This document shows positions 1-64,000 of a stretch of DNA of 64,000 bases, one piece after another. Location: contig QOZQ01000002.1 in NCBI GenBank assembly GCA_003576695.1, positions 186,001 through 250,000 on the forward strand. Direction: 5' to 3'. Position numbers and translations under genes: made by a program. The notes beneath the pieces are model-generated. The model did no database searches and had not been told where the DNA came from. It saw only the letters and a program-made list of their open reading frames with translations. This DNA comes from Taklimakanibacter lacteus. Lineage in GTDB: Bacteria; Pseudomonadota; Alphaproteobacteria; Rhizobiales; Aestuariivirgaceae. How positions within the stretch are numbered: the first letter of the stretch is position 1; each line of letters begins with the position of its first letter.

Positions 1-43
1 GGTATAGGTGAGCATGTCTACTTAGCCTCACCATCTCTAGATA

Positions 44-207
44 TTCCCCCTCTCCCGTGCGCCAGCATGGGAGAGGGTGCCCGAAGGGCGGGTGAGGGCT
101 CTCTGTTTACGTAGCGAGTGCTCTTCAACATCTTTGTTCAGCCGATGAAGAGCCCTCATCCGGCCTTCGGCCACCTTCTCCCACGCTTCGCGCAGGAGAA
201 GGGGAAA
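44..207. repeat. Long dyad repeat, family A copy 1
   Basis: An intergenic element built from nested inverted repeats. The outer arms are CCCTCTCCCG and its complement-like GGAGAAGGGG. The inner arms are GAGGGCTCT and AGAGCCCTC, each followed by a CCGAAGGGC/GGCCTTCGG-type hairpin. Related copies occur at 5364-5527 and 61152-61291. It lies directly downstream of the 3' end of the binding-protein gene at 231. Nothing else is recognisable in bases 1-230. Short translated stretches through it are not genes. Confidence 0.85.
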
Positions 208-230
208 ATACGGAGAGCGCGCGCCGCGTT

Positions 231-1781
231 TTACGCACTCTTGAATGCATGGAAGATCGGTCCGCCATGGGGCAGGAGCGCCGGCGTGATCGTGTCGCTA
301 TAGCCGATGCCGGTCACGCCATGGGTGAGGAAGACATAGGCGCCTCCCTCCTCCATCAGGTCCTGCATGCGGACATACATGTCATTGCGCTTCTTTTCAT
401 CCTGCTCGACCTTCGCCTGCTTGTTGAGCTCGCCGAATTCCGGGCTGTTCCAGCGTTCCCAGTTCCACACGCCGATCTGCTCCGGGGTGAACCAGTCGGT
501 GGCGAATGAAGGATCGGGCTGCATCGAGAAGCGGTTGATGATGATCTGGATCTTCTTCCAGGCATCGCCCGATTTCTGATCGCCCAGGCTCCAGAAGGTG
601 CCGGAATCATGCTGCTGGATCGTGGCGGTGATGCCGACCTCGGACAGATTGGCCTGCACCGCCTGGGCGGCGCTGACTTGCTCGGTCTTGTTCAGGATGT
701 CGATGGTGCATTCGAAACCTGAAGCCAGGCCGGCCTTGTTCAGGAGCTCGCGCGCCGCATCCGGATTATAGCCATAGATGTTCTTCTCGCGATGGCCGAT
801 GAGGCCTGGCGCAATGATGCCGGTCGCCGGTTCCGCCGCGCCGAAATAGGCGGCATCGAGCACGCTCGGCACATCGATCGCCTGCTGTACGGCGCGCCTC
901 ACTTCAAGCTTGTCGAAGGGCGGCGCCTCGACATTCATGCCGAGCCACACATAAGCGAGCGACGGCTTGACCGCGATCTTGCCGCCCTTGGGCGGCGTCT
1001 GCTTGAAACGCGGAATGGAGCTTGGCGCGATCCAGGTATAGTCGATGTCGCCGGCCTCGAGCGCCAGCTCCGCCGTCTTCTCGTCTTCGATCGGGATGAC
1101 ATGGATCTCGTCGAATTGCGGCGCTTCGCCCTTCCAGTCGGGATTGCGCGCCAGCACGACGCGCTGCTTGGGCTGCCATTCTTTCAGCAGATAGCGCCCG
1201 CATTGCGCCGGAGGCTTGGTGTCGAACTTGCCGCCCACGGCTTCCACCGCCTTGCGCGACACGATGCGGCCGGAACCGAAGACGAGGCCGACATTCCACA
1301 AAGGCGGAAAGGGCGCCTTCAGCACGATGGTGCCGGACTTCTCGTCCTTCACCTCGACATGGTCGAGCGCTTCCCAGTCGCCTTTGTAGACCGCATCGAG
1401 CTTGGGATCGATCATGCGCTCGAAGGAGAATTTGACGTCATCCGCCGTCACCGCTCCATGCCCGTCGGTCCAGACGAGTCCGTCCATCAGCGTGAATTCG
1501 ATATGGGTCGGGTCGGTCTGCTCCAGCCGGCTGGCGGCATCGAGCTTCCATTTCCACACATCGCCCGGCGTCATGTCGGCGAGGCCGACGAAGATGTTGC
1601 GCATGATGTCGTCTTCCGGCGCTCCCTTGCGGAAGGCCGGATCGAGATTCTGGATGTCGGCATAGGAGCGTACCTTGAGCGTCTTGCCGTCGGCCGACAA
1701 GGCAGCTCTGGAATAAAAGGCCGGTGAAAAGCCTGCCGCAGCCATCGCGGCCAGGATCTGGCGTCTGCTTAGCCCACTCAT
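231..1781 (-). CDS. ABC transporter substrate-binding protein, family 5 (peptide/nickel type)
   Basis: This 516-residue periplasmic binding protein should capture a peptide-like or other organic solute for an ABC importer. The N-terminus carries a twin-arginine-like signal (SRRQILAAM) followed by an alanine-rich stretch. The mature part has the SBP_bac_5 layout: an opening strand with NLDPAF, then the LVWTDGHGAVTADDVKFSFERM block typical of DppA/OppA relatives, here shortened in citation to DVKFSFERM. The ATG at 1781 follows a purine-rich GGGAGAGCGGAAG. No cognate permease lies next to it in the window, so the partner is either beyond base 1 or elsewhere. It is the last visible gene of a minus-strand run that includes the CocE-like hydrolase. 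Confidence 0.9.
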   Translation of the reverse strand: MSGLSRRQILAAMAAAGFSPAFYSRAALSADGKTLKVRSYADIQNLDPAFRKGAPEDDIMRNIFVGLADMTPGDVWKWKLDAASRLEQTDPTHIEFTLMDGLVWTDGHGAVTADDVKFSFERMIDPKLDAVYKGDWEALDHVEVKDEKSGTIVLKAPFPPLWNVGLVFGSGRIVSRKAVEAVGGKFDTKPPAQCGRYLLKEWQPKQRVVLARNPDWKGEAPQFDEIHVIPIEDEKTAELALEAGDIDYTWIAPSSIPRFKQTPPKGGKIAVKPSLAYVWLGMNVEAPPFDKLEVRRAVQQAIDVPSVLDAAYFGAAEPATGIIAPGLIGHREKNIYGYNPDAARELLNKAGLASGFECTIDILNKTEQVSAAQAVQANLSEVGITATIQQHDSGTFWSLGDQKSGDAWKKIQIIINRFSMQPDPSFATDWFTPEQIGVWNWERWNSPEFGELNKQAKVEQDEKKRNDMYVRMQDLMEEGGAYVFLTHGVTGIGYSDTITPALLPHGGPIFHAFKSA

Positions 1782-1858
1782 CTTCCGCTCTCCCTGTTTC
1801 CTCGCTTATGCGCCGGACAGGATGCGCCAGGAGACGAGAGCTTGGCAACCCTGCACTC

Positions 1859-3877
1859 TCAAAGGTGATCGCGAGGTATTCGATATGACCATTCGCGCGA
1901 GAACGGCACGGCATCGCCTTCGCGGGCGACAAGCTTGCCGGTAAGCACCAGCTCGGTGCGGGTGACGCTCATATTGGTCGTTGCCTCGACCGCGATATGG
2001 AAATCGTCGCGCTTATATTCCTTGCGCCATTTTGTTTCGGCGGTGGCTGAAAGCGGGTCATCCGGATGGATCCGATAGGTTCTCTCCGCTTTTACCCCAT
2101 AGGTCCAGTTATAGGCGTCGATCTGGGTGAGGCCGTCATCCTGCAGGCGATACATCTCGACATCGCCGCTCTTGAGATCACGCGTGATGGTGGAGGCGCT
2201 GGCGCCCTGGCGCAGCGCCGTCTTGCGCAGCGCCGGCGCATTCTCGGCCGGCGCGAAGCTCGGAAGCTGCGCATCCTCGGGGCGTTCCGCCCGCACCGGC
2301 AGATCGAGATGGCTCACGCCCGCTTTGATGCTGAGGGTCGCCGTCTCGGGCGAGGGCCAGACGATCGGCCAATAGGCCGTCGACAGCGCGAGCCGCAGCC
2401 GGTTGCCGGTTCCGATCCGCTGCCCGCAGTCATTCAGGCGGATCGCCACCTTGTAGCGCTTGCCGGGTTCCACCGGCTTCAGATCGACATGCCCGTCGCG
2501 ATGGGTGAGGTTGAGAAGCCCATAGGTGAGCCGCGTCGCCGATCCATCGGGCAGTACCTCCGACAAGGTTGCGGCGACAAAGGCATTGGGCCGGTCGGCC
2601 GCGACATCGAGATGGAGCACCGGCGCGCCGAGGAGATCGAGGGGCTGCATCAGGGGCAGGGTGTCGAAGACAAGCGAGCCGCCGGCCTCCTCGCGCTGGT
2701 CGCCCGGCTCGTCTGCCTCGAGCCCATAGGGACACCACTTGCCGGCGGCAAGGCCAATGGTCTGCGGCGAGGAAATGGCGAGCGTGAGATCGCTCGGTTG
2801 CGGAGCTTCGGTCAGGACATGGTCGCCGAGCGTGAGGCTGAGCGGCTTCGCCCCCTTGATCGGCCAGCCTGCCTCGCCGACCCAGCGCCCCGGACGCTCC
2901 TTATAGTGGCTGCGCGGCGGCACCGGGTCCTGGATCCAGGCGCGCAAAGGCGGCTCGTCCATGATGCCGGTTTCGATGCCTTTCAGCCATTTGTCCCACC
3001 AGCGCAAGGCTTCCTGCAGGAAGCCGATGCGCGGCCCGGGCTCGGCGAAATTCGGGTATTTATGCGCCCACGGACCGATGAGCGCCTTCTTCGGGCATGT
3101 GAGATGCTCCATCATGCGGAAGATGGCGTTGGAATAGCCATCCATCCAGCCGCCGACCAGATAGACCGGGCACTGTACGGCGCCATAGTCCTCGCAGATC
3201 GAGCCGTGCTTGTAGAGCTCATCGCGCCTTTGCCGCCGGTGCCATTCTTCCAGCCAGAAACCCGACTCGTTCAACCGGCCCATCCACAGATCGCGCCATT
3301 TGTCACCGACCAGCGCGGGATCGGGCGGGGTCGCGTTGATGCTGAACATCGTCGAGCCCCAGGCGAATTTGTCGACGAGGAGGCAGCCGCCCATGAAATG
3401 GATGTCATCGGCATAGCGGTCATCGGTTGAGCACAGCGAGATGACGGCCCTGAGCTCGGGCGGGCGGCGCGCCGCGATCTGCAATCCGTTGAAGCCGCCC
3501 CAGGATATGCCGATCATGCCGACCGATCCGGTCGACCAGGATTGCGCGGCGATCCATTTCAGCACCTCGAGCGCGTCATCCTGCTCCTGTTTGAGGTATT
3601 CGCCCTTGAGAACACCTTCGGAATCGCCGGCGCCCCGCATGTCGACGCGCAGCGAGGCATAACCGTGGCCGGCGAAATAGGGATGGTTCAGCGCGTCGCG
3701 CTCGGTCGTACCGTCGCGCTTGCGATAGGGCAGGTATTCGAGGATGGCGGGAACCGGCCTTTCCTCGGCATCGATCGGCAGCCAGATCATCGCCGACAGC
3801 TTGACCCCGTCCGACAGCGGAATCTCGGCATGCTCGATGATGCGGATGGCGCGTGGAAATTCGGTCCGTGTCTTCAT
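1859..3877 (-). CDS. CocE/NonD family alpha/beta hydrolase
   Basis: A predicted serine hydrolase of 672 residues, similar to cocaine esterase and X-Pro dipeptidyl-peptidases. Visible landmarks are YRKRD (about 51-55, oxyanion region), RGAGDSEG (81-88) and the nucleophile elbow GISWGG with Ser125. Later come GGWMDGY (likely acid residue) and IGPWAHKYP (likely catalytic His), followed by the beta-rich C-terminal jelly-roll. No signal peptide is evident. The ATG at 3877 shares one base with the stop of the upstream aldo/keto reductase-RidA gene (TGATG), so the two are probably translationally coupled. A TTG one codon earlier is possible but less likely. The substrate is unknown; an ester or amide is expected. 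Confidence 0.88.
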   Translation of the reverse strand: MKTRTEFPRAIRIIEHAEIPLSDGVKLSAMIWLPIDAEERPVPAILEYLPYRKRDGTTERDALNHPYFAGHGYASLRVDMRGAGDSEGVLKGEYLKQEQDDALEVLKWIAAQSWSTGSVGMIGISWGGFNGLQIAARRPPELRAVISLCSTDDRYADDIHFMGGCLLVDKFAWGSTMFSINATPPDPALVGDKWRDLWMGRLNESGFWLEEWHRRQRRDELYKHGSICEDYGAVQCPVYLVGGWMDGYSNAIFRMMEHLTCPKKALIGPWAHKYPNFAEPGPRIGFLQEALRWWDKWLKGIETGIMDEPPLRAWIQDPVPPRSHYKERPGRWVGEAGWPIKGAKPLSLTLGDHVLTEAPQPSDLTLAISSPQTIGLAAGKWCPYGLEADEPGDQREEAGGSLVFDTLPLMQPLDLLGAPVLHLDVAADRPNAFVAATLSEVLPDGSATRLTYGLLNLTHRDGHVDLKPVEPGKRYKVAIRLNDCGQRIGTGNRLRLALSTAYWPIVWPSPETATLSIKAGVSHLDLPVRAERPEDAQLPSFAPAENAPALRKTALRQGASASTITRDLKSGDVEMYRLQDDGLTQIDAYNWTYGVKAERTYRIHPDDPLSATAETKWRKEYKRDDFHIAVEATTNMSVTRTELVLTGKLVAREGDAVPFSREWSYRIPRDHL

Positions 3878-5349
3878 CAATCTATTATAGCCTCGGCGTC
3901 GATCTCGACATCATAATTCCCGATCAGCGCGCCGGCGGCGAGCAAGGTGTTTGCAGGCCTGATATGCCCGAAGACGCGGCCATGCGCCTTGGAGACCTCT
4001 TCCCAGTCATTCTGGTCGCGCAGATAGACGCGGGTGCGCACCACATCCTCCATCTCGCCGCCCAGCGCCTCGATGCTGGCGCGGATCTTGTCGAGGATAT
4101 AGACGGCCTGGCTCGCCGGGCTGCCTGGGGCGATGACTTCGCCTGCGCCATGTGTCGCGGTCGTGCCCGAGACCAGGATGCGGTTCCCGACCTTGACGGC
4201 GCGGCTATAGCCGGCCAGCGGTTCCCAGATGCTGCCCGTGTCGATGCGCAGCCGGTCCGGCCGCTCCGGCATCGGCTCGGCCTGATAGACTTTCGGGAAG
4301 GCCGCCAGATGGTGGCTGAGATCGCCGGAGGCGGTGAGGAAAGGCGGCCGCCGGTATTCATCGCCACAATCGCCTTGGATCGGCGTGGTCAGGGCAAGGG
4401 CCTGATCGAGCACACGATGGTCATCCGCGTCGAGCGCGAAATCGAAGATCTTGAGATTGTCGGCCCGATGCTCGCGCTCGCCGAGCCTTGCCCCGATGAT
4501 GATGCCGGCGATGGCCTTCTGCTCGAGCACCCAGCGCGTCGCGACATTGCCGATCGAGACGCCATGCTTTTGCGCTATCTGATGGGCGGCGGAAAGGATC
4601 GCCTGCAGCGCGTCCCAGCCGCCGATCTGATCGACGAAGCGCAGATACTTCATCGTGCTCCAGTCGGCGGCCTGAGAGGGCCGCGCCCTTCCATGCCATT
4701 TCTCGGTGAGAAGCCCGCCCGCCAGCGTGCCATAGGCGAGAAGCCCGATGCCCGATTTGGCGCAGAACGCACTCATATCTCCCGCAGCGCGCCGGTCGAG
4801 CAGCGAGAAGCAGGCCTGGTTGGTGACGAGAGGAATGCCGTGGTCATGCAGCAGGCGCAGATGGCCGGTATCGAAATTGGTGGTGCCGAGATGGCCGATG
4901 CGGCCTTCCTGCTTGAGGCGGGTGAGTTCCTTCATCGCATCGATCCAGCCCGGATGCTGGAATGTCCACCAATGGAACTGGAGGAGATCGATCCTGTCCG
5001 CGCACAGGCGCCCGCAGGCCCTGTCCACCGCGGCGCGCACCACGTCGGGCGTCATCGGTCCGGGTGTCGGGCACCATTTGGTGGCGAGCACCGGTCGGTC
5101 GGCTCTCACCTTGCCGGCGCGATGAAGCTCATTGAAATGGCCGGATATGATTTCGGCGCTGCCATAGTGGTCGGCCATGTCGAATGTGTCGAAACCCGCT
5201 TCGGCATAGGCCTTCATGTCGAGGGCGAGGGCGGCGGGATCGAGAGCCCGGCCATCCTTCTCCATATCGGCGATCTGCCAAAGACCACAGAGGATCCGGC
5301 TGATTTCGAGATCGGGCGCAAGCGTGATGCGGTCGGGACGGCGGGTCAT
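3877..5349 (-). CDS. Aldo/keto reductase fused to a RidA (YjgF/YER057c) domain
   Basis: A 490-residue two-domain protein. Residues 1 to about 330 form an aldo/keto reductase barrel with the usual tetrad visible: Asp57, Tyr62, Lys91 and His126 (FDMADHYG, LATKW, LLQFHWW). Residues from about 365 to 490 form a RidA domain ending in VEIDAEAII. The RidA Arg that binds imine carboxylates (PAR in RidA) reads Asn467 here (RPANTLL), so this half is probably not a standard enamine deaminase. I chose the ATG at 5349 because the open frame upstream of it runs through the repeat at 5364-5527. The stop overlaps the CocE-like start. Confidence 0.88.
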   Translation of the reverse strand: MTRRPDRITLAPDLEISRILCGLWQIADMEKDGRALDPAALALDMKAYAEAGFDTFDMADHYGSAEIISGHFNELHRAGKVRADRPVLATKWCPTPGPMTPDVVRAAVDRACGRLCADRIDLLQFHWWTFQHPGWIDAMKELTRLKQEGRIGHLGTTNFDTGHLRLLHDHGIPLVTNQACFSLLDRRAAGDMSAFCAKSGIGLLAYGTLAGGLLTEKWHGRARPSQAADWSTMKYLRFVDQIGGWDALQAILSAAHQIAQKHGVSIGNVATRWVLEQKAIAGIIIGARLGEREHRADNLKIFDFALDADDHRVLDQALALTTPIQGDCGDEYRRPPFLTASGDLSHHLAAFPKVYQAEPMPERPDRLRIDTGSIWEPLAGYSRAVKVGNRILVSGTTATHGAGEVIAPGSPASQAVYILDKIRASIEALGGEMEDVVRTRVYLRDQNDWEEVSKAHGRVFGHIRPANTLLAAGALIGNYDVEIDAEAIID

Positions 5350-5363
5350 TACTCTCTCATAGT

Positions 5364-5527
5364 TTCCCTTCGCCCGTGCGCAGCATGGGAGAAGGTGGCG
5401 CGAAGCGCCGGATGAGGGCTCTTTATTGGAAGAAATCCAAGCCGCAAAGGGCGGCATAATTGCACGAAGAGCCCTCACCCGCCCTTCGGGCACCCTCTCC
5501 CATTGCTTCGCAACGGGAGAGGGGGAA
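5364..5527. repeat. Long dyad repeat, family A copy 2
   Basis: Same architecture as 44-207: outer arms CCCTTCGCCCG and CGGGAGAGGG, inner arms GAGGGCTCT and AGAGCCCTC, with a CGAAGCGCCGG/CCCGCCCTTCGGG hairpin region. It sits between the 3' end of the binding-protein gene at 5546 and the start of the aldo/keto reductase-RidA gene. Confidence 0.85.
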
Positions 5528-5545
5528 TGTCTTAGAGAGCCCGCT

Positions 5546-6811
5546 TCAGTTGCCGATCTTGGCCTTGATCGCGTCGACATCGGCAGTCGTCATCTCGCCG
5601 ACCGTCGTGACCTCGCCTTTCTGGATGCGCCACAGGCGGAACGGCCCGGTGATGTCGCCATATTGATCGAAGGAGACGGGACCGATCACGCCTTCATATT
5701 TGATCGGTTTGCCTTCCTTGATCAGAGCGAGCGCCTTGGCGAACTCCTCCTTGCCGGCATGGATGACCGTGCCCCTGGGATCAAGCACCTTGTTGATCGC
5801 CTCCTTGATCGCCGCCGAGTCGGGCTTGCCGGCTTGCGCAATGGCGAGCCCGACGATGGCGCCCGCATCATAGGAGCGGTCGGCCGCCGGGTTGGACGGG
5901 TCGATGCCGGAGAATTCCTTGTAGTTCTTCATGAAGTAATCGGTCGATGGCGTCGGGCTGGTGCCCGACGAGGTGCCATAGGCGTCTTCGAGATATTTGT
6001 CGCCGACATTGGCGATGAAGTCCTTGCTGTTCATGCCGTCATTGAGCAGGAACTTCGCCACCCCGCCTTGCGAGATCCACTGCCTGGCGACGGTGGCGCC
6101 ATCGACCGGATAGGAGATGAGATAAAGCCCGTCGGGCGAGCCCGCCATGGCTGCGGTGACTTCCGCCTGGTAGCTGGGTTGCTTCTCATTATAGGGCGTG
6201 ACCGAGGCGATCTCGCCGCCCAGCGCCTTGTAGGCTTTCGAGAACTCGGCCACCATGTTGACGCCGAAGTCGTTGTTCACATGGATGACGGCGAGCTTCT
6301 TGAAGCCCTGGTCGAGCGCATATTTGGCGGCAGCGACCCCTTGCAGCGCATCCGACGTGATGGTGCGGAAGAACACGCCATTGGTCTTGCCGTCGCGCCC
6401 GAGCGCGCTCAGCGTCGGCGAGGAGGAAGCGGGTGAGACCTGCACCACTTTCGCAGGCCCGGTCACCGAGGTCAGGATCGGGATCGAGACGGACGAGATG
6501 ATGCCGCCGATGAGCACCGGCACCTTCTTCACCTGCACCAGTTGGGCCGCCACATCGACCGCCACATTGCCTTGGCTCTGGCTGTCGCGCGTGTCGGTCA
6601 GAAGCTTGCAGCCATTGATGACGCCACCGGCATCATTGATGTCGCGGAACGCCATCTCGACCGATTTGGCCCCGGCCTGGCCATACTCGCCGGCTGGCCC
6701 CGTCAGCTCCATGACGAGACCGACTGTGATATCGCAATCGGCGGCCTTGCCGGGCACCGACATGAGCGCCACGCCCGCCAACGCGGTCATGGCCAAAAAT
6801 GCATATTTCAT
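5546..6811 (-). CDS. Branched-chain amino acid type ABC transporter substrate-binding protein
   Basis: A 421-residue Peripla_BP_6 (LivJ-like) protein. The signal peptide MKYAFLAMTALAGVALM ends near GKAAD. The fold begins with ITVGLVMELTGPAGEYGQAG, seen here as the conserved MELTGPAGEYGQ. The ATG at 6811 has a strong GGAGGAGGAAGA leader; the longer open frame upstream has no such site. Its natural partners are the livGFHM genes on the opposite strand at 8722-12063, since no other Liv permease is nearby. Family members bind amino acids, amides, urea or aromatic acids; the sequence does not settle which. Confidence 0.9.
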   Translation of the reverse strand: MKYAFLAMTALAGVALMSVPGKAADCDITVGLVMELTGPAGEYGQAGAKSVEMAFRDINDAGGVINGCKLLTDTRDSQSQGNVAVDVAAQLVQVKKVPVLIGGIISSVSIPILTSVTGPAKVVQVSPASSSPTLSALGRDGKTNGVFFRTITSDALQGVAAAKYALDQGFKKLAVIHVNNDFGVNMVAEFSKAYKALGGEIASVTPYNEKQPSYQAEVTAAMAGSPDGLYLISYPVDGATVARQWISQGGVAKFLLNDGMNSKDFIANVGDKYLEDAYGTSSGTSPTPSTDYFMKNYKEFSGIDPSNPAADRSYDAGAIVGLAIAQAGKPDSAAIKEAINKVLDPRGTVIHAGKEEFAKALALIKEGKPIKYEGVIGPVSFDQYGDITGPFRLWRIQKGEVTTVGEMTTADVDAIKAKIGN

Positions 6812-6860
6812 GTGTCTTCCTCCTCCGTCCTTGTTGTTGGGCGGGCCTGCCCGCCTCTTG

Positions 6861-7256
6861 TCAATCTGCGATCCAGGTTTCCTGCAGATAGCGCCAGACG
6901 ACGCCGCAGGGCGCTCCGGGGGCGGCTTCGAACAGGGCCACCGATACGCGCTTTGACGTCTCGCCGTCACGATACTGTTCCTCGACATATTGGAGCAAGA
7001 TGTCCTGTGCGGTCTCGTGGAGGGGTCTGATGTCGTGGATGGCGATGCGGAAATCGGCCCGCGCCGTGGCCTTCTTGAGCGCCGTGATGATCTGCGGCCG
7101 GTTGACCCGCCGGCCTTCCGGCGTCACCATCGCCATATCCAGCGCCAGGGCCTTCTCGCAGCGGCTGAAATCGCGGTTGCGGCCGGTGAAGACGTCGACG
7201 AAATAGGCATGCAGCTCGACCACTTCGCGCGCCGCGGCTTGCCCGAGCGGTGTCAT
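6861..7256 (-). CDS. NTF2-like (SnoaL/DUF4440 type) protein
   Basis: A 131-residue single-domain protein with the pattern of the NTF2-like fold: an N-terminal helix, an RPQIITALKKA segment, and a strand run ending in GVVWRYLQETWI. Members are small enzymes or ligand-binding proteins of varied function, so no reaction can be assigned. The start overlaps the stop of the aldo/keto reductase gene by four bases (ATGA), placing it in the same operon as that reductase and the binding protein downstream. Confidence 0.7.
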   Translation of the reverse strand: MTPLGQAAAREVVELHAYFVDVFTGRNRDFSRCEKALALDMAMVTPEGRRVNRPQIITALKKATARADFRIAIHDIRPLHETAQDILLQYVEEQYRDGETSKRVSVALFEAAPGAPCGVVWRYLQETWIAD

Positions 7257-8305
7257 GACGCCTCCTTGTTGAGATTGTATTTCATGATCGACCCATGCCG
7301 TCCGTTTCGGTCGCGCTCAAGCGTGAATGTATCGCCCTCAGGTCCCCTGGCTTGCCGCAGCACATGAGCGATCGCGGCATGATCGGCTTGCGTCAGCCGG
7401 AGGGCGAAGATGGCCTGGTTGGCGGCGACATGCGAGCGGTTGCGCGCGCCGACAATGACCGCGCCGACCTGCGGGCGATCGAGGATCGCGCGGCTGGCGA
7501 TGGTGGCGATATCGCTTCGATGAGCATCGGCGATCCGGCGCAATGTGGCGAGCAGCTCCTGGAACAGATCCCAGCCGCCGAAATCATCGATGATGAGCTT
7601 GTATTTGGTGAGCGAGCGGTTCTCGAAAGGAGGCTTGGGCTCTCTCTTGCCCAGCCAGCGGTCGCTCAGGAAGCCGCCCGCCACCGAGCCATAGCAGAGG
7701 AGATGGACATCATGCGCGCGGCACAGCGCGACGAGGCCGTTTTCCGGGCGCGCATCGAGAAGCGAATATTGCACCTGCATGCTGGCGAGCGGAAAGCCCC
7801 GGGCGATCAGCTCGGCCGAATGCGGTGTGTCGAAATTGGTGCCGCCCAGGAGATCGATCTTGCCGTCCTGCTGCATCTCCGTGAGCCAGCGAGCAGCCTC
7901 GCCAGCCCCCGGTATTGCATAGTCCCACCAATGGAACTGCACGAGATCGAGCCGCTCCATATTGAGGCGTCCGAGCGACTGATCGATGACGGCTTGCACA
8001 TGGCGCTTCGAGATCACCGGCAAGATATCGAGATCGGGCACGAATTTGGTGTGGACCTTGATGCGCGCCAAGGCCTCAGGCCCATGGCTGTTGCGATAGG
8101 CGGTGCGGAACGCGCCGATGATCTCCTCGACGCCGGTATAGATGTCGGCACAGTCGAAGGTCGTGATGCCGGCTTCGGCGAAGGCGATGAGATCATCGAG
8201 CGCCATCTGCCGGTCGACCGCGCCATGGCCGCCGGCGAGCTGCCAGCCGCCGCGAATGACGCGCGAGATCGCATAGCCTGGGCGCAGGTCGAAGAACTCG
8301 GTCAT
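7253..8305 (-). CDS. Aldo/keto reductase
   Basis: A 350-residue NAD(P)H-dependent oxidoreductase of the TIM-barrel aldo/keto reductase family. The tetrad is visible as Asp51, Tyr56, Lys87 and His125 (DCADIYTG, VHTKF, LVQFHWWDY). It resembles the N-terminal half of the fusion protein at 3877-5349, including the QFHWW motif, so the two are probably old paralogues. Both its ends overlap neighbours by four bases, so it is co-translated with the TIGR04076-like and NTF2-like genes. The substrate is unknown; a sugar-derived or other small aldehyde/alcohol is plausible. Confidence 0.88.
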   Translation of the reverse strand: MTEFFDLRPGYAISRVIRGGWQLAGGHGAVDRQMALDDLIAFAEAGITTFDCADIYTGVEEIIGAFRTAYRNSHGPEALARIKVHTKFVPDLDILPVISKRHVQAVIDQSLGRLNMERLDLVQFHWWDYAIPGAGEAARWLTEMQQDGKIDLLGGTNFDTPHSAELIARGFPLASMQVQYSLLDARPENGLVALCRAHDVHLLCYGSVAGGFLSDRWLGKREPKPPFENRSLTKYKLIIDDFGGWDLFQELLATLRRIADAHRSDIATIASRAILDRPQVGAVIVGARNRSHVAANQAIFALRLTQADHAAIAHVLRQARGPEGDTFTLERDRNGRHGSIMKYNLNKEAS

Positions 8306-8652
8306 GGTTGGTCGAGCTTGACGGCGGTGGTCTCGGAATGCCGGAAGCGCCTTTTGCCGAGCCTTGTGATGCGCAGCCGGCTCGGGCAGTTGGGATCGGG
8401 ACAGGCGATGTCCGCATCGCTCGTCATCCAGTCGTTTTGATGGGTTTCGCGCTGCTTGGCGGCCAGCAGCGGCAGCACCGAGGCGAGCGAATAGATGGAG
8501 ATGCCCTGGCCCTCCGGCAGATAGAGCATCTCGCCCTTGAGCTCGAAATAATCACCGACCTTCGCGCCGCAATAGAGCCTGGCCCCTTCCGGCGCCACCA
8601 CTTCCACGCGCAGGTCGTAAAGCTCGAAACTGTCGTCAGGGACAGCGGCCAT
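8302..8652 (-). CDS. TIGR04076-like small cysteine protein
   Basis: A 116-residue protein resembling the TIGR04076 family: an opening strand (ELYDLRVEVV), CGAKVGDYFEL, a hydrophobic SIYSLASVLPLL segment, and a C-terminal CPDPNCPSRLRITRLGKRR region. The family has no settled function, but the conserved cysteines suggest metal or redox chemistry. The ATG at 8652 is favoured because AGAGGA lies ten bases upstream; a TTG two codons earlier is too close to it. It is the first gene of the minus-strand operon and diverges from livG across 69 bases. Confidence 0.65.
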   Translation of the reverse strand: MAAVPDDSFELYDLRVEVVAPEGARLYCGAKVGDYFELKGEMLYLPEGQGISIYSLASVLPLLAAKQRETHQNDWMTSDADIACPDPNCPSRLRITRLGKRRFRHSETTAVKLDQP

Positions 8653-8721
8653 GAACAATCCATCCTCTGGTGATGAAGCGGGAGGAATGATAACAGCTAC
8701 ATATATTTAAGGGGAAGGGGT

Positions 8722-9480
8722 ATGCTGGAAGTCCGGTCCGTGTCGAAGCATTTCGGCGGCGCTCATGTCGTATCCGACGTATCGCTGAAGGTCGGCAAGG
8801 GCGGCATTGTCGGTCTGATCGGACCCAATGGCGCCGGCAAGACCACGCTGTTCAATCTCATCGCCGGCACCTTGAAGCCCTCGCAAGGCGCGATCCATCT
8901 GGAAGGGGCTGAAATCACGCGGGAAGGTGCGCATCGCCGCCTCGCCCGCGGGCTCGGCCGCACTTTCCAGATACCGAGGCCCTTTGCCGAGATGACGCTC
9001 ATCGAGAACATGCTGGCGGCGGCCCAGGCGCAGACGGGCGAACGCCTCTTCGCCAATTGGGTGATGCCGGGCCGGGTCGCAGGCGAGGAGCGCGCCAATG
9101 CCGAGAAGGCGATGGCGCATCTGGAATTCTTAGGGTTAGCGCGGCTGGCGCGCGAGCCGGCACGCGTGCTGTCCGGCGGCCAGCGCAAATTGCTCGAGCT
9201 CGGCCGCGTGCTGATGGCCGATCCGCGGATCATCCTGCTCGACGAGCCGGGCGCCGGCGTCAACCCGGCTTTGCTCGACGCCATCATAGAGCGCGTGCTC
9301 GAGATCAACCGGCGCGGCGTCACCTTCCTCATCATCGAGCACAATATGGATCTGGTGGCCAGGCTCTGCGGCCATGTCTTCGTCCTGGCCGCGGGCCGCC
9401 TGCTGTCGGAGGGAATGCCGGAGGATGTCGTGCGCGATCCCATGGTCATCGACGCTTATCTCGGCACCGGTGCGGCATGA
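8722..9480 (+). CDS. livG: Liv-type ABC transporter ATP-binding protein (LivG-like)
   Basis: A 252-residue ATPase that powers a branched-chain amino acid type importer. It has Walker A GPNGAGKT (34-41), a signature LSGGQRKLLELG, and Walker B RIILLDEPGAGVNP, plus the C-terminal LivG-type tail MPEDVVRDPMVIDAYLG. The ATG follows GGGGAAGGGG. The four genes livG, F, H, M run without gaps, each start overlapping the previous stop. The binding protein at 5546-6811 on the other strand is the probable partner. Confidence 0.92.
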   Translation: MLEVRSVSKHFGGAHVVSDVSLKVGKGGIVGLIGPNGAGKTTLFNLIAGTLKPSQGAIHLEGAEITREGAHRRLARGLGRTFQIPRPFAEMTLIENMLAAAQAQTGERLFANWVMPGRVAGEERANAEKAMAHLEFLGLARLAREPARVLSGGQRKLLELGRVLMADPRIILLDEPGAGVNPALLDAIIERVLEINRRGVTFLIIEHNMDLVARLCGHVFVLAAGRLLSEGMPEDVVRDPMVIDAYLGTGAA

Positions 9481-10214
9481 GCGAGCCTCTCCTCGCCATC
9501 GAAGGGCTCGCGGCCGGCTATGAGCCGGGCGCCGCCATCGTGCGCGGCGTCAGCCTCGCAGTGAAAGCGGGCGAGATCGTCACCATTCTCGGGCCCAATG
9601 GCGCCGGCAAGTCGACCTTCATCAAGGCCATCGCCGGCCTCGTGCCGAAATTCGCCGGGACCGTGAAGCTCGGCGGTTCGGACATCACCCGCATGCCGGC
9701 GCATCTACTGGCGCGCCAGGGCCTGGGCTTCGTGCCGCAGACCGAGAATGTCTTCACCCTGATGTCCATTGCCGACAATCTGCGCCTCGCCGCCGATATT
9801 TTGCCCAAGCCGGAGCGCGCGGCGAAGATCGAGGAGATGCTGAAGCTTTTTCCCGATCTCGATCGCCAGCGCAGCCTCGCCGCCGGCCGCCTGTCGGGTG
9901 GCCAGCGCCAGATGCTGGCGGTGGCGCGCGCCTTGATTGCGGGGCCTCGCATCCTGATGCTGGACGAAGCTTCGGCCGGGCTGTCGCCCAAGCTTGTCGG
10001 CCAGGTGTTCGCCAAGCTCGCCGATATCCGCAAGCGCGGCATCACCATCGTGATGGTCGAGCAGAATGCCAAGGCGGCGCTGGCGCTCGCTGATCGCGCC
10101 ATCATCCTGGCGGAGGGCAGAACAGCGCATGAAGGCAGGTCAGCCGACATCGCCAGTGATCCCCAGATCCGCCAACTCTATCTGGGCCTGGCGCCGGCGC
10201 GAGGTGCGGCATGA
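9477..10214 (+). CDS. livF: Liv-type ABC transporter ATP-binding protein (LivF-like)
   Basis: A 245-residue second ATPase of the Liv importer. Walker A is GPNGAGKS (39-46), the signature is LSGGQRQML, and Walker B reads ILMLDEASAGLSP, with Ala where LivF usually has Pro (LDEP). The catalytic Glu is kept. The start ATG at 9477 overlaps the livG stop as ATGA; upstream in-frame methionines fall inside livG and are rejected. LivF and LivG normally work as a heterodimer under the LivH/LivM permease. Confidence 0.92.
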   Translation: MSEPLLAIEGLAAGYEPGAAIVRGVSLAVKAGEIVTILGPNGAGKSTFIKAIAGLVPKFAGTVKLGGSDITRMPAHLLARQGLGFVPQTENVFTLMSIADNLRLAADILPKPERAAKIEEMLKLFPDLDRQRSLAAGRLSGGQRQMLAVARALIAGPRILMLDEASAGLSPKLVGQVFAKLADIRKRGITIVMVEQNAKAALALADRAIILAEGRTAHEGRSADIASDPQIRQLYLGLAPARGAA

Positions 10215-11116
10215 ATCTGCAATTCATTGCCGACGGCCTCATCATGGGGGCGCTCATCGGGCTTGGCGCGATCGGCGTCACGCTCACCTATTCAATCCTG
10301 CGCTTCGCCAATTTCGCTCATGGCGAGTTTCTCGCCTGGGGCACCTATTTCACCTTGCTGCTGACCGCGGCGATCGGCGCCCTTGTCGGCGGATCGGGGA
10401 CGCTGGGCGCCTTGTCCTTCGGCTGGCCGGTGATCCTGGCGGGCGTGATCGCCGCTCTTCTCACCGGCCTCGTGGCTCTCGCGCTTGACCGCATCCTCTT
10501 CGCCAGGCTGCGCCAACGTGGCAATGCCATCGTCATGGTGATGGCGAGCTTCGGCGCCTCGATGGCGCTCAGAAGCCTGCTTGAATTCCTCTTCACCTCG
10601 GAGCCCAAGTATTTTTCGCGCGATATCCAGATCGCCTTACCTCTGGGTCTGGGCATCAGGCTGACCCCCGACCAGCTCTTCCTCCTGCTTCTCACCGTGA
10701 TCCTGGTCGTTGCCATGGAGCGCTTCATGACGAAGAGCCCGATCGGCCGCGCCATGCGCGCCGTGTCGGAGAATCCGGTGCTGGCGCGGGTGGCGGGCGT
10801 CGATGTCGATCGCGTCATCCGCGCCACCTGGATGATCGGCGCAGCACTCGCCTGCGCCGCGGGCGTAATGCTCGGCATCACGGTGCAGGTCAGGCCCTTC
10901 ATGGGCTTCGACCTCTTGCTGCCGCTCTTCGCCGCGGCGATTTTGGGCGGCATCGGCAGCGTGCCGGGCGCGGTGCTCGGCGGCCTGATCGTCGGCATCG
11001 CGGAAGCCGCCGCCGTCCAGGTCGTGGGTGCCGACTACCGCGCCGCCATCGCCTTCCTCATCCTCATCGCGGTGCTGCTCATCCGCCCGGCCGGCATATT
11101 CGGAGTGCGCGAGTGA
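10211..11116 (+). CDS. livH: Liv-type ABC transporter permease (LivH-like)
   Basis: A 301-residue inner-membrane protein with about eight hydrophobic segments. The N-terminus NLQFIADGLIMGALIGLGAIG is typical of LivH, here recognised from the DGLIMGALIGLGAIG stretch. The cytoplasmic coupling region RAVSENPVLARVAGVDV and the C-terminal GGIGSVPGAVLGGLIVG are the family hallmarks. The start overlaps the livF stop by four bases. Confidence 0.92.
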   Translation: MNLQFIADGLIMGALIGLGAIGVTLTYSILRFANFAHGEFLAWGTYFTLLLTAAIGALVGGSGTLGALSFGWPVILAGVIAALLTGLVALALDRILFARLRQRGNAIVMVMASFGASMALRSLLEFLFTSEPKYFSRDIQIALPLGLGIRLTPDQLFLLLLTVILVVAMERFMTKSPIGRAMRAVSENPVLARVAGVDVDRVIRATWMIGAALACAAGVMLGITVQVRPFMGFDLLLPLFAAAILGGIGSVPGAVLGGLIVGIAEAAAVQVVGADYRAAIAFLILIAVLLIRPAGIFGVRE

Positions 11117-12063
11117 TGCTCGATATCCTCGCTTATGCCGCCTTCTTCCTGGTAACGGCGCTCACCTATGGCATCATCTGCCTCGGCCTCAATGTGCAAT
11201 GGGGCCAGACCGGGTTGTTCAATGTCGGCGTCGCCGGCTTCGTGGCGATCGGCGCCTATACATCGGCCCTTCTCACCACACCCGATGCAGCCGGCCGTTT
11301 CGGCGGCTTCGGCCTGCCGGTGTGGCTGGGCTGGATTGCCGCCCCGCTTGTCGCAGGCGCCGCTGCGGCACTCATTGGCGCCATCACCTTGCGGCTCCGC
11401 GCCGACTATCTCGCCATCACCACCTTCGGCATCGCCATTGCCATCCAGCTCGTCGCCCTTAATGCCGAGACGCTGACCGGCGGGCCTTTCGGTATCGGCT
11501 TCATTCCGCGCGCCTTTGCCGGCCTCGAGGACCAGCCGGTGATCTTCAACCTGGCAAACCTCTTGCTCGTCGGTCTGGTCACGGCGCTCCTCTATTATGG
11601 CCTCGAGCGCCTCACCCGCAGCCCCTGGGGCCGGGTGCTGCGCGCCATCCGCGAGGATGAGACGGCAGCCCAGTCGCTGGGCAAGAACGCCAATCTCTTC
11701 CGCATCCAGGCCTTCGCGCTGGGTTCCGCCATCATGGGGCTGGGCGGTGCGATCGGCGCGCATTTCATCGGCTTCATCGCGCCGGAGAATTATGTCTCGG
11801 CCATGACCTTCCAGGTCTGGGCGATGCTGATCATCGGCGGCTCCGGCAACAACAAGGGTGCGCTGCTGGGCGCTGTGCTGGTCTGGGGATTGTGGAGCGC
11901 GTCCGGTGCGCTGCTCGCCGCTTTCGTGCCGGCGGAATATCAGGCGCGCGCCGCGGCCCTGCAGATCGTGTTCATCGGCGTGGCGCTCGCCGCTTTGCTG
12001 GTCTTCCGGCCGCGCGGCCTGTTGGGCGAGGAGAAGATCGTCTCGCGCTTTCTCAAAGATTAG
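11113..12063 (+). CDS. livM: Liv-type ABC transporter permease (LivM-like)
   Basis: A 316-residue multi-spanning permease with the LivM features GLNVQWGQTGLFNVGVAGF (about 26-44), RLRADYLAITTFG and the coupling motif RAIREDETAAQSLGKN. The start is either GTG at 11113 (GTGA overlap with livH) or ATG at 11116 (TGATG); both imply coupling. The 3' end overlaps the convergent dehydrogenase gene by four bases, leaving no room for a separate terminator between them. Confidence 0.92.
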   Translation: MMLDILAYAAFFLVTALTYGIICLGLNVQWGQTGLFNVGVAGFVAIGAYTSALLTTPDAAGRFGGFGLPVWLGWIAAPLVAGAAAALIGAITLRLRADYLAITTFGIAIAIQLVALNAETLTGGPFGIGFIPRAFAGLEDQPVIFNLANLLLVGLVTALLYYGLERLTRSPWGRVLRAIREDETAAQSLGKNANLFRIQAFALGSAIMGLGGAIGAHFIGFIAPENYVSAMTFQVWAMLIIGGSGNNKGALLGAVLVWGLWSASGALLAAFVPAEYQARAAALQIVFIGVALAALLVFRPRGLLGEEKIVSRFLKD

Positions 12064-13361
12064 AGGTTTGCCAGAGCGGGCTGAAGCTTGCCCGCATTCA
12101 CCGCAAGATCGAGGAAGGTGTAGCGATTGCGGATCTCACGCGAGCGCAGCAGCGCATCCTCATAGAAGGGACGTGGAAGATGAATCGCCGACGGCGTCAA
12201 GGGCGCACCGGCATTCTTGAGCACGGTAGCCAGATAGTCGGGATCGAGCGATATCGAGGCGATGCGGTCGCGCATCTCCGGCCAGGCACCGGCAAGACGG
12301 TCATTGAGCATCCCTGCGGCTTTGGCGTCGAGCCGCTTGCGGGCGAAATCATCCCAGCATGATGGGCCCAGCACATCGCCATAGCGGGCGATGAAGCTTT
12401 CCTTGGTCTCGGTGTCGGGTGTCAGCGTCGGCCGGGACTTCAGCATTCCCTGCTGCAGGCGCGCCAGCGACAATGTGGTGACCCCGATCTGCTCGCCATG
12501 ATAGACGAGCGGCCGCCTGGGATCGCCCAGCATGTCGATATAATGGCTGACCAGGTGCTCGCCCTGGCTCGCCGGCTGGCTCGTGCCGTAAATCGCGGTG
12601 CCGAATCCCGACAGGACGAGCGTGCGCACCAGCCGTTCCATGACCGCGATATCGCCGGCCATCAGCGCCTCCGACTGGTCGAAGAGCGGCTTCTCGTCAT
12701 CGCGGAGAAGCGCGTAGGGCAACTGCCGGTAGGGTTGATCGAGAAGCAGATGGGCGAGCAGCCAGTCCGCCTGCGATGTGGCGCGGCACAGGCTGTCGCC
12801 GAGGCCCGAGCGGATCAGGCGAGGCGGTGCTGCCGCGAGGATAGCGAGGTCGAAGAAGGCGCCGCGCGGCGCCTGCGCCGGCAATGATTTCTTGTGGCCA
12901 TGCTCGGTGATGGCGGCGTTGAGCGACGTATAGCCGTTCATCGACGGCGCCGTGGCGAAGACCGCATAGGGCTTGCTGTCCCGGGCGCTCGCATATTTGC
13001 ACAGATCGTTGATCGTGCCCGAGCCGATGGCGATCAGCGCGCCGGCACTGCGCGTCACCTGGCGGATTTTCGCGACCGTTTCGTCATCGGGATGCGGCGC
13101 ATCGGGGAGTACGATGCTCTGCACATGATGGATGCCGAACAAAGCCTGCTCCACCCGCCGGCCGAGGATCGCATGGGTAGTCTTGTCGCTGATAATGGCG
13201 ATATGCGAATCGAATTCGAGCGCCTTGACGAGATCGCGCTCCATGCCGACGAGGCTCGGCCTGATGACGAGCGATCGCGTCGTCACTCTTTGCCGGCCGA
13301 GCCCGTCCGGGTCTTCGTAAGTGCCATTGAGGAGTTGGGTGATCTTGTCTTGTTGCGGCAT
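12060..13361 (-). CDS. sn-glycerol-1-phosphate dehydrogenase family protein (AraM/EgsA-like)
   Basis: A 433-residue metal-dependent NAD(P) dehydrogenase of the AraM/EgsA family, which interconverts dihydroxyacetone phosphate and sn-glycerol-1-phosphate in characterised members. The NAD-binding GSGTINDL, the Asp of GLGDSL and the histidines of GEHLVSHY and VYHGEQIG, likely metal ligands, are all present. It appears somewhat longer than typical family members because of its N- and C-terminal extensions. It is the last gene of an operon with an FGGY kinase four bases upstream and a class II aldolase, so the real substrate may be another polyol or polyol phosphate. Confidence 0.82.
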   Translation of the reverse strand: MPQQDKITQLLNGTYEDPDGLGRQRVTTRSLVIRPSLVGMERDLVKALEFDSHIAIISDKTTHAILGRRVEQALFGIHHVQSIVLPDAPHPDDETVAKIRQVTRSAGALIAIGSGTINDLCKYASARDSKPYAVFATAPSMNGYTSLNAAITEHGHKKSLPAQAPRGAFFDLAILAAAPPRLIRSGLGDSLCRATSQADWLLAHLLLDQPYRQLPYALLRDDEKPLFDQSEALMAGDIAVMERLVRTLVLSGFGTAIYGTSQPASQGEHLVSHYIDMLGDPRRPLVYHGEQIGVTTLSLARLQQGMLKSRPTLTPDTETKESFIARYGDVLGPSCWDDFARKRLDAKAAGMLNDRLAGAWPEMRDRIASISLDPDYLATVLKNAGAPLTPSAIHLPRPFYEDALLRSREIRNRYTFLDLAVNAGKLQPALANL

Positions 13362-13365
13362 GGCT

Positions 13366-14820
13366 TCAGGCTTGCGGGAAGAGGGGTTTGAGAGCTGAGA
13401 AAAGGGTCAAATAGCGCTGATAGGATTGGTCGAGCGTCGCGGCCGCCAGCGAGTCGGGCAAAAGCTGCTCTTGTGGCGGCGGCAGAAGTGCTGCGGCTTG
13501 CTTGAGATCCGTGAAGCAGCCCGAGGCGACGCCGGCCAGCATGGCGGCCCCGATGACCGAACTATGGGCATGCCGCGGAAGCGTTGCCGGCAGATGGGCG
13601 ATATCGGCGCGAATCTGCGCCCACAGCCGGCTCTGGGCGCCGCCCGCCAGCAAGGTCAGCGAGTCTGGCCGCGCCCCCAGCGTTGCGAGCCGGGTCAGGA
13701 CATCGCGCATGGCGAAGCCGCAGCCTTCGAGCATCGCGCGCGCCAGATGCGGGGCGCCATGCGATGGCGTCAGTCCGTAGAAGCAGCCGCGCGCTTCGGC
13801 GATCCATTCGGGCGCCATGGCCCCGGTCAGCGCCGGGAGAAAGATAAGGCCGTCCGAGCCCGGCGGCGCTGTCGCGGCAAGCCGGTCGATCTCGGCGAAA
13901 TCGGCGACGCCGAGAAGGCGCTTGAGCCAGGCGACGGCGCCGCCCGCGAGCCAGCCTGGATTTTCGATGAAATAGCCGCCCGCCGGATAGGCATGGGTCT
14001 CGACAAGCCGGCCCATGTCGATGCGGGGCTCGGCAAAGACCGCGCCGACAACTTCGCCGGTTCCAATGGCGACCAAGACATTCCCGGGTTCGACTAGGCC
14101 GGCGCCCAGGGCGGTGGAGAAATCATCCCCGGTGCCGACCGCGACCGGAATGCCGGCGGGCAGGCCGGTGAGCGCTGAGCCTTGCGCCGTGAGCTTTCCT
14201 GCCGGTTCGCCGGCGGATGCGAGGGCTGGCAGTTCCGTTTCCGCTACATCGAAGGCCGCGAGCAGCGAGGCCTCATAGGCTTTCGTCTTGAGTCCATAGA
14301 GCATGCTGGTCGAGGCCAGCGCATGGTCGATGACCGTCGCACCGGTGAGGCGTTCGACCATGTAGGAGACGGGCTGATGATAGCGCGCCGTCCGTGCATC
14401 GCCGCCATGGCGCTTGAGCCAGCGGATCTTGGCGGCGAGATGGCTGGCATCGGCGACGATCCCGGTGAGCTCATGCAGGTGATCGGCATCGATGTCGGCA
14501 AGCTCCTGCGTGGCGCGCCGGTCCATCCAGGTGAGGCAGGGACCGCGCGGCCCTCCCTTCGTGTCAACGGGAATGCAGCCATCGAGCTGGCCGCAGATGG
14601 CCATGGCGCCCACCTTGCCGGCCGGGCAGCCGGCTTTCGCCAGCGCCTCGCCAATGGCGGGACCGAGCGCGTCTTCCCATAGTCGCGGATCCTGCTCGGC
14701 CCGGCCAGGGAGAGGGAAAGAGGGCTGATAGGATCGGCTCGCCTCGCCCCTCACGGCAAGCTGGGAATCGGTCACCGCCACTTTCAGGCTTTGTGTCCCG
14801 ATATCGACGCCGATCAGCAC
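13366..14820 (-). CDS. FGGY-family carbohydrate kinase
   Basis: A kinase of 484 residues, related to xylulokinase and ribulokinase, expected to phosphorylate a ketose or polyol with ATP. Visible are the N-terminal phosphate-binding GVDIGTQSLKV, CGQLDGCIPVD, TWMDRRATQEL, GTGDDFSTALGAG, AIGTGEVVGAVF and the C-terminal adenosine-region LLAGGAQSRLWAQI. I placed the start at GTG 14820 because GGAAAGG lies eight bases upstream; an in-frame TTG at 14847 would reach into the repeat at 14852. It sits between the aldolase gene and the AraM-like dehydrogenase gene. Confidence 0.88.
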   Translation of the reverse strand: MLIGVDIGTQSLKVAVTDSQLAVRGEASRSYQPSFPLPGRAEQDPRLWEDALGPAIGEALAKAGCPAGKVGAMAICGQLDGCIPVDTKGGPRGPCLTWMDRRATQELADIDADHLHELTGIVADASHLAAKIRWLKRHGGDARTARYHQPVSYMVERLTGATVIDHALASTSMLYGLKTKAYEASLLAAFDVAETELPALASAGEPAGKLTAQGSALTGLPAGIPVAVGTGDDFSTALGAGLVEPGNVLVAIGTGEVVGAVFAEPRIDMGRLVETHAYPAGGYFIENPGWLAGGAVAWLKRLLGVADFAEIDRLAATAPPGSDGLIFLPALTGAMAPEWIAEARGCFYGLTPSHGAPHLARAMLEGCGFAMRDVLTRLATLGARPDSLTLLAGGAQSRLWAQIRADIAHLPATLPRHAHSSVIGAAMLAGVASGCFTDLKQAAALLPPPQEQLLPDSLAAATLDQSYQRYLTLFSALKPLFPQA

Positions 14821-14851
14821 GCGTGGTGCCTTTCCGCACACACCCAAACAC

Positions 14852-14953
14852 CGTCATCCCGGCGAAAGCCGGGATCCACTAAAATCTTTCTACGCGAGCA
14901 GCGCTTCCCAGACTGCACTTGTTCAATGGGTCCCGGCTTTCGCCGGGATGACG
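14852..14953. repeat. CGTCATCCCGG dyad repeat, family B copy 1
   Basis: An intergenic element with ends CGTCATCCCGGCGAAAGCCGGGA and its complement TCCCGGCTTTCGCCGGGATGACG, cited here by CGTCATCCCGG and CCGGGATGACG. Each end forms its own hairpin (CCCGGC-GAAA-GCCGGG), and the ends pair with each other across about 55 bases. Further copies lie at 37384, 41352, 53745 and 62431. It separates the FGGY kinase from the class II aldolase within one operon. Confidence 0.88.
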
Positions 14954-14998
14954 AAGAGCAAGTGGAGGGGAGATTACACATGCCTTCGGCTCCAAATC

Positions 14999-15661
14999 CT
15001 AACAGCAGCTCGGCGCGCGTTTCTCTTTGACTTGGCCGTAGCTCTTGAATTTCTCCATGACGCGGCCGATCTCGTCATCGGGCAGGATATGCGGCACGCC
15101 GATCTGCAAGGCGCGCCAATATTGCGCCGCCAGGGTCTCGATCTCGACCGCGAGCCACGCCGCCTTCTTGAGGGTGGGGCCGATGCACACCATGCCGTGA
15201 TTGGAGAGCAGGCAGGCATGGCGGTCCTGGAGCGCGCCGACGATATAGTCGGCAAGCTCCTGCGTGCCCCAGGTCACATAGGGGACGCAGGGCACGGTCG
15301 GACCGCCGGCAGCAGCGATCATGTAGTGAACGGCGGGAATTTCCCGCCGCAGCATCGACAGCGACGTGCAGAACATGGAGTGAAGATGGATGACGGCGCC
15401 CACTTCCTTCTTCTTCTCCATGATGTCGCGATGGAAGCGCCATTCGGTCGAAGGCTTGCGCGGTCCCTGATGCGAGGCGTCGAGCTTCATCGTGACGATG
15501 TCGGCCGGCTTCATCTCGTCATAGGGGACGCCTGACGGCGTGATCAGGAAGCCGCCATCGACGCGCACGCTGATATTGCCCGACGTGCCCTGGTTGATGC
15601 CGCGCTCGTTCATGAAAATGCAGGTGGCGATCATCTGCTTGCGGATGTCTTCATTCTTCAT
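14999..15661 (-). CDS. Class II aldolase (fuculose-1-phosphate aldolase family)
   Basis: A 220-residue zinc aldolase that should cleave a phosphorylated ketose, typically into DHAP and an aldehyde. The catalytic and zinc residues fall exactly at the FucA positions: Glu73 (STEWRFH), His92 and His94 (IHLHS) and His155 (LLSNHGM). The phosphate-binding GTSGNIS (25-31) is also present. With the FGGY kinase and AraM-like dehydrogenase it makes a kinase-aldolase pathway. The ATG at 15661 is 15 bases from the stop of the DeoR-type gene upstream. Confidence 0.9.
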   Translation of the reverse strand: MKNEDIRKQMIATCIFMNERGINQGTSGNISVRVDGGFLITPSGVPYDEMKPADIVTMKLDASHQGPRKPSTEWRFHRDIMEKKKEVGAVIHLHSMFCTSLSMLRREIPAVHYMIAAAGGPTVPCVPYVTWGTQELADYIVGALQDRHACLLSNHGMVCIGPTLKKAAWLAVEIETLAAQYWRALQIGVPHILPDDEIGRVMEKFKSYGQVKEKRAPSCC

Positions 15662-15676
15662 TGTTGTCTCCTGATG

Positions 15677-16447
15677 TCATCTGGCGTCGGTGCCGGCGAT
15701 AAGCACTTCGACACCCAAAGGTGAAAGCGCTTCTGCCATTTCGGCTTCGGGCTCGCGGTCGGTCACCAGATAATGCACACGCTCCAGGCTCTGCACCTGC
15801 ACCGGCGCATAGCGGCCGAATTTCTGCTGGTCGGCGACGACGATCACCGTCTGCGCCGACTGCAGCATGAGATTGTGGAGTTCGGCCTCCTCGCGGCTGA
15901 AATCCATGAGTGTGCCGCGCGGTGAGATGGCGCCGGCGCCGATGATGGCGAAATCGGCGAAGTAGTTGGCCAGCATCTGGGTGGCGTCGCGGCCGAGACA
16001 GGCCTGGTTCTGTGCCTGGATCTCGCCGCCGAGCAGATGCACCCGGTTGTTGTTGCGTCCGGAAAGCTTGAGGGCGCTCGCGATGCAGTTGGTGAAGATG
16101 GTGAGGCCCTGGCGCGTGACCAGGTGATCGGCGGCGCTCTGCACCGTGGTGCCGCCCGCGAGCAGGATCGAGGCGCCATCGGGGATCATGCTGGCGGCCA
16201 GCCGGCCGATGGCGGCCTTGCCCGCCACATTGGTGGTCTGGCGCACCGCCATGTCGGGCTCATGCGATTCGAGCGAAATGGCCCCGCCATGGGTTTTGCG
16301 CAGTTTGCGCTGCTCGGCCAGCGTCAGGAGATCGCGCCGGATCGTCTCGCGCGACACATTGAGGGTGCGCTGGATGTCGGTGATCGAGATCGAGCGGTGC
16401 GCCTTGACCAGCGAAAGAATGTGGCTTTGCCGCTCCTCGGCGAGCAT
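15677..16447 (-). CDS. DeoR/GlpR family transcriptional regulator
   Basis: A 256-residue repressor with an N-terminal DeoR helix-turn-helix (SITDIQRTLNVSRETIRRDL, cited as NVSRETIRRDL, about 28-38), the family's RKTHGGA hinge, and a sugar-phosphate-sensing C-terminal domain (GASILLAGGTTV, GAGAISPRGTLMDF). It is first in the operon with the aldolase, kinase and dehydrogenase, and diverges from the PotD-like importer. It probably controls both from the 145-base intergenic region, with a phosphorylated intermediate of the pathway as inducer. Confidence 0.9.
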   Translation of the reverse strand: MLAEERQSHILSLVKAHRSISITDIQRTLNVSRETIRRDLLTLAEQRKLRKTHGGAISLESHEPDMAVRQTTNVAGKAAIGRLAASMIPDGASILLAGGTTVQSAADHLVTRQGLTIFTNCIASALKLSGRNNNRVHLLGGEIQAQNQACLGRDATQMLANYFADFAIIGAGAISPRGTLMDFSREEAELHNLMLQSAQTVIVVADQQKFGRYAPVQVQSLERVHYLVTDREPEAEMAEALSPLGVEVLIAGTDAR

Positions 16448-16523
16448 GGAGGCCTCCCAGTCACTTGAAAACCCTGCGCAATTTTCCTGTTCCGCGCAGA
16501 TTTGTGGTGTTTATAGCATTTTC

Positions 16524-16539
16524 TTGCATTAACTAGCAA
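16524..16539. promoter_or_regulatory. Candidate operator between deoR-type gene and potD-like gene
   Basis: TTGC-N8-GCAA forms an inverted repeat in the AT-rich part of the divergent intergenic region, 53 bases before the potD-like ATG. The surrounding bases 16470-16560 are the only low-GC stretch in the neighbourhood and probably hold both promoters. Assignment to the DeoR-type protein is inference from position. Confidence 0.35.
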
Positions 16540-16592
16540 TAATGTTGTAATTTGTGCAGATAAAAATAAGCCACCCTCAGGAGGAGACAACA

Positions 16593-17771
16593 ATGCCGAT
16601 GATGACGGAAAGGAAATTTTCCCGGCGCTGCCTGTTGAAAGCAGGGACCGTCGGTGCGCTGGGCTCATTGGTGCTCGGCAGGCCGGGGCCCTTCATCAGC
16701 AGGGCCGAGGCCGCCACGCCCACTTTGCGGCTTCTGATGTGGCAGCCTTATGCGATCAAGGAGACGATCGCGGCCTTCGAGGAGAAGTTCAAGGCGAAGT
16801 TCGCCCCCACTTTCTTCGACGGCAATTCCGAAGCCTTCAACAAGCTCAAGGTCGGCGGCACCAAGGATTTCGACATGGTGATGGCCGATGGCTTCTGGCC
16901 CCGGCTGTATTTCCGTCAGGGCCTGACCAAGGCGCTCGACTACGGCAAGCTCACCAATATGAGCGGCGTCTTTGCCGACTTCCATCCCGACAAGTTCAAA
17001 TTGCTCGCCGATGAGGAAGGCAAGAACAATGTCGCGGCGCCCAATTGCTGGGGCGGCTATGGCATCACCGTCAACACGGCGATGATCGCCAAGGAGGACA
17101 TCGGCTCGATCGAGCTGTTGCTCAACAGCAAATATGCCGGCCATTTCTCCACCAATTCGCGCTTCGAGGAAAATATCGCCTTGATGGGCATTCTGGCCGC
17201 GACCAAGCTCGGCACCAAGGATGGCGCGCGTCCCGACGGCAAGCCCTTCAATCCGTACAATCTCACCGATGACGAGCTGGCCGAGACCAAGCGCCTGCTG
17301 ATCGAGCAGAAGAAGCTGCTCCTTACCCGCTACCAGGATTATGACGCGCTCGAGCGCCTGATGCGCGCCAAGACGGTGTGGGCGGCGCCCGAATTCGCCG
17401 AGAGCTATCGCAAGCTCACGGTCCTGAAGAAGGAGGGCAAGGTCGATTTCGATGTCGAGCATGTGCTGAAGCCCAAGGAAGGCGGTCTCGGCTGGGTCGA
17501 TACCTGGATGGTGAGCGCGGAAGCCGATTCCGAGCGCACCGAGCTCGCCCATGCCTGGATCAATATGTTCCTCGAAAAGGACAACTATGTCCGCGTCGTG
17601 CGCTCGACCGGCTATGGCGGCGTGGTCGATATACGCTCGCTGATGTCGGAAGACGAGATCGCGCTCTATTTCCAGAACCGCAGCGCCGAGGCGAGCCAGC
17701 TCCATATGTTCGACCAGCCCTCCTCGCCCGAGAAATGGGAACGCATCTGGTCGGATGTCGAGGCGTCTTAA
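16593..17771 (+). CDS. PotD-like ABC transporter substrate-binding protein
   Basis: A 392-residue extracytoplasmic binding protein of the spermidine/putrescine (SBP_bac_8/PotD) type. A twin-arginine-like signal is seen (KFSRRCLLKAG), followed by a GALGSLVLG hydrophobic core. The mature domain starts TLRLLMWQPYAI and has WGGYGITVNTAMI and GGLGWVDTWMV, the usual PotD positions. The ATG at 16593 follows AGGAGGAG. It heads an importer operon divergent from sugar-type catabolic genes, so the ligand is likelier a polyol or sugar acid than a polyamine. Confidence 0.87.
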   Translation: MPMMTERKFSRRCLLKAGTVGALGSLVLGRPGPFISRAEAATPTLRLLMWQPYAIKETIAAFEEKFKAKFAPTFFDGNSEAFNKLKVGGTKDFDMVMADGFWPRLYFRQGLTKALDYGKLTNMSGVFADFHPDKFKLLADEEGKNNVAAPNCWGGYGITVNTAMIAKEDIGSIELLLNSKYAGHFSTNSRFEENIALMGILAATKLGTKDGARPDGKPFNPYNLTDDELAETKRLLIEQKKLLLTRYQDYDALERLMRAKTVWAAPEFAESYRKLTVLKKEGKVDFDVEHVLKPKEGGLGWVDTWMVSAEADSERTELAHAWINMFLEKDNYVRVVRSTGYGGVVDIRSLMSEDEIALYFQNRSAEASQLHMFDQPSSPEKWERIWSDVEAS

Positions 17772-17826
17772 ATCGAATATCCTCTCTCCGTGGGGCGAGG
17801 GCGGCAACGCATGACTGGGAGAAGCG

Positions 17827-18930
17827 ATGGCGGGCGCAGACCTTAAGACGGCTTCGTTGTCGCTTCAATCCGTCTCCCGGCATTTCGGTCCGATCAGGGC
17901 CGTCGACGGTATCGATCTCGATATCGGCCAGGATGAATTTTTCTCGCTTCTCGGGCCGTCGGGCTCCGGCAAGACGACTTTGCTCAGGATCATCGCCGGG
18001 CTCGAGCGCCCGTCGGCGGGCCGCGTCCGGGTCGCGGGCCAGGATGTGACCGAGCTGCCGCCCTATAAGCGGCGCATCGGCATGGTGTTCCAGAATTTCC
18101 TGCTCTTCCCGCACAAGACCGTGGCCGAGAACATCGTCTTTCCGCTGCGCATGCAGAATGTGGCGCGGGCTGCGCGCGATGAAAGGCTGCGCTGGGCGAT
18201 GAAGCTCCTGCGCCTGGAGGGGCTCGCGGCGCGCTATCCCAATGAGCTGTCGGGCGGCCAGCAGCAGCGCGTGTCGCTGGCCCGTGGCCTCATTGCCAGG
18301 CCCGCCATGCTGCTGCTCGACGAGCCGCTGGCCAATCTCGACCGCGAATTGCGCGCCGAGATGGAGGTCGAGATCCGCCGGTACCAGAAAGAGCTCAACA
18401 TCCCCTTCGTCTATGTCACTCACAATCAGGAGGAGGCATTGACGATGAGCGACCGCATCGCGGTGATGCGGGGCGGCGTGTTCGAGCAGGTGGGGCCGCG
18501 CGATGATGTCTACCGTCGGCCGAAGACCGAATTCGTCGCCACCTTTGTCGGCCAGTCCAATCGGCTGAGCGGCTTCGTCGAGACCGTGAAGAACGGCGCC
18601 GTGGCCTTCGCCTGGCAGGGCCACACGCTGCATGTGCCGCATCAGGGTGACATCGCCGCCGGCGACAAGGCGCAGTTCCTCATCAAATATGAAGATATCG
18701 AAGTTGCGGGTGCCGCCGGCAAAGGCCGGAGCGATCATCGCAGCGGCAACAGCCTTGAAGGCAGGCTCCGCGACATCATCTTCAAGGGCCAGACCGCGAA
18801 TTACATTGTGAGTCTGGCGAATGGCGCCGAGCTCATCGCCAGCGCCTCGTCGCGCGACCACAAGGTCGGCATTGGCGAAGCCGTATCGCTGCGCTGGCCG
18901 GAAACCTCCGGCATGTGTTTCAGGTCATGA
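17827..18930 (+). CDS. PotA-like ABC transporter ATP-binding protein
   Basis: A 367-residue ATPase for the PotD-like importer. Walker A GPSGSGKT (43-50), Q-loop region MVFQNFLLFPH, signature LSGGQQQRVSLARG and Walker B MLLLDEPLANLD are all intact, followed by a C-terminal TOBE-like regulatory domain from about residue 240. The 55-base gap after the potD-like gene has no recognisable terminator. The stop overlaps the next permease start (ATGA). Confidence 0.92.
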   Translation: MAGADLKTASLSLQSVSRHFGPIRAVDGIDLDIGQDEFFSLLGPSGSGKTTLLRIIAGLERPSAGRVRVAGQDVTELPPYKRRIGMVFQNFLLFPHKTVAENIVFPLRMQNVARAARDERLRWAMKLLRLEGLAARYPNELSGGQQQRVSLARGLIARPAMLLLDEPLANLDRELRAEMEVEIRRYQKELNIPFVYVTHNQEEALTMSDRIAVMRGGVFEQVGPRDDVYRRPKTEFVATFVGQSNRLSGFVETVKNGAVAFAWQGHTLHVPHQGDIAAGDKAQFLIKYEDIEVAGAAGKGRSDHRSGNSLEGRLRDIIFKGQTANYIVSLANGAELIASASSRDHKVGIGEAVSLRWPETSGMCFRS

Positions 18931-19787
18931 AGCGCTTCCCGCCTTTGCTGCTGCTCGCCGGACCCGGCATCCTGTTCATCCTGGTGACGCTGATCCTGCC
19001 GCTCGCCGCCATCTTCATGTTCAGCTTCTGGCGCACCGAGAGCTACGAGCTCTATGCCGACTGGAATCTCGACAATTACCGCACGCTCATGCGCGAGCCC
19101 GCTTACCTGGTCTTTCTCCTGCGCTCAGGCCTGGGCGCTCTCGCCACCTCGCTGATCTGCCTCATCTATGCCTGGCCGGTCGCCTATTTCATCGCCCGCC
19201 ATGGCGGACGCTATCGCCTGCTGCTCGTTCTCCTGCTGGCGGCGCCCTTCTTCACCGGCGTCATTCTCAGGATCGCGGCGCTCCAGGGCATATTGGGACC
19301 GGGCGGCCTCATCAACATGGCGCTCGGCATTTTGGGTTTCCAGCCGATCGCTGCCCTGATGTACACCCAGACGGCCGCCACCATCGGCCATGTCTATCTC
19401 TTCATCCCCTTCATGGTGACGGCGATCTATCTGTCGCTGGTCAATTTCAACTTCGATCTGCTCGAAACGGCGAAGGTCAATGGCGCAGGCCCTCTGCGCG
19501 CCTTCATCGAGGTGACCTGGCCGCTGAACTGGATCGGCACTGCCATTGGCATCGTGCTGGTCTTCATTCCCTGCCTCGCTTCGGCAGTGACGCCGCGCTT
19601 CCTCGGTGGACCGCGGGCCACGTCCTTCGGCATGAGCCTCGGCCAGCAATTCGGCGAGACCGGCACCTGGGCGCTGGGCTCGGCCATGGGTGTCGTGCTG
19701 TTCCTGGCCTCGCTCGCCGTCCTGGCGCTGATGGGCCTTACCGTCAATCTCAAGCGCAGCGGCTTCACCGGCATGGGGACGAGATGA
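18927..19787 (+). CDS. PotB-like ABC transporter permease
   Basis: A 286-residue permease with about six membrane segments. The binding-protein-dependent transport motif appears around ETAKVNGAGPLRAFIEVTWPL (EAA loop), which contacts the ATPase. Start ATG 18927 overlaps the ATPase stop by four bases; the methionine four codons upstream lies within the ATPase gene. Confidence 0.9.
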   Translation: MKRFPPLLLLAGPGILFILVTLILPLAAIFMFSFWRTESYELYADWNLDNYRTLMREPAYLVFLLRSGLGALATSLICLIYAWPVAYFIARHGGRYRLLLVLLLAAPFFTGVILRIAALQGILGPGGLINMALGILGFQPIAALMYTQTAATIGHVYLFIPFMVTAIYLSLVNFNFDLLETAKVNGAGPLRAFIEVTWPLNWIGTAIGIVLVFIPCLASAVTPRFLGGPRATSFGMSLGQQFGETGTWALGSAMGVVLFLASLAVLALMGLTVNLKRSGFTGMGTR

Positions 19788-20605
19788 CGTCGGTCGGCGA
19801 TCGCGCCGAAGCCTGGCGCCGCAGGGCGATGAGCCTGCTGCTCTGGCTGCTCTATATATTCCTCTATGCGCCGATCCTCTATGTCATCTATGCGTCCTTC
19901 TCCGTGGACATCGTCTGGCCCTTCCCGCCGTCCTTCACCACGGACGCCTATGCTGAATTGTTCGACAATGCGCTTTATGCCGATGCACTCGCCAACAGCC
20001 TGCTGATCGGATTGGGCAGCGGCGCCGTCTCGACGCTATTGGCGACGGCCGGCGTCATTGGCGTGCTGCGCTATCCATCGCGCCATCGCGGTCTGATCCT
20101 GATCGCTTTCCTGGCGCCGCTCTTCGTGGCGGAACTCCTGATCGGCATTTCATCGCTCGCCTTCAATGCGCGGCTTCTGGGCCTGCCCGGCAATCTTTTC
20201 TCCGCCATTGCCGCCAATGCGGTCGAAGGCACGGCCTTCGCCTTCCTCATCATCCTGGCGCAGCTGGTTCGCTATGACTGGCAGATGGATGATGCGGCGA
20301 TGGTGTTCGGCGCCGCGCCGGTGCGCTGCTTCTGGGAAGTCACCTTGCCGACCATCTGGCCGAGCCTCCTGGGCGCCTTCCTGATCAGCTTCATCCTCGC
20401 GTTCAACAATCTCGAAATCTCCTTCTACAATCTGGGCGCCATCCCGACCTTGCCCTCGGTGGCCTGGGGATCCTTGCGCTTCGGCCTGGGGCCTGAGCTC
20501 TTCGCTCTGGCCGCGCTGACCAATGGCCTCGTCTTTGTCCTTTTCGCCGTCATGTATGTCTTGATGCGCACCGGAATCGTCAGATTCGGCTATCGCGGCG
20601 GCTGA
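19784..20605 (+). CDS. PotC-like ABC transporter permease
   Basis: A 273-residue second permease with six hydrophobic segments and an EAA loop (DDAAMVFGAAPVRCFWEVTLP, cited by VFGAAPVRCFWEV). It starts at ATG 19784, overlapping the PotB-like stop (ATGA), and completes the potDABC-like importer. The 69 bases after it, up to the transglycosylase gene, show no clear terminator. Confidence 0.9.
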   Translation: MTSVGDRAEAWRRRAMSLLLWLLYIFLYAPILYVIYASFSVDIVWPFPPSFTTDAYAELFDNALYADALANSLLIGLGSGAVSTLLATAGVIGVLRYPSRHRGLILIAFLAPLFVAELLIGISSLAFNARLLGLPGNLFSAIAANAVEGTAFAFLIILAQLVRYDWQMDDAAMVFGAAPVRCFWEVTLPTIWPSLLGAFLISFILAFNNLEISFYNLGAIPTLPSVAWGSLRFGLGPELFALAALTNGLVFVLFAVMYVLMRTGIVRFGYRGG

Positions 20606-20674
20606 TTTCAAGCCGCTTGCCGCCCCGGCCGGTTCTTTGTAAGGGGGGCAAACGGTATTCCCGAGAGAGGGGCA

Positions 20675-21115
20675 GTGTCCTTGAGCAGAGCCATCGGCCT
20701 TTGCGCCGCCATCTTGTTGAGCCTGAGCCTTATCGGCCCGGCGCATGCCGAGCCGTCGGACGAGGTATTGGCGGCGATCTCGCAATACTCCGCGGAGTAT
20801 GGCGTTCCTGAATCCTTGGTGCACCGCGTCGTCAAGCGTGAGAGCAAGTACAATCCGCGGGCCGCTCATCGTGGCAATTTCGGCCTCATGCAGATCAAGC
20901 TCGCGACCGCGCGCACCATGGGTTATCGCGGCGGCGCCAAGGGCTTGCTCGATGCCGACACCAATCTGAAATATGGCGTGAAATATCTGGCCGGCGCCTA
21001 TCTGGTGGCCGGCGGCAATGAGAAGAAGGCGCTGCGCTATTATGTGAGCGGCTATTATTATGCCGCCAAGCGCAAGGGGCTGCTCGAAGAGACGGGCCTG
21101 AAGCCGAAGCGCTGA
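20675..21115 (+). CDS. Small lytic transglycosylase (SLT domain)
   Basis: A 146-residue exported protein: signal peptide SRAIGLCAAILLSLSLIGPAHA, then a compact SLT fold. The catalytic Glu56 lies in KRESKYNPRA and the conserved GNFGLMQIK follows. Such proteins cut peptidoglycan between MurNAc and GlcNAc. This one lacks any extra domain and is at the short end of the family. GTG 20675 is preceded by GAGAGGGG; TTG 20681 is an alternative. It may be transcribed with matB, which begins 24 bases after its stop. Confidence 0.85.
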   Translation: MSLSRAIGLCAAILLSLSLIGPAHAEPSDEVLAAISQYSAEYGVPESLVHRVVKRESKYNPRAAHRGNFGLMQIKLATARTMGYRGGAKGLLDADTNLKYGVKYLAGAYLVAGGNEKKALRYYVSGYYYAAKRKGLLEETGLKPKR

Positions 21116-21139
21116 ACACGACAACGAGCGACCATCGTA

Positions 21140-22648
21140 ATGTCCGGGAGTCTCTATTCCGTTTTCGCCGCGCAGGCGGCCGCCGATCGTTCGAAGACTT
21201 TCATCGAGCGGCCTGACGGCTCGCGCATCACCTATGGCGATGTCGACAAGGACACGGCGCGCATCGCCAACATACTGAGCGGCATGGGCGTGGCGCCCGG
21301 TGATCGCATCGCCATCCAGGTCGACAAGAGCGCCGAGGCCCTGCTGCTCTATCTCGCCTGCCTGAGACTGGGTGCCGTCTATATCCCCTTCAACACGGCC
21401 TATACGCTGGCCGAGCTGCGCTACCTCGTCGCCGATGCGGAGCCGAGGCTCTTCGTCTGCCGGCCGGATCGCGCCGCCGAAATGGCCGAGTTGGGCATCC
21501 AGCATCTGCGCACGCTGGGTGTTGCGGGCGACGGCACGCTGCTCGAAGGGCTTGCGCGGGCGGAGACATCCTTCGCCGATCATCCCTGCGCTAATGACGA
21601 TCTGGCGGCGATCCTCTATACGTCGGGGACCACCGGGCGGTCCAAGGGCGCCATGCTGAGCCACGGCAATCTCAGGTCCAATGCCGAGGTGCTGAAGGAT
21701 TTCTGGCGGTTCACCGCCGATGACCGGCTGCTTCATGCGCTGCCGATCTTCCACACCCATGGTCTCTTCGTGGCGACGAATATCGTGGCGGTGGCGGGTG
21801 CCTCGATGCTGTTTCTGCCCTCTTTCGACATCGAGGAGATTCTGCGGCTGCTGCCGCATGCCAGCGTGATGATGGGCGTGCCGACCTTCTATACGCGCCT
21901 CCTGGCGCAGCCCGGCTTCACCGCCGATGTGGTGAAGAACATCCGGCTCTTCATTTCGGGCTCGGCCCCCCTGGCCGCGACGACGCATCGCGAATTCGAA
22001 GCCCGCACCGGCCATGCCATTCTCGAGCGCTATGGCATGACCGAGACCAACATGAACACCTCCAACCCTTATGAGGGCGAACGCCTGCCGGGCAGTGTCG
22101 GCCTGCCCTTGCCGGGCACGTCCATCCGCATCGCCGATCCGTCAACGGGCGCGGAAGTTCCGCCAGGCGAGGTCGGCCAGATCGAGATCAAGGGCCCCAA
22201 TGTGTTCAAGGGCTATTGGCGCGCGCCCGAAAAGACGAAGGCCGAGTTCCGCGCCGATGGCTATTTCATGTCGGGCGATCTCGGCTTCAGGGACGACAGG
22301 GGCTATGTCCACATCGTCGGGCGCAACAAGGATCTCATCATCTCGGGCGGCTTCAATGTCTATCCGGCCGAGGTCGAGGCGGTGATCGACGAAATCGAGG
22401 GCGTTGCGCAATGCGCCGTCATCGGCGCGCCGCATCCCGATTTCGGCGAGGCTGTCATCGCGGTGGTGGTGGCGAAGCCGGGGACTCAATTGGATGAAGG
22501 CGGGATCACCGCAACGGTGGCTGAGCGGCTCGCCAACTACAAGCGGCCGAAACGCATCATCATCGTCCCGGAATTGCCGCTCAACACCATGGGCAAAGTG
22601 CAGAAGAACATCCTGCGCGAGCGTCACCGCACGGTCTTTCAGGGTTGA
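21140..22648 (+). CDS. matB: Malonyl-CoA synthetase
   Basis: A 502-residue AMP-forming acyl-CoA ligase. The sequence matches what I know of rhizobial MatB closely: ILYTSGTTGRSKGAML (AMP-binding P-loop), HALPIFHTHGLFVATN, RYGMTETNMNTSNPYEG, and NTMGKVQKNILR with the C-terminal catalytic Lys. It converts malonate and CoA (or methylmalonate) to the CoA thioester in the cytoplasm. The usual companions, malonyl-CoA decarboxylase (matA), the carrier matC and the regulator matR, are absent here. Confidence 0.9.
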   Translation: MSGSLYSVFAAQAAADRSKTFIERPDGSRITYGDVDKDTARIANILSGMGVAPGDRIAIQVDKSAEALLLYLACLRLGAVYIPFNTAYTLAELRYLVADAEPRLFVCRPDRAAEMAELGIQHLRTLGVAGDGTLLEGLARAETSFADHPCANDDLAAILYTSGTTGRSKGAMLSHGNLRSNAEVLKDFWRFTADDRLLHALPIFHTHGLFVATNIVAVAGASMLFLPSFDIEEILRLLPHASVMMGVPTFYTRLLAQPGFTADVVKNIRLFISGSAPLAATTHREFEARTGHAILERYGMTETNMNTSNPYEGERLPGSVGLPLPGTSIRIADPSTGAEVPPGEVGQIEIKGPNVFKGYWRAPEKTKAEFRADGYFMSGDLGFRDDRGYVHIVGRNKDLIISGGFNVYPAEVEAVIDEIEGVAQCAVIGAPHPDFGEAVIAVVVAKPGTQLDEGGITATVAERLANYKRPKRIIIVPELPLNTMGKVQKNILRERHRTVFQG

Positions 22649-22704
22649 TTCTTTCAGCATGGTCGCTCTATCCTGATGGCGATCGCTTCTAAAATCATCA
22701 CACT

Positions 22705-23427
22705 CTAATGCAGGCCGCCGATACCGAGATAACGCTCGATGACCTGCGACTCTCGTGCGACTTCATCCGGTGTGCCCATCCAGGCGATACGACCGCGCTC
22801 GAGGATGATGACATGGTCGGCGAAGTCGAGTGCGCTCCTGATGCGCTGCTCGACCAGGATGATCGTCATGTCGCCGGACCGCGCCAGCGTGACGAAGGCG
22901 GCCATCAGCTCCTCGCAGATGATGGGGGCCAGGCCTTCGAGAGGCTCGTCCAGCAGCAGGACGGTCGGGCGGCCGAGAATGGAGCGGGCGGTCGACAGCA
23001 TCTGCTGCTCGCCGCCGGAAAGCCGCGCGCCGAGATGCGACCGGCGCTCGCCGAGGCGCGGGAACATCCGGTAAGCCTCCGCAAGGGCGCTTCGCGGCCG
23101 CCCCTTGAGGCCGACGAAGAGATTTTCCTCGACCGTGAGCGTCGGAAACACCCAGCGCGCCTGTGGAACATAGCCGAGGCCCTTATGAGCGCGCGCCGCC
23201 GTCGCCATGCCGGTAATGTCCTCGCCGTTCAGGTGAATGGCGCCGTCGAGGCGCCGTGTCTGGCCGGCCAGTGACGCGAGCAAGGTCGTCTTGCCCATGC
23301 CATTGCGGCCGAGCACGGCTAGCCGGGCGCCGGCGGGAAGTGAGAAGGACACATCCTCCAGTACCCTTGTGGGGCCGTAGCCGGCGCTCAGTTTCCTGAC
23401 CTCAATGGGCGCGGCGGACATTGGCAT
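22705..23427 (-). CDS. livF: Liv-type ABC transporter ATP-binding protein (LivF-like)
   Basis: A 240-residue ATPase, last gene of the second Liv importer. Walker A is GRNGMGKT (40-47), the signature is LSGGEQQMLSTAR and Walker B is TVLLLDEPLEGLAP. The start is ATG 23427 or ATG 23421; both lie within the 3' end of livG, so translation is coupled. It converges on matB with a 56-base gap in which no clear terminator hairpin was seen. Confidence 0.92.
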   Translation of the reverse strand: MPMSAAPIEVRKLSAGYGPTRVLEDVSFSLPAGARLAVLGRNGMGKTTLLASLAGQTRRLDGAIHLNGEDITGMATAARAHKGLGYVPQARWVFPTLTVEENLFVGLKGRPRSALAEAYRMFPRLGERRSHLGARLSGGEQQMLSTARSILGRPTVLLLDEPLEGLAPIICEELMAAFVTLARSGDMTIILVEQRIRSALDFADHVIILERGRIAWMGTPDEVARESQVIERYLGIGGLH

Positions 23428-24166
23428 AGCTCCCGAGATAGGCCTCGCGCACGCGCTGGTCGCGCGTCACCGCTTGTGGCGGACCGTCGAAAATGATGGC
23501 ACCGGCCGCCAGGACCACCACGCGGCGCGCGAAGCGGAAGACGAGATCCATATCATGCTCGATCATCAACACCGCAAGGTCAGCCGGCAAGTCGGCAAGG
23601 GCGGCTTCGATGCGGCCGGTGTCGCTCTGCGGCACGCCTGCCGCCGGCTCGTCGAGCAGCAGCACCTTGGGTCGAAGCGCCAGTGCCAGCGCGATCTCGA
23701 GCAGACGCTGCTGGCCGTAAGCGATCTCGCGCACCTTGCGATGGGCCACGGTGCCGAGGCCAAGCGTTGAAAGCAGAATGCCGATCTCGCGCATCACTTG
23801 CGGCATGGCGCGATAGCTGCCGGCGAGGCGATGGGTCTTGCCGTCACGCTCGAGGATCGCCAGCGCCAGATGCTCCTCCGCCGTCATGTCCTGGAAAAGC
23901 CTGGTCACCTGGAAGGAGCGCACCAGGCCGCGGTGCGCGCGCTCGGCGGGGCCGCTATGCGTGACGCTCGCCCCGCCAATCAGGACATCGCCCGAATCGG
24001 ACCTCAGATTGCCGGTAACGAGATTGACGAAGGTCGTCTTGCCGGCGCCGTTCGGCCCGATGAGCGCCACCCGGTCGCCGGGCTCAAGGCGCAAGGAAAC
24101 ATCATCGATCACCTTCAGCCCGCCAAAGGCCTTCTGCAGATTTCTCGCCTCCAGGATGGGGCTCAT
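23402..24166 (-). CDS. livG: Liv-type ABC transporter ATP-binding protein (LivG-like)
   Basis: A 254-residue ATPase with Walker A GPNGAGKT (37-44), VRSFQVTRLFQDMTAEE, and Walker B VLLLDEPAAGVPQ. The signature region reads REIAYGQQRLLEIAL, with the ABC motif LSGGQ degenerated to IAYGQ as in many LivG proteins. The start ATG 24166 overlaps the livM stop (ATGA); the longer open frame upstream lies inside livM. Confidence 0.92.
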   Translation of the reverse strand: MSPILEARNLQKAFGGLKVIDDVSLRLEPGDRVALIGPNGAGKTTFVNLVTGNLRSDSGDVLIGGASVTHSGPAERAHRGLVRSFQVTRLFQDMTAEEHLALAILERDGKTHRLAGSYRAMPQVMREIGILLSTLGLGTVAHRKVREIAYGQQRLLEIALALALRPKVLLLDEPAAGVPQSDTGRIEAALADLPADLAVLMIEHDMDLVFRFARRVVVLAAGAIIFDGPPQAVTRDQRVREAYLGSYANVRRAH

Positions 24167-25137
24167 GCGGTCCCCCGGCGGCGTGCGAGATAGTCGCTGA
24201 TCGATCCATAGAGACCCTTGGGCGCGAAGAGCACGATCGCGACCAGAAGGGCGCCCACCATGGTCAGCCAGTGGAAGGGACTGGCGGCGGAGACGAAATC
24301 GGCGAACAGCATGAAGAGAACGGTGCCGGTCAGCGCGCCGTAAAGTGATCCCGTGCCGCCGAGCACCAGCATGACCAGCGCTTCGGCCGACAAAGTGAAG
24401 GACAGGCTGTCGAGACCGACCACCTGGGTCGAGATGGCATTGAGCGCACCCCCGGCGCCCGCCACGGCACCCGAAATGACATACATCTTCGCCAGGGCCC
24501 GATAGGGCGATGCGCCCATGGAGCGGATGCGCAAGGGATCTTCCTTTATCCCGCGGCACAGCATGCCGAAGGGTGAGCGCGCCAGGATACGCAGCAGGAC
24601 GAAGACGACAAGCAGGAGCGCGACGCCGAAACCAAAAGCGGTGCGGCCCCACAGATCGAAGGCGAAGAGGCCGAGCAAGGGGCTTGGCGAAATTCCGGAC
24701 AGGCCGTCGCTGCCGCCGGTCCAGGAGGAGAGCTTGTTGGCGAGCTCATGGAAGAGATAGACCGTCGCGATCGAAAGCACGAGCTGCGGCAGCCCGGTGG
24801 CGCGCAGAATCACGAGCCCGCAGACGAGGCCGGCAGCAGCACCGGCGGTGATGCCGGCCAATGTCATCAGAAGCGGATCGCTGATCGCAAAATGCGCCGC
24901 CGCGACGCCGGCCGCGTAGCTCCCCGCACCATAGAGTGCAGCATGACCGAGCGTCGCGATGCCACAATAGCCGGTGACGAGATCGAGCGACAGAACGAGA
25001 AGCGCCAGCGCGATGATGCGCGTGAGGAGTGCCAGATTGTCGGGGAACAGCAGAAAGCCAATGCCGGCGGCGGCGAGAATGACCGCAATACCGACAAGAT
25101 CCGTCGATACCCGCCTTGTCGATTGGCCGGCCCGCAT
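24163..25137 (-). CDS. livM: Liv-type ABC transporter permease (LivM-like)
   Basis: A 324-residue permease. Hallmarks are LDLVTGYCGIATLGHAALYG (about 50-69), LRATGLPQLVLSIA, the coupling loop RGIKEDPLRIRSMG and GGTGSLYGALTGTVLF. The start ATG 25137 shares one base with the livH stop. It is part of the run binding protein-livH-livM-livG-livF. Confidence 0.92.
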   Translation of the reverse strand: MRAGQSTRRVSTDLVGIAVILAAAGIGFLLFPDNLALLTRIIALALLVLSLDLVTGYCGIATLGHAALYGAGSYAAGVAAAHFAISDPLLMTLAGITAGAAAGLVCGLVILRATGLPQLVLSIATVYLFHELANKLSSWTGGSDGLSGISPSPLLGLFAFDLWGRTAFGFGVALLLVVFVLLRILARSPFGMLCRGIKEDPLRIRSMGASPYRALAKMYVISGAVAGAGGALNAISTQVVGLDSLSFTLSAEALVMLVLGGTGSLYGALTGTVLFMLFADFVSAASPFHWLTMVGALLVAIVLFAPKGLYGSISDYLARRRGTA

Positions 25138-26000
25138 CAGGCCCTTCTCCCCAGGAGCCCGCGCGGAAACAGGCAGATGATCACGATCACCGACAGATAG
25201 AAGAAGAACTCGCCGAATTCCGGCAACCAATAGCGTCCGGCGGTGTCGATGCTGCCGAGGAGAAGGCAGGCGACAAGCGCTCCCGGTATCGAGCCGGCGC
25301 CGCCGACGGATACGACGACCAGGAAGGTGACCATGTAGCGCAGCGCATAATAAGGCTCGACGGGCAGCAATTCGGCGCCGACCACGCCGCCAAGTGCGGC
25401 GAGGCCGACCGCGACGGCGAAGCTTGCCGCATAGATGATCTCGGTTCTGACCCCGAGCGCCGCCGCCATGCTGGCATTGTCGACGGAGGCGCGCAATTTG
25501 ATCCCGAAGGCCGTCTTCTCGATCAGGAACCACAGCAGCGCCGCCACCGCAAGGCCGCACAGTATGGCGAAGATGCGATGCGTGGCGATCGAGCGGAAGC
25601 CGAGATCGAGCGCGCCCCGCAATTCACCTGGCAGGGGAATGGTCTTGAGCGTCGGTCCGAAGACATAGTTGGCGATGCCGATGATCATGAAGGTGATACC
25701 GATGGTCATCAGCACCTGCGTCAGTTCCGGCGCGCCATAGATGCGCCGGTAGAGCAGTCTTTCGATCGGGATGGCGATGGCGATCGTGCCGAAGACGGCC
25801 AACAAAATGGCGGCGGCATAGCCGATGCCCAGCATCTGCGTCGCATAGGAGGCTATATAGCCGCCGATCATGGCGAAGGCGCCATGCGCGAGATTGACCA
25901 CGCGCATGAGGCCCATCGTCACCGACAGGCCGATCGAGATGACGAACAGCACCATGCCATAGGCCAGCGCGTCGACGGCGACGCTGAGAGCGCTCTGCAT
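25137..26000 (-). CDS. livH: Liv-type ABC transporter permease (LivH-like)
   Basis: A 287-residue permease with the LivH N-terminus VDALAYGMVLFVISIGLSVTMG (cited by ALAYGMVLFVISIG), the loop RASVDNASMAAALGVRTE and the C-terminal GGAGSIPGALVACLLLG. It starts 10 bases after the binding-protein stop, so it belongs to the same transcript. No repeat separates the two, unlike at several other binding-protein junctions here. Confidence 0.92.
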   Translation of the reverse strand: MQSALSVAVDALAYGMVLFVISIGLSVTMGLMRVVNLAHGAFAMIGGYIASYATQMLGIGYAAAILLAVFGTIAIAIPIERLLYRRIYGAPELTQVLMTIGITFMIIGIANYVFGPTLKTIPLPGELRGALDLGFRSIATHRIFAILCGLAVAALLWFLIEKTAFGIKLRASVDNASMAAALGVRTEIIYAASFAVAVGLAALGGVVGAELLPVEPYYALRYMVTFLVVVSVGGAGSIPGALVACLLLGSIDTAGRYWLPEFGEFFFYLSVIVIICLFPRGLLGRRA

Positions 26001-26010
26001 CTCTGTTTTT

Positions 26011-27183
26011 CTATTTGGCGGCCGCGAGCCCCGGATCGCCCTGCTTCTCGAAAGTGCGCAGCTCCTTGTTGATGTAGCTGCCGTCTTCCGCCTTGCTCAC
26101 CTCGCGCAGATAGATGTTCTGCGTGATGTGCCGGCTCTCGGCATCGATCGAGACCGGTCCACGCGGGCTTGCCCAGGACAGACCCTTGACCGCGTCGACC
26201 GCCTTTTGCGCATCGGCTTCGCCGCCGGTCGCCTCGATCATCTTGTAGATGACATGCATTCCGTCAAAGGCGCCGACGGACGGGAAGGAGAGCTCGGCCG
26301 GGTTGCCGATCGCCTTGCGCGCGGCCGCGACGAAAGCCGTGTTCTCGGACGAATCATGGGCGATCGAATAGTGGAAGGTGGTGCGCAAGCCGAGTGCTGC
26401 ATCGCCGAGCGCCGGGAGATCCGACTCCTGCGTAAGATCGCCCGGCGCATAGAACTTGATACCCGCCTTGTTCAGGCCATTCTCGTTGTAGGCCTTCACG
26501 AAGCCGAGCGTCGGTGGACCGGAGGGCAGGAACACGAACAGGCCCTCGGCGCCCGAATCCTTGATCCGCTGCATGATCGGCGAGAAGTCATTCGTCGCCA
26601 TCGGGAGACGCAGCTGCTCGACGATGGTGCCGCCGGCTTTCTCGAAGCCGGCCTGGAAGGCCTTCTCCGCGTCATGGCCGGGCGCATAGTCGCTGACCAC
26701 CGTGATGATCTTGCGGGTGCCGTCTTCGAAAGCGACCTGCGCCGTCGGCGTCACGGTCTGCCAGATGGTGAAGGAGGTGCGCACCACCAGCGGGCTCTTG
26801 GTCACGATGGCAGAGGTAGCGGCATTCATGATCACCATCGGCACATTGGCCTGCTCGAGCAGCGGCGCTGCCGCCATGGCGTCGGGCGTGAAATAGAAGC
26901 CGGCCAGATATTGCACGCCTTCCTTGACCACAAGCTCCTGGGCCAGCGCCTTGGATTGCGCCGGGTCCGCCTTCGGCACGTCGCGATAGATGATCTCGAC
27001 CGTGTCGTCGCCGATCGCCGTGCCGTGCATCGCCATATAGGCGTCGATGCCGGCCTTGAAATTCTTGCCCTGCAGGGCGAACGGGCCGGAAAACGGTCCG
27101 ATGACGCCGATCTTGACGGTGTCGGCGAGCGCCGCACCCTGAAAAGCTGCGGCCGCCAGAACGGCCAGAACCAGGCGCTTCAT
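26011..27183 (-). CDS. Liv-type ABC transporter substrate-binding protein
   Basis: A 390-residue Peripla_BP_6 protein. The signal peptide is MKRLVLAVLAAAAFQGAALA; the mature protein begins DTVKIGVIGPFSGPFALQG. ATG 27183 has GGAGGG five bases upstream, better than the GTG-like starts further out. The operon lies just downstream of pcaB on the same strand. Related binding proteins in Rhodopseudomonas-type bacteria bind aromatic acids, so protocatechuate or hydroxybenzoate is a reasonable guess, not shown. Confidence 0.9.
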   Translation of the reverse strand: MKRLVLAVLAAAAFQGAALADTVKIGVIGPFSGPFALQGKNFKAGIDAYMAMHGTAIGDDTVEIIYRDVPKADPAQSKALAQELVVKEGVQYLAGFYFTPDAMAAAPLLEQANVPMVIMNAATSAIVTKSPLVVRTSFTIWQTVTPTAQVAFEDGTRKIITVVSDYAPGHDAEKAFQAGFEKAGGTIVEQLRLPMATNDFSPIMQRIKDSGAEGLFVFLPSGPPTLGFVKAYNENGLNKAGIKFYAPGDLTQESDLPALGDAALGLRTTFHYSIAHDSSENTAFVAAARKAIGNPAELSFPSVGAFDGMHVIYKMIEATGGEADAQKAVDAVKGLSWASPRGPVSIDAESRHITQNIYLREVSKAEDGSYINKELRTFEKQGDPGLAAAK

Positions 27184-27285
27184 GTCAACCCTCCCATGTG
27201 TTTGATCGGCTCTTTGCATGGCCTGAATGATGCCGAATCTGCCATGCCGTTCGATCTTGCAAAAATGAAATCAACAGGGCCTCCC

Positions 27286-27301
27286 ATAATCTGGCGATTA
27301 T
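27286..27301. other. Perfect hairpin at the pcaB stop codon
   Basis: ATAATC-TGGC-GATTAT, six-base arms with a four-base loop, overlapping the TAA stop of pcaB. It could limit readthrough from pcaDCHGB into the Liv importer, or be an operator for the importer; the 114 bases from pcaB to the binding-protein start hold no other clear signal. Confidence 0.4.
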
Positions 27302-28377
27302 GTTTGCTGGCTGGGTGCGGGCATCACCGCACCCAGCCGCGCGATTGCATCGGTGAGCTCAAGGCCAAGCCGCAATGCGGCTCCCGTGGCGCAGAGCATT
27401 TGCGGCAGCAGCATCCATTCGAGCGCCCAGGCGGAACCTGAGCGTTCCTGTTCGTGAACCAGCGCGTTATGCATTCCGCCCAGCAAGGTGGCGTTGAAAC
27501 GGGCGAGCGTGACCAGGATTTCGGCTGCGACCGGATTGCGCTTATGCGCCATGGTCGAGGAGCGCCCGCCGCCCTTGAGCTCGATCTCAGCTCCCGCTTG
27601 CGCCATGAGCGCGACATCCTGGCCAAACTTGCCGAGGCTGCCGGTGATGAGCGACAGGATACTGGCGAGATCGGCCAGCCGGTCGCGCTGGCTGTGCCAA
27701 GGCGGCGCGTCGGCGAGTCCGAGCTCGGCCGCCAGAGCGACCCTGACCGGCAGGCTTGCGGCGCCGAGACTGTCGAGCGTGCCCGCTGCCCCACCGAACT
27801 GCACGACAAGCCCGTTCTGCCGGAACCCGGCAAGCCGGTCACGGCTGCGTTCGAGGGGACTGAGCCAGGCGGTGATCCGGTCGCCGGCCGAAATCGTGAT
27901 GGCCGGCTGCATGCGCGTCATCGCGGTGAGTGAGTTGGCGCCATCGCGCCCGCCGAGTGCTGCCATGGCCTTGCCCAGGCTGCCGAGGCGGCTATCGAGA
28001 AGAGCAAGCGCCGGCTTGAGGCGCAGCATCAGGCCGGTATCGATGACATCCTGGCTGGTGGCGCCGAAATGGACGCGCTGTGCGGCGGGCTCTCCCACCT
28101 TTTCGCGCAACTGCCTGATGAACTCCGGCACCATGATGCCGTCGATCGCGACCGCGCCGCGCAATTTGCCGATATCGGGCGCAAAGCTCGTCGCCGCGCC
28201 GGCGATCCGCTCTGCTGCGCCGGCCGGAATCACGCCGGCCCGCGCTTCGGCCCTTGCCAGCGACACCTCGAAGCGGAGCATCGCCGCGATCTCGGACGAG
28301 ATGGCGAAATGAGCGGTGATCTCGTCATCGCCCAGAAGGCCGCCCAGCACGGGATGATCGAAAACACCAATGGTCAT
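27298..28377 (-). CDS. pcaB: 3-Carboxy-cis,cis-muconate cycloisomerase
   Basis: A 359-residue member of the fumarase/aspartase superfamily that lactonises 3-carboxymuconate to 4-carboxymuconolactone. Signature elements are TRMQPAITISAGDRI, VQFGGAAGTLDSLG and the superfamily loop GGRSSTMAHKRNPVAAE. It is the last gene of pcaDCHGB, three bases after pcaG. Confidence 0.92.
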   Translation of the reverse strand: MTIGVFDHPVLGGLLGDDEITAHFAISSEIAAMLRFEVSLARAEARAGVIPAGAAERIAGAATSFAPDIGKLRGAVAIDGIMVPEFIRQLREKVGEPAAQRVHFGATSQDVIDTGLMLRLKPALALLDSRLGSLGKAMAALGGRDGANSLTAMTRMQPAITISAGDRITAWLSPLERSRDRLAGFRQNGLVVQFGGAAGTLDSLGAASLPVRVALAAELGLADAPPWHSQRDRLADLASILSLITGSLGKFGQDVALMAQAGAEIELKGGGRSSTMAHKRNPVAAEILVTLARFNATLLGGMHNALVHEQERSGSAWALEWMLLPQMLCATGAALRLGLELTDAIARLGAVMPAPSQQT

Positions 28378-28380
28378 GTC

Positions 28381-28995
28381 CTAGATATCCAGAAATACAG
28401 TTTCCCGGTCGCCCTGCAGATGGATGTCGAACCTATAAGTGTCGCCCTCGCGCGGTGCAATCAGGGTCCGGATGCGATGCCGGGACTCGATGCGCAGAAG
28501 CAACGGATCCGCGTCATTCGCCGCCATCTCGTCGGCGAAATACATCCGCGTCTGCAGGCCGATATTGATGCCGCGGGCGACGATCCAGAAGGTGATATGC
28601 GGGGCCATCGGGCGGCCGTCGATGAAGGGAACGCGTCCCGGCTTGATCGTCCTGAAAATGAAGGCGCCGGTCTCGGCATGACTCGCACAGCGTCCCCAGC
28701 CGGTGAAGTTCGGGTCCGCGGCACCGCGTGTCTCCGCCGGGCTGTTATAGAGGCCTGCGGCGTCGGCCTGCCAGATCTCGATCAGCGCATCCTTGAGTGG
28801 TGCGCCGGCCCCGTCGACGATCACGCCCGTCACCGTGATGCGTTCGCCCAGTGTGCGGTCATTGACCATCGCACTGCCGAGATCGGAATCATAGACGCCA
28901 CCTATGCCGGCGAAGTTCGGCATCAGGCCGATATGGACATATGGCCCGGCGGTCTGCGAAGCGCTTTCCTTCAACCGCCTTGCATCTTCGGCCAT
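28381..28995 (-). CDS. pcaG: Protocatechuate 3,4-dioxygenase alpha subunit
   Basis: A 204-residue alpha chain of the non-haem iron ring-cleaving dioxygenase. It has the intradiol dioxygenase fold (GERITVTGVIVDGAGAPLKDALIEIWQAD, cited as DALIEIWQADAAG) but not the full set of iron ligands, as expected for the alpha subunit. Its start shares one base with the pcaH stop (TGATG), which suits equimolar assembly. Confidence 0.93.
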   Translation of the reverse strand: MAEDARRLKESASQTAGPYVHIGLMPNFAGIGGVYDSDLGSAMVNDRTLGERITVTGVIVDGAGAPLKDALIEIWQADAAGLYNSPAETRGAADPNFTGWGRCASHAETGAFIFRTIKPGRVPFIDGRPMAPHITFWIVARGINIGLQTRMYFADEMAANDADPLLLRIESRHRIRTLIAPREGDTYRFDIHLQGDRETVFLDI

Positions 28996-29744
28996 CAGTT
29001 TCCCTCCAGGCGGTTCTCGAACATGGTCGATCGCCGGCCACGCAGCACGATATCGAATTCATAGGCGCGCGCGTCCATCGGGATGGTGTTCTCCATGTCG
29101 AGGAGCGCGATGAGCTGCTCGATGGCGCGCCTGTCGGGAATGCTGCGCACGATCGGGCAGCGCCAGATCAAGGGATCGCCCTCGAAGTACATTTGCGTGA
29201 TCAGGCGCTGTGCGAAGCCCGTGCCGAAAAGCGAGAAATGGATGTGGGACGGGCGCCAGTCATTGGGTCCGTTCGGCCAGGGATAGGGACCGGGCTTGAC
29301 GGTCAGGAACCGATAGCGGCCGGCTTCGTCGGTGATGCAGCGTCCGCAGCCGCCGAAATTCGGATCGAGCGATGCCTGATAGCGCTCATTGCGGTGGCGA
29401 TAGCGCCCACCCGCATTGGCCTGCCAGACTTCGAGCAGCACGCTGGGAACAGGCCGGCCTGCTTCGTCGAGCACCTTTCCATGCACGATGATGCGCTCGC
29501 CGATCGCCGCTTCGCCCGCCCTCGCGAAATTGTGGATCAGATCACCATCGAGACGGCCAAGCAGGGAGTGGCCGAAGACCGGACCGGTGATCTCCGACAG
29601 CGTGTTGTCGAGGCTAAGCAGCGCCTGTTGCGGCGAGCGCAGGATGGAAGACTTGTACGCCGGCGCCAGTGCCGGGGGCTGCCAGTTGCGGTCGCGCGGA
29701 AGGAAGGCGCCGTCTTTCGGCATTTGCTTGGTGTTTCCGGTCAT
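28995..29744 (-). CDS. pcaH: Protocatechuate 3,4-dioxygenase beta subunit
   Basis: A 249-residue catalytic subunit. The iron ligands are visible at Tyr115 (AGGRYRH), Tyr154 (KPGPYPWPN), His167 and His169 (SHIHF); their spacings of 39, 13 and 2 are the same as those I recall for the Pseudomonas enzyme. It cleaves protocatechuate to 3-carboxy-cis,cis-muconate. I start it at ATG 29744, one base downstream of the pcaC stop; the longer frame upstream lies in pcaC. Confidence 0.94.
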
Positions 29745-29745
29745 C

Positions 29746-30150
29746 TCAGGCGGCTTTATCCGCATCGAGCTTGTCGAAGACCTGCTTGGCGATCCTGATC
29801 GCGGTGTTGGCGGCGGGCACGCCGGCATAGATCGACACATGCAGAAGCGCTTCCGCCACATCCTCGCGTGTGGCGCCCGTATTGGCGGTCGAGCGCACAT
29901 GCATGGCGAATTCCTCGTCATGGCCAAGCGCCGCGAGGAGTGCCAGTGTCACGATCGAGCGCTCACGCTTCGTCCAGTTGGGCCGCGACCATACGGCACC
30001 CCAGGCGGCCTCGGTGATGAGGTCCTGGAACGGGCGGTCGAACTCGGTCGCCGATGACTGCGCCTGATCGACATGGGCATCGCCCAGCACGGCGCGCCTT
30101 GTCGCAAGGCCCTGCCGATAGCGCTCGGTCGTGCGGCTGCTGTCAGCCAT
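29746..30150 (-). CDS. pcaC: 4-Carboxymuconolactone decarboxylase
   Basis: A 134-residue AhpD/CMD-fold protein producing 3-oxoadipate enol-lactone. The core reads [21 protein letters not shown] and [15 protein letters not shown]. It is a stand-alone PcaC, not the PcaDC fusion (PcaL) seen in some bacteria. The ATG at 30150 lies within the last eight bases of pcaD. Confidence 0.93.
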
Positions 30151-30949
30151 GAGATGCTCCTGCCATTGTCTTGGTGAAATCACGGATCAGCATGCTGAGC
30201 GCCTTGGGCTGCTCGATGCAAGGAATATGGCCGGCCCCGGCGATGATTTCAAAGCGGGCGCCAGGAATGAGCTTGGCCAGCGACTTCACGAGATCAGGCG
30301 GTGTCGAGCCGTCCTGATCGCCGACGACGCAAAGTGTCGGCACGGCGATGCGCCGTGCCGTCTCGGTGAAGTCGGCATCGCGGATGGCGGCGCAGGCGGC
30401 GGCATAGCCCTCGGGTGGCTGACGGACGAGAAGCATGCGGCAGCCGGCGAGCTCGTCCGGCCGCTTGCTGTGGAAGTCCGGCGTGAACCACAATTCCATC
30501 ACGCGATCGGCAAAGCTTGCGATGCCCGCGGTCTCCACCGCAGCAATGCGGGCATTCCAGCTGTCGGCGGTTCCGATGCGATGCGCCGTGTCGCAGAGGA
30601 TCAGGGCGCTGACGAGATCGGGTCGCAGAGCATAGAGGCATTGCGCGATGAGCCCGCCGATCGACAGGCCGCAGATCACGGCGCGGCTGATCGCCAGATG
30701 GTCGAGCAGACCGGCGAGATCGCGTGCATGGGTCTCGATCCGGTGCGGCGCATCGCCGAGCTCCGACAGTCCGTGGCCGCGCTTGTCATAAGTGAGGATC
30801 GCGAAATCATCCGCCAGAAACTGCTCGACGGCTCCCCAGATCCGAAAGTCCGTGCCGAGCGAATTGATGAAGACGATCACGGGCTTCGCGGATGACGCGC
30901 CGGTCAGCTGGTAGTGGATGACCGTGCCGTTGATGCGGGCGAATTTCAC
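30143..30949 (-). CDS. pcaD: 3-Oxoadipate enol-lactonase
   Basis: A 268-residue alpha/beta hydrolase that opens the enol-lactone to 3-oxoadipate. Ser96 sits in GLSIGG and the catalytic His in GAGHIPCIEQP. The start is GTG at 30949 with AAGGAGG five bases upstream; the open frame continues upstream only through the promoter and the opposite strand of pcaQ. First gene of pcaDCHGB. The next pathway steps (pcaIJ, pcaF) are not in the window. Confidence 0.93.
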   Translation of the reverse strand: MKFARINGTVIHYQLTGASSAKPVIVFINSLGTDFRIWGAVEQFLADDFAILTYDKRGHGLSELGDAPHRIETHARDLAGLLDHLAISRAVICGLSIGGLIAQCLYALRPDLVSALILCDTAHRIGTADSWNARIAAVETAGIASFADRVMELWFTPDFHSKRPDELAGCRMLLVRQPPEGYAAACAAIRDADFTETARRIAVPTLCVVGDQDGSTPPDLVKSLAKLIPGARFEIIAGAGHIPCIEQPKALSMLIRDFTKTMAGASHG

Positions 30950-30977
30950 GAAAGCCTCCTTGAGGCGACTGTCATAC

Positions 30978-30996
30978 TTTAGTTTGGTTAGGTAAA
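30978..30996. promoter_or_regulatory. Candidate PcaQ binding site
   Basis: TTTA-N11-TAAA is an interrupted dyad of LysR-site size in the 93-base pcaD-pcaQ intergenic region, 28 bases from pcaD and 46 from pcaQ. Its centre holds GGTTAG, close to one half of the GGTTA-type PcaQ site that I recall from Sinorhizobium; the second half is poor. PcaQ should activate pcaDCHGB in response to 3-carboxymuconate. Confidence 0.45.
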
Positions 30997-31042
30997 ATGA
31001 TATTTTAGGCCTTTCCGTTAACATTGGAGTTATGGTTGAGCG

Positions 31043-33183
<2,141 letters not shown>

Positions 33184-33205
33184 TCACTCTGGTGAACCCG
33201 CAGGT

Positions 33206-33240
33206 TATGCCCGTTTCCGCGGCAGGCGGAAGCGGGCATA
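33206..33240. terminator. Hairpin between the DUF1127-like gene and pobA
   Basis: Arms TATGCCCGTTTCCGC and GCGGAAGCGGGCATA, 15 bases each with a single G-T mismatch, around the loop GGCAG. It begins five bases beyond the stop of the small minus-strand gene and probably ends that transcript, though no run of U follows in either direction. Confidence 0.5.
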
Positions 33241-33244
33241 AGGC

Positions 33245-33436
33245 TCAGCGATGCTGATCGGGAATCTGGAAGCTGCGGTCGAAATCGATCTGGGCCCGGT
33301 AGGAGGGCGGCAAATTGAGATCGGCGAGATCGTGGTTGCTTAGACGAAGGGCGTCGAGCCGGGGCGTCGCTCGGCCTGCGGCAGAACGGCTCTGGACCAT
33401 CGAAAACAGCCGGGAAAGGCGGGTTGTGAGTGTCAT
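33245..33436 (-). CDS. DUF1127-like small protein
   Basis: A 63-residue basic micro-protein, MTLTTRLSRLFSMV at the start and LDALRLSNHDLADLNLPP in the middle. The L-x-x-L-S-x-x-D-L-x-D-L-x-L spacing recalls the C-terminal motif of DUF1127 proteins, which in Rhizobiales often sit next to GcvA-like LysR genes. ATG 33436 has GAGG six bases upstream; ATG 33448 lacks that spacing. It diverges from the LysR gene at 33551. The long open frame covering it on this strand is only the antisense of that gene. Confidence 0.6.
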   Translation of the reverse strand: MTLTTRLSRLFSMVQSRSAAGRATPRLDALRLSNHDLADLNLPPSYRAQIDFDRSFQIPDQHR

Positions 33437-33460
33437 AGCGGGCCTCATTGTTCCTGTAAG

Positions 33461-33475
33461 CCATCGAATTGATGG
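33461..33475. promoter_or_regulatory. Palindrome upstream of the DUF1127-like gene
   Basis: CCATC-GAATT-GATGG, a perfect inverted repeat 25 bases before the micro-gene's ATG. Its core CATC/GATG is shared with the second palindrome at 33527, suggesting one protein binds both. Confidence 0.4.
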
Positions 33476-33526
33476 TAAATATGATCTGCTTTTCCTATGG
33501 TTTCCAATGCGAAATGTGCTATCAGG

Positions 33527-33543
33527 CATCAAATAGTTTGATG
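33527..33543. promoter_or_regulatory. Candidate LysR operator at its own gene start
   Basis: CATCAAATAGTTTGATG is a perfect 17-base palindrome containing the T-N11-A (ATC-N9-GAT) pattern of LysR-family sites. It ends eight bases before the LysR ATG at 33551, a position suited to autorepression. Confidence 0.55.
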
Positions 33544-33550
33544 GCTCCCA

Positions 33551-34441
33551 ATGGCTGAGACACCTCCCCTGCAGGCCGTGAAGGTCTTTGATGCCGTGGC
33601 CCGCCACCTGAATTTCACCAGGGCGGCCAATGAGCTGAACATGACCCAGTCGGCCGTGAGCTATCAGGTGAAGCTGCTGGAGAGCTTCATCGGCGCGCCG
33701 CTTTTCCTGCGTGAGGCACGCGGCGTCGCCTTGAGCGAGCAGGGCAGGACGGTGGCGCCCATGGTGCGCCGTGCCCTTAATGATCTGACGCAAGCCTTTC
33801 AGTCGGCCAGGAGCGAGACCACCAATCTGCTGGTGATCTCCACCATGCAGACCTTCGCCTCGACCTGGCTGGCGCCGCGCATCGGCAGTTTCCAGATGCA
33901 GAATCCCGATATCGCGGTGAAGCTCGACGTCTCCAATCATCTGGTCGATTTCCACAATGACAGGGTCGATGCCGCGATTCGTTCCGGCAAGGGAAACTGG
34001 CCCGGTCTCAGGAGTCATCTGCTCGGCGGCGGCAATTTCACCGTCGTCTGCAGTCCTCTCTATTATGAGAAGATCGGCAAGCCGAAATCGCCCGCCGATC
34101 TTACCGACTGCATCTTCATCGGGCCGCGCGATGATTGGTGGCCGGTCTGGTTCGCCGCCGCAGGGCTCAAGCCGCCCGCCGCTCTGTCGCGGCCAGGTGT
34201 CGATGTCGAGACCCAGCAAATGGCAGCCGTCCTTGCCGCCGCCGGCCACGGCCTGGCGGTGGTGCATCTGGGCTTCGTGACCCAGGAGTTCAAAGAAGGC
34301 AAACTCATCCAGCCCTTCGATGTGACGGCGACCACGGGCTTCAATTATTATCTTGTCTATCCCGAAGCGGCGCGGGTGCCGCGCAAGACGGTCCTGTTCA
34401 GGGAGTGGATCCTGGCCGAAGCTGGCCAGATGGCAAGTTGA
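33551..34441 (+). CDS. LysR-family regulator, GcvA-like
   Basis: A 296-residue regulator. The DNA-binding part reads FTRAANELNMTQSAVSYQVK (cited NMTQSAVSYQVK) and is followed by FLREARGVALSEQGR, both typical of the GcvA subgroup. The effector domain contains TFASTWLAPRIGSF and AAIRSGKG. The target is unknown; the divergent DUF1127-like gene is the first candidate. No good ribosome site precedes ATG 33551. Confidence 0.88.
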   Translation: MAETPPLQAVKVFDAVARHLNFTRAANELNMTQSAVSYQVKLLESFIGAPLFLREARGVALSEQGRTVAPMVRRALNDLTQAFQSARSETTNLLVISTMQTFASTWLAPRIGSFQMQNPDIAVKLDVSNHLVDFHNDRVDAAIRSGKGNWPGLRSHLLGGGNFTVVCSPLYYEKIGKPKSPADLTDCIFIGPRDDWWPVWFAAAGLKPPAALSRPGVDVETQQMAAVLAAAGHGLAVVHLGFVTQEFKEGKLIQPFDVTATTGFNYYLVYPEAARVPRKTVLFREWILAEAGQMAS

Positions 34442-34447
34442 GATTCG

Positions 34448-35104
34448 TTATTCGGTGATCGACCGCAATGCGTCATTGGCAGATGTGCCATCGCATTCGC
34501 GCACCGGACCAGGCCCACCACGCTCAGCTGCGGAGGGCAGGCATTGCAGTTTCGTCCAGGAAACGAGGCGCTCGGCCACCGCCTGCTTGAGCTTCGCATC
34601 GTATCTCATGAGGTTGAAGCTCTCGGCGAACCACAGGCCGTCATTGGCCATGCGGATGATCGTCGCGAAGATCGGATCCAGCCCGTCGGTCTGGATGGCG
34701 GTCTGGTGGCGCTGGCCTTGCTGGCGTACCGGTTCGACGCGCTCGGGAAAATTGGTGAGGGCGGCGGTGATGGCGCCATTGACCTTGTCGAAGGTCTTGC
34801 CGGTGATCGCTTCGCCATTGAAGGTCGCCGTCACATAGGCGCGGGTATTGCGCCCGAGCGTTTCCTTGTCCTCGAGAATGGCATCCGCCCAGGCGGTGTC
34901 GAAACGGGCGACGAAGCGCTCGATCATCGCGGAGGTGAGCGCTTCCTTGCAGTCGAAATGATAGAGGGTGGTGCCCTTGCTCACCCCGGCTTCGGCCGCG
35001 AGCGCGTCGAAGGTGAGGGCGTTCACGCCATCCCGGTCGACGATGATCTCGGCGGCATCGAGAATCAGGTCGCGGGTGTTCCGCTTGGTCTTGCCTTTCC
35101 CCAT
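34448..35104 (-). CDS. TetR-family regulator
   Basis: A 218-residue TetR/AcrR repressor. The N-terminal helix-turn-helix includes ALTFDALAAEAGVSKGTTLYHF, cited AAEAGVSKGTTLYHF. The C-terminal ligand domain (about 60-190) gives no clue to its inducer. It diverges from the cupin-ROK pair across 59 bases that hold a palindromic operator candidate, so it probably represses that pair and itself. Confidence 0.88.
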   Translation of the reverse strand: MGKGKTKRNTRDLILDAAEIIVDRDGVNALTFDALAAEAGVSKGTTLYHFDCKEALTSAMIERFVARFDTAWADAILEDKETLGRNTRAYVTATFNGEAITGKTFDKVNGAITAALTNFPERVEPVRQQGQRHQTAIQTDGLDPIFATIIRMANDGLWFAESFNLMRYDAKLKQAVAERLVSWTKLQCLPSAAERGGPGPVRECDGTSANDALRSITE

Positions 35105-35114
35105 GGTTTTAATA

Positions 35115-35130
35115 TACCGTCCAGTCAGTA
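35115..35130. promoter_or_regulatory. Candidate TetR operator
   Basis: TACCGTCCAGTCAGTA is an imperfect dyad (TAC-x-G-x-C / G-x-C-x-GTA), close in form to TetR-type sites of the 'ACCGACYGGTCGGT' kind. It lies 10 bases before the regulator's start and 33 before the cupin gene. Confidence 0.5.
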
Positions 35131-35163
35131 CAAATCAAGTGTCTTTGTTCCGTCGGGAGACCC

Positions 35164-36021
35164 ATGGCCTATAAGTCCTCGCCCCGCCCCACTTTTTCCG
35201 GCGCCACCCACATTCCCTATGCTGGCGTGACTCGGTTTTTGTGGGGCGACGAAACGGCAGGCTTCGTCGATGACTGGATTTACGCCTCGACCGACAAGAT
35301 CCATCAGCTGGTTTTCGGCCTTCCCCCGCATGGGGCATTCCGGCATTCCACGGATCGCCCGACGGTCTTCGGGGCGGACGAAGTCCTGTATGTGCTGGAA
35401 GGCACTTTGGGGTCCGCCAATCCGGAAACCGGTGAAGTTCATGTGGCGCAGACGGGTGAGGCGATCTTCTTCCGAAAGGACACCTGGCATCACGGCTTCA
35501 GCCTGTCGGCCGAGCCCTTGCGCGTGCTCGAATATTTCGCGCCCCCGCCCTCGACCGGAACGTCAGGGCCCTATGCCCGCACCAGGCCCTATGTCGAGCA
35601 GCCGAAATACCGGCAGGATGGCTTCATCGGTCGCTGGCCGTTGGCGGCCTCGGAGCAGCGCAGCGGCGCGACCATGCGGGTCATGCGCGATGCCGATCTC
35701 CTTTGGGAGCTCGACGGCGCCGACCAGGGCGTGCTCACCGGTCTCTATGCCGCGACCGAGCATTTGACCGCCGGGCGCTCGAGCGTGGCGCCGGGCCGCG
35801 CCTCATCGCTCCAGGCGCATGGCGGCGATGAATGCCTCTATCTCCTCTCCGGCACGCTCAACATCCTGGTCCCCGAAAAGGACGGCCAGACCTGGTTCGA
35901 GATCCATCCCAAAGATGGCTTCTTCATCCCGGCCGGAGAGAAGCATCAATACTGGAACATGGGCAAGGAGCCGGCGACCTTCGTCTTCGGCGTCGCGCCC
36001 CACTATCAGGTGAAGCCATGA
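35164..36021 (+). CDS. Two-domain cupin protein
   Basis: A 285-residue bicupin. The first barrel (about 55-130) contains ADEVLYVLEGTLG and DTWHHGFS; the second (about 215-280) contains GGDECLYLLSGTLNI and AGEKHQYWN. The histidines and glutamates at those motifs would bind one metal per domain. The reaction is unknown; sugar isomerases, dioxygenases and sugar-binding regulators all share this fold. The stop overlaps the ROK kinase start (ATGA), so the two act together. Confidence 0.8.
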   Translation: MAYKSSPRPTFSGATHIPYAGVTRFLWGDETAGFVDDWIYASTDKIHQLVFGLPPHGAFRHSTDRPTVFGADEVLYVLEGTLGSANPETGEVHVAQTGEAIFFRKDTWHHGFSLSAEPLRVLEYFAPPPSTGTSGPYARTRPYVEQPKYRQDGFIGRWPLAASEQRSGATMRVMRDADLLWELDGADQGVLTGLYAATEHLTAGRSSVAPGRASSLQAHGGDECLYLLSGTLNILVPEKDGQTWFEIHPKDGFFIPAGEKHQYWNMGKEPATFVFGVAPHYQVKP

Positions 36022-36905
36022 GCAACGCCATTGGCATCGATATCGGCGGCAGCAAGACCGCGGTCGGTCTGATCAACCTCGACACCGGCAATGTCCTTGC
36101 CGAAGAGGTCTTCGACACCCCGGACCTGTCCGAGACGGGCCAGCCCTATGTCGACCGGCTGCAGGCGATCGTCGCGCATATGCGCGAGGAGGCCGAGGTC
36201 TCCAAGATCGGCATCGGCCTGTGCGAGCTGGTCGACAATCAGGGCCGCATCGTCAGTGCCCATCGTGTCGATGTGACGGATGCGCAGCTGCGAGATGCTT
36301 TCTATGATTTCGAGACGGTGGTGATCGAATCCGACGTCCATGCCGCGGCCCTGGCGGAAGCGAGGTTCGGCGCCGGCCGCGACATGAAGCAATGGGTTTA
36401 CGTCAATGCCGGCACCGGCATATCGAGCGTGCTGATGAGAGGCTCCGATTGCTATAATGGCGCGCATGGCTGGGCCATCTGTCTCGGCATGTCACCGATC
36501 GATCTTGCCAATGGCCGCGACAGCGGCGCGCCCGACATCATCGAGGATCGCGCCGGCGGTGCCGGCCTGGTGCGCGAGGCGCGCGAGGCGGGCCTCGCTT
36601 TCGAGACCGCCGCCGATCTCATTGCCGCTGCCGCGCGTGGCGAGACGAAAGCGACACGTGTCCTCGAAAAGGGTGGGCACGTACTGGGCAATGCCATCGG
36701 CTTTCTCGTCAACATGCTCGACCCGCAAAGAGTGGTCGTCGGCGGCGGCCTGGTCAGCTTCGATGGGCCTTATTGGCGGGCAATCGGCGAAACGGCGCGC
36801 TCGAGTATCTGGCATCGGCCGGCCAAGGATGTGCCGATCCTTCAGTCCCTGCTCAAAGGCCGGGCAGGCATGATCGGCGCGGCCCTCGCCAACGGACGGC
36901 TCTAG
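36018..36905 (+). CDS. ROK-family sugar kinase-like protein
   Basis: A 295-residue ROK protein without a DNA-binding domain. The phosphate loop GIDIGGSKTAVGLI opens the protein, and ESDVHAAALAEARFGAG and VYVNAGTGISSV follow at the usual catalytic positions. The zinc motif C-x-C-G-x-x-G-C of standard ROK kinases is missing; the corresponding stretch reads AHGWAICLGMSP. It is coupled to the cupin gene and shares control by the TetR-type regulator, by position. Confidence 0.8.
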   Translation: MSNAIGIDIGGSKTAVGLINLDTGNVLAEEVFDTPDLSETGQPYVDRLQAIVAHMREEAEVSKIGIGLCELVDNQGRIVSAHRVDVTDAQLRDAFYDFETVVIESDVHAAALAEARFGAGRDMKQWVYVNAGTGISSVLMRGSDCYNGAHGWAICLGMSPIDLANGRDSGAPDIIEDRAGGAGLVREAREAGLAFETAADLIAAAARGETKATRVLEKGGHVLGNAIGFLVNMLDPQRVVVGGGLVSFDGPYWRAIGETARSSIWHRPAKDVPILQSLLKGRAGMIGAALANGRL

Positions 36906-36948
36906 GTTTATACGCCAGTCACGAACACTATTTGTGTGAGAGCAAGTG

Positions 36949-37368
36949 ATGAAGGCGCGCGTCCAGTGGCTGGAAGGCCGGACTTTCGTAGGTGAATCGG
37001 GCAGCGGCCATGCCGTCGTCATGGACGGCGCGCCGGAAGCGGGCGGTCGCAATCTGGGCATAAGGCCGATGGAGATGCTGCTCATTGGGCTTGCCGGCTG
37101 CACCGCTTTCGACGTCGTGCACATCCTCGAAAAAGGCCGCGAGGCGGTGACGAGTTGCGATGTCGAGGCGACCGCCGAGCGCGAAAAGACCGATCCAAAG
37201 ATCTTCACCGCCATCCATCTCACCTACAAGCTGAAGGGCCGCAAGCTCAAGGAAGCGGCGGTCGAGCGCGCCATCAATCTCTCCGCCGAGAAATACTGCT
37301 CGGCCTCGATCATGTTGGCCAAGACCGCGAAGATCACCCATTCCTGGACGGTGGAAGAGGAAGCCTGA
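36949..37368 (+). CDS. OsmC-family peroxide-reducing protein
   Basis: A 139-residue OsmC/Ohr-superfamily protein of the YhfA-like type. The two redox cysteines are in LAGCTAFDV and EKYCSASIM. Such proteins reduce organic hydroperoxides with dithiol donors. ATG 36949 is preferred over GTG 36946. A 43-base gap separates it from the ROK kinase gene. The hairpin at 37384 follows its stop and may end transcription of both converging operons. Confidence 0.87.
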   Translation: MKARVQWLEGRTFVGESGSGHAVVMDGAPEAGGRNLGIRPMEMLLIGLAGCTAFDVVHILEKGREAVTSCDVEATAEREKTDPKIFTAIHLTYKLKGRKLKEAAVERAINLSAEKYCSASIMLAKTAKITHSWTVEEEA

Positions 37369-37383
37369 GCGCTATAAAATTTT

Positions 37384-37412
37384 CGTCATCCCGGCTTTTC
37401 GCCGGAATGACG
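37384..37412. terminator. Short family B hairpin between convergent genes
   Basis: CGTCATCCCGGC-TTTTC-GCCGGAATGACG: 12-base arms with one mismatch and a five-base loop. It corresponds to one hairpin of the family B repeat and lies midway between the OsmC gene and the convergent ATPase gene, so it may serve as a bidirectional terminator. Confidence 0.55.
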
Positions 37413-37424
37413 GGATGAGAGGGA

Positions 37425-38558
37425 TTAGCCTCTTAAGGCGAGTCCGCTGCCGGGATCGAAGAAATGCACCCGCTCCATGTCGACGCCGATCTCCAGCGCG
37501 GCACCGCGTTCGGGAAGATGGCGCGGATCGATGCGCGCGGTGATCCGGTTTGACGCGGTGCCCCTCAGCTCGAAGAAGACATAGGCGTCTGCCCCGGTCA
37601 TTTCGGTGATCAGCACTTCGCTTCGGAGGCCGCCGCTGGTGGGATTGGGATAGAGGAAAGCTTCCGGTCTGACCCCCAGGATGAGATCGCGATCGATCCA
37701 TTGGTCGAGGAAGGGCCGCGCCGCAGCTTGCTGGGGGGTAAGCGGCAGGGTCATGTCGGTTCCGGCGATGGTGCAGCGCAGTGTCTTGCCCTTGCGCACA
37801 GGCCTTACCGTGATGAAATTCATCGCCGGCGAGCCGATGAAGCCGGCGACGAAGAGATTGACCGGCTTCTCATAGAGCTCGCGCGGTGCGGCGCATTGCT
37901 GAAGATTGCTCTGGCTCTCGTCGCTGACCGGCCGCAGCACCGCGACGCGGTCGCCCATGGTCATCGCCTCGACCTGGTCATGCGTGACATAGAGCGTGGT
38001 GACGCCGAGCCTGGCATTGAGCAGCTTCAGCTCGGCGCGCATCTGCACGCGCAATTTGGCGTCGAGATTGGACAGGGGCTCGTCCATCAGGAAGCATTGC
38101 GGATCGCGCACGATGGCGCGCCCCATGGCCACACGCTGGCGCTGGCCGCCCGACAAGGTGCCGGGCTTCTTGTGGATATAGGGCATGAGGTCGAGGGTTC
38201 GCGCCGCCTGCTCGACCTTCTGCCTGATGATGTCCTTCGGTATTTTCCGTTGGCCAAGACCGAAGGCCATGTTCTCATACACATCCATATGCGGATAGAG
38301 CGCGTAATTCTGGAACACCATGGCGATGTCGCGATCACCGGGGCCGAGATCGGTGACATCCCGCCCGCCGATCGCAATGCGTCCCTCGGTCAGGGTCTCG
38401 AGCCCGGCGGCGCTGCGCAGAAGCGTGGACTTGCCGCAGCCCGACGGGCCGACCAGCACCAGGAACTCGCCATCCTTCACATCGAGATCGACGCGCGACA
38501 GCGCCAGTGTCCCGTCGCCGAAGCGCTTGCCGACCGACTGGAAGCTCAAAGTCGCCAT
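37425..38558 (-). CDS. Ugp/Mal-type ABC transporter ATP-binding protein
   Basis: A 377-residue CUT1 ATPase. Walker A GPSGCGKS (37-44), MVFQNYALYPHM, signature LSGGQRQRVAMGRA and Walker B FLMDEPLSNLD are intact, with a TOBE-type C-terminal domain. The start shares one base with the Gfo/Idh/MocA stop. A slightly unusual insertion, VSDESQSNLQQCA, follows the D-loop region. It is last in the run binding protein, two permeases, oxidoreductase, ATPase. Confidence 0.92.
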   Translation of the reverse strand: MATLSFQSVGKRFGDGTLALSRVDLDVKDGEFLVLVGPSGCGKSTLLRSAAGLETLTEGRIAIGGRDVTDLGPGDRDIAMVFQNYALYPHMDVYENMAFGLGQRKIPKDIIRQKVEQAARTLDLMPYIHKKPGTLSGGQRQRVAMGRAIVRDPQCFLMDEPLSNLDAKLRVQMRAELKLLNARLGVTTLYVTHDQVEAMTMGDRVAVLRPVSDESQSNLQQCAAPRELYEKPVNLFVAGFIGSPAMNFITVRPVRKGKTLRCTIAGTDMTLPLTPQQAAARPFLDQWIDRDLILGVRPEAFLYPNPTSGGLRSEVLITEMTGADAYVFFELRGTASNRITARIDPRHLPERGAALEIGVDMERVHFFDPGSGLALRG

Positions 38559-39607
38559 CAGCGCGCCCGCTCGAGCTTGACGGCACCGCCGGTCCGCGTC
38601 GCTTCCTCGATTGCGGTCAGGACACGGGTGACGGCGAGCCCGTCCGCGGCATCGGCGAGCACGGGCAGATCATGCGTCACCGCATCGACGAAGCGCGCGA
38701 TCGCTTCCATGACGAAGCCGCCGATACGCCCGCCCGCCGCCGGCGTCACGCCCAGCATGTCGCCGCCCCGCAAGCCTGCACCGGTATATTTCTTGAAGGT
38801 GCCGTTCTGCGCGGTGTCGATCGCGAGCGATCCTTTCTCGCCGACGATCTCGGCCCTGAAGTCGAAGACCAGCGGCAGGTCGCGCGGCAGCACCCAGCTG
38901 TTCTCGAGCGAGGCAATGACGCCATTGTCGAATTCGAGCAGCGCCAGATGCACATCCGCCGTGTCGACGCCTTGGCTCGCAAGAAAGCCATGCCGCTTCA
39001 TCGCCTGCACCCGCACCACTTCGGCATTGAGCGCGAAGCGCAAGGCATCGACTGCATGGCTGCCGAGGAACCACAGAGCGGAAGATTTGGCCGCCCAGCT
39101 CAGGAGCTCGAAGGGGACGAAGAGCGTGTTGGAAAGCCTCGCCGAGGCATGGAGCGGTGCGCCGATCTCGCCCGCTGTGATCGCTTCCTTGACCGCATGG
39201 ACGGCCGGATTGACCCGGTTGTGGAAGTCGACCATCACCTTGGCTTTGCTCTTGGCGGCAAGCTCGGCGATCTTCTCGGCTTCGGCCAGCGTCGTGGCGA
39301 GCGGCTTTTCGCTGAGCACATGCTTGCCGGCCTTGATCGCCGCCAGCACGATGTCGCCATGGGCGAAATCGGGCGTCGCCACCGTCACCGCCTCGACTTG
39401 CGGGTCGGCGATGAGCTCGCGATAATCCGTATAGGCCTTGGTTGCGCCGAACTCCTTTTGCATCGCCTGGGCGCGGTTGGGATCGAGATCGCAGACCGCG
39501 GCGATCTGGGCCCCGGGCAACGCGTTCAGCGTCTTGCAGTGGAAGGAGCCCCAGAGGCCGGCGCCGACGACGCCGAATTTCGTTTTGCCTGTCTTCGAGA
39601 TAGTCAT
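38558..39607 (-). CDS. Gfo/Idh/MocA-family oxidoreductase
   Basis: A 349-residue NAD(P)-dependent dehydrogenase of the inositol/glucose-fructose family. It has the nucleotide-binding GVVGAGLWGSFH, the conserved SEKPLATT (EKP Lys), and GSHAVDALRF with the likely catalytic Asp/His region. It is embedded in the sugar-importer operon, one base before the preceding permease stop, so it likely oxidises the imported sugar or inositol. Confidence 0.9.
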   Translation of the reverse strand: MTISKTGKTKFGVVGAGLWGSFHCKTLNALPGAQIAAVCDLDPNRAQAMQKEFGATKAYTDYRELIADPQVEAVTVATPDFAHGDIVLAAIKAGKHVLSEKPLATTLAEAEKIAELAAKSKAKVMVDFHNRVNPAVHAVKEAITAGEIGAPLHASARLSNTLFVPFELLSWAAKSSALWFLGSHAVDALRFALNAEVVRVQAMKRHGFLASQGVDTADVHLALLEFDNGVIASLENSWVLPRDLPLVFDFRAEIVGEKGSLAIDTAQNGTFKKYTGAGLRGGDMLGVTPAAGGRIGGFVMEAIARFVDAVTHDLPVLADAADGLAVTRVLTAIEEATRTGGAVKLERAR

Positions 39608-39608
39608 G

Positions 39609-40436
39609 TCAGCCCTTTACTGAACCAAAAGTGAGCCCGCGCACGACATAGCGGTCGAGCGCCAGGAAGATGAGCATGGGAGGGATCATGGCGGCGACCG
39701 CGGCCGCGGCGATGAAGCCCCAGGTGACGCCGGCGGTGCCGAAATAGCGCAGCGTGCCGACCGGCAGTGTCGCCGTCTCGCGGTTGCTGAGCACCAGCGG
39801 GAAGGCGGCATTGTTCCACGAGAAGACGAAGGCGAACATCGAGGTGACGATGACGCCGGGCAAAATGAGCGGCAGCACGATGCGCCCGATGATGGTGGCG
39901 GTCGAGGCGCCGTCGACGCGCGCCGCCTCTTCGATCTCGACCGGCACTTCGTCGATGAAGCTGCGCAACAGCCAGATCGAGAAGGGAATGGTCAGCGTCT
40001 GCAGGATGAGGATCATCGAAAAATAGCTGCCCTTGAGCCCGACAGCGCTGGCGAGGATCGAATAGGGGATGAGGAAGGCGACCGGCGGCGCCATCAGGAG
40101 GCCCAGATACCACATCATCAGATGCTTGCGGCCCTTGATGCGGAAGCGCGACAGCGCATAGGCGGCGGGCAGCGAGAAGGGCAGGTTGAGCATTACCGCG
40201 CCCGCCGCCACGATGAGGCTGTTCAAGAGCTGCGGCAGGTTGTTGCCGGGATCGCCAAAGGCGTAATTGACCGAATCCCAGATGGGCGTGAAGGCGGTGA
40301 CCGGCGGCATGGTGAAGAAAGTGTCGGCCGGGCGGATGGCCAGCAGCACGAACCAGAAGATCGGCCCGATGAAGACCACGAGCATCAGCAGCATGAGGGC
40401 ATAGACGGCGGCTTTCGCCGGCACGGACCTCGTCAT
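39609..40436 (-). CDS. CUT1 ABC transporter permease (MalG/UgpE-like)
   Basis: A 275-residue permease with six membrane segments and the EAA loop EIEEAARVDGASTATII, the ATPase contact. ATG 40436 shares one base with the stop of the first permease (TGATG). It is also one base from the downstream oxidoreductase gene. Confidence 0.92.
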   Translation of the reverse strand: MTRSVPAKAAVYALMLLMLVVFIGPIFWFVLLAIRPADTFFTMPPVTAFTPIWDSVNYAFGDPGNNLPQLLNSLIVAAGAVMLNLPFSLPAAYALSRFRIKGRKHLMMWYLGLLMAPPVAFLIPYSILASAVGLKGSYFSMILILQTLTIPFSIWLLRSFIDEVPVEIEEAARVDGASTATIIGRIVLPLILPGVIVTSMFAFVFSWNNAAFPLVLSNRETATLPVGTLRYFGTAGVTWGFIAAAAVAAMIPPMLIFLALDRYVVRGLTFGSVKG

Positions 40437-41338
40437 CAGTCGAACTCCTTGAAGGCGAAGAAGACGAGGAGCGCGATGATGGCGTTGACGACGATGACCA
40501 TGAGCCAGGTCATGGCGCTGGCCAGGCCGATATTGAAGTCGACCAGGCCATATTGATAGAGGCTGTAGCCGAGCGTGCGCGTCGAGGCGCCGGGGCCGCC
40601 CTTGGTCAGCACCAGCACGAGGTCGAAGGTGTTGAACAGCTGCATGAAGCGCAGCATGATCACGATCATCGCCGTCTTCTTGATGAGCGGGATCTTGATC
40701 CTCATCAGCATCGCCCAGGGCGAGGCCTTGTCGATGCGCGCCGCCTCGATGATGTCGGGCGGTATCGAGAGCAGTCCGGCATAGAGGACGATGGCGAAGA
40801 ACGGCGTCCATTGCCAGATATCGGCGAACAGCACGGCCCACAGCGCGGTGGTGCTCGAGCCGAGAATGCCTTGCGGCGGCAGCGGGATGCCGAGAGAGGT
40901 CAGAAGCCACGGGATGAGGCCGCCACCCGGGTCATACATGTAGCGGAACAGGAAGCCGACCACGATGGGCGCGATGGTCGTCGGCATGATGAGGAGGGCC
41001 CGCGTCATATTCATGCCCGGCACCTTGTGGACCAGCAGCAGCGCTATTGCGAGTCCGAGCGTGAATTCGATCGCCGTTCCGACGACGGTGATGAGCAGCG
41101 TGTTGAGAAGCGCGCCGAAGAAGAACCCGCCCGACAGCGCCATCTCGTAATTGCCCCAGCCGATGAAGCCCATGGGCGTCGGGCTCATCTGCAGGTTCCA
41201 GAAATAGAAGCTGTTCTTGAGGGCGAAGAGCAGCGGAAAGGCGATCAGCGCCACGAGCAGGATGATCGACGGGCTGATCAGCAGCCAGGGAATGAAGGCT
41301 GGCAGGCGCCGCGGTCTATGGGCCAAGGTGCTGTTCAT
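40436..41338 (-). CDS. CUT1 ABC transporter permease (MalF/UgpA-like)
   Basis: A 300-residue permease; N-terminal PRRLPAFIPWLLISPSIILL and EAA loop DIIEAARIDKASPWAMLMRI (cited DIIEAARIDKASPW). It pairs with the MalG-like permease. The 166 bases before it, up to the binding-protein stop, are mostly the family B repeat. Confidence 0.92.
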   Translation of the reverse strand: MNSTLAHRPRRLPAFIPWLLISPSIILLVALIAFPLLFALKNSFYFWNLQMSPTPMGFIGWGNYEMALSGGFFFGALLNTLLITVVGTAIEFTLGLAIALLLVHKVPGMNMTRALLIMPTTIAPIVVGFLFRYMYDPGGGLIPWLLTSLGIPLPPQGILGSSTTALWAVLFADIWQWTPFFAIVLYAGLLSIPPDIIEAARIDKASPWAMLMRIKIPLIKKTAMIVIMLRFMQLFNTFDLVLVLTKGGPGASTRTLGYSLYQYGLVDFNIGLASAMTWLMVIVVNAIIALLVFFAFKEFD

Positions 41339-41351
41339 CTACTGCCCTTTT

Positions 41352-41452
41352 CGTCATCCCGGCGAAAGCCGGGATCCCCTGAATTCGCTCCAGGCGAACA
41401 ACGCTGCCCGCTTTCACCTGTTCAATGGATATCGGCTTTCGCCGGGATGACG
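41352..41452. repeat. CGTCATCCCGG dyad repeat, family B copy 3
   Basis: Ends CGTCATCCCGGCGAAAGCCG and CGGCTTTCGCCGGGATGACG, with the internal CTGTTCAATGG also seen in copy 1. It lies between the binding-protein stop and the first permease of the CUT1 operon, the position at which REP-type elements separate malE from malF in enteric bacteria. Confidence 0.88.
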
Positions 41453-41504
41453 GATTGGTGGAGGACGCGCGAGCCGGGAGGTGTGGCCCGCGCGCCCGTT
41501 CTCT

Positions 41505-42941
41505 CTACGCCAGCGAGGCCATCAAGGCCTTGGTGGCATCGAGCGTGTCGTCATAGGACGCCTGCTGATAGGGGATCAGGAAGTTGCCCTTGAGGATCGT
41601 CTGGAAGAACACCGAGGTTTCCTTCAGGCATTGTTCCGGCGTCAATTCTCCCGACAGCACCTTGTTGAGATTGAGGCCATAGATGCCTTCGAGCGTGGTG
41701 TAGACCGGGCAGGGCGGCCGCACGATCTTGCCATTGCCCTCCTCGAGATCGGCCAGCTGGCCCGGCAGATGCGGGTAGATCTTGATGAGATCGGGGTCCT
41801 TGTAGAGGGACGGTCTCGCGAAGTCGGAGAACTGGTAGCCGAACTTGTTGAAGAGGGCCATTTCCTTCTGCGTCTTGGCGGACGTCGCCCATTTGATGAA
41901 TTGCCAGGCGGCATCGCGATTTTGGGTGTTGCCGGCGATGCCGAGGCTGTGGCCGCCGATGCTGACGACCTGCTTCTTGCCGGGCGCCGTCGGCAGCCGG
42001 GCAATGCCGATCTTGTCGGCGATGACGGAATCCTTGCCCGTCATATAGCCGTCCTTCTTGCACAGATAGGCGTAAGGCGTCCACCAGTAGAAGATGCCGA
42101 TATCGCCCTTGGCGAAGCGCATGCCGGCATCGAACCAGTTATAGCCGACCGCCTCCGGTGGCGAATTCTTGTAGAGCGCCTGGAAGGTCTTGAGCGCTTC
42201 CAGCGTTTCGGGTGAATCGATGGTCGGCTCGAAATCCCATTTCCCGGTCGGGAATTGCTTGAACCAGTGCGTGCCCATGCTGGCGGCAAGCTGCGTGAAC
42301 ATATGCACGACCGGCGCCGGCTGCTGGCCCGAAACGACGGTGCCGGCCATCTTGGCGCCGGAGAAGTCCTTGCCGTTCAGTTTCTCGACGATCGCCAGAT
42401 AGTCGGCCCAGCTCCAGCTTCCGTCGGTCGGGATCTTGACGCCGGCCTGCTCGACATAATCCTTGTAGTAGAGGACGGTCTGGCCATAGGTGGCCACGGG
42501 GAGCGTGCCGACCTGGCCGCGCCAGGTATTCATCGAATAGAGCGCCTGCGGCACATAATCGGCGATGTCGGTGTCCTTGTCCGCCTTGATGAACTCGTTG
42601 AGCGGCAGGATCCATTTGCTTTCGAGATACTGGCCGAGCCACATCTGGTCGACCGAGATGACATCGGCATCCGGCTGGTTGCTGATGAAGGACGAGGTGA
42701 GGCGCGCCTGCAGCGCCTCGAGCGAGATCGCCTCGATCTGCAATTTGATGCCGGTGGCCTGCTGGAACTGATCGGCAAGGCCTTCGATGGCGTAGTAGAA
42801 GGGATCGCCGGCAAGCAGGACGCGCAGCGTCTTGTCCTGCGCCGAAGCCCGCCTGGGCTTCAAGCCGAGGGCGCTGGTGCCGGCAAGGGCGGCGCCACTT
42901 TTCAAGACGGTGCGGCGGGAAATCTTAGGCGTCGTCATCAT
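41505..42941 (-). CDS. CUT1 ABC transporter sugar-binding protein
   Basis: A 478-residue SBP_bac_1 protein. A twin-arginine signal is clear (KISRRTVLKSGAALAG). The mature part has TLRVLLAGDPFY, DVISVDQMWLGQY and GGHSLGIAGNTQNRDAAW, typical of MalE/UgpB relatives. First gene of the importer operon. It diverges from the ROK regulator at 43281, the likely repressor. Confidence 0.9.
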   Translation of the reverse strand: MMTTPKISRRTVLKSGAALAGTSALGLKPRRASAQDKTLRVLLAGDPFYYAIEGLADQFQQATGIKLQIEAISLEALQARLTSSFISNQPDADVISVDQMWLGQYLESKWILPLNEFIKADKDTDIADYVPQALYSMNTWRGQVGTLPVATYGQTVLYYKDYVEQAGVKIPTDGSWSWADYLAIVEKLNGKDFSGAKMAGTVVSGQQPAPVVHMFTQLAASMGTHWFKQFPTGKWDFEPTIDSPETLEALKTFQALYKNSPPEAVGYNWFDAGMRFAKGDIGIFYWWTPYAYLCKKDGYMTGKDSVIADKIGIARLPTAPGKKQVVSIGGHSLGIAGNTQNRDAAWQFIKWATSAKTQKEMALFNKFGYQFSDFARPSLYKDPDLIKIYPHLPGQLADLEEGNGKIVRPPCPVYTTLEGIYGLNLNKVLSGELTPEQCLKETSVFFQTILKGNFLIPYQQASYDDTLDATKALMASLA

Positions 42942-43280
42942 GGTCGTTCCTCCTCCTGTTGTGACGTCAAACGGATGTCTGGGTCATTTCTTTTGATGGG
43001 TCGGCTGGTGAGGACCGGCATCCGCCATTGCCTGGGGCAACAGCAGAATGAGCCCGTCGAAAGAGCTGGAGACCCATCGCCTGGGAAACCGGATCTTTTT
43101 AACTTGCCACCTTCTTATGTTTGTTTGATGCTTGCACATACTTACGGTATCGTCAAGGCGGCGCGCGAGCCGGAGGGGTGCAGCGCCATGGGATTCGCCG
43201 ACAAGGCTTCCCGGTGCTAGGCCTCGCGCAGAGCATGTAGGATTCGCCCGGCCATGCCGGGTCGAAAAGGATCGAGAGCG
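42942..43280. promoter_or_regulatory. Divergent intergenic region, sugar operon / ROK regulator
   Basis: 339 bases with no convincing gene. An AT-richer stretch at about 43095-43150 probably holds the divergent promoters and includes TATGT-N15-ACATA (43116-43140), a possible ROK-protein operator. GGAGGAGGAA close to 42950 is the ribosome site of the binding-protein gene. The rest looks unremarkable. Confidence 0.4.
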
Positions 43281-44546
43281 ATGGCGTCCGACGGAAGATC
43301 GTCGTCCGAAAAAGAAAAAGCCGGTCTGACGGCGATGAGCGAATTGTTCGATGAGGCGCGTCCCCGCCGAAGCCAGGGCCTGATCTCGTCCTCCGCCATC
43401 GGCCTCGCCAATCGCGGCCGCGTGCTGCAGGCGCTGTTCGATCTCGGCCCCACCAGCCGTGCCGAGCTCGCCCGCCATGTCGGCGTGAACCGCGCCACCA
43501 TCACCGGCATCATCCAGCCCCTGATCGATCAGGGCCTGCTCGTCGATGGCGATCCCCTGCCGTCGAAGGGAAGCGGCGGCAAGCCGGCCAAGCCCATGTG
43601 GTTCGCCAGAGATGCGGCGCCGATCTGCGCCGTGCTCCTGATGCATGACAGTGTCCATTGCTGCCTGGTTTCGCTGAGCGGCACGATCACGGCGGAAGTC
43701 AAGGCGGACTTCCCGCCGGAAGCCGGCGAGGTCGAGATCCTGGCGCGCACGATCTTCGCCTCGATCAGCCAGACCCTGGCACTCGCCCACCGCCCGCCGC
43801 TCGGCATCGGCGTGGCGGCCGGCGGCATGATCGATACCGACAGGGGCGCGATCGTCGCCGTGAACCTGGCGCCGCTGCTGGCCCATTTCCCGTTGGGCGA
43901 GGAGCTGACGCGCCGTTTCGGTTTGACCACGCGCGTCGACCATCATCCGCGCGCGCTGCTGGTCGGCGACCGCTGGTTCGGCATCGGCCGCGGCAAGCGC
44001 AACTTCGCCGTCATCTATACGGGTGAGGTGCTGGGCGGCGCCCTGTTCCTCGATGGTCATCTCTATCGCGGGCGCGCCGGCGCCGGCGGCGAGCTTGGCC
44101 ATACTTTCGTGGCCGTTGACGGCTCGATCTGCCGCTGCGGCCGCCGGGGCTGCTGGGAGACCATCGCCACGCTGGGCTGGCTGCGCCGCGAGGCCCGGCT
44201 CGCCGGCCTCGCTGCCGCGGAAATGATGGATTCGCAGCGTCTCGTTGCGCTGGCCGAGAGCGGTGCCGCGGGCGCCGCGGAACTGCTTGACCGCTATGCC
44301 CGCAATGTCGCGATAGGCATTGCTAATCTGCAACAGACCATGGCGCCGAACTTCATCGTCCTGCATGGCGATGTCGTCGGGGGCGGGTCTCGCTTGCTCG
44401 ATGCCATAACTCAGCATGTTCGCGATCTCGTGCCTTGGCGCCCGGGTGGCGATATCGAACTCGTCATGGGAGATCTCGAGGACCGGGCGGCATTGCGCGG
44501 CGCCGCCGGCCTCGTTCTCTCGGAGTTGCTCCATTTCACCTTGTGA
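43281..44546 (+). CDS. ROK-family transcriptional repressor (NagC/XylR type)
   Basis: A 421-residue regulator: winged helix-turn-helix (about 55-95, TSRAELARHVGVNRATITG, cited LARHVGVNRATITG) followed by a ROK sugar-binding domain with GELGH and the zinc motif CRCGRRGCWE. I chose ATG 43281 with AAGGA nine bases upstream; ATG 43254 and ATG 43335 are alternatives. Its place opposite the CUT1 importer makes it the likely repressor of that operon, relieved by the imported sugar. Confidence 0.87.
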   Translation: MASDGRSSSEKEKAGLTAMSELFDEARPRRSQGLISSSAIGLANRGRVLQALFDLGPTSRAELARHVGVNRATITGIIQPLIDQGLLVDGDPLPSKGSGGKPAKPMWFARDAAPICAVLLMHDSVHCCLVSLSGTITAEVKADFPPEAGEVEILARTIFASISQTLALAHRPPLGIGVAAGGMIDTDRGAIVAVNLAPLLAHFPLGEELTRRFGLTTRVDHHPRALLVGDRWFGIGRGKRNFAVIYTGEVLGGALFLDGHLYRGRAGAGGELGHTFVAVDGSICRCGRRGCWETIATLGWLRREARLAGLAAAEMMDSQRLVALAESGAAGAAELLDRYARNVAIGIANLQQTMAPNFIVLHGDVVGGGSRLLDAITQHVRDLVPWRPGGDIELVMGDLEDRAALRGAAGLVLSELLHFTL

Positions 44547-44567
44547 GAGTCCGCCGCCCTCACAAGA

Positions 44568-45374
44568 TCAGCCCATGTAAACGCCGCCGGTCACATTGAT
44601 CCCCTGCCCGGTCATGAAGCGGGCGGCATCGGAACAGAGAAACACGGCGAGACCTGCCACATCTTCCGGCTTTTCGAGCCGGCCGAGCGGCGTCTGGTTC
44701 ACATAGTCCCTGATCACTTGTTCGGGCGTCAGGCCGCGCAATCTGGCTTCCCACGCCACTTCGCGTTCCTGCATCGAGGTCTTGACGAAACCGGGGCAGA
44801 CCGCATTGACGCGGATGCCTTGCGCCGCGACCTCGCGCGCCAGCGCCTGCGTCCATCCGAGGACCGCGAACTTGCTGGCGGAATAATGCGCCAGCAAGGG
44901 CGCGCCGACCTTGCCGGCGAGAGACGCTGTGTTGACGATCACGCCCTTCTTCTTGGTCCTCTCGAAATAGCGGACCGCCGCCTGGTTGGTCAGGAAGATG
45001 CCTTTGATATTGACGGCGAAGTTGAAATCCCATTCCTCGTCGGTGAGGTCGACGGCGCGGTTCATGGTCGACACGCCGGCATTGGCGATCAGTATTTCAT
45101 AGCCGCCGAGCGCCTGCTCGATCTCGGCGAAGGTTTTCTCGACCGATGCGCGCTGGCTGACATCGATGCCGAAGGCGGCATTCCCTGATCCGAGATCCGC
45201 GGCCGCTTTCCGGGCGGCAGCCTGGTCGAGATCGGCAATGACGATGCGCACCCCATGGGCCGCGAGTGCCGTGGCAATGGCCTTGCCGATGCCCGTGGCG
45301 CCGCCGGTGACGATGGCCGTCTGGCCTTTCAGGTCGGCCCCTAGCGTCGGAACTTTTTGTGAAGCGTCCGCCAT
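44568..45374 (-). CDS. Short-chain dehydrogenase/reductase
   Basis: A 268-residue classical SDR. It has the Rossmann motif TGGATGIG, NAG at IANAGVS, catalytic Ser in NTASLAG and YxxxK in HYSASK. The C-terminus INVTGGVYMG is typical. It stands alone between the ROK regulator (convergent, 21-base gap) and the DeoR-type gene (divergent), whose operators probably control it too. A polyol or sugar alcohol substrate is plausible. Confidence 0.88.
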   Translation of the reverse strand: MADASQKVPTLGADLKGQTAIVTGGATGIGKAIATALAAHGVRIVIADLDQAAARKAAADLGSGNAAFGIDVSQRASVEKTFAEIEQALGGYEILIANAGVSTMNRAVDLTDEEWDFNFAVNIKGIFLTNQAAVRYFERTKKKGVIVNTASLAGKVGAPLLAHYSASKFAVLGWTQALAREVAAQGIRVNAVCPGFVKTSMQEREVAWEARLRGLTPEQVIRDYVNQTPLGRLEKPEDVAGLAVFLCSDAARFMTGQGINVTGGVYMG

Positions 45375-45391
45375 GATTCCCGTTCAGTAAT

Positions 45392-45460
45392 GTTTGAAAC
45401 CACACATATCGTAACAAATATGAAGTGTAAAACACTTTGTTGTGTTCGATTTTGTTTGAA
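45392..45460. promoter_or_regulatory. Candidate DeoR operator cluster
   Basis: Within the 138-base AT-rich gap between the SDR and deoR-type genes there is a perfect palindrome AAGTGT-AAA-ACACTT (45423-45437). It is flanked by two direct copies of GTTTGAA followed by a CCAC-type tail (45392-45398 and 45454-45460). This arrangement of spaced elements suits a DeoR-type repressor that loops or spreads over two promoters. Confidence 0.5.
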
Positions 45461-45512
45461 CCACCCTGGAGCTGTGCTATCCCTTGATCGAAACCCATAA
45501 GGATTCGTTCAT

Positions 45513-46370
45513 ATGGCGACGCCCTCAGATCCGCCTGTTTCCCTGACCGAACCGCGCAGCGAAGTTGTCCGGCGGATGCCGGGAGAGCTGCGCCAGGCCC
45601 ACATCGTCGAGCAATTGCGCAAATCGGGCTTCGTCTCGGTGGCCGAGGTCGCCGCGGCGCTCGCCGTTTCTGAAATGACGATCCGCCGGGACCTCATCGA
45701 TCTCGAGGCCGAGGGCCGCCTGATCCGCACCCATGGCGGCGCCATCGCCCCCGAAGGGACGACGATGCCGGCTTTCGACCGTGAGGAGCCGGCTTTCGAG
45801 CAGCGCCTGCGCCAGAACAATTTCGCCAAGGAATCGATCGCATCGGAAGCGCTGAGTCTCATCAGCCCGCGCCAGACGGTGGCGCTCGACGTCGGCTCGA
45901 GCACATTCGTGCTCGCCGCGCGCCTCGCCAGCTTTCCCTCGATCAAGGTCTTCACCAATTCGCTGCGCATCGCCACCTTGCTGGGCCGCGAAAGGCGTGA
46001 TGTCTATCTGCCGGGTGGCGAGGTGCGCGGCGACGAGATGTCGATGTGCGGGCCTACCGCCGTCGCCCAGTTCGAGCAGCTGTGGTTCGACATCGCGTTC
46101 CTCGGCGCATCCGGCCTCACCAAGGCCGGCTTTTTCGATTATTCGCTCGAAGACAGCGAGCTGAAGCGCGTCTATTTGCGCCGCTCCAGCCGCAAGGTTC
46201 TCCTGTGCAACGCCGCCAAGTTCAATCATCTGTCGCTGGTCCAGGTGGCCGGCCTCGAGACGATCGACATGCTGATCACCGACCAGGCGCCGGTCGGCGA
46301 TCTGGCTGTCGCATTGGCTGAGGCCAATGTCGAGATCCGCATTGCCCGTCCCGCTTCCATTTCTTCGTGA
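45513..46370 (+). CDS. DeoR/GlpR family transcriptional regulator
   Basis: A 285-residue repressor. The helix-turn-helix reads SVAEVAAALAVSEMTIRRDL (cited AVSEMTIRRDL) with the family RTHGGA after it; the C-terminal sensor domain has ALDVGSSTFVLAARL and ASGLTKAGFFDYS. Its N-terminus is some 25 residues longer than usual (MATPSDPPVSLTEPRSEV). AAGGA precedes ATG 45513 by nine bases. It heads a co-directional run of six genes to 52010 and likely autoregulates it. Confidence 0.9.
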   Translation: MATPSDPPVSLTEPRSEVVRRMPGELRQAHIVEQLRKSGFVSVAEVAAALAVSEMTIRRDLIDLEAEGRLIRTHGGAIAPEGTTMPAFDREEPAFEQRLRQNNFAKESIASEALSLISPRQTVALDVGSSTFVLAARLASFPSIKVFTNSLRIATLLGRERRDVYLPGGEVRGDEMSMCGPTAVAQFEQLWFDIAFLGASGLTKAGFFDYSLEDSELKRVYLRRSSRKVLLCNAAKFNHLSLVQVAGLETIDMLITDQAPVGDLAVALAEANVEIRIARPASISS

Positions 46371-46394
46371 TCGATCCTCCAGGAGACTGTCCAG

Positions 46395-47195
46395 ATGCCG
46401 TTTGAGTTCTTTGGGCCCAAGAAGAAGCCCGTCATTGCCATGGCCCATATCGGGGCTCTGCCGGGCGCGCCGCTCTACGACGCGAAAGCGGGCGTGGCCA
46501 GGCTGATCGAAGACGTGCTGAAGGATGTCGAGAAGCTGCAGGCCGGCGGTGTCGATGCCATCATGTTCGGCAATGAGAATGATCGTCCCTATGTCTTCTC
46601 GGCCCCTCTCGAAGGCATTGCGGCGATGACGGCGGTGGTCCAGGCGGTGAAGCCGGCGCTCAAGGTGCCGTTCGGCGTCAATTACCTGTGGGATCCGAAA
46701 GCCAGCGTTGCGATCGCGGCGGCGACCGGCGCCAAATTCGTGCGCGAGATATTCACCGGCGTCTTCGCCTCCGACATGGGTATCTGGGAGCCCGATTGCG
46801 CCGGCGCGGCGCGGCTTCGGACCAATCTCGGCTGTGCCGGCGTGAAGCTGCTCTTCAACATCAATGCCGAATTTGCCCATTCGCTCGACCAGCGTCCGAT
46901 CGAATTGCGCGCCAAGAGCGCCGTCTTCTCCTCGCTCGCCGATGCGATCCTGGTTTCGGGCCCGCTCACCGGTGAGCCCGCGGCGCAGTCCGACCTGCGC
47001 AAGGTCAAGGATGCGGTGAAGTCGGTGCCGGTCTTCGCCAATACCGGCGTCAATCTCGACAATGTCGCCGATGTTCTCTCCGTCGCCGACGGCATCGTCA
47101 TCGGCACGCATTTCAAGGTCGACGGCAATACCTGGAACGCCGTCGATGCCGCCCGCGTCAAGCGGTTCATGGACAAGGTCGGGACCTTGCGCTGA
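46395..47195 (+). CDS. BtpA/SgcQ-family protein
   Basis: A 266-residue TIM-barrel protein of the BtpA/SgcQ family. Recognisable are VIAMAHIGALPGAPLY near the start, GGVDAIMFGNENDRPY, LGCAGVKLLFNINAEF and GIVIGTHFKVDGNTWN. Cyanobacterial BtpA affects photosystem I stability, but E. coli SgcQ lies in a sugar operon and this context is likewise sugar-like. The enzymatic reaction is not known to me. A 24-base gap follows the deoR-type gene and 11 bases precede the kinase gene. Confidence 0.85.
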   Translation: MPFEFFGPKKKPVIAMAHIGALPGAPLYDAKAGVARLIEDVLKDVEKLQAGGVDAIMFGNENDRPYVFSAPLEGIAAMTAVVQAVKPALKVPFGVNYLWDPKASVAIAAATGAKFVREIFTGVFASDMGIWEPDCAGAARLRTNLGCAGVKLLFNINAEFAHSLDQRPIELRAKSAVFSSLADAILVSGPLTGEPAAQSDLRKVKDAVKSVPVFANTGVNLDNVADVLSVADGIVIGTHFKVDGNTWNAVDAARVKRFMDKVGTLR

Positions 47196-47206
47196 CGAGC
47201 CCGCTC

Positions 47207-48718
47207 ATGAGCTATGTCATCGGTTTCGATATCGGCACGACATCGACGATCGGCATTCTGATCGGCCTGCCTGACCGCATCCTTCACATCGCCACGCGCC
47301 CGGTGACGCTGACCGCCAAACATCCGGGCTGGGCCGAGGAGGATCCCGGGCAATGGTGGTCGAATGTCGGCGAGATCGCGCGCGAGCTCTTGGCGGTCGG
47401 CGGCATCAAGGCATCCGACGTGAAGGCGGTGGGCGTCACCGGCATGCTGCCGGCTGTGCTGCTGCTCGATGCCGACGGCAAGCTTCTGCGGCCCAGCATC
47501 CAGCAGAGCGATGCGCGCTGCGCCGCCGAGGTCGAGGACTTGCGTCGCAAGGTGGATGAGACGGAATTCACGCGCAAGACCGGCAACGGCGTCAACCAGC
47601 AGCTCGTCATCGCCAAGCTGCTGTGGATCAGGAAGCATGAGCCGGAAATTTTCGCGAAAATAGCGACCGTCTTCGGCTCCTATGACTATATCAACTGGCG
47701 GCTCACCGGCGAACGCGCGGTCGAGCAGAACTGGGCGCTGGAAGGCGGCTTCGTCAATCTCGAGACCCATGCGATCGATGATGAGCTGGTGAAGCTTTCG
47801 GACCTTCCCCGCAAGGCGCTGCCGCGCAAGACCGTCTCGCATGAGCTCCTGGGCCACATCACCGAAATCGCGGCCGGGGATACGGGTCTCGCCCAGGGGA
47901 CGCCGGTCATTGCCGGGGCCGCCGATCATATAGCCTCGGCACTTGCCGCCGGCATCGCGCGCCAGGGCGAAGTGCTGCTCAAATTCGGCGGCTCTGTCGA
48001 TGTGCTGATCGCCACCGATCGGGTGGCGCCCGATCCCCGCATGTATCTCGACTATCATCTGGTGCCCGGCCTCTATGTGCCCAATGGCTGCATGGCGACC
48101 GGAGGCTCCGGTCTCAACTGGTTTGCTGCGAGCTTCGCCGAGGGCGAGCGCGGCAAGGCGGAAGCGGCCGGCATGAGCGTGCATCAATGGCTCGACAGGC
48201 TGGCGGCCGGCATCCCGGCGGGTGCCGAAGGCGTGCAGATCCTTCCCTATTTCCTGGGCGAGAAGACACCGGTCCATGATGCCGATGTCAGGGGGGCCAT
48301 CCTCGGTTTGAGTCTTGCCCATGGCCCCGCCCATCTGTGGCGCGCTCTGCTTGAAGCCTATGCCTATGGCATCGCCCATCATATCGAGGTGCTCAACGAC
48401 ATGGGCCATGCGACGGAGACCTATGTCGCTTCCGATGGCGGATCGAAGAGCGCGGTATGGATGCAGATCGTCGCCGATGTGCTGCAGAAACCGGTGCAGC
48501 GCCTCGCGGGCCATCCGGGCTCGTGCCTCGGCGCCGCCTGGACGGCGGCGATGGGCCTGGGGCTGGCCCATGACTGGTCGGCCATCTCGCGCTTCGTCAG
48601 CTTCGCCGATCGTCTCGAGCCCAACCCGGCTCACGCAGCCGTCTATGCCAAGGGCTATGCGTCCTTCCGGCGGCTCTATCAGCCGATCGCCGCACTTGAA
48701 ATCAGGGAAACATCATGA
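47207..48718 (+). CDS. FGGY-family carbohydrate kinase (xylulokinase-like)
   Basis: A 503-residue sugar kinase. The N-terminal ATP/phosphate site is GFDIGTTSTIGIL; then HPGWAEEDPGQWW, GVTGMLPAVLLLD, YDYINWRLTGE, AGAADHIASALAAG and the C-terminal SDGGSKSAVWMQI. It differs clearly from the FGGY kinase at 13366, so the two modules treat different substrates. The stop overlaps the HAD gene start by four bases. Confidence 0.9.
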   Translation: MSYVIGFDIGTTSTIGILIGLPDRILHIATRPVTLTAKHPGWAEEDPGQWWSNVGEIARELLAVGGIKASDVKAVGVTGMLPAVLLLDADGKLLRPSIQQSDARCAAEVEDLRRKVDETEFTRKTGNGVNQQLVIAKLLWIRKHEPEIFAKIATVFGSYDYINWRLTGERAVEQNWALEGGFVNLETHAIDDELVKLSDLPRKALPRKTVSHELLGHITEIAAGDTGLAQGTPVIAGAADHIASALAAGIARQGEVLLKFGGSVDVLIATDRVAPDPRMYLDYHLVPGLYVPNGCMATGGSGLNWFAASFAEGERGKAEAAGMSVHQWLDRLAAGIPAGAEGVQILPYFLGEKTPVHDADVRGAILGLSLAHGPAHLWRALLEAYAYGIAHHIEVLNDMGHATETYVASDGGSKSAVWMQIVADVLQKPVQRLAGHPGSCLGAAWTAAMGLGLAHDWSAISRFVSFADRLEPNPAHAAVYAKGYASFRRLYQPIAALEIRETS

Positions 48719-49395
48719 CCATTCGCGCCATTGCCTGGGATGTCGATGGCACGCTGGTCGACAGCGAGCCTCTGCATCATGACGCTCTCTTCGCCGCCTG
48801 CGGCAAATGGGGCGTAGACATCTCCGACATCTCCGATGATGAGTTTCGCGGCGTCCATATGGGCGATGTGTGGCGGGCGCTCGCCCCGCGCATGCCGGCA
48901 TCGGCGCGCGAGGCTGACTGGGTGCAGGCCAATGACGACTACTATGTGAAGCATCGCAATCTCCTGGTGCCGATGCCACGCGCGGTCGAGACGGTCAGGC
49001 AGCTCGCCCAGGCCGGCATTGCCCAGATCTGCGTCTCCAATGCCAGCCGCCTGATTCTCGATGCCAATATCGATGCGCTGGGCCTGCAGGATGTGATCGA
49101 ATTCTCGATCAGTATCGATGACGTCGGCCATGGCAAACCGCATCCCGAACCCTATGCCACGGGCTGCACGCGCTTTGGCCTCAAGCCGCATGAGGTCGCC
49201 GCCATCGAGGACAGTGCCACCGGCAGGCGCTCGGCCCGGGCCGCCGGCCTCCTGGTGATCGCTTACGATCATCTGAACGAAGGGGTGACCGATGCGGATC
49301 ACGCGATCCGCGACCTGGCCTTGCTGCCGGGCTTGATCAGGGCGCACCCAGCTGCAAGCATAGGTGTGGAACTCGAGGGAACAGGCGGAGCCTGA
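48715..49395 (+). CDS. HAD-superfamily phosphatase, subfamily IA
   Basis: A 226-residue hydrolase like phosphoglycolate phosphatase or beta-phosphoglucomutase. The nucleophile motif is WDVDGTLVDSEPL (Asp9, Asp11), motif II is CVSNASR, motif III GKPHPEPY and motif IV IEDSATG. Kinase plus phosphatase in one operon suggests the kinase product is rearranged or cleaved before dephosphorylation, or that the HAD enzyme clears a side product. Confidence 0.87.
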   Translation: MTIRAIAWDVDGTLVDSEPLHHDALFAACGKWGVDISDISDDEFRGVHMGDVWRALAPRMPASAREADWVQANDDYYVKHRNLLVPMPRAVETVRQLAQAGIAQICVSNASRLILDANIDALGLQDVIEFSISIDDVGHGKPHPEPYATGCTRFGLKPHEVAAIEDSATGRRSARAAGLLVIAYDHLNEGVTDADHAIRDLALLPGLIRAHPAASIGVELEGTGGA

Positions 49396-49397
49396 CG

Positions 49398-49721
49398 ATG
49401 GTCTACAAGATCGATGCCGAGCGTGACCGGCAATATATCGAGGAATTCCGGGCGCAGCCCATTGGCGCTCACAGCCCGGGCCTGCAGCGCCTGCTCAACA
49501 TCATGCGCAACGACACGACGGGCTATCAGATCGTGCTGATCTGCCGCAAGCCTTTCGCCGAATGGGTCCTCGGCACCATGCCGCCCAACCGGCTCGATGG
49601 CCCGATCGTCGTCGAGGACGAGCCGGTATTCACCAGCCGCGAGGAGGCGGAGTGGGAAGTCTTCCGCCGCCGCTGGCGCCGCTATACCGGCGAGGACATC
49701 AACTTGCCGTATCGCGATTGA
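49398..49721 (+). CDS. Small subunit-like protein of an N,N-dimethylformamidase-type enzyme
   Basis: A 107-residue protein without signal peptide. It contains YQIVLICRKPFAEWVLG, PIVVEDEPVFTSREEAEW and EVFRRRWRRYTGED. Its size and its position 18 bases before a DMFase-like large subunit fit the light chain of N,N-dimethylformamidase, which is about 130 residues in the characterised enzymes. I base the call chiefly on context, so treat it as probable. It starts two bases after the HAD stop. Confidence 0.6.
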   Translation: MVYKIDAERDRQYIEEFRAQPIGAHSPGLQRLLNIMRNDTTGYQIVLICRKPFAEWVLGTMPPNRLDGPIVVEDEPVFTSREEAEWEVFRRRWRRYTGEDINLPYRD

Positions 49722-49739
49722 CGGGGAAACGGGAACGCC

Positions 49740-52010
49740 ATGCTTAAGATCGTCGGATATCCGGACCGCTATAGTGTAGCACCTGGCGAGAAGATCGCTT
49801 TCAAGATATCGCTCGAAGAGGGCAGCCATTTCGACGCGCGGTTGGTCCGGGTCGTCCATGGCGATTGCAATCCGGAGGGGCCGGGGCTGAAATTCCGGCA
49901 TGTGAAGACATCGGCCGATGGCCGCCACAAGGGCCGGCCGCAACGCGTCGATGCCGGCTCCTATATGGTGGTCGAGGACTTCCCGGCGCTGACATCGGGG
50001 CCTTTCACCTTCTGCGCGATGATCTGGCCGACATTGCCGACGCGTTCGGATCAGACTTTGCTGGCGCAATGGGATGGCGCGGCGCAAAGCGGTTTCCGCA
50101 TCGCGATGACCGATGGCGGAGAGCTTTCGGTCACGCTCGCCGATGGATCCGGCGGGACGGCGGAGCTCAAGAGCGGCAGGCCGATGCTCGAGCGGCAATG
50201 GTATGCGGTCGCCGTCTCGATCGATCCCGCGACCGGCATGGTGACGCTCGACCAGCGCCCGCTCCAGCCCTATGCGCAGATTGCCGACCGCGCCCATGCG
50301 AGCGCCAGGCTTGCGGTCCTGCCGAAGGCCGTGACGGCGCCGCTCTTCATGGCGGGCTGCCCCGAGAAGGACGGCACGGTTGGCCGTCACTTCGACGGCA
50401 AGATCGACGATCCGCTGCTCTTGAGAGGCGCGCATGCGGCCGACCGGCACGATCTCTATCTGCGCCCCGTCATCGATCCCGCACTCCTTCCCGACATCAT
50501 CGCAAGATGGGACTTCTCGCAGGGCATCCGCACCACGCGCACCATCGATATCGGCCCGTCGCAATATCCCGGCCGCATCGTGCATCTGCCGGCGCGCGGC
50601 ATGAAGGGCTGGAACTGGACCGGCGAGGAAATGAGCTGGATGCGAAAGCCTGAGCACTATGGCGCCATCCATTTCCACAGCGACGATGTCTATGACGCCG
50701 GCTGGGAGACATCGGTGGAGCTCACCATACCCGTCGATCTCAAGAGCGGGCCTTACGCGCTGCATGTGAAATGCGGCGAGAATGACCGCGAGGCGACGCG
50801 CGAGGAATATATCGCCTTCTTCGTGCGCCCGCCGCGCCGCCACAAGGATCGCCGGGAGCGGCCCAAGGTGCTGGTGCTCGCCTCGACCGCTTCCTATATC
50901 GCCTATGCCAATCATGGCGAGCACATCACGGCGAGGGGCGCCGAGCGCCAGATGGGGCGCCTCCTGACATTCGGTCATACCGATCTCTATATGTATGACC
51001 ATCCCGAGCTCGGCGGCTCGCTCTATGACCGCCACGCCGATGGGTCCGGCGTATGTTACTCCTCCAGGCTCAGGCCCAATCTCAATTTCTCGCCGCAATA
51101 TCATTCCTGGCTCGGCGGCCATGGCTCGGCGCTCTATCAGTACAATGCCGATACGCATCTCTATGACTGGCTCGATCACAAGGGCGTCGATTACGATCTC
51201 ATCACCGATGAGGACCTTCACACCGACGGCTATGAGCTTCTGCGCGACTATCGCGTGGTGGTGACCGGCACCCATCCCGAATATCATTCGACGCCGATGT
51301 GGGATGCGATGAAGGCGTGGATCGATCGCGGCGGCCGCCTCATGTATATGGGCGGCAATGGCTGGTACTGGCGCATCGCCTATCATGACGAATTGCCGGG
51401 TGTCATCGAGGTCAGGCGTGCCGAGGATGGCATCCGCACCTGGGAGGCGGAGCCGGGCGAATATCATCACTCCTTCACCGGTGAGTATGGCGGCTTGTGG
51501 CGGCGCGTCGGCCGGGCCCCCAATGTCATCTGCGGCGTCGGCTTCATCGCCCAGGGCTTCGACATCTCCTCCTATTATCGACGTGGCCCCGATGCCGACA
51601 ATCCGCGCGCCAGCTTCATCTTCAAGGATGTGCCGGATGAGATCATCGGCGATTTCGGCCTGATCGGCGGCGGCGCGTCGGGCATCGAGCTCGACTGCAT
51701 CACCACCAATCTCGGCTCCCCGCCCAATATGCTGAGACTCGCGTCATCGGAGAACCACAATTCGATGATGATGCTGGTGAATGAGGAATTCACCGTCGTG
51801 CCGCCCAATCTGGGCGGCGATCAGAATGAAAGGGTCAGGGCCGATCTTTCCTTCGGGGAGACGCCCTCGGGCGGCGCCCTCTTCGCGACATCCTCGATCG
51901 CCTGGTGCGGATCGCTCTCCCACAACAACTATGACAACAATGTCTCGAAGATCTGCTGGAACGTGCTGCAACGCTTCGCCGATCCCGAGCCGTTCAAGGG
52001 CGCCTTCTAG
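49740..52010 (+). CDS. N,N-dimethylformamidase large subunit-like amidohydrolase
   Basis: A 756-residue cytoplasmic protein. Residues about 75-235 look like a LamG/concanavalin-type beta domain (FTFCAMIWPTLP, FDGKIDDPLLLRG); about 370-750 resemble the DMFA2 C-terminal catalytic domain. The known Paracoccus enzyme uses an iron held by two Tyr and one Glu. Here THPEYH gives His512 and Glu514 at the expected pair spacing, and Tyr389 (SYIAYAN) and Tyr440 (GVCYSSR) are candidate iron ligands. These assignments are by eye. The enzyme should hydrolyse an amide. Its TAG stop lies inside the inverted repeat of the element at 52007. Confidence 0.78.
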   Translation: MLKIVGYPDRYSVAPGEKIAFKISLEEGSHFDARLVRVVHGDCNPEGPGLKFRHVKTSADGRHKGRPQRVDAGSYMVVEDFPALTSGPFTFCAMIWPTLPTRSDQTLLAQWDGAAQSGFRIAMTDGGELSVTLADGSGGTAELKSGRPMLERQWYAVAVSIDPATGMVTLDQRPLQPYAQIADRAHASARLAVLPKAVTAPLFMAGCPEKDGTVGRHFDGKIDDPLLLRGAHAADRHDLYLRPVIDPALLPDIIARWDFSQGIRTTRTIDIGPSQYPGRIVHLPARGMKGWNWTGEEMSWMRKPEHYGAIHFHSDDVYDAGWETSVELTIPVDLKSGPYALHVKCGENDREATREEYIAFFVRPPRRHKDRRERPKVLVLASTASYIAYANHGEHITARGAERQMGRLLTFGHTDLYMYDHPELGGSLYDRHADGSGVCYSSRLRPNLNFSPQYHSWLGGHGSALYQYNADTHLYDWLDHKGVDYDLITDEDLHTDGYELLRDYRVVVTGTHPEYHSTPMWDAMKAWIDRGGRLMYMGGNGWYWRIAYHDELPGVIEVRRAEDGIRTWEAEPGEYHHSFTGEYGGLWRRVGRAPNVICGVGFIAQGFDISSYYRRGPDADNPRASFIFKDVPDEIIGDFGLIGGGASGIELDCITTNLGSPPNMLRLASSENHNSMMMLVNEEFTVVPPNLGGDQNERVRADLSFGETPSGGALFATSSIAWCGSLSHNNYDNNVSKICWNVLQRFADPEPFKGAF

Positions 52011-52148
52011 AGCATCGGATTATCCGAAAACCGCATGGCGCGTGATCAGGAAAAGTGTGCGCGGTTTTCCGTCCGATCACGCGCCAAATTTTTGGACTGG
52101 ATGGCCGCCTCTCGGGGCGGCCATGGACTTTTCGGTCCGATGCTCTAG
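52007..52148. repeat. 142-bp nested palindromic element (RIME/MITE-like)
   Basis: The ends are perfect 13-base inverted repeats, CTAGAGCATCGGA and TCCGATGCTCTAG. Inside are GGCGCGTGATC (52037) paired with GATCACGCGCC (52075), and ATGGCCGCC (52101) paired with GGCGGCCAT (52116), plus near-complementary CCGAAAACCGC and GCGGTTTTCCG. This matches the style of the short non-coding mosaic repeats of Rhizobiales. It carries no gene. Confidence 0.85.
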
Positions 52149-52163
52149 CGCCGAGCGCCGCTC

Positions 52164-52952
52164 ATGATCGGGCGCGTCGAGCTGGTTCGGCAGCTGCGGT
52201 CTCTCGGCGTCGCGGAAGGCGACATTCTGCTGGTTCACACCTCCTTCCGCACCGTAGGTCCCGTCGAAGGCGGGCCGCTCGGCCTGATCTCTGCTTTGCG
52301 TGGAGCGCTGGGACCGGCCGGCACATTGGTCATGCCCTCCTGGTCGGGCGAGGACGATGAGCCTTTCGATCCGTTGAATTCACCCTCGGCATCCGATCTC
52401 GGCGTCACCGCGCAGATGTTCTGGCGCCAGCCGGGCGTGTTGCGCAGCGATCATTTTCACGCCTTTGCCGCAGCGGGGCCTGCGGCCGAGGCGATCCTTG
52501 CCGATCCCTTGCCCTTGCCGCCGCATGGGCCTCTGAGCCCGGTCGGGCGCGTGCATGAGCGCGACGGAAAGATACTGCTTCTGGGCGTCGGCCATGACGG
52601 CAATACCACCTTGCATCTGGCCGAGCTGATGGCCGATGTTCCCTACCGGACGCCGGGCTATTGCACCGTGCTGCACGACGGCAGGAAGCAGCGCATCGAC
52701 TATGGCGAGAACAATCACTGCTGCCGGCGCTTCGCCCTCGCCGATGGTTGGTTGCGCGATGCCGGCCTGCAGGACGAGGGGCCGGTCGGTCAGGCGCCGT
52801 CGCGGCTGATGCGGGCGCACGACCTCGTGCGTCTGGCGCTGGCGCAGCTGGCGCGCGACCGCTTGCTGTTCCTGCATGGGCCGGAAGACCATTGCCACGA
52901 ATGCGACGAGGCGCGCGCGAGCATATCGGAGATCAGCCGCCCGGCCGATTGA
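52164..52952 (+). CDS. AAC(3)-family aminoglycoside N-acetyltransferase-like protein
   Basis: A 262-residue protein of the antibiotic acetyltransferase (AAC(3)/YokD) family, which uses acetyl-CoA. Typical are LVHTSFRTVGPVEGGPL, GTLVMPSWSGEDD, LLLGVGHDGNTTLHLAEL and the C-terminal HGPEDHCHECDEAR. The DGNTTLHLAE stretch is close to AAC(3)-IV as I recall it. No mobile gene accompanies it apart from the adjacent short palindromic element. Whether it acts on antibiotics or on a metabolite is open. The 3' end overlaps convergent hmuV by 20 bases. Confidence 0.82.
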   Translation: MIGRVELVRQLRSLGVAEGDILLVHTSFRTVGPVEGGPLGLISALRGALGPAGTLVMPSWSGEDDEPFDPLNSPSASDLGVTAQMFWRQPGVLRSDHFHAFAAAGPAAEAILADPLPLPPHGPLSPVGRVHERDGKILLLGVGHDGNTTLHLAELMADVPYRTPGYCTVLHDGRKQRIDYGENNHCCRRFALADGWLRDAGLQDEGPVGQAPSRLMRAHDLVRLALAQLARDRLLFLHGPEDHCHECDEARASISEISRPAD

Positions 52953-53724
52953 TCTGCGCGAAGGGCCGCCCCGATTCGCGCGCGATCTCGACCGGCATGT
53001 CGACGCCATAGACATCGAGGATCGCGGCGCGATCGAGGATGGTGGATGGCGGGCCTTCGCGGAGGATGCGCCCCTCCGCCATCATGACGAGGCGGTCGGC
53101 ATAGAGGGCGGCGAGATTGATGTCATGTAGGATCATGAGCGCGCCGCCGCCTTGCGCCACATGCCGGCTCACCGCTTCCAGCGTCTGCAGCTGGTGGTGG
53201 ATGTCGAGATTGGAGACCGGCTCGTCGAGCAGCAGGAAGGCCGACCCATCGGGCCTGCCGGCCCAGGCCTGGCACAGCACGCGGGCGAGATGCACGCGCT
53301 GCTGCTCGCCGCCCGACAGCTCTTGGTGCAGGCGGCCTTCGAAGCCCGAAAGACCGACGGCGTTGAGCGCGCGCGGCAGCAGCCTTGCCGCTTCCGCCCG
53401 ACCGATGCCGCCCTGCGCCGCGGCGAGACCGAGGCGCACCACTTCGAGCACCGTGAAGGGGAAGCTGAGCCCGGTCGATTGCGACAGCACAGCGCGGTCG
53501 CGCGCCAGGTCGCCGATTGCGATCTCGCCCAGGGGCTTGCCGTCGAAGCGGACCTCGCCCTTGTCCGGCGCGAGATCTCCCGTCAGGACCTTGAGCAAGG
53601 TGGATTTGCCGGCGCCATTGGGCCCGAGGATCACGACGAGCTCGCCGCGCCTCAGCTCTATGCTCACATCATCGAGCACGAGGCGCGGGCCGAGCCGCAG
53701 CGAGATATTGTCGGCAGCGATCAT
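52933..53724 (-). CDS. hmuV: Heme ABC transporter ATP-binding protein
   Basis: A 263-residue ATPase for heme import. Walker A GPNGAGKS (34-41), signature LSGGEQQRVHLARVL and Walker B FLLLDEPVSNLD are followed by the HmuV-type ILHDINLAALYADR. The family B repeat at 53745 separates it from hmuU, so it may be expressed at a different level from the permease. Confidence 0.92.
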   Translation of the reverse strand: MIAADNISLRLGPRLVLDDVSIELRRGELVVILGPNGAGKSTLLKVLTGDLAPDKGEVRFDGKPLGEIAIGDLARDRAVLSQSTGLSFPFTVLEVVRLGLAAAQGGIGRAEAARLLPRALNAVGLSGFEGRLHQELSGGEQQRVHLARVLCQAWAGRPDGSAFLLLDEPVSNLDIHHQLQTLEAVSRHVAQGGGALMILHDINLAALYADRLVMMAEGRILREGPPSTILDRAAILDVYGVDMPVEIARESGRPFAQINRPGG

Positions 53725-53744
53725 TTGACCGCCGCTCCCTCTCT

Positions 53745-53844
53745 GTCATCCCGGCGAAAGCCGGGATCCATTGAATAAGTGAAAGCCGGGCAGTCTTGTT
53801 CGTTCGGATGGAATTCAGGGGCTCCCGGCTTTCGCCGGGATGAC
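53745..53844. repeat. CGTCATCCCGG dyad repeat, family B copy 4
   Basis: Ends GTCATCCCGGCGAAAGCCGG and CCGGCTTTCGCCGGGATGAC flank about 55 bases of less conserved sequence. It occupies most of the 164-base gap between hmuU and hmuV. Confidence 0.88.
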
Positions 53845-53888
53845 GGAAAATGGATGGGCGGGAGATTTCGCATGACGTCTTTTGAGCC

Positions 53889-54959
53889 CTAGAGATCGAC
53901 CAGGTTGCGGTTGCGCAGGAGGATCCACAGAAAGAACGGCGCGCCCAGCATCGCGGTGACGATGCCGATCGGCAGTTCCGCCGGCGCCACGATGGTGCGG
54001 CTCACCATATCGGCGCCGGTGAGCAGCACCGCGCCGAGGAAGATCGAGGCCGGCAGGAGATAGCGGTGATCCGGCCCGATGGCGAGGCGCAGGAGATGCG
54101 GCACGACGATGCCGATGAAGCCGATCGAGCCTGAGACCGCCACCGCGGTGCCGGTGAGGAGCGCCACGGAAATGATGGCGATGCGCTTCAGGACCTGCAC
54201 GGGAATGCCGAGATGGCGCGCTTCCGCTTCGCCGAGCGCCAAAGCATTGAAGCCCGAGGCGACGCTTCCGCCGACAAGAAGGGCGAAAAGGATGAAAGGG
54301 GTGGTCGCGAATATCTTCGGCCAGCTGGCGCCGCCGAGGCTGCCCAGGCTCCAGAAGGTGAGCTCGCGCAGCTGCTGGTCGTTGCTCTTGAAGATGAGGA
54401 CGCCGCTTGCCGCCATCATCATGGCGGCGATAGCGATGCCGCCGAGCAGCATGGTGGCGACCGAAGTGCGTCCGCGCCGCGTGGCGATGAGATAGAGGGT
54501 GATCGTGGCGAGGAGGCCACCGACAAAGGCGCCGATCGGCAGCACATAGATGAGGGCGGCGGCGCCGAGCAGCGCTTCGCCGAGAACGATGGCCGCGATG
54601 GCGGCAAAGGTCGCTCCCGCCGAGACGCCGATGATCCCCGGATCAGCAAGCGGGTTGCGGAACAGGCCCTGCATCATGGCGCCGGCGAAAGCGAGCGCGC
54701 CGCCCACCAGTATCGCAAGGATGGTGCGCGGCAGCCTGACGCTCCACACGATGGCCTGGTCGCGCAGATCGGCATTTTCAGGCGCGAAGATCGCATCGAG
54801 CACCGTCGCTATGCTGAGCGGCACCGGTCCGGTCATGATCGAGACGAGCGCGGTCGCGGCCAGGAGGACGGCGAGCAGGATGAGCGCCAGTTTCGCCCTG
54901 GCGCTGCGGTCGCCCGCAAGGCGTGCCGGCGGGGCCGCATCGGATTCCATCGCCGTCAC
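53889..54959 (-). CDS. hmuU: Heme ABC transporter permease
   Basis: A 356-residue FecCD-type permease with about ten hydrophobic segments. Motifs include RLPRTILAILVGGALAFAGAMMQ, RNPLADPGIIGVSAGA and IGFIGIVVPHLLRL. GTG 54959 overlaps the hmuT stop (GTGA); ATG 54950 is an alternative. It forms the heme channel with HmuT and HmuV. Confidence 0.93.
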   Translation of the reverse strand: MTAMESDAAPPARLAGDRSARAKLALILLAVLLAATALVSIMTGPVPLSIATVLDAIFAPENADLRDQAIVWSVRLPRTILAILVGGALAFAGAMMQGLFRNPLADPGIIGVSAGATFAAIAAIVLGEALLGAAALIYVLPIGAFVGGLLATITLYLIATRRGRTSVATMLLGGIAIAAMMMAASGVLIFKSNDQQLRELTFWSLGSLGGASWPKIFATTPFILFALLVGGSVASGFNALALGEAEARHLGIPVQVLKRIAIISVALLTGTAVAVSGSIGFIGIVVPHLLRLAIGPDHRYLLPASIFLGAVLLTGADMVSRTIVAPAELPIGIVTAMLGAPFFLWILLRNRNLVDL

Positions 54960-55858
54960 AAGGAGAGACCGGGATGCAGTGCCTTGGCGAGTTCGCGCGC
55001 CGCCGCCGGCGTGCGTGGCCCGAAGCCCAGGAGATAGGAGCCGTCCATCTGGATGAGCTTCTTCGTCCGGGCGGCCGGGGTTCGCGAGAACGGTTCCTGG
55101 GCGAAGAGCGCATCGGCGCCGATATCACCATCGCGCCGCATCATGACGATGGCTTCCGGCGCCGCGGCGATGATGGCTTCGGCACTGGCCTGCTTGTAGC
55201 CCTCGAAGCCTTCGACCGCATTGGTGCCGCCCGCCAGCGTGATGATTTCATGGGCGGAGGATTTGGCGCCGCCGGCGATGATGCGCCCGCCGGTGAGGCT
55301 CAGCACGAACAGAGCGCGTGGCCGGCCGGCGCCGGTGAGGGCCGTTTCGAGCGCCGTGAGCTCGGCCTGGACCGTCCTATTGAGCGCATCGCCCTTCGCT
55401 TTGACATCGAGGATGTCGGCGATGAGGGCGACCTTGCCGGCAATGGCCTCGGCGCCTGGCCGATAGTCGACAAGCGCCAGCGGAATTCCACTTTTCTTGA
55501 GAGCGGCGATCACTTCCGGCGGCCCAGAGCCCGCGCTGGCAATGATGAGATCGGGCGAGGCCGAAAGCACGCCCTCGGTGGAGAGCGCCCGCATATAGCC
55601 GACCTTCGGCAGCTGGAAGGCCTCTCTCGGGAACATGCTGGTCGTGTCGGCGGCGACGACGCGCCGGCCTTCGCCGAGCGCGAAGATGATCTCGGTGACA
55701 TCGCCGCCGATCGACAATATGCGATCGAGCTTGCCGAGCGCCACGTCATCGCCGGCCACGTCCTTGACGGTGCGGGCAAGAAGCGAAGCGGGAGTGGCCG
55801 CCGCGAGGATGGCCACGGCGCCGGCCGTCAGCAGGCGACGGCGGGAGATGATCTGCAT
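54956..55858 (-). CDS. hmuT: Heme ABC transporter substrate-binding protein
   Basis: A 300-residue periplasmic heme-binding protein. The signal has a twin-arginine-like start (SRRRLLTAGAVAIL). Family hallmarks are RILSIGGDVTEIIFALGEG, VGYMRALSTEGVLSASPDLIIAS and the C-terminal LGFGPRTPAAARELA. ATG 55858 is seven bases past the hemP stop; the open frame further upstream lies across hemP. Confidence 0.93.
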   Translation of the reverse strand: MQIISRRRLLTAGAVAILAAATPASLLARTVKDVAGDDVALGKLDRILSIGGDVTEIIFALGEGRRVVAADTTSMFPREAFQLPKVGYMRALSTEGVLSASPDLIIASAGSGPPEVIAALKKSGIPLALVDYRPGAEAIAGKVALIADILDVKAKGDALNRTVQAELTALETALTGAGRPRALFVLSLTGGRIIAGGAKSSAHEIITLAGGTNAVEGFEGYKQASAEAIIAAAPEAIVMMRRDGDIGADALFAQEPFSRTPAARTKKLIQMDGSYLLGFGPRTPAAARELAKALHPGLSL

Positions 55859-55865
55859 GGCAGCG

Positions 55866-56066
55866 CTATTTGTTGAGCAGGAGCCCGCCGGAGCGGGTGA
55901 TCCGGAGGCGGTACATTTCGCCCTGATGCTCGATACGGATCTCGGTCTTGTCGCGGAACAGGTCGCGCGAGGAATAAGTAGCTTCTCCGCCGCTCGCGGT
56001 CTCGCCTTCATAGGGAGCCGGAGTCTTCTGCGGGGCGAGTTCGTTGTTCGGGGCTTGATTTATCAT
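55866..56066 (-). CDS. hemP: Hemin uptake protein HemP/HmuP
   Basis: A 66-residue protein with the HemP signature SSRDLF, EIRIEHQGEMYRLRITRSGGLLLNK, cited by IRIEHQGEMYRLR. In rhizobia HmuP is a co-activator of heme-uptake genes. First gene of hemP-hmuTUV. Confidence 0.9.
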   Translation of the reverse strand: MINQAPNNELAPQKTPAPYEGETASGGEATYSSRDLFRDKTEIRIEHQGEMYRLRITRSGGLLLNK

Positions 56067-56371
56067 TTGGCACCACTCCGCATGGAATTTGCGGAACGTG
56101 GCGATCAGCTAGTTCCGAGGTCGTTTTCAGAATAGTTGACTAATTAAGTCGGATATTGCTAATCGTCAAGCATCATGTGGGGTTAGGCGCTTCTCTGGAG
56201 GATGGAAAAGCGCTAAGCCCTGTCCTGCGCCAGCACGCGAGCAAGCCCGTCCCCTTTTCCTTGAGACGGCGAGCCAGCCAGCCAGAGCGAAAGTTGAGAG
56301 GGAAAAGCGTGCCGGATCGTGAAGATCAGGGCGCCTTTCCGGGTTGGTGAACGGAAAAGTCTTAAGGAAAC
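56067..56371. promoter_or_regulatory. Divergent heme/iron promoter region
   Basis: 305 bases between hemP and the heme oxygenase gene with no convincing gene. GACT-AATTA-AGTC (56138-56150) is a perfect inverted repeat in a local AT-rich patch and the best candidate for an iron-responsive operator (Irr, RirA or Fur family); it does not clearly match the ICE consensus I recall. Three tandem CCAG steps occur near 56272 and GCGCTT/AAGCGC arms near 56187. Nothing else stands out. Confidence 0.45.
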
Positions 56372-56722
56372 ATGCCCATGACATTCATTGCCATGAACCG
56401 CTTCAAGGTGCCCAAGGACGCAGGCGCCGAATTCGAGCAAGTCTGGCTCAAGCGCGACAGCTATCTTGACGAGATGCCGGGTTTCGTCGAGTTCCACCTG
56501 CTGCGCGGGCCCGAGCAGGAAGATCACATCCTCTATTCATCGCACACCGTGTGGCGCAGCAAGGCCGACTTCGAGGCCTGGACCAAATCGGAGGGCTTCC
56601 GCAAGGCGCATGCCCGCGCCGGCGACAGCACCGGCAAGAAGCTGTTTCTCGGCCATCCGCAATTCGAAGGCTTCGAGGCGGTGCAGACCTTGACGGCGAC
56701 GCCGCGCGGAGAAGCGGCATGA
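56372..56722 (+). CDS. ABM-domain heme-degrading monooxygenase (HmuQ/HmuD-like)
   Basis: A 116-residue antibiotic-biosynthesis-monooxygenase-fold protein related to IsdG and the rhizobial HmuQ/HmuD heme oxygenases. Typical are FIAMNRFKV, MPGFVEFHLLRGPEQEDHIL and SHTVWRSKADFEAWTKSEGF, with His in FRKAHA as the likely heme ligand. ATG 56378 has AAGGA nine bases upstream and may be the true start in place of 56372. It would release iron from imported heme. Confidence 0.86.
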   Translation: MPMTFIAMNRFKVPKDAGAEFEQVWLKRDSYLDEMPGFVEFHLLRGPEQEDHILYSSHTVWRSKADFEAWTKSEGFRKAHARAGDSTGKKLFLGHPQFEGFEAVQTLTATPRGEAA

Positions 56723-57228
56723 ATGTCGCCGTCAAGGAGAAGGCGCCTTCGGTCAGGGAGGCGCTTGCCCTGAAGCCGGACGGCGTACTCGAAATGATCG
56801 CCGCGCAATGCGGCGTTCCGCTCGCCCGCGTCTTCGAGGAATTGCCGCAAGGCGCGGCCGTGAAAGTCGAGGGCGCCCGGTTTGCGGAACTGTGGCAGGA
56901 GCTCACGCAGTGGGGCGATGTGCTGTTCATCGTGCATACGCGCGACATCGTGCTCGAATGCAAGGGACCACTGCCTCAGGGTTCGAGCGCGCAAGGCTAT
57001 TTCAACATCCATGGCGACAGTCCGATCGGCGGCCATATCAAGGCCGATCGCTGTGCGGCGATCTATTTCATCGACCGCCTTTTCCACGGAAGGCGTTCCT
57101 GCTCGCTGCAATTCATGAATGGCGAAGGCGAGGCGATGTTCAAGGTTTTCGTGCGCCGCGACGACAAGCGTGAGCTCATTGCCGGCCAGCTGGCGCAGTT
57201 CGAGGCGCTCAGGGCGAAGATGGCCTGA
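56719..57228 (+). CDS. hutX: Cytosolic heme-utilisation carrier, HutX/ChuX family
   Basis: A 169-residue protein of the HutX/ChuX fold. FAELWQELTQWGDVLFIVHT, FNIHGDSPIGGHIKADRC and AIYFIDRLFHGRRSCSLQF are the family blocks (cited GDVLFIVHT, GGHIKADRC). It carries heme in the cytoplasm, here presumably to the ABM monooxygenase whose stop it overlaps (ATGA). It is followed by a hairpin at 57234. Confidence 0.87.
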   Translation: MNVAVKEKAPSVREALALKPDGVLEMIAAQCGVPLARVFEELPQGAAVKVEGARFAELWQELTQWGDVLFIVHTRDIVLECKGPLPQGSSAQGYFNIHGDSPIGGHIKADRCAAIYFIDRLFHGRRSCSLQFMNGEGEAMFKVFVRRDDKRELIAGQLAQFEALRAKMA

Positions 57229-57259
57229 AAAAAATTACCCCGGCCTCGGCCGGGGTAAT
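57228..57259 (-). terminator. Intrinsic terminator
   Basis: ATTACCCCGGCC and GGCCGGGGTAAT form a perfect 12-base-pair stem. On the minus strand it is followed by seven T (the A run at 57228-57234), a standard rho-independent terminator for the operon ending with the gene at 57317. The same stem may also stop plus-strand transcription after hutX. Confidence 0.85.
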
Positions 57260-57316
57260 GTTCTCCATCCTGATATTTCCCAATCCTGCAATCCGGTCCA
57301 CGATTGCAAGTGAAAT

Positions 57317-58303
57317 TCAGGCGACCTTGCCGCCGAGCTCCTCCTCGATATGGATGCGGATGATCTCATCGAAGCTCTGCTCCGCCTTGAAGCCGAGCGC
57401 CGTGGCGCGTCTCGCGTCGAAATTCTGCGGCCAGCCGGAAACGATGCGGATGATGGTTGGATCGGGCTCGCGCCTGATGCGGCGCACCGCCTTTTCGCCC
57501 GCCACCCGGCGCAGCGCCTCGATCTGCTCGGCCACCGTGGCCGAGAGGCCGGGCAAGGTGAGATTGCGCCGCGCCCCCAGCACCGAGAGATCCATCGTCA
57601 TCGCATGGACGAGGAAGCCGACGGCCGCCCGCGGTGACGCATGCCAGTGGCGCACCGTGTCCTCGACCGGCAGCACCGCTTCCTGGCCCGCCAATGGCTC
57701 GCGCAGGATGTTGGAGAAGAAGCCCGAGGCCGCCTTGTTGGGCTTTCCCGGCCTGATGCAGATGGTCGGCAGGCGGATGCCGATGCCGTCGAAGAAGCCG
57801 CGACGCGAATAGTCCGACAGCAGCAGCTCGCCGATCGCCTTCTGCGTGCCATAGGAGGTGAGCGGCGTGGTGAAGAACTCATCGCCGATCTTGTCGGGGA
57901 AGGGCGCGCCGAAGACGGCGATCGATGAGGTGAAGACGAGGCGCGGCACATAGGGCGATTTGAGGCCTTCCTGGCGCACCGCCTCGAACAGAGCGCGCGT
58001 CGCGTCGAGATTGATGCGGTAGCCGCGGTCGAAATCGGCCTCGGCTTCCCCCGACACGATGGCGGCGAGATGCACGATCATGTCGGGCCGGCCGGCAATG
58101 AGCGCCTGGGCCACGCCGGCTTCGGCGAGATCGGCGGCGCGGGTCATGACCTTGCCGGCGAAGCCCTTAGGTCTCTCCGGCTCGAAGACATCGACGAGGC
58201 TCAGCTGTTCGATGGTTTTATTGCCGATGCGGCCGTCCTGAACCAGCCGGTTGGTAAGCTTGCGGCCGACCATTCCGGCGGCGCCAATAATAAGAATATG
58301 CAT
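57317..58303 (-). CDS. denD: D-erythronate dehydrogenase-like NAD-dependent epimerase/dehydratase
   Basis: A 328-residue extended SDR. The nucleotide site is GAAGMVG (7-13) and the catalytic pair is Tyr151/Lys155 (SYGTQK), with Ser in FTSSIAVFG. RLPTICIRPGKPNKAASGF is characteristic of DenD and relatives. DenD oxidises D-erythronate at C2; the usual partners OtnK and OtnC are not next to it, so the substrate could be a different sugar acid imported by the ribose-type transporter in the same operon. Confidence 0.8.
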   Translation of the reverse strand: MHILIIGAAGMVGRKLTNRLVQDGRIGNKTIEQLSLVDVFEPERPKGFAGKVMTRAADLAEAGVAQALIAGRPDMIVHLAAIVSGEAEADFDRGYRINLDATRALFEAVRQEGLKSPYVPRLVFTSSIAVFGAPFPDKIGDEFFTTPLTSYGTQKAIGELLLSDYSRRGFFDGIGIRLPTICIRPGKPNKAASGFFSNILREPLAGQEAVLPVEDTVRHWHASPRAAVGFLVHAMTMDLSVLGARRNLTLPGLSATVAEQIEALRRVAGEKAVRRIRREPDPTIIRIVSGWPQNFDARRATALGFKAEQSFDEIIRIHIEEELGGKVA

Positions 58304-58378
58304 GTGGTGGTCTCTTGGGGTGGGAGAGGAAAGTCCGGGAACGCAATCTAGAACATCGGACCCGAAACTGCGAAGCGA

Positions 58379-59161
58379 TTAATAAGTCGCGGTGAAGCCG
58401 CCATCGACGACGAGCACGGTGCCGGTGACATAGAGGCTGTCGTCGCTGGCGAGGAAGAGGATGGGCCCGGCGATGTCTTCCGGCTTGCCGGCACGCCGCA
58501 AGGGCATGCGGCCATATTTGAAGTAGATGTCCTGGAACCAGTCGGTCTTGTGCTCATGCGGCGTGTCCAGCTTCTGCTCGGCCATGCGCGTATCGATATA
58601 GCCGGGCGCCACCGCATTGGCCCGGATGCCGAAAGGCCCGAAATCCACCGCCATGCAGCGGGTGAGGTTGATGACCCCGCCCTTGGCCGTCGCATAGGCC
58701 ATGGCATGGGGCTGGCCCCTGATGCCCTGCACCGAGGCGATATTGACGATGCTGCCGGACGGGCTCTGCTTGAGATGAGGCAGTGCTGCCTTGCTGACAT
58801 TGAGCACGCTGTCGAGATTGACGGCGAGCACATGGCGCCAGCGCTCGCTATCCAGCTCCTCGACCGGCGTGTCGTCCGAGATTGCGGCATTGTTGACGAC
58901 GATGTCGATGCGGCCCCAGTCGCGCGCCGCCTTCGCCACCATCGCCTCGATGCTGGCAATTTTGGCGACATCGCAGGGGGTTGCGGCGACGATGAAGCCT
59001 TCGCGGGTGAGCGATGCGGCGGCTTCGGACAACACCGTCTCGTCGATGTCGGAGAGAAGGACCCTGGCCCCTTCCTGCACCAGCCGGCGGGCCGCCGTGA
59101 AGCCGATGCCGCGGGCCGCTCCGGTAACGAGCGCAACGCGCTCGCTCAAACGTTTGGGCAT
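58379..59161 (-). CDS. Short-chain dehydrogenase/reductase
   Basis: A 260-residue classical SDR. The Rossmann motif is TGAARGIG (13-20), NNAAIS replaces the common NNAG, the catalytic Ser is in NIASVQG and YxxxK is YATAK. The C-terminal VLVVDGGFTATY is standard. It lies between the second SDR (across the repeat at 59186) and denD. Confidence 0.88.
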   Translation of the reverse strand: MPKRLSERVALVTGAARGIGFTAARRLVQEGARVLLSDIDETVLSEAAASLTREGFIVAATPCDVAKIASIEAMVAKAARDWGRIDIVVNNAAISDDTPVEELDSERWRHVLAVNLDSVLNVSKAALPHLKQSPSGSIVNIASVQGIRGQPHAMAYATAKGGVINLTRCMAVDFGPFGIRANAVAPGYIDTRMAEQKLDTPHEHKTDWFQDIYFKYGRMPLRRAGKPEDIAGPILFLASDDSLYVTGTVLVVDGGFTATY

Positions 59162-59185
59162 TCAGTGCCTCCATTCCATTTCTTG

Positions 59186-59346
59186 TCCCTCCCCCTCGCG
59201 GGGAGGGTCCGCCCGACCTTGCTCCGCCGAAGCGAAGCCTCGGCTTCGCGAAGGCGAGAGGGCGGGGGTGGGGGTCGGGTGGTCTTTCCTGCACCACCCC
59301 CATCCGGCTCGCTTCGCTCGCCACCTTCCCCGCAAGGGGGGAAGGA
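59186..59346. repeat. Palindromic intergenic repeat, family C
   Basis: A dyad element with end hairpins CCCTCCCCCTCGCGGGGAGGG and CCTTCCCCGCAAGGGGGGAAGG (cited by CTCGCGGGGAGGG and CCCGCAAGGGGG). Internal GCGAAGCC/GGCTTCGC and GGGGGTGGGGG/CCACCCCCATC arms pair with each other. Single copy in this window, of a type common between genes in alphaproteobacteria. It separates the two SDR genes of the operon. Confidence 0.8.
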
Positions 59347-59354
59347 TGAGTGTG

Positions 59355-60125
59355 TCACTCCGGCCTGATACGGAAGTCCTTGCCCTCCGGCAAGGTCTGC
59401 CCGCCATCGACGATGATCGTCGTGCCGGTGATATAGGCGGCCTCGTCGCTGGCGAGGAACAGTACGGCATTGGCGATATCGGCGGGCGTGCCGAGGCGGC
59501 CGAGCGGGATGGTCTCCTCCATGCTGGTGATGAAGGCCTGCGAGCGTTGCTCGACAATGGCCTCGGTGAGGATATTGCCGGGCTCGACGCCATTGACGGT
59601 GATGCCGTAGCCGGCAAATTCGAGGGCCGCCGCCTTGATGAAGCCGTTGATGCCGGCCTTGCTCGCCGAATAATGGCCATGGCCAGGGCTGGTCACGCGC
59701 GGGCCCGTGATCGATGAGGTGAAGACCATCCGTCCATATTTTTTCTCGCGCATGACGGCAAGGGCGGCGCGCGCCGCGAGGAAGGTGCCCTTGAGATTGA
59801 CCGCCATCACGCTGTCCCACTCCTCAGACGTGATGTTCTCGATCAGCGTCCACGGATAGATGCCGGCATTCTGCACCAATATGTCGAGCCCGCCGAGACG
59901 GTCGACGGTGAGCGCCACCGCCTGGTCGACATCCGGCTTGTGCGCGATATTCGTCTCGACGAAGAGTGCGCCGAGACGCTCCGCCGTTGCCGCACCCGCC
60001 ACCGGCTCGCTGTCGGCGAGGACGACCTTGGCGCCCTCGGCGATGAAACGCTCGACCACGCCGGCGCCGATGCCGCGCGCAGCACCTATGACCAGCGCAT
60101 TGCGGCCCCCGAGGCGCCCGCTCAT
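59355..60125 (-). CDS. Short-chain dehydrogenase/reductase
   Basis: A 256-residue classical SDR with VIGAARGIG (12-20), QNAGIY at the NAG position, Ser in FTSSITG and YxxxK in HYSASKAG. ATG 60125 overlaps the permease stop (ATGA); the longer upstream frame lies inside the permease gene. Probably oxidises the sugar imported by the adjacent transporter. Confidence 0.9.
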   Translation of the reverse strand: MSGRLGGRNALVIGAARGIGAGVVERFIAEGAKVVLADSEPVAGAATAERLGALFVETNIAHKPDVDQAVALTVDRLGGLDILVQNAGIYPWTLIENITSEEWDSVMAVNLKGTFLAARAALAVMREKKYGRMVFTSSITGPRVTSPGHGHYSASKAGINGFIKAAALEFAGYGITVNGVEPGNILTEAIVEQRSQAFITSMEETIPLGRLGTPADIANAVLFLASDEAAYITGTTIIVDGGQTLPEGKDFRIRPE

Positions 60126-61123
60126 GCGAGCTTCTGCCGGATCTGCAGCTTCACCGTATCGAGGAGGACGGCGGCCAGCACCATGCCGCCCAGGATCATC
60201 TGCGTGTAATGCACCGGCAGCGCCATGACATTCATCGCCGTCTGGATGGAGGAGAGCAGCAGCACGCCGGCATAGACGCCGGGCAACTGGCCGATGCCGC
60301 CCTTGAGGCTGACGCCGCCGATCACCACCGCGGCGAAGGCGCGGAACAGCATGCCGATGCCGAGATTGGCGGTGGCGCCCGAGGTGCGGATGGCGAGCAG
60401 CCAGCCGGCGAGGCCGGCAATGGCGCCGGCGAGGATGAAGGCAATGAGGACCAGACGGTCGACCTTGATGCCGGCCCGGAAGGCGGCGACCGGATTGCCG
60501 CCGATCATGGTGACATGCCGGCCGAAGGGCGTCCTGGCCATGATGAAGGTGAAGATGGCGAAGCAGAGTACCGCGATCCAGGCGATGAGCGGAATGCCGG
60601 CGAGTGTCTGGATGCCGATGAAGCGCAAGGCCGGCGCCAGGTCCTGCGCCGAGCGGCCGCCCGAGATCGCATCGACCATGCCGCGCACATAGATATAGGA
60701 GGCAAGTGTCACGATGAAGGCATTCATCCTGAGGCGCACCACCAGCCAGCCATTGATGCCGCCGATGACCGAGCCGGCCAGCAGCGCGATGATGAGCGAG
60801 ACGGGGAGCACCAGCCATTCCGGCGTCAGCGTGATGCCCATGCCGATGCCGCGCGCGCAGAACAATATGCCGGTGATCATCGCGGTAAGGCCGGCGACGG
60901 ATTCGACCGACAGGTCCATATGGCCGGCAATGACGACGATGGCGAGGCCGATGGCCATGACGCCGACAAAGGTCGACTGCTCGATGATGTTCACGAAGAT
61001 CCCGGTCTGGAAGAAATTGGGGATCGTCGCCGAGAAGATCACCAGCACGATGGCCAGGATGAACCAGACGAGATTGTCGAGCACGAATTCGACAAGCGCC
61101 CGCTGCCGGGGTGAGATCATCAT
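60122..61123 (-). CDS. Ribose-type ABC transporter permease (RbsC-like)
   Basis: A 333-residue CUT2 permease. The family blocks are GHMDLSVESVAGLTAMI, RMNAFIVTLASYIYVRG, FGRHVTMIGGNPVAAFRAGI and GGVSLKGGIGQLPGVYAGVL (cited in part). It works with the binding protein at 61318 and the ATPase at 62545. Confidence 0.92.
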   Translation of the reverse strand: MMISPRQRALVEFVLDNLVWFILAIVLVIFSATIPNFFQTGIFVNIIEQSTFVGVMAIGLAIVVIAGHMDLSVESVAGLTAMITGILFCARGIGMGITLTPEWLVLPVSLIIALLAGSVIGGINGWLVVRLRMNAFIVTLASYIYVRGMVDAISGGRSAQDLAPALRFIGIQTLAGIPLIAWIAVLCFAIFTFIMARTPFGRHVTMIGGNPVAAFRAGIKVDRLVLIAFILAGAIAGLAGWLLAIRTSGATANLGIGMLFRAFAAVVIGGVSLKGGIGQLPGVYAGVLLLSSIQTAMNVMALPVHYTQMILGGMVLAAVLLDTVKLQIRQKLA

Positions 61124-61151
61124 TTAGCTCCGAGAAACGGTCCCCTCAGGA

Positions 61152-61291
61152 ATTCCCCCTCTCCCGTCCGGAGGATGGGAGAGGGTGCCCGAAGGGCGGG
61201 TGAGGGCTCTTTGCAGACTGCGTTGCGTCGCGAAAGAGCCCTCATCCGGCCTGTCGGCCACCTTCTCCCATGCTGCGCACGGGAGAAGGGG
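61152..61291. repeat. Long dyad repeat, family A copy 3
   Basis: Same layout as the copies at 44 and 5364: CCCCTCTCCCG ... GAGGGCTCT ... AGAGCCCTC ... GGAGAAGGGG. It is slightly shorter in the centre. It lies between the binding-protein stop and the permease start. Confidence 0.85.
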
Positions 61292-61317
61292 AGTTGTTGT
61301 TGCGGACTCGCTTACGT

Positions 61318-62361
61318 CTATTCGACCGGCTTCACCGGATCGGTCGGGGCCTTCATATTGCCCCAGAAGCGCGGCTCATCGATATTGTCCTTGGTGATCG
61401 CCGCACCCGGGATCTTGAGATTGGGACCCCAGCTCTCGATGGTGAGCGTCGAATCGAGGCCAAGCACGCTATACGTGCCCGGCTTCATTTCCTGCTTGTT
61501 CACCACCTTGTCGGCGAACATCGCGATCGCCGCGGCCTGCGCATAGAGCGGCTGCTCGACCTCGACATTCTCCCAGCCCTTGCGGATGAGATCGAGGCCG
61601 ACCGGCGCGCCATTGGACGAGACGAGCATGACATCGCCCGGCTTCTTGCCTTTGGCCTCGAGCGAAGCGACGGCCGCGACGGCCAGATGCGCGGCATGGA
61701 CGAATATAAGGTCGATGTCGGGATTGGCGACGAGCTGGTCGGCGACGATCGTGCCGGCATTCGACGCTTCCCACTGCATCGCGGGCAGCGAGATGATCTC
61801 GACGCCCGAGAATTCCTTCATCTTCTCCTCGAAGCCCTTCTGGATGTCGAGCGTATAGGGATCGGCCGGGTCACCCAGAACCTGCAGGATCTTGCCTTTC
61901 ACATCGCCCTTCTTCTCTTTCAGGAGGCGCTGGATCTCGCCCGCCGCGACATAGCCGATCTCGACCGTGCCGGCGACCGAGGTGAAGTCTGACGGCGAGG
62001 AGGTGATCTGGCGGTCGAAGATCATCACCGGGATGCCGGCGGCGCGCGCTTTCTCCATCGAGGGGACGAGCGCGTTGAAGTCGACGGCGGCGAGGATGAT
62101 CGCCTTGGGCTTGAGGTTGATGACGTCGTTCATCTGGCTCTGCTGGATGTCGGTCTTGTTGTCGGCATTGAGGGTCACGGCCTCATAGCCGACATCCGCG
62201 AGGAATTTCTCGATGGCCTTGACCGATTCGGTCTGGAACTCGTCCAGGAGCGTCGGGACCATGTAGTAGATCTTGCCCTTCGATTCCGCGAAGGCAGGTG
62301 ACGTGAACGCGATGGCAGCGATCGCCAATGCGCCCAATAAGGCACTCAACAGTCGTTTCAT
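61318..62361 (-). CDS. Ribose-type ABC transporter substrate-binding protein (RbsB-like)
   Basis: A 347-residue Peripla_BP_4 sugar-binding protein. The signal peptide is [25 protein letters not shown], then [15 protein letters not shown]. Ligand-binding landmarks include [11 protein letters not shown] and [16 protein letters not shown]. Its ATG has GGAGGAAG just upstream. Part of the CUT2 importer, with the ATPase gene before it and the permease after. Confidence 0.92.
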
Positions 62362-62430
62362 GGGACTTCCTCCTTGGTTTTCTTACTCACATTCTGGGTT
62401 GATGCGGCAGCGGCATCTGACAACATCAAC

Positions 62431-62533
62431 CGTCACCCCGGCGAAAGCCGGGGCCCAATAAATTCATTTCCGCGCGATCAGCGCTGCCCGCGCGGCGCTT
62501 ACCCAATGGGTCCCGGCTTTCGCCGGGATGACG
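62431..62533. repeat. CGTCATCCCGG dyad repeat, family B copy 5
   Basis: Ends CGTCACCCCGGCGAAAGCCG and CGGCTTTCGCCGGGATGACG with the central CCAATGGGTCCC also seen in copy 1. It fills the 183-base gap between the ATPase stop and the binding-protein start. Confidence 0.88.
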
Positions 62534-62544
62534 GAATGGTGCGT

Positions 62545-63327
62545 TCATGCTTGCGCCCTGGCCTCACCGGCGCGGCCGATCGTGGCCTCTCCGGTGATCA
62601 TGCGGATGACTTCATCGGGTGTCGTCTGGTCGCGCGCCACATCGCCCGCCACCTTGCCCTGGCGGATGACCACCATGCGGTCGGCGACCTGGAAGGCCTG
62701 CGCCATGATATGGGTGATGATGACGACGCCGATGCCCTGCCGGGCGACACGCTTGATCATGTCGAGGCCGCGCCGCGTCTGCTCGACGCCGAGTGCCGCG
62801 AAAGGCTCGTCGAGCAGCACCAGCTTGCCGCCCCAATGGACGAAGCGGTTGAGCTCGATCGCCTGGCGCTGGCCGCCGGAAAGATGCTCGACATTGGTCC
62901 TGAGCGAGGGAATGCGCGTGCCGGCATTGGCGAGCGCCTTCTCGACCGCCGCGTACATGGCGCCCTCCTGCAGCACCGGCACGCCGAAATAGCGCTTCAC
63001 GATCTCGCGGCCCATGAAGAAATTGGCGACGACATCGACATTGGTGCACAGCGACAGGTCCTGATAGACCGTCTCGATGCCGGCAGCCTTGGCCTCGGCG
63101 GGGGAATTGAATTTCTTCTCCTCGCCGTCGAACAGCATGCGCCCCGACGTCGCCTCGAGCCCGCCCGAGATGATCTTGACCAGTGTCGATTTGCCGGCGC
63201 CATTGTCGCCGAGCAGCGCCACCACTTCGCCGCGCGCGATATCGAAGCTCACGCCACGCAGCGCTTCGATGGCGCCGAAATTGCGGGTGATGTTCTCGAG
63301 CCTGAGGAGGGGGGCTTGCTCGGTCAC
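62545..63327 (-). CDS. Ribose-type ABC transporter ATP-binding protein, single domain
   Basis: A 260-residue ATPase like one half of RbsA. Walker A is GDNGAGKS (40-47), the signature LSGGQRQAIELNR and Walker B KLVLLDEPFAAL. Typical RbsA proteins carry two such domains in about 500 residues; this single-domain form should act as a homodimer, as in FrcA-type rhizobial importers. Its start overlaps the ROK gene's stop by four bases. Confidence 0.9.
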   Translation of the reverse strand: MTEQAPLLRLENITRNFGAIEALRGVSFDIARGEVVALLGDNGAGKSTLVKIISGGLEATSGRMLFDGEEKKFNSPAEAKAAGIETVYQDLSLCTNVDVVANFFMGREIVKRYFGVPVLQEGAMYAAVEKALANAGTRIPSLRTNVEHLSGGQRQAIELNRFVHWGGKLVLLDEPFAALGVEQTRRGLDMIKRVARQGIGVVIITHIMAQAFQVADRMVVIRQGKVAGDVARDQTTPDEVIRMITGEATIGRAGEARAQA

Positions 63328-64000
63328 GCGGCTTTCTCCGCTTTGGATTTCTGCATCAGAGGATCGTTGTCGTCATCGCCCGAGGTGCCGATGCGCGGCG
63401 CCAGGACATTGGAAAAAGCGAGCGCCGCGGCGCCGCGCAGCAGCGCCGCCTTGCCGGTGATCGACAGAGTGAAGCGCGGCACCTTGCGGTCGCGCCGCTC
63501 GGAGACGGAGGGCAGCAGCGGCTCGGCGGCGCGGGCGAGCTTCTTCATGACGCCTTCCGGCGCCAGGCCGCCGAAGATGATGGTTTCGGGATCGAAGAGA
63601 TTCTCGATGGCGAGGATCGCTGTGCGCAGCAAGGGTGCCGCCTCCTTGATCCAGCCATCCTCGCCGACGATTTTCGAGCGCCGGTCGAAGGCTTCGACGG
63701 AGAGATAGCGCTCGAGGCAGCCGCGATTGCCGCAGGAGGGACAATATTCGCCATCCGGGATGAAGGGCACATGGCCGATCTCGCCGGCATTGCCGCGCGC
63801 CCCGCGCAGGACTTGTCCGCCATGCACGAGGCGGCCGCCGGTGCCGACGCCGAGATAGAGATAGTAGAATTCCTGCAGGTTGCGCCCGGCGCCGTAGAGG
63901 CGCTCGCTGAGCGCGGCGGAGGCGACGTCGCCGCCGACGAAGGCGGGCAGCCCTGTTGCGGCGGCGAGACGCTCGGCGATCGGCACGTCCTTCCAGCCTT
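63324..64000 (-). CDS. ROK-family protein, N-terminus outside the window
   Basis: A partial gene; the frame stays open through base 64000 (upstream residues GWKDVPIAERL). Visible are GVGTGGRLVHGG, GNAGEIGH and the zinc motif CPSCGNRGCLE, then the C-terminal domain to AEKAA. It could be a NagC-type repressor or a sugar kinase; the missing N-terminus would decide. Its stop overlaps the ATPase start, so it is upstream in the same operon, more usual for a regulator. Confidence 0.85.
   Translation of the reverse strand, partial: GWKDVPIAERLAAATGLPAFVGGDVASAALSERLYGAGRNLQEFYYLYLGVGTGGRLVHGGQVLRGARGNAGEIGHVPFIPDGEYCPSCGNRGCLERYLSVEAFDRRSKIVGEDGWIKEAAPLLRTAILAIENLFDPETIIFGGLAPEGVMKKLARAAEPLLPSVSERRDRKVPRFTLSITGKAALLRGAAALAFSNVLAPRIGTSGDDDNDPLMQKSKAEKAA

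What the first reader, a model, noticed from the sequence alone, without database searches (positions are those of the whole stretch)
45513..52010. DMFase-like amidohydrolase pair at the end of a sugar-kinase/BtpA/HAD operon
Six genes run in one direction with gaps of 24, 11, -4, 2 and 18 bases: DeoR repressor, BtpA/SgcQ protein, FGGY kinase, HAD phosphatase, a 107-residue protein and a 756-residue DMFase-like large subunit. N,N-dimethylformamidase is known from solvent degradation and has a rare two-Tyr/one-Glu iron site. Its linkage here to carbohydrate phosphorylation and a sugar-type repressor suggests a natural role on an amide of a sugar, sugar acid or amino-sugar. The operon structure is seen directly; the pathway is inference.
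Basis: partly seen in the sequence, partly recalled or inferred. Interest (0 to 1): 0.75.

Follow-up and report, generated by a model that had tools for sequence, protein, structure and literature searches.

The report
Iron-amidase pair in a sugar island
A two-part iron enzyme related to the one that breaks down the solvent DMF sits here inside a conserved set of sugar-uptake and sugar-phosphorylation genes, which suggests that its natural job is to free a sugar-like compound from an amide before the cell burns it.

Summary
In detail: six co-directional genes at 45513-52010, gaps 24, 11, -4, 2, 18. The 756-aa protein has the DMFase large-subunit architecture; the 107-aa protein is a remote DmfA1 homologue by profile and fold. 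The operon is half of an island that adds a sugar importer, a GFO/IDH/MocA dehydrogenase, a ROK regulator and a divergent SDR. Both Labrys genomes read over the whole length have all 13 genes in the same order. The window's DMFA2 clade is distinct; 27 of 31 clade loci carry at least one of six scored sugar genes, against 0 of 18 loci outside it. In 397 genomes of the order the FGGY kinase is in 15 of 15 clade-positive and 30 of 382 other genomes. Most likely the pair hydrolyses an imported sugar or polyol amide whose product the SDR and kinase consume. Substrate unknown; nothing was assayed. A new variant of a known enzyme kind.

The parts
37425..38558 (-). ABC importer ATPase, MalK/UgpC type
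   Evidence: PF00005 + PF17912; NF008653 436.7 bits, cut-off 432
38558..39607 (-). GFO/IDH/MocA-family sugar dehydrogenase inside the importer operon
   Evidence: PF01408 5.5e-33; 72-74% identical copy in 7 of 7 Kaistia-type DMFA2 loci, 77-78% in 2 of 2 Labrys genomes read that far
39609..40442 (-). sugar-importer permease (start chosen by me; the listed ORF runs on upstream)
   Evidence: ORF; homologues 77-81% in the Kaistia-type loci and Labrys
40436..41338 (-). sugar-importer permease
   Evidence: ORF; homologues 75-83% in the Kaistia-type loci and Labrys
41505..42941 (-). sugar-type solute-binding protein with Tat-like leader
   Evidence: PF01547 2.9e-32, PF10518 4e-4; closest PDB chain 5iai 1.2e-43
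43254..44546 (+). ROK-family sugar regulator (start uncertain)
   Evidence: PF00480 6.1e-42; next to the DMFA pair in the Kaistia-type loci
44568..45374 (-). SDR dehydrogenase, divergent from the DeoR operon; polyol-dehydrogenase-like
   Evidence: PF13561; closest PDB 3ak4 quinuclidinone reductase 2.1e-105, sorbitol/iditol dehydrogenases lower down (best 60 of 176 shown)
45375..45512 (.). divergent promoter region with two direct repeats ending in TGTTTGAA (45382-45398 and 45444-45460), candidate DeoR operators
   Evidence: similar sequence partly kept in L007-L009; operator role is inference
45513..46370 (+). DeoR/GlpR-type repressor
   Evidence: PF08220, PF00455
46395..47195 (+). BtpA/SgcQ family protein
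   Evidence: PF03437 4.5e-75; TIGR00259 over its cut-off
47207..48718 (+). FGGY carbohydrate kinase, XylB-like but under the XylB cut-off
   Evidence: TIGR01312 312 bits, cut-off 380.25; PDB 3ifr 1.3e-172
48715..49395 (+). HAD phosphatase, overlaps FGGY by 4 bases
   Evidence: PF00702 1.2e-29; gap -4
49398..49721 (+). DMFase small-subunit (DmfA1) homologue, 107 aa
   Evidence: profile vs 6lvb_B 3.5e-11; fold; present in 31 of 31 clade loci, upstream of DMFA2 in the same direction
49740..52010 (+). DMFase large-subunit homologue, 756 aa: LamG-type domain and ThuA-like iron domain
   Evidence: PF20254 5.4e-93, PF13385; 6lvb E 1.5e-156; fold TMq 0.85
50904..50906 (+). Tyr389 codon, predicted iron ligand (DMFase Y399)
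   Evidence: invariant 40 of 40
51024..51026 (+). Tyr429 codon, predicted iron ligand (DMFase Y440)
   Evidence: invariant 40 of 40
51273..51281 (+). His512-Pro-Glu514 codons: catalytic His (DMFase H519) and third iron ligand (E521)
   Evidence: His and Glu invariant 40 of 40
52036..52124 (+). two hairpins after the stop codon, the first followed by AAATTTTT: likely end of the transcript
   Evidence: intergenic region -74.6 kcal/mol, z -4.6; reading it as a terminator is inference, the terminator scan did not list it

Best explanation
The island is a catabolic pathway for an amide-masked sugar or polyol. A sugar-type ABC importer brings the compound in. The two-subunit DMFA1/DMFA2 enzyme, with an iron held by Tyr389, Tyr429 and Glu514 and His512 as catalytic helper, hydrolyses its amide bond in the cytoplasm. 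The GFO/IDH/MocA dehydrogenase and the SDR oxidise the polyol or sugar part, before or after hydrolysis. The FGGY kinase phosphorylates the resulting ketose, and BtpA and the HAD protein act on the phosphate. ROK and DeoR sense sugar ligands. Shown: gene order, homology, ligand conservation, synteny and co-occurrence. Inferred: iron occupancy, amide hydrolysis here, the order of steps. That the product is a pentitol or ketopentose is a guess (about one in three).
For: All 13 genes are in the same order in 2 of 2 Labrys genomes read over both halves. Seven of 7 Kaistia-type loci keep GFO-permease-permease-SBP divergent from ROK-small-DMFA2. 27 of 31 clade loci (window included; 25 if the second importer type SBP2 is not counted) have at least one of BtpA, FGGY, SBP, SBP2, ROK or SDR, against 0 of 18 outside the clade. 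FGGY: 15 of 15 clade-positive genomes vs 30 of 382 others; BtpA 14 of 15 vs 35 of 382 (by genus p about 4e-5 and 6e-5). In the six Kaistia-genus genomes without linkage, FGGY (59-60%) and SDR (65-67%) orthologues sit close together elsewhere, with DeoR between them in 2 of 2 loci read. The SDR-DeoR-BtpA-FGGY-HAD core also exists with other importers and no close DMFA pair, so importer and amidase look like an exchangeable front end. Ribulose-phosphate epimerase in L021 and triosephosphate-isomerase, AP_endonuc_2 and Sugar-bind genes in L020 sit in the same clusters.
Against: No substrate, transcript or iron is shown. 15 of 31 clade loci lack FGGY and 19 of 31 lack BtpA within the fetched flanks (some flanks end at contig ends). 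L014, L020, L024 and L025 have none of the six scored genes; L014, L024 and L025 show no sugar importer either. 0 of the 19 same-family genomes listed has the clade's DMFA2, so the gene is patchy near home. Studied relatives act on DMF, acetamiprid or N-acetyl-beta-phenylalanine, none a sugar. Other relatives sit beside amino-acid genes. The active-site part of the model has low confidence (residues 391-426 under pLDDT 50). The identity cut-offs and the E cut-off were set after I had seen values.
Confidence: 0.6

Rival explanations
1. The pair is an N-acyl-amino-acid or xenobiotic amidase that shares regulation and neighbourhood with the sugar module but whose amide substrate contains no sugar.
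For: Outside the clade some homologues sit near amino-acid genes: PAAT importer and D-amino-acid dehydrogenase in B. vietnamiensis, N-formylglutamate amidohydrolase, aminotransferase and D-amino-acid dehydrogenase in Rhizobium CB3171, class III aminotransferases in L034. Within the clade PF14031 or PALP enzymes, M20 deacylases and copper amine oxidase occur in some loci.
Against: The clade is separate (SH-aLRT 100); in the window, Labrys and the Kaistia-type loci its constant partners are sugar importer, GFO and ROK, and no amino-acid gene was identified in the window island.
Confidence: 0.22
2. The protein works like ThuA, partner of the dehydrogenase ThuB: the GFO/IDH/MocA enzyme makes a keto sugar and the ThuA-like domain of DMFA2 cleaves or rearranges it, with no amide involved.
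For: The DMFase paper assigns domain III a ThuA-like core (PMC7686228); the importer operon has a GFO/IDH/MocA gene kept with DMFA2 in the Kaistia-type loci and Labrys. That ThuB is a GFO-type dehydrogenase and that ThuA/B act through 3-keto sugars is recalled.
Against: The Tyr/Tyr/Glu/His amidase site and the small subunit are kept, and the full-length matches are to amide hydrolases.
Confidence: 0.12
3. It is a genuine dimethylformamidase or small-formamide hydrolase for solvents or methylated amines.
For: 40% identity to P. aminophilus DmfA2 over 99% of the length.
Against: It groups apart from DMFase, though the DMFase row L042 has a long branch; no LuxR-type gene in the island as there is on pAMI2; a second P. 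aminophilus locus at 40% identity is not linked to DMF use (PMC4543880, one passage); the constricting Phe693 is Val here, though that column varies widely.
Confidence: 0.04

Closest known systems
N,N-dimethylformamidase DmfA1/DmfA2 (EC 3.5.1.56), Paracoccus
   Same: two genes, small then large; LamG-type plus ThuA-like iron domain; Tyr/Tyr/Glu ligands and catalytic His conserved; same fold
   Different: 40% identity; separate clade; sugar island instead of the LuxR regulator and plasmid context; shorter small subunit (107 against 141 aa); V686 in place of F693
N-acetyl-(R)-beta-phenylalanine acylase (PDB 8huy, 8i59, 8i5a)
   Same: full-length sequence and fold match (E 1.5e-146; TMq 0.81)
   Different: an amino-acid amide substrate according to its PDB name; I saw no paper on it (one search found none with that phrase)
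AceAB acetamiprid amidase, Pigmentiphaga
   Same: two-subunit DMFase homologue (PMC11573777, one passage)
   Different: acts on an insecticide, no activity on DMF according to that passage; sequence not compared here
Stand-alone SDR | DeoR-BtpA-FGGY-HAD modules of Rhizobiales; E. coli sgc operon (its contents recalled)
   Same: same core genes and order in most module loci; BtpA 75-84% in the 20 loci fetched
   Different: no close DMFA pair; another importer; function also unknown to me

Membership tests
DMFase-type two-subunit iron amidohydrolase | large subunit with DMFA2_C domain and LamG-type domain over full length | tested here: met
   PF20254 5.4e-93 and PF13385; 6lvb E 1.5e-156
DMFase-type two-subunit iron amidohydrolase | DmfA1-type small subunit encoded beside it | tested here: met
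   profile E 3.5e-11 to 6lvb_B; Foldseek top hit
DMFase-type two-subunit iron amidohydrolase | two Tyr, one Glu ligand set plus catalytic His | tested here: met
   Y389, Y429, E514, H512 invariant in 40 of 40
DMFase-type two-subunit iron amidohydrolase | ligands clustered round a bound Fe | not testable with these tools
   no coordinates of the model in hand; region partly under pLDDT 50
N,N-dimethylformamidase proper (EC 3.5.1.56) | hydrolysis of DMF | not testable with these tools
   needs an assay
N,N-dimethylformamidase proper (EC 3.5.1.56) | groups with known DMFase in a tree | tested here: not met
   window in a 31-row clade (SH-aLRT 100) without the DMFase row L042, whose own branch is long
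N,N-dimethylformamidase proper (EC 3.5.1.56) | LuxR-type DmfR gene beside the pair | tested here: not met
   regulators in the island are DeoR and ROK; pAMI2 has a LuxR type
Xylulokinase XylB (for the FGGY gene) | NCBIfam equivalog cut-off | tested here: not met
   312 bits against 380.25
Sugar catabolic operon | sugar importer, sugar-type regulators, kinase and dehydrogenases conserved together | tested here: met
Sugar catabolic operon | one transcript induced by its sugar | not testable with these tools
   only close spacing and no excess of promoter- or terminator-like sites

The most novel reading that the evidence does not exclude
The natural role of one large branch of the 2-Tyr/1-Glu iron amidases is unmasking: they release a sugar or polyol from a natural N-substituted amide, and Alphaproteobacteria swap different importers and unrelated amide hydrolases (the DMFA pair here; gamma-glutamyltransferase-family, amidase-family or asparaginase genes near the core in some plasmid loci) in front of one conserved SDR-DeoR-BtpA-FGGY-HAD sugar core. 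This would give BtpA/SgcQ proteins a pathway and point to an undescribed class of soil or plant sugar amides.
Probability: 0.33. Interest if true: 0.75.

Novelty: new variant of a known kind. Interest (0 to 1): 0.55.

Why it matters
DMFases carry a rare iron site, and what most members of the family do in nature is open. A conserved island that ties a separate clade of them to a sugar importer, sugar regulators and a kinase makes that question testable with ordinary biochemistry. It also offers a route to the role of BtpA/SgcQ proteins, for which the listings (titles and abstract starts only) showed me no assigned reaction. And it warns that 'dimethylformamidase' in genome annotation need not mean DMF use.

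Tried and rejected
Riboflavin/ribityl-amide idea: suggested by ureide genes near some BtpA modules; dropped because a 2025 paper (PMC12746152, only the start of its abstract in the listing) puts removal of ribose first, and no ring-degrading gene was identified in the island.

Systematic amidase swap: four plasmid loci that I picked from the BtpA hits carry, near the same core, a gamma-glutamyltransferase-family gene (L094, and the closely related L093), an amidase-family gene on the other strand plus AtzE, AtzF and HpxZ (L095), or an asparaginase some 2.5 kb before the SDR (L096). Against it: in the 12 of 24 BtpA loci that I read ORF by ORF no amide hydrolase lies between SDR and HAD, and most flanking ORFs were not identified. 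One dihydropyrimidinase lies several genes away in L137; a similar-looking ORF in L139 was not scanned. The frequency of amidases elsewhere was not measured, so the swap stays a lead.

AAC(3)-IV-like gene as pathway member: behind DMFA2 in 3 of 31 clade loci, with hairpins between in the window; not included.

Internal promoters: 1 promoter-like site against 1.9 expected, and 2 terminator-like sites against 4.1 expected, one of them inside DeoR; nothing supports a break, nothing proves one transcript.

Specific sugar: the nearest solved binding protein is 5iai, which I recall as a ribitol complex; the hit table does not say so. FGGY's nearest, 3ifr, is listed under XylB in PMC3245297 (one passage). 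Not enough to name the sugar.

Novelty search: of the 12 papers with at least two of four terms none held 'dimethylformamidase'; 13 held papers contain the word, of which I saw passages of PMC11573777, PMC10308929 and PMC4543880 and two thirds of PMC7686228; a look in PMC11801797 found no occurrence. Only this open-licence library was searched.


Full report
Observation. Pfam names each except the 107-aa protein, which has no Pfam or NCBIfam hit. NCBIfam has no hit for the 756-aa protein either, but Pfam DMFA2_C matches at 5.4e-93.

The pair. The 756-aa protein matches the DMFase large subunit over its whole length (6lvb, E 1.5e-156) and N-acetyl-(R)-beta-phenylalanine acylase (8huy, E 1.5e-146). 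Its AlphaFold model (pLDDT 79.7, pTM 0.83) has chains of these two proteins as the nine best Foldseek hits (6lvb_A TMq 0.85). The 107-aa protein is a DmfA1 homologue: a profile of 34 sequences finds 6lvb_B at 3.5e-11, with the next hits at 0.02, and its model (pLDDT 92.9) has 6lvb_B as best fold hit. A small-subunit gene is present in 31 of 31 loci of the window's clade, upstream of DMFA2 and in the same direction.

Active site. From the DMFase paper (PMC7686228; parts 1 and 2 of 3 read) the iron ligands are Y399, Y440 and E521, with H519 essential. In an alignment of 40 sequences (window included) the matching residues Y389, Y429, E514 and H512 are invariant, and N540 is N in 39 of 40. DMFase's constricting F693 is V686 here; in the 23 clade rows of that alignment the column is V 14, P 5, A 3, S 1, and it also varies outside the clade.

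The island is larger than reported. On the other strand lie an importer ATPase (37425-38558), a GFO/IDH/MocA dehydrogenase (38558-39607), two permeases and a sugar-type binding protein (41505-42941); then a ROK regulator (43254-44546, +) and an SDR (44568-45374, -) divergent from DeoR. Two direct repeats ending in TGTTTGAA lie between SDR and DeoR, 62 bases apart, and similar sequence is partly kept in L007-L009: candidate DeoR operators, by inference. After DMFA2 come two hairpins, the first followed by AAATTTTT (region z -4.6); I read this as the transcript end, although the terminator scan did not list it.

Conservation. In two Labrys genomes the complete island is present in the same order: ATPase, GFO, two permeases, SBP | ROK, SDR | DeoR, BtpA, FGGY, HAD, small, DMFA2. 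In seven Kaistia-type loci the unit GFO-permease-permease-SBP | ROK-small-DMFA2 stands alone (7 of 7 keep GFO). A second locus in Kaistia hirudinis (L021) joins BtpA, FGGY, HAD and the pair with another importer.

Clade and control. A quick IQ-TREE tree of 63 DMFA2 proteins (six duplicates and one partial row left out) puts the window in a 31-row clade (SH-aLRT 100, stem 0.53) apart from DMFase (L042, long branch) and from the own-genome paralogues L045 and L046 (midpoint root). The fourth own copy, on C18, was not in the tree. Scoring the fetched flanks of the 31 clade loci gives FGGY 16, DeoR 14, HAD 13, BtpA 12, SDR 12, ROK 12, SBP 12, SBP2 10; 27 of 31 have at least one of BtpA, FGGY, SBP, SBP2, ROK or SDR, and 0 of 18 loci outside the clade do. 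The 31 include the window itself and L021, the source of the SBP2 query; without SBP2 the count is 25 of 31. The identity cut-offs were set after and favour window-type genes: outside the clade L043 and L046 do have more distant sugar importers, and L043 an FGGY gene at 27%, within about 9 kb. Four clade loci (L014, L020, L024, L025) have none of the six; several flanks are cut by contig ends.

Co-occurrence. In 397 genomes of the order, 15 carry a DMFA2 of at least 62% identity, the next best genome having 49% (only the top few candidates per genome are scored by that search). FGGY at E<=1e-175 is in 45, including all 15 (15 of 15 against 30 of 382); that cut-off was set after one search had shown the Kaistia values. 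BtpA at E<=1e-100 is in 49, including 14 of the 15; the exception G015 has a 57% BtpA beside an SDR and an FGGY gene. These genomes are related; counted by genus, 5 of 5 against 20 of 141 (FGGY) and 22 of 141 (BtpA) gives p about 4e-5 and 6e-5. None of the 19 same-family genomes listed has a DMFA2 match at 1e-150, so the pair is patchy near home. In the six Kaistia-genus genomes where the pair is not beside the kinase, FGGY and SDR orthologues stand close together elsewhere, with DeoR between them in both loci read.

Core module. The SDR | DeoR-BtpA-FGGY(-HAD) core also exists without a close DMFA pair. Of 20 BtpA regions fetched from the order, 10 have an importer whose binding protein is 63-69% like that of Salipiger and 22-25% like the window's; four of those 10 are Kaistia loci with BtpA but no SDR or FGGY hit. 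In four others an amino-acid-type importer seems to stand beside the SDR (family 3 binding protein checked in one, L137). One region (L143) holds a 29% DMFA2-like stretch but no SDR or FGGY hit. Importer and amidase thus look like an exchangeable front end to a constant sugar core. On four plasmids that I picked the core is near another amide hydrolase: gamma-glutamyltransferase family (L093, L094), amidase plus AtzE, AtzF and HpxZ (L095), asparaginase plus deacetylase (L096). This sample was chosen, not random.

Function. I conclude that the pair most likely hydrolyses an imported amide of a sugar or polyol and that the SDR and FGGY process the product. Hints for a pentose- or tetrose-level product: XylB-like kinase (under the cut-off; 3ifr listed as XylB in one passage of PMC3245297), ribulose-phosphate epimerase in L021, and AP_endonuc_2, triosephosphate-isomerase and Sugar-bind genes in L020, which resemble rhizobial erythritol genes as I recall them. 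In other branches of the clade the clusters add M20 deacylases, PF14031 or PALP enzymes, copper amine oxidase or FrlB/FrlD-like genes, so substrates probably differ between branches. Relatives known by experiment act on DMF (PMC7686228), acetamiprid (PMC11573777, one passage) and, by the name of the PDB entry, N-acetyl-(R)-beta-phenylalanine; one P. aminophilus paralogue is not linked to DMF use (PMC4543880, one passage). Fold alone therefore does not give the substrate.

Verdict. Real, well conserved, larger than reported, and with one residue corrected. It is a new variant of a known enzyme kind in a setting for which I found no report (open-licence library only).

Noticed in passing
52164-52952 (+): AAC(3)-IV family aminoglycoside acetyltransferase homologue, just over the NCBIfam cut-off (432.9 against 420 bits), behind DMFA2 also in L007 and L009 (3 of 31 clade loci); looks like a chromosomal environmental relative.
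   Followed up: partly
L010:13336-13641 and L019:14020-14343: A second DmfA1-like small protein behind the M20 amidase gene, with no second large subunit found beside it in the fetched flank.
   Followed up: partly
L021 (Kaistia hirudinis) and L019: Clusters join FrlB/FrlD-like deglycase and kinase genes, a PF14031 enzyme and an M20 deacylase with the DMFA pair, L021 also ribulose-phosphate epimerase: possibly catabolism of an Amadori-like or peptide-sugar compound.
   Followed up: partly
L025, L026: Copper amine oxidase gene behind DMFA2 in Rhodopila and Acidisoma, as if the amine released were oxidised next.
   Followed up: no
12060-16447 (-): Another sugar locus in the window: iron alcohol dehydrogenase, FGGY kinase, FucA-type aldolase and a DeoR-like ORF (the last by eye).
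   Followed up: no
own genome, contigs C4, C18, C20: Three further PF20254 genes; those on C4 and C20 have a small-subunit gene beside them.
   Followed up: partly
L093, L094, L096, L130, L149, L150: A questin-oxidase-like gene recurs near the SDR, DeoR, BtpA or FGGY genes.
   Followed up: no
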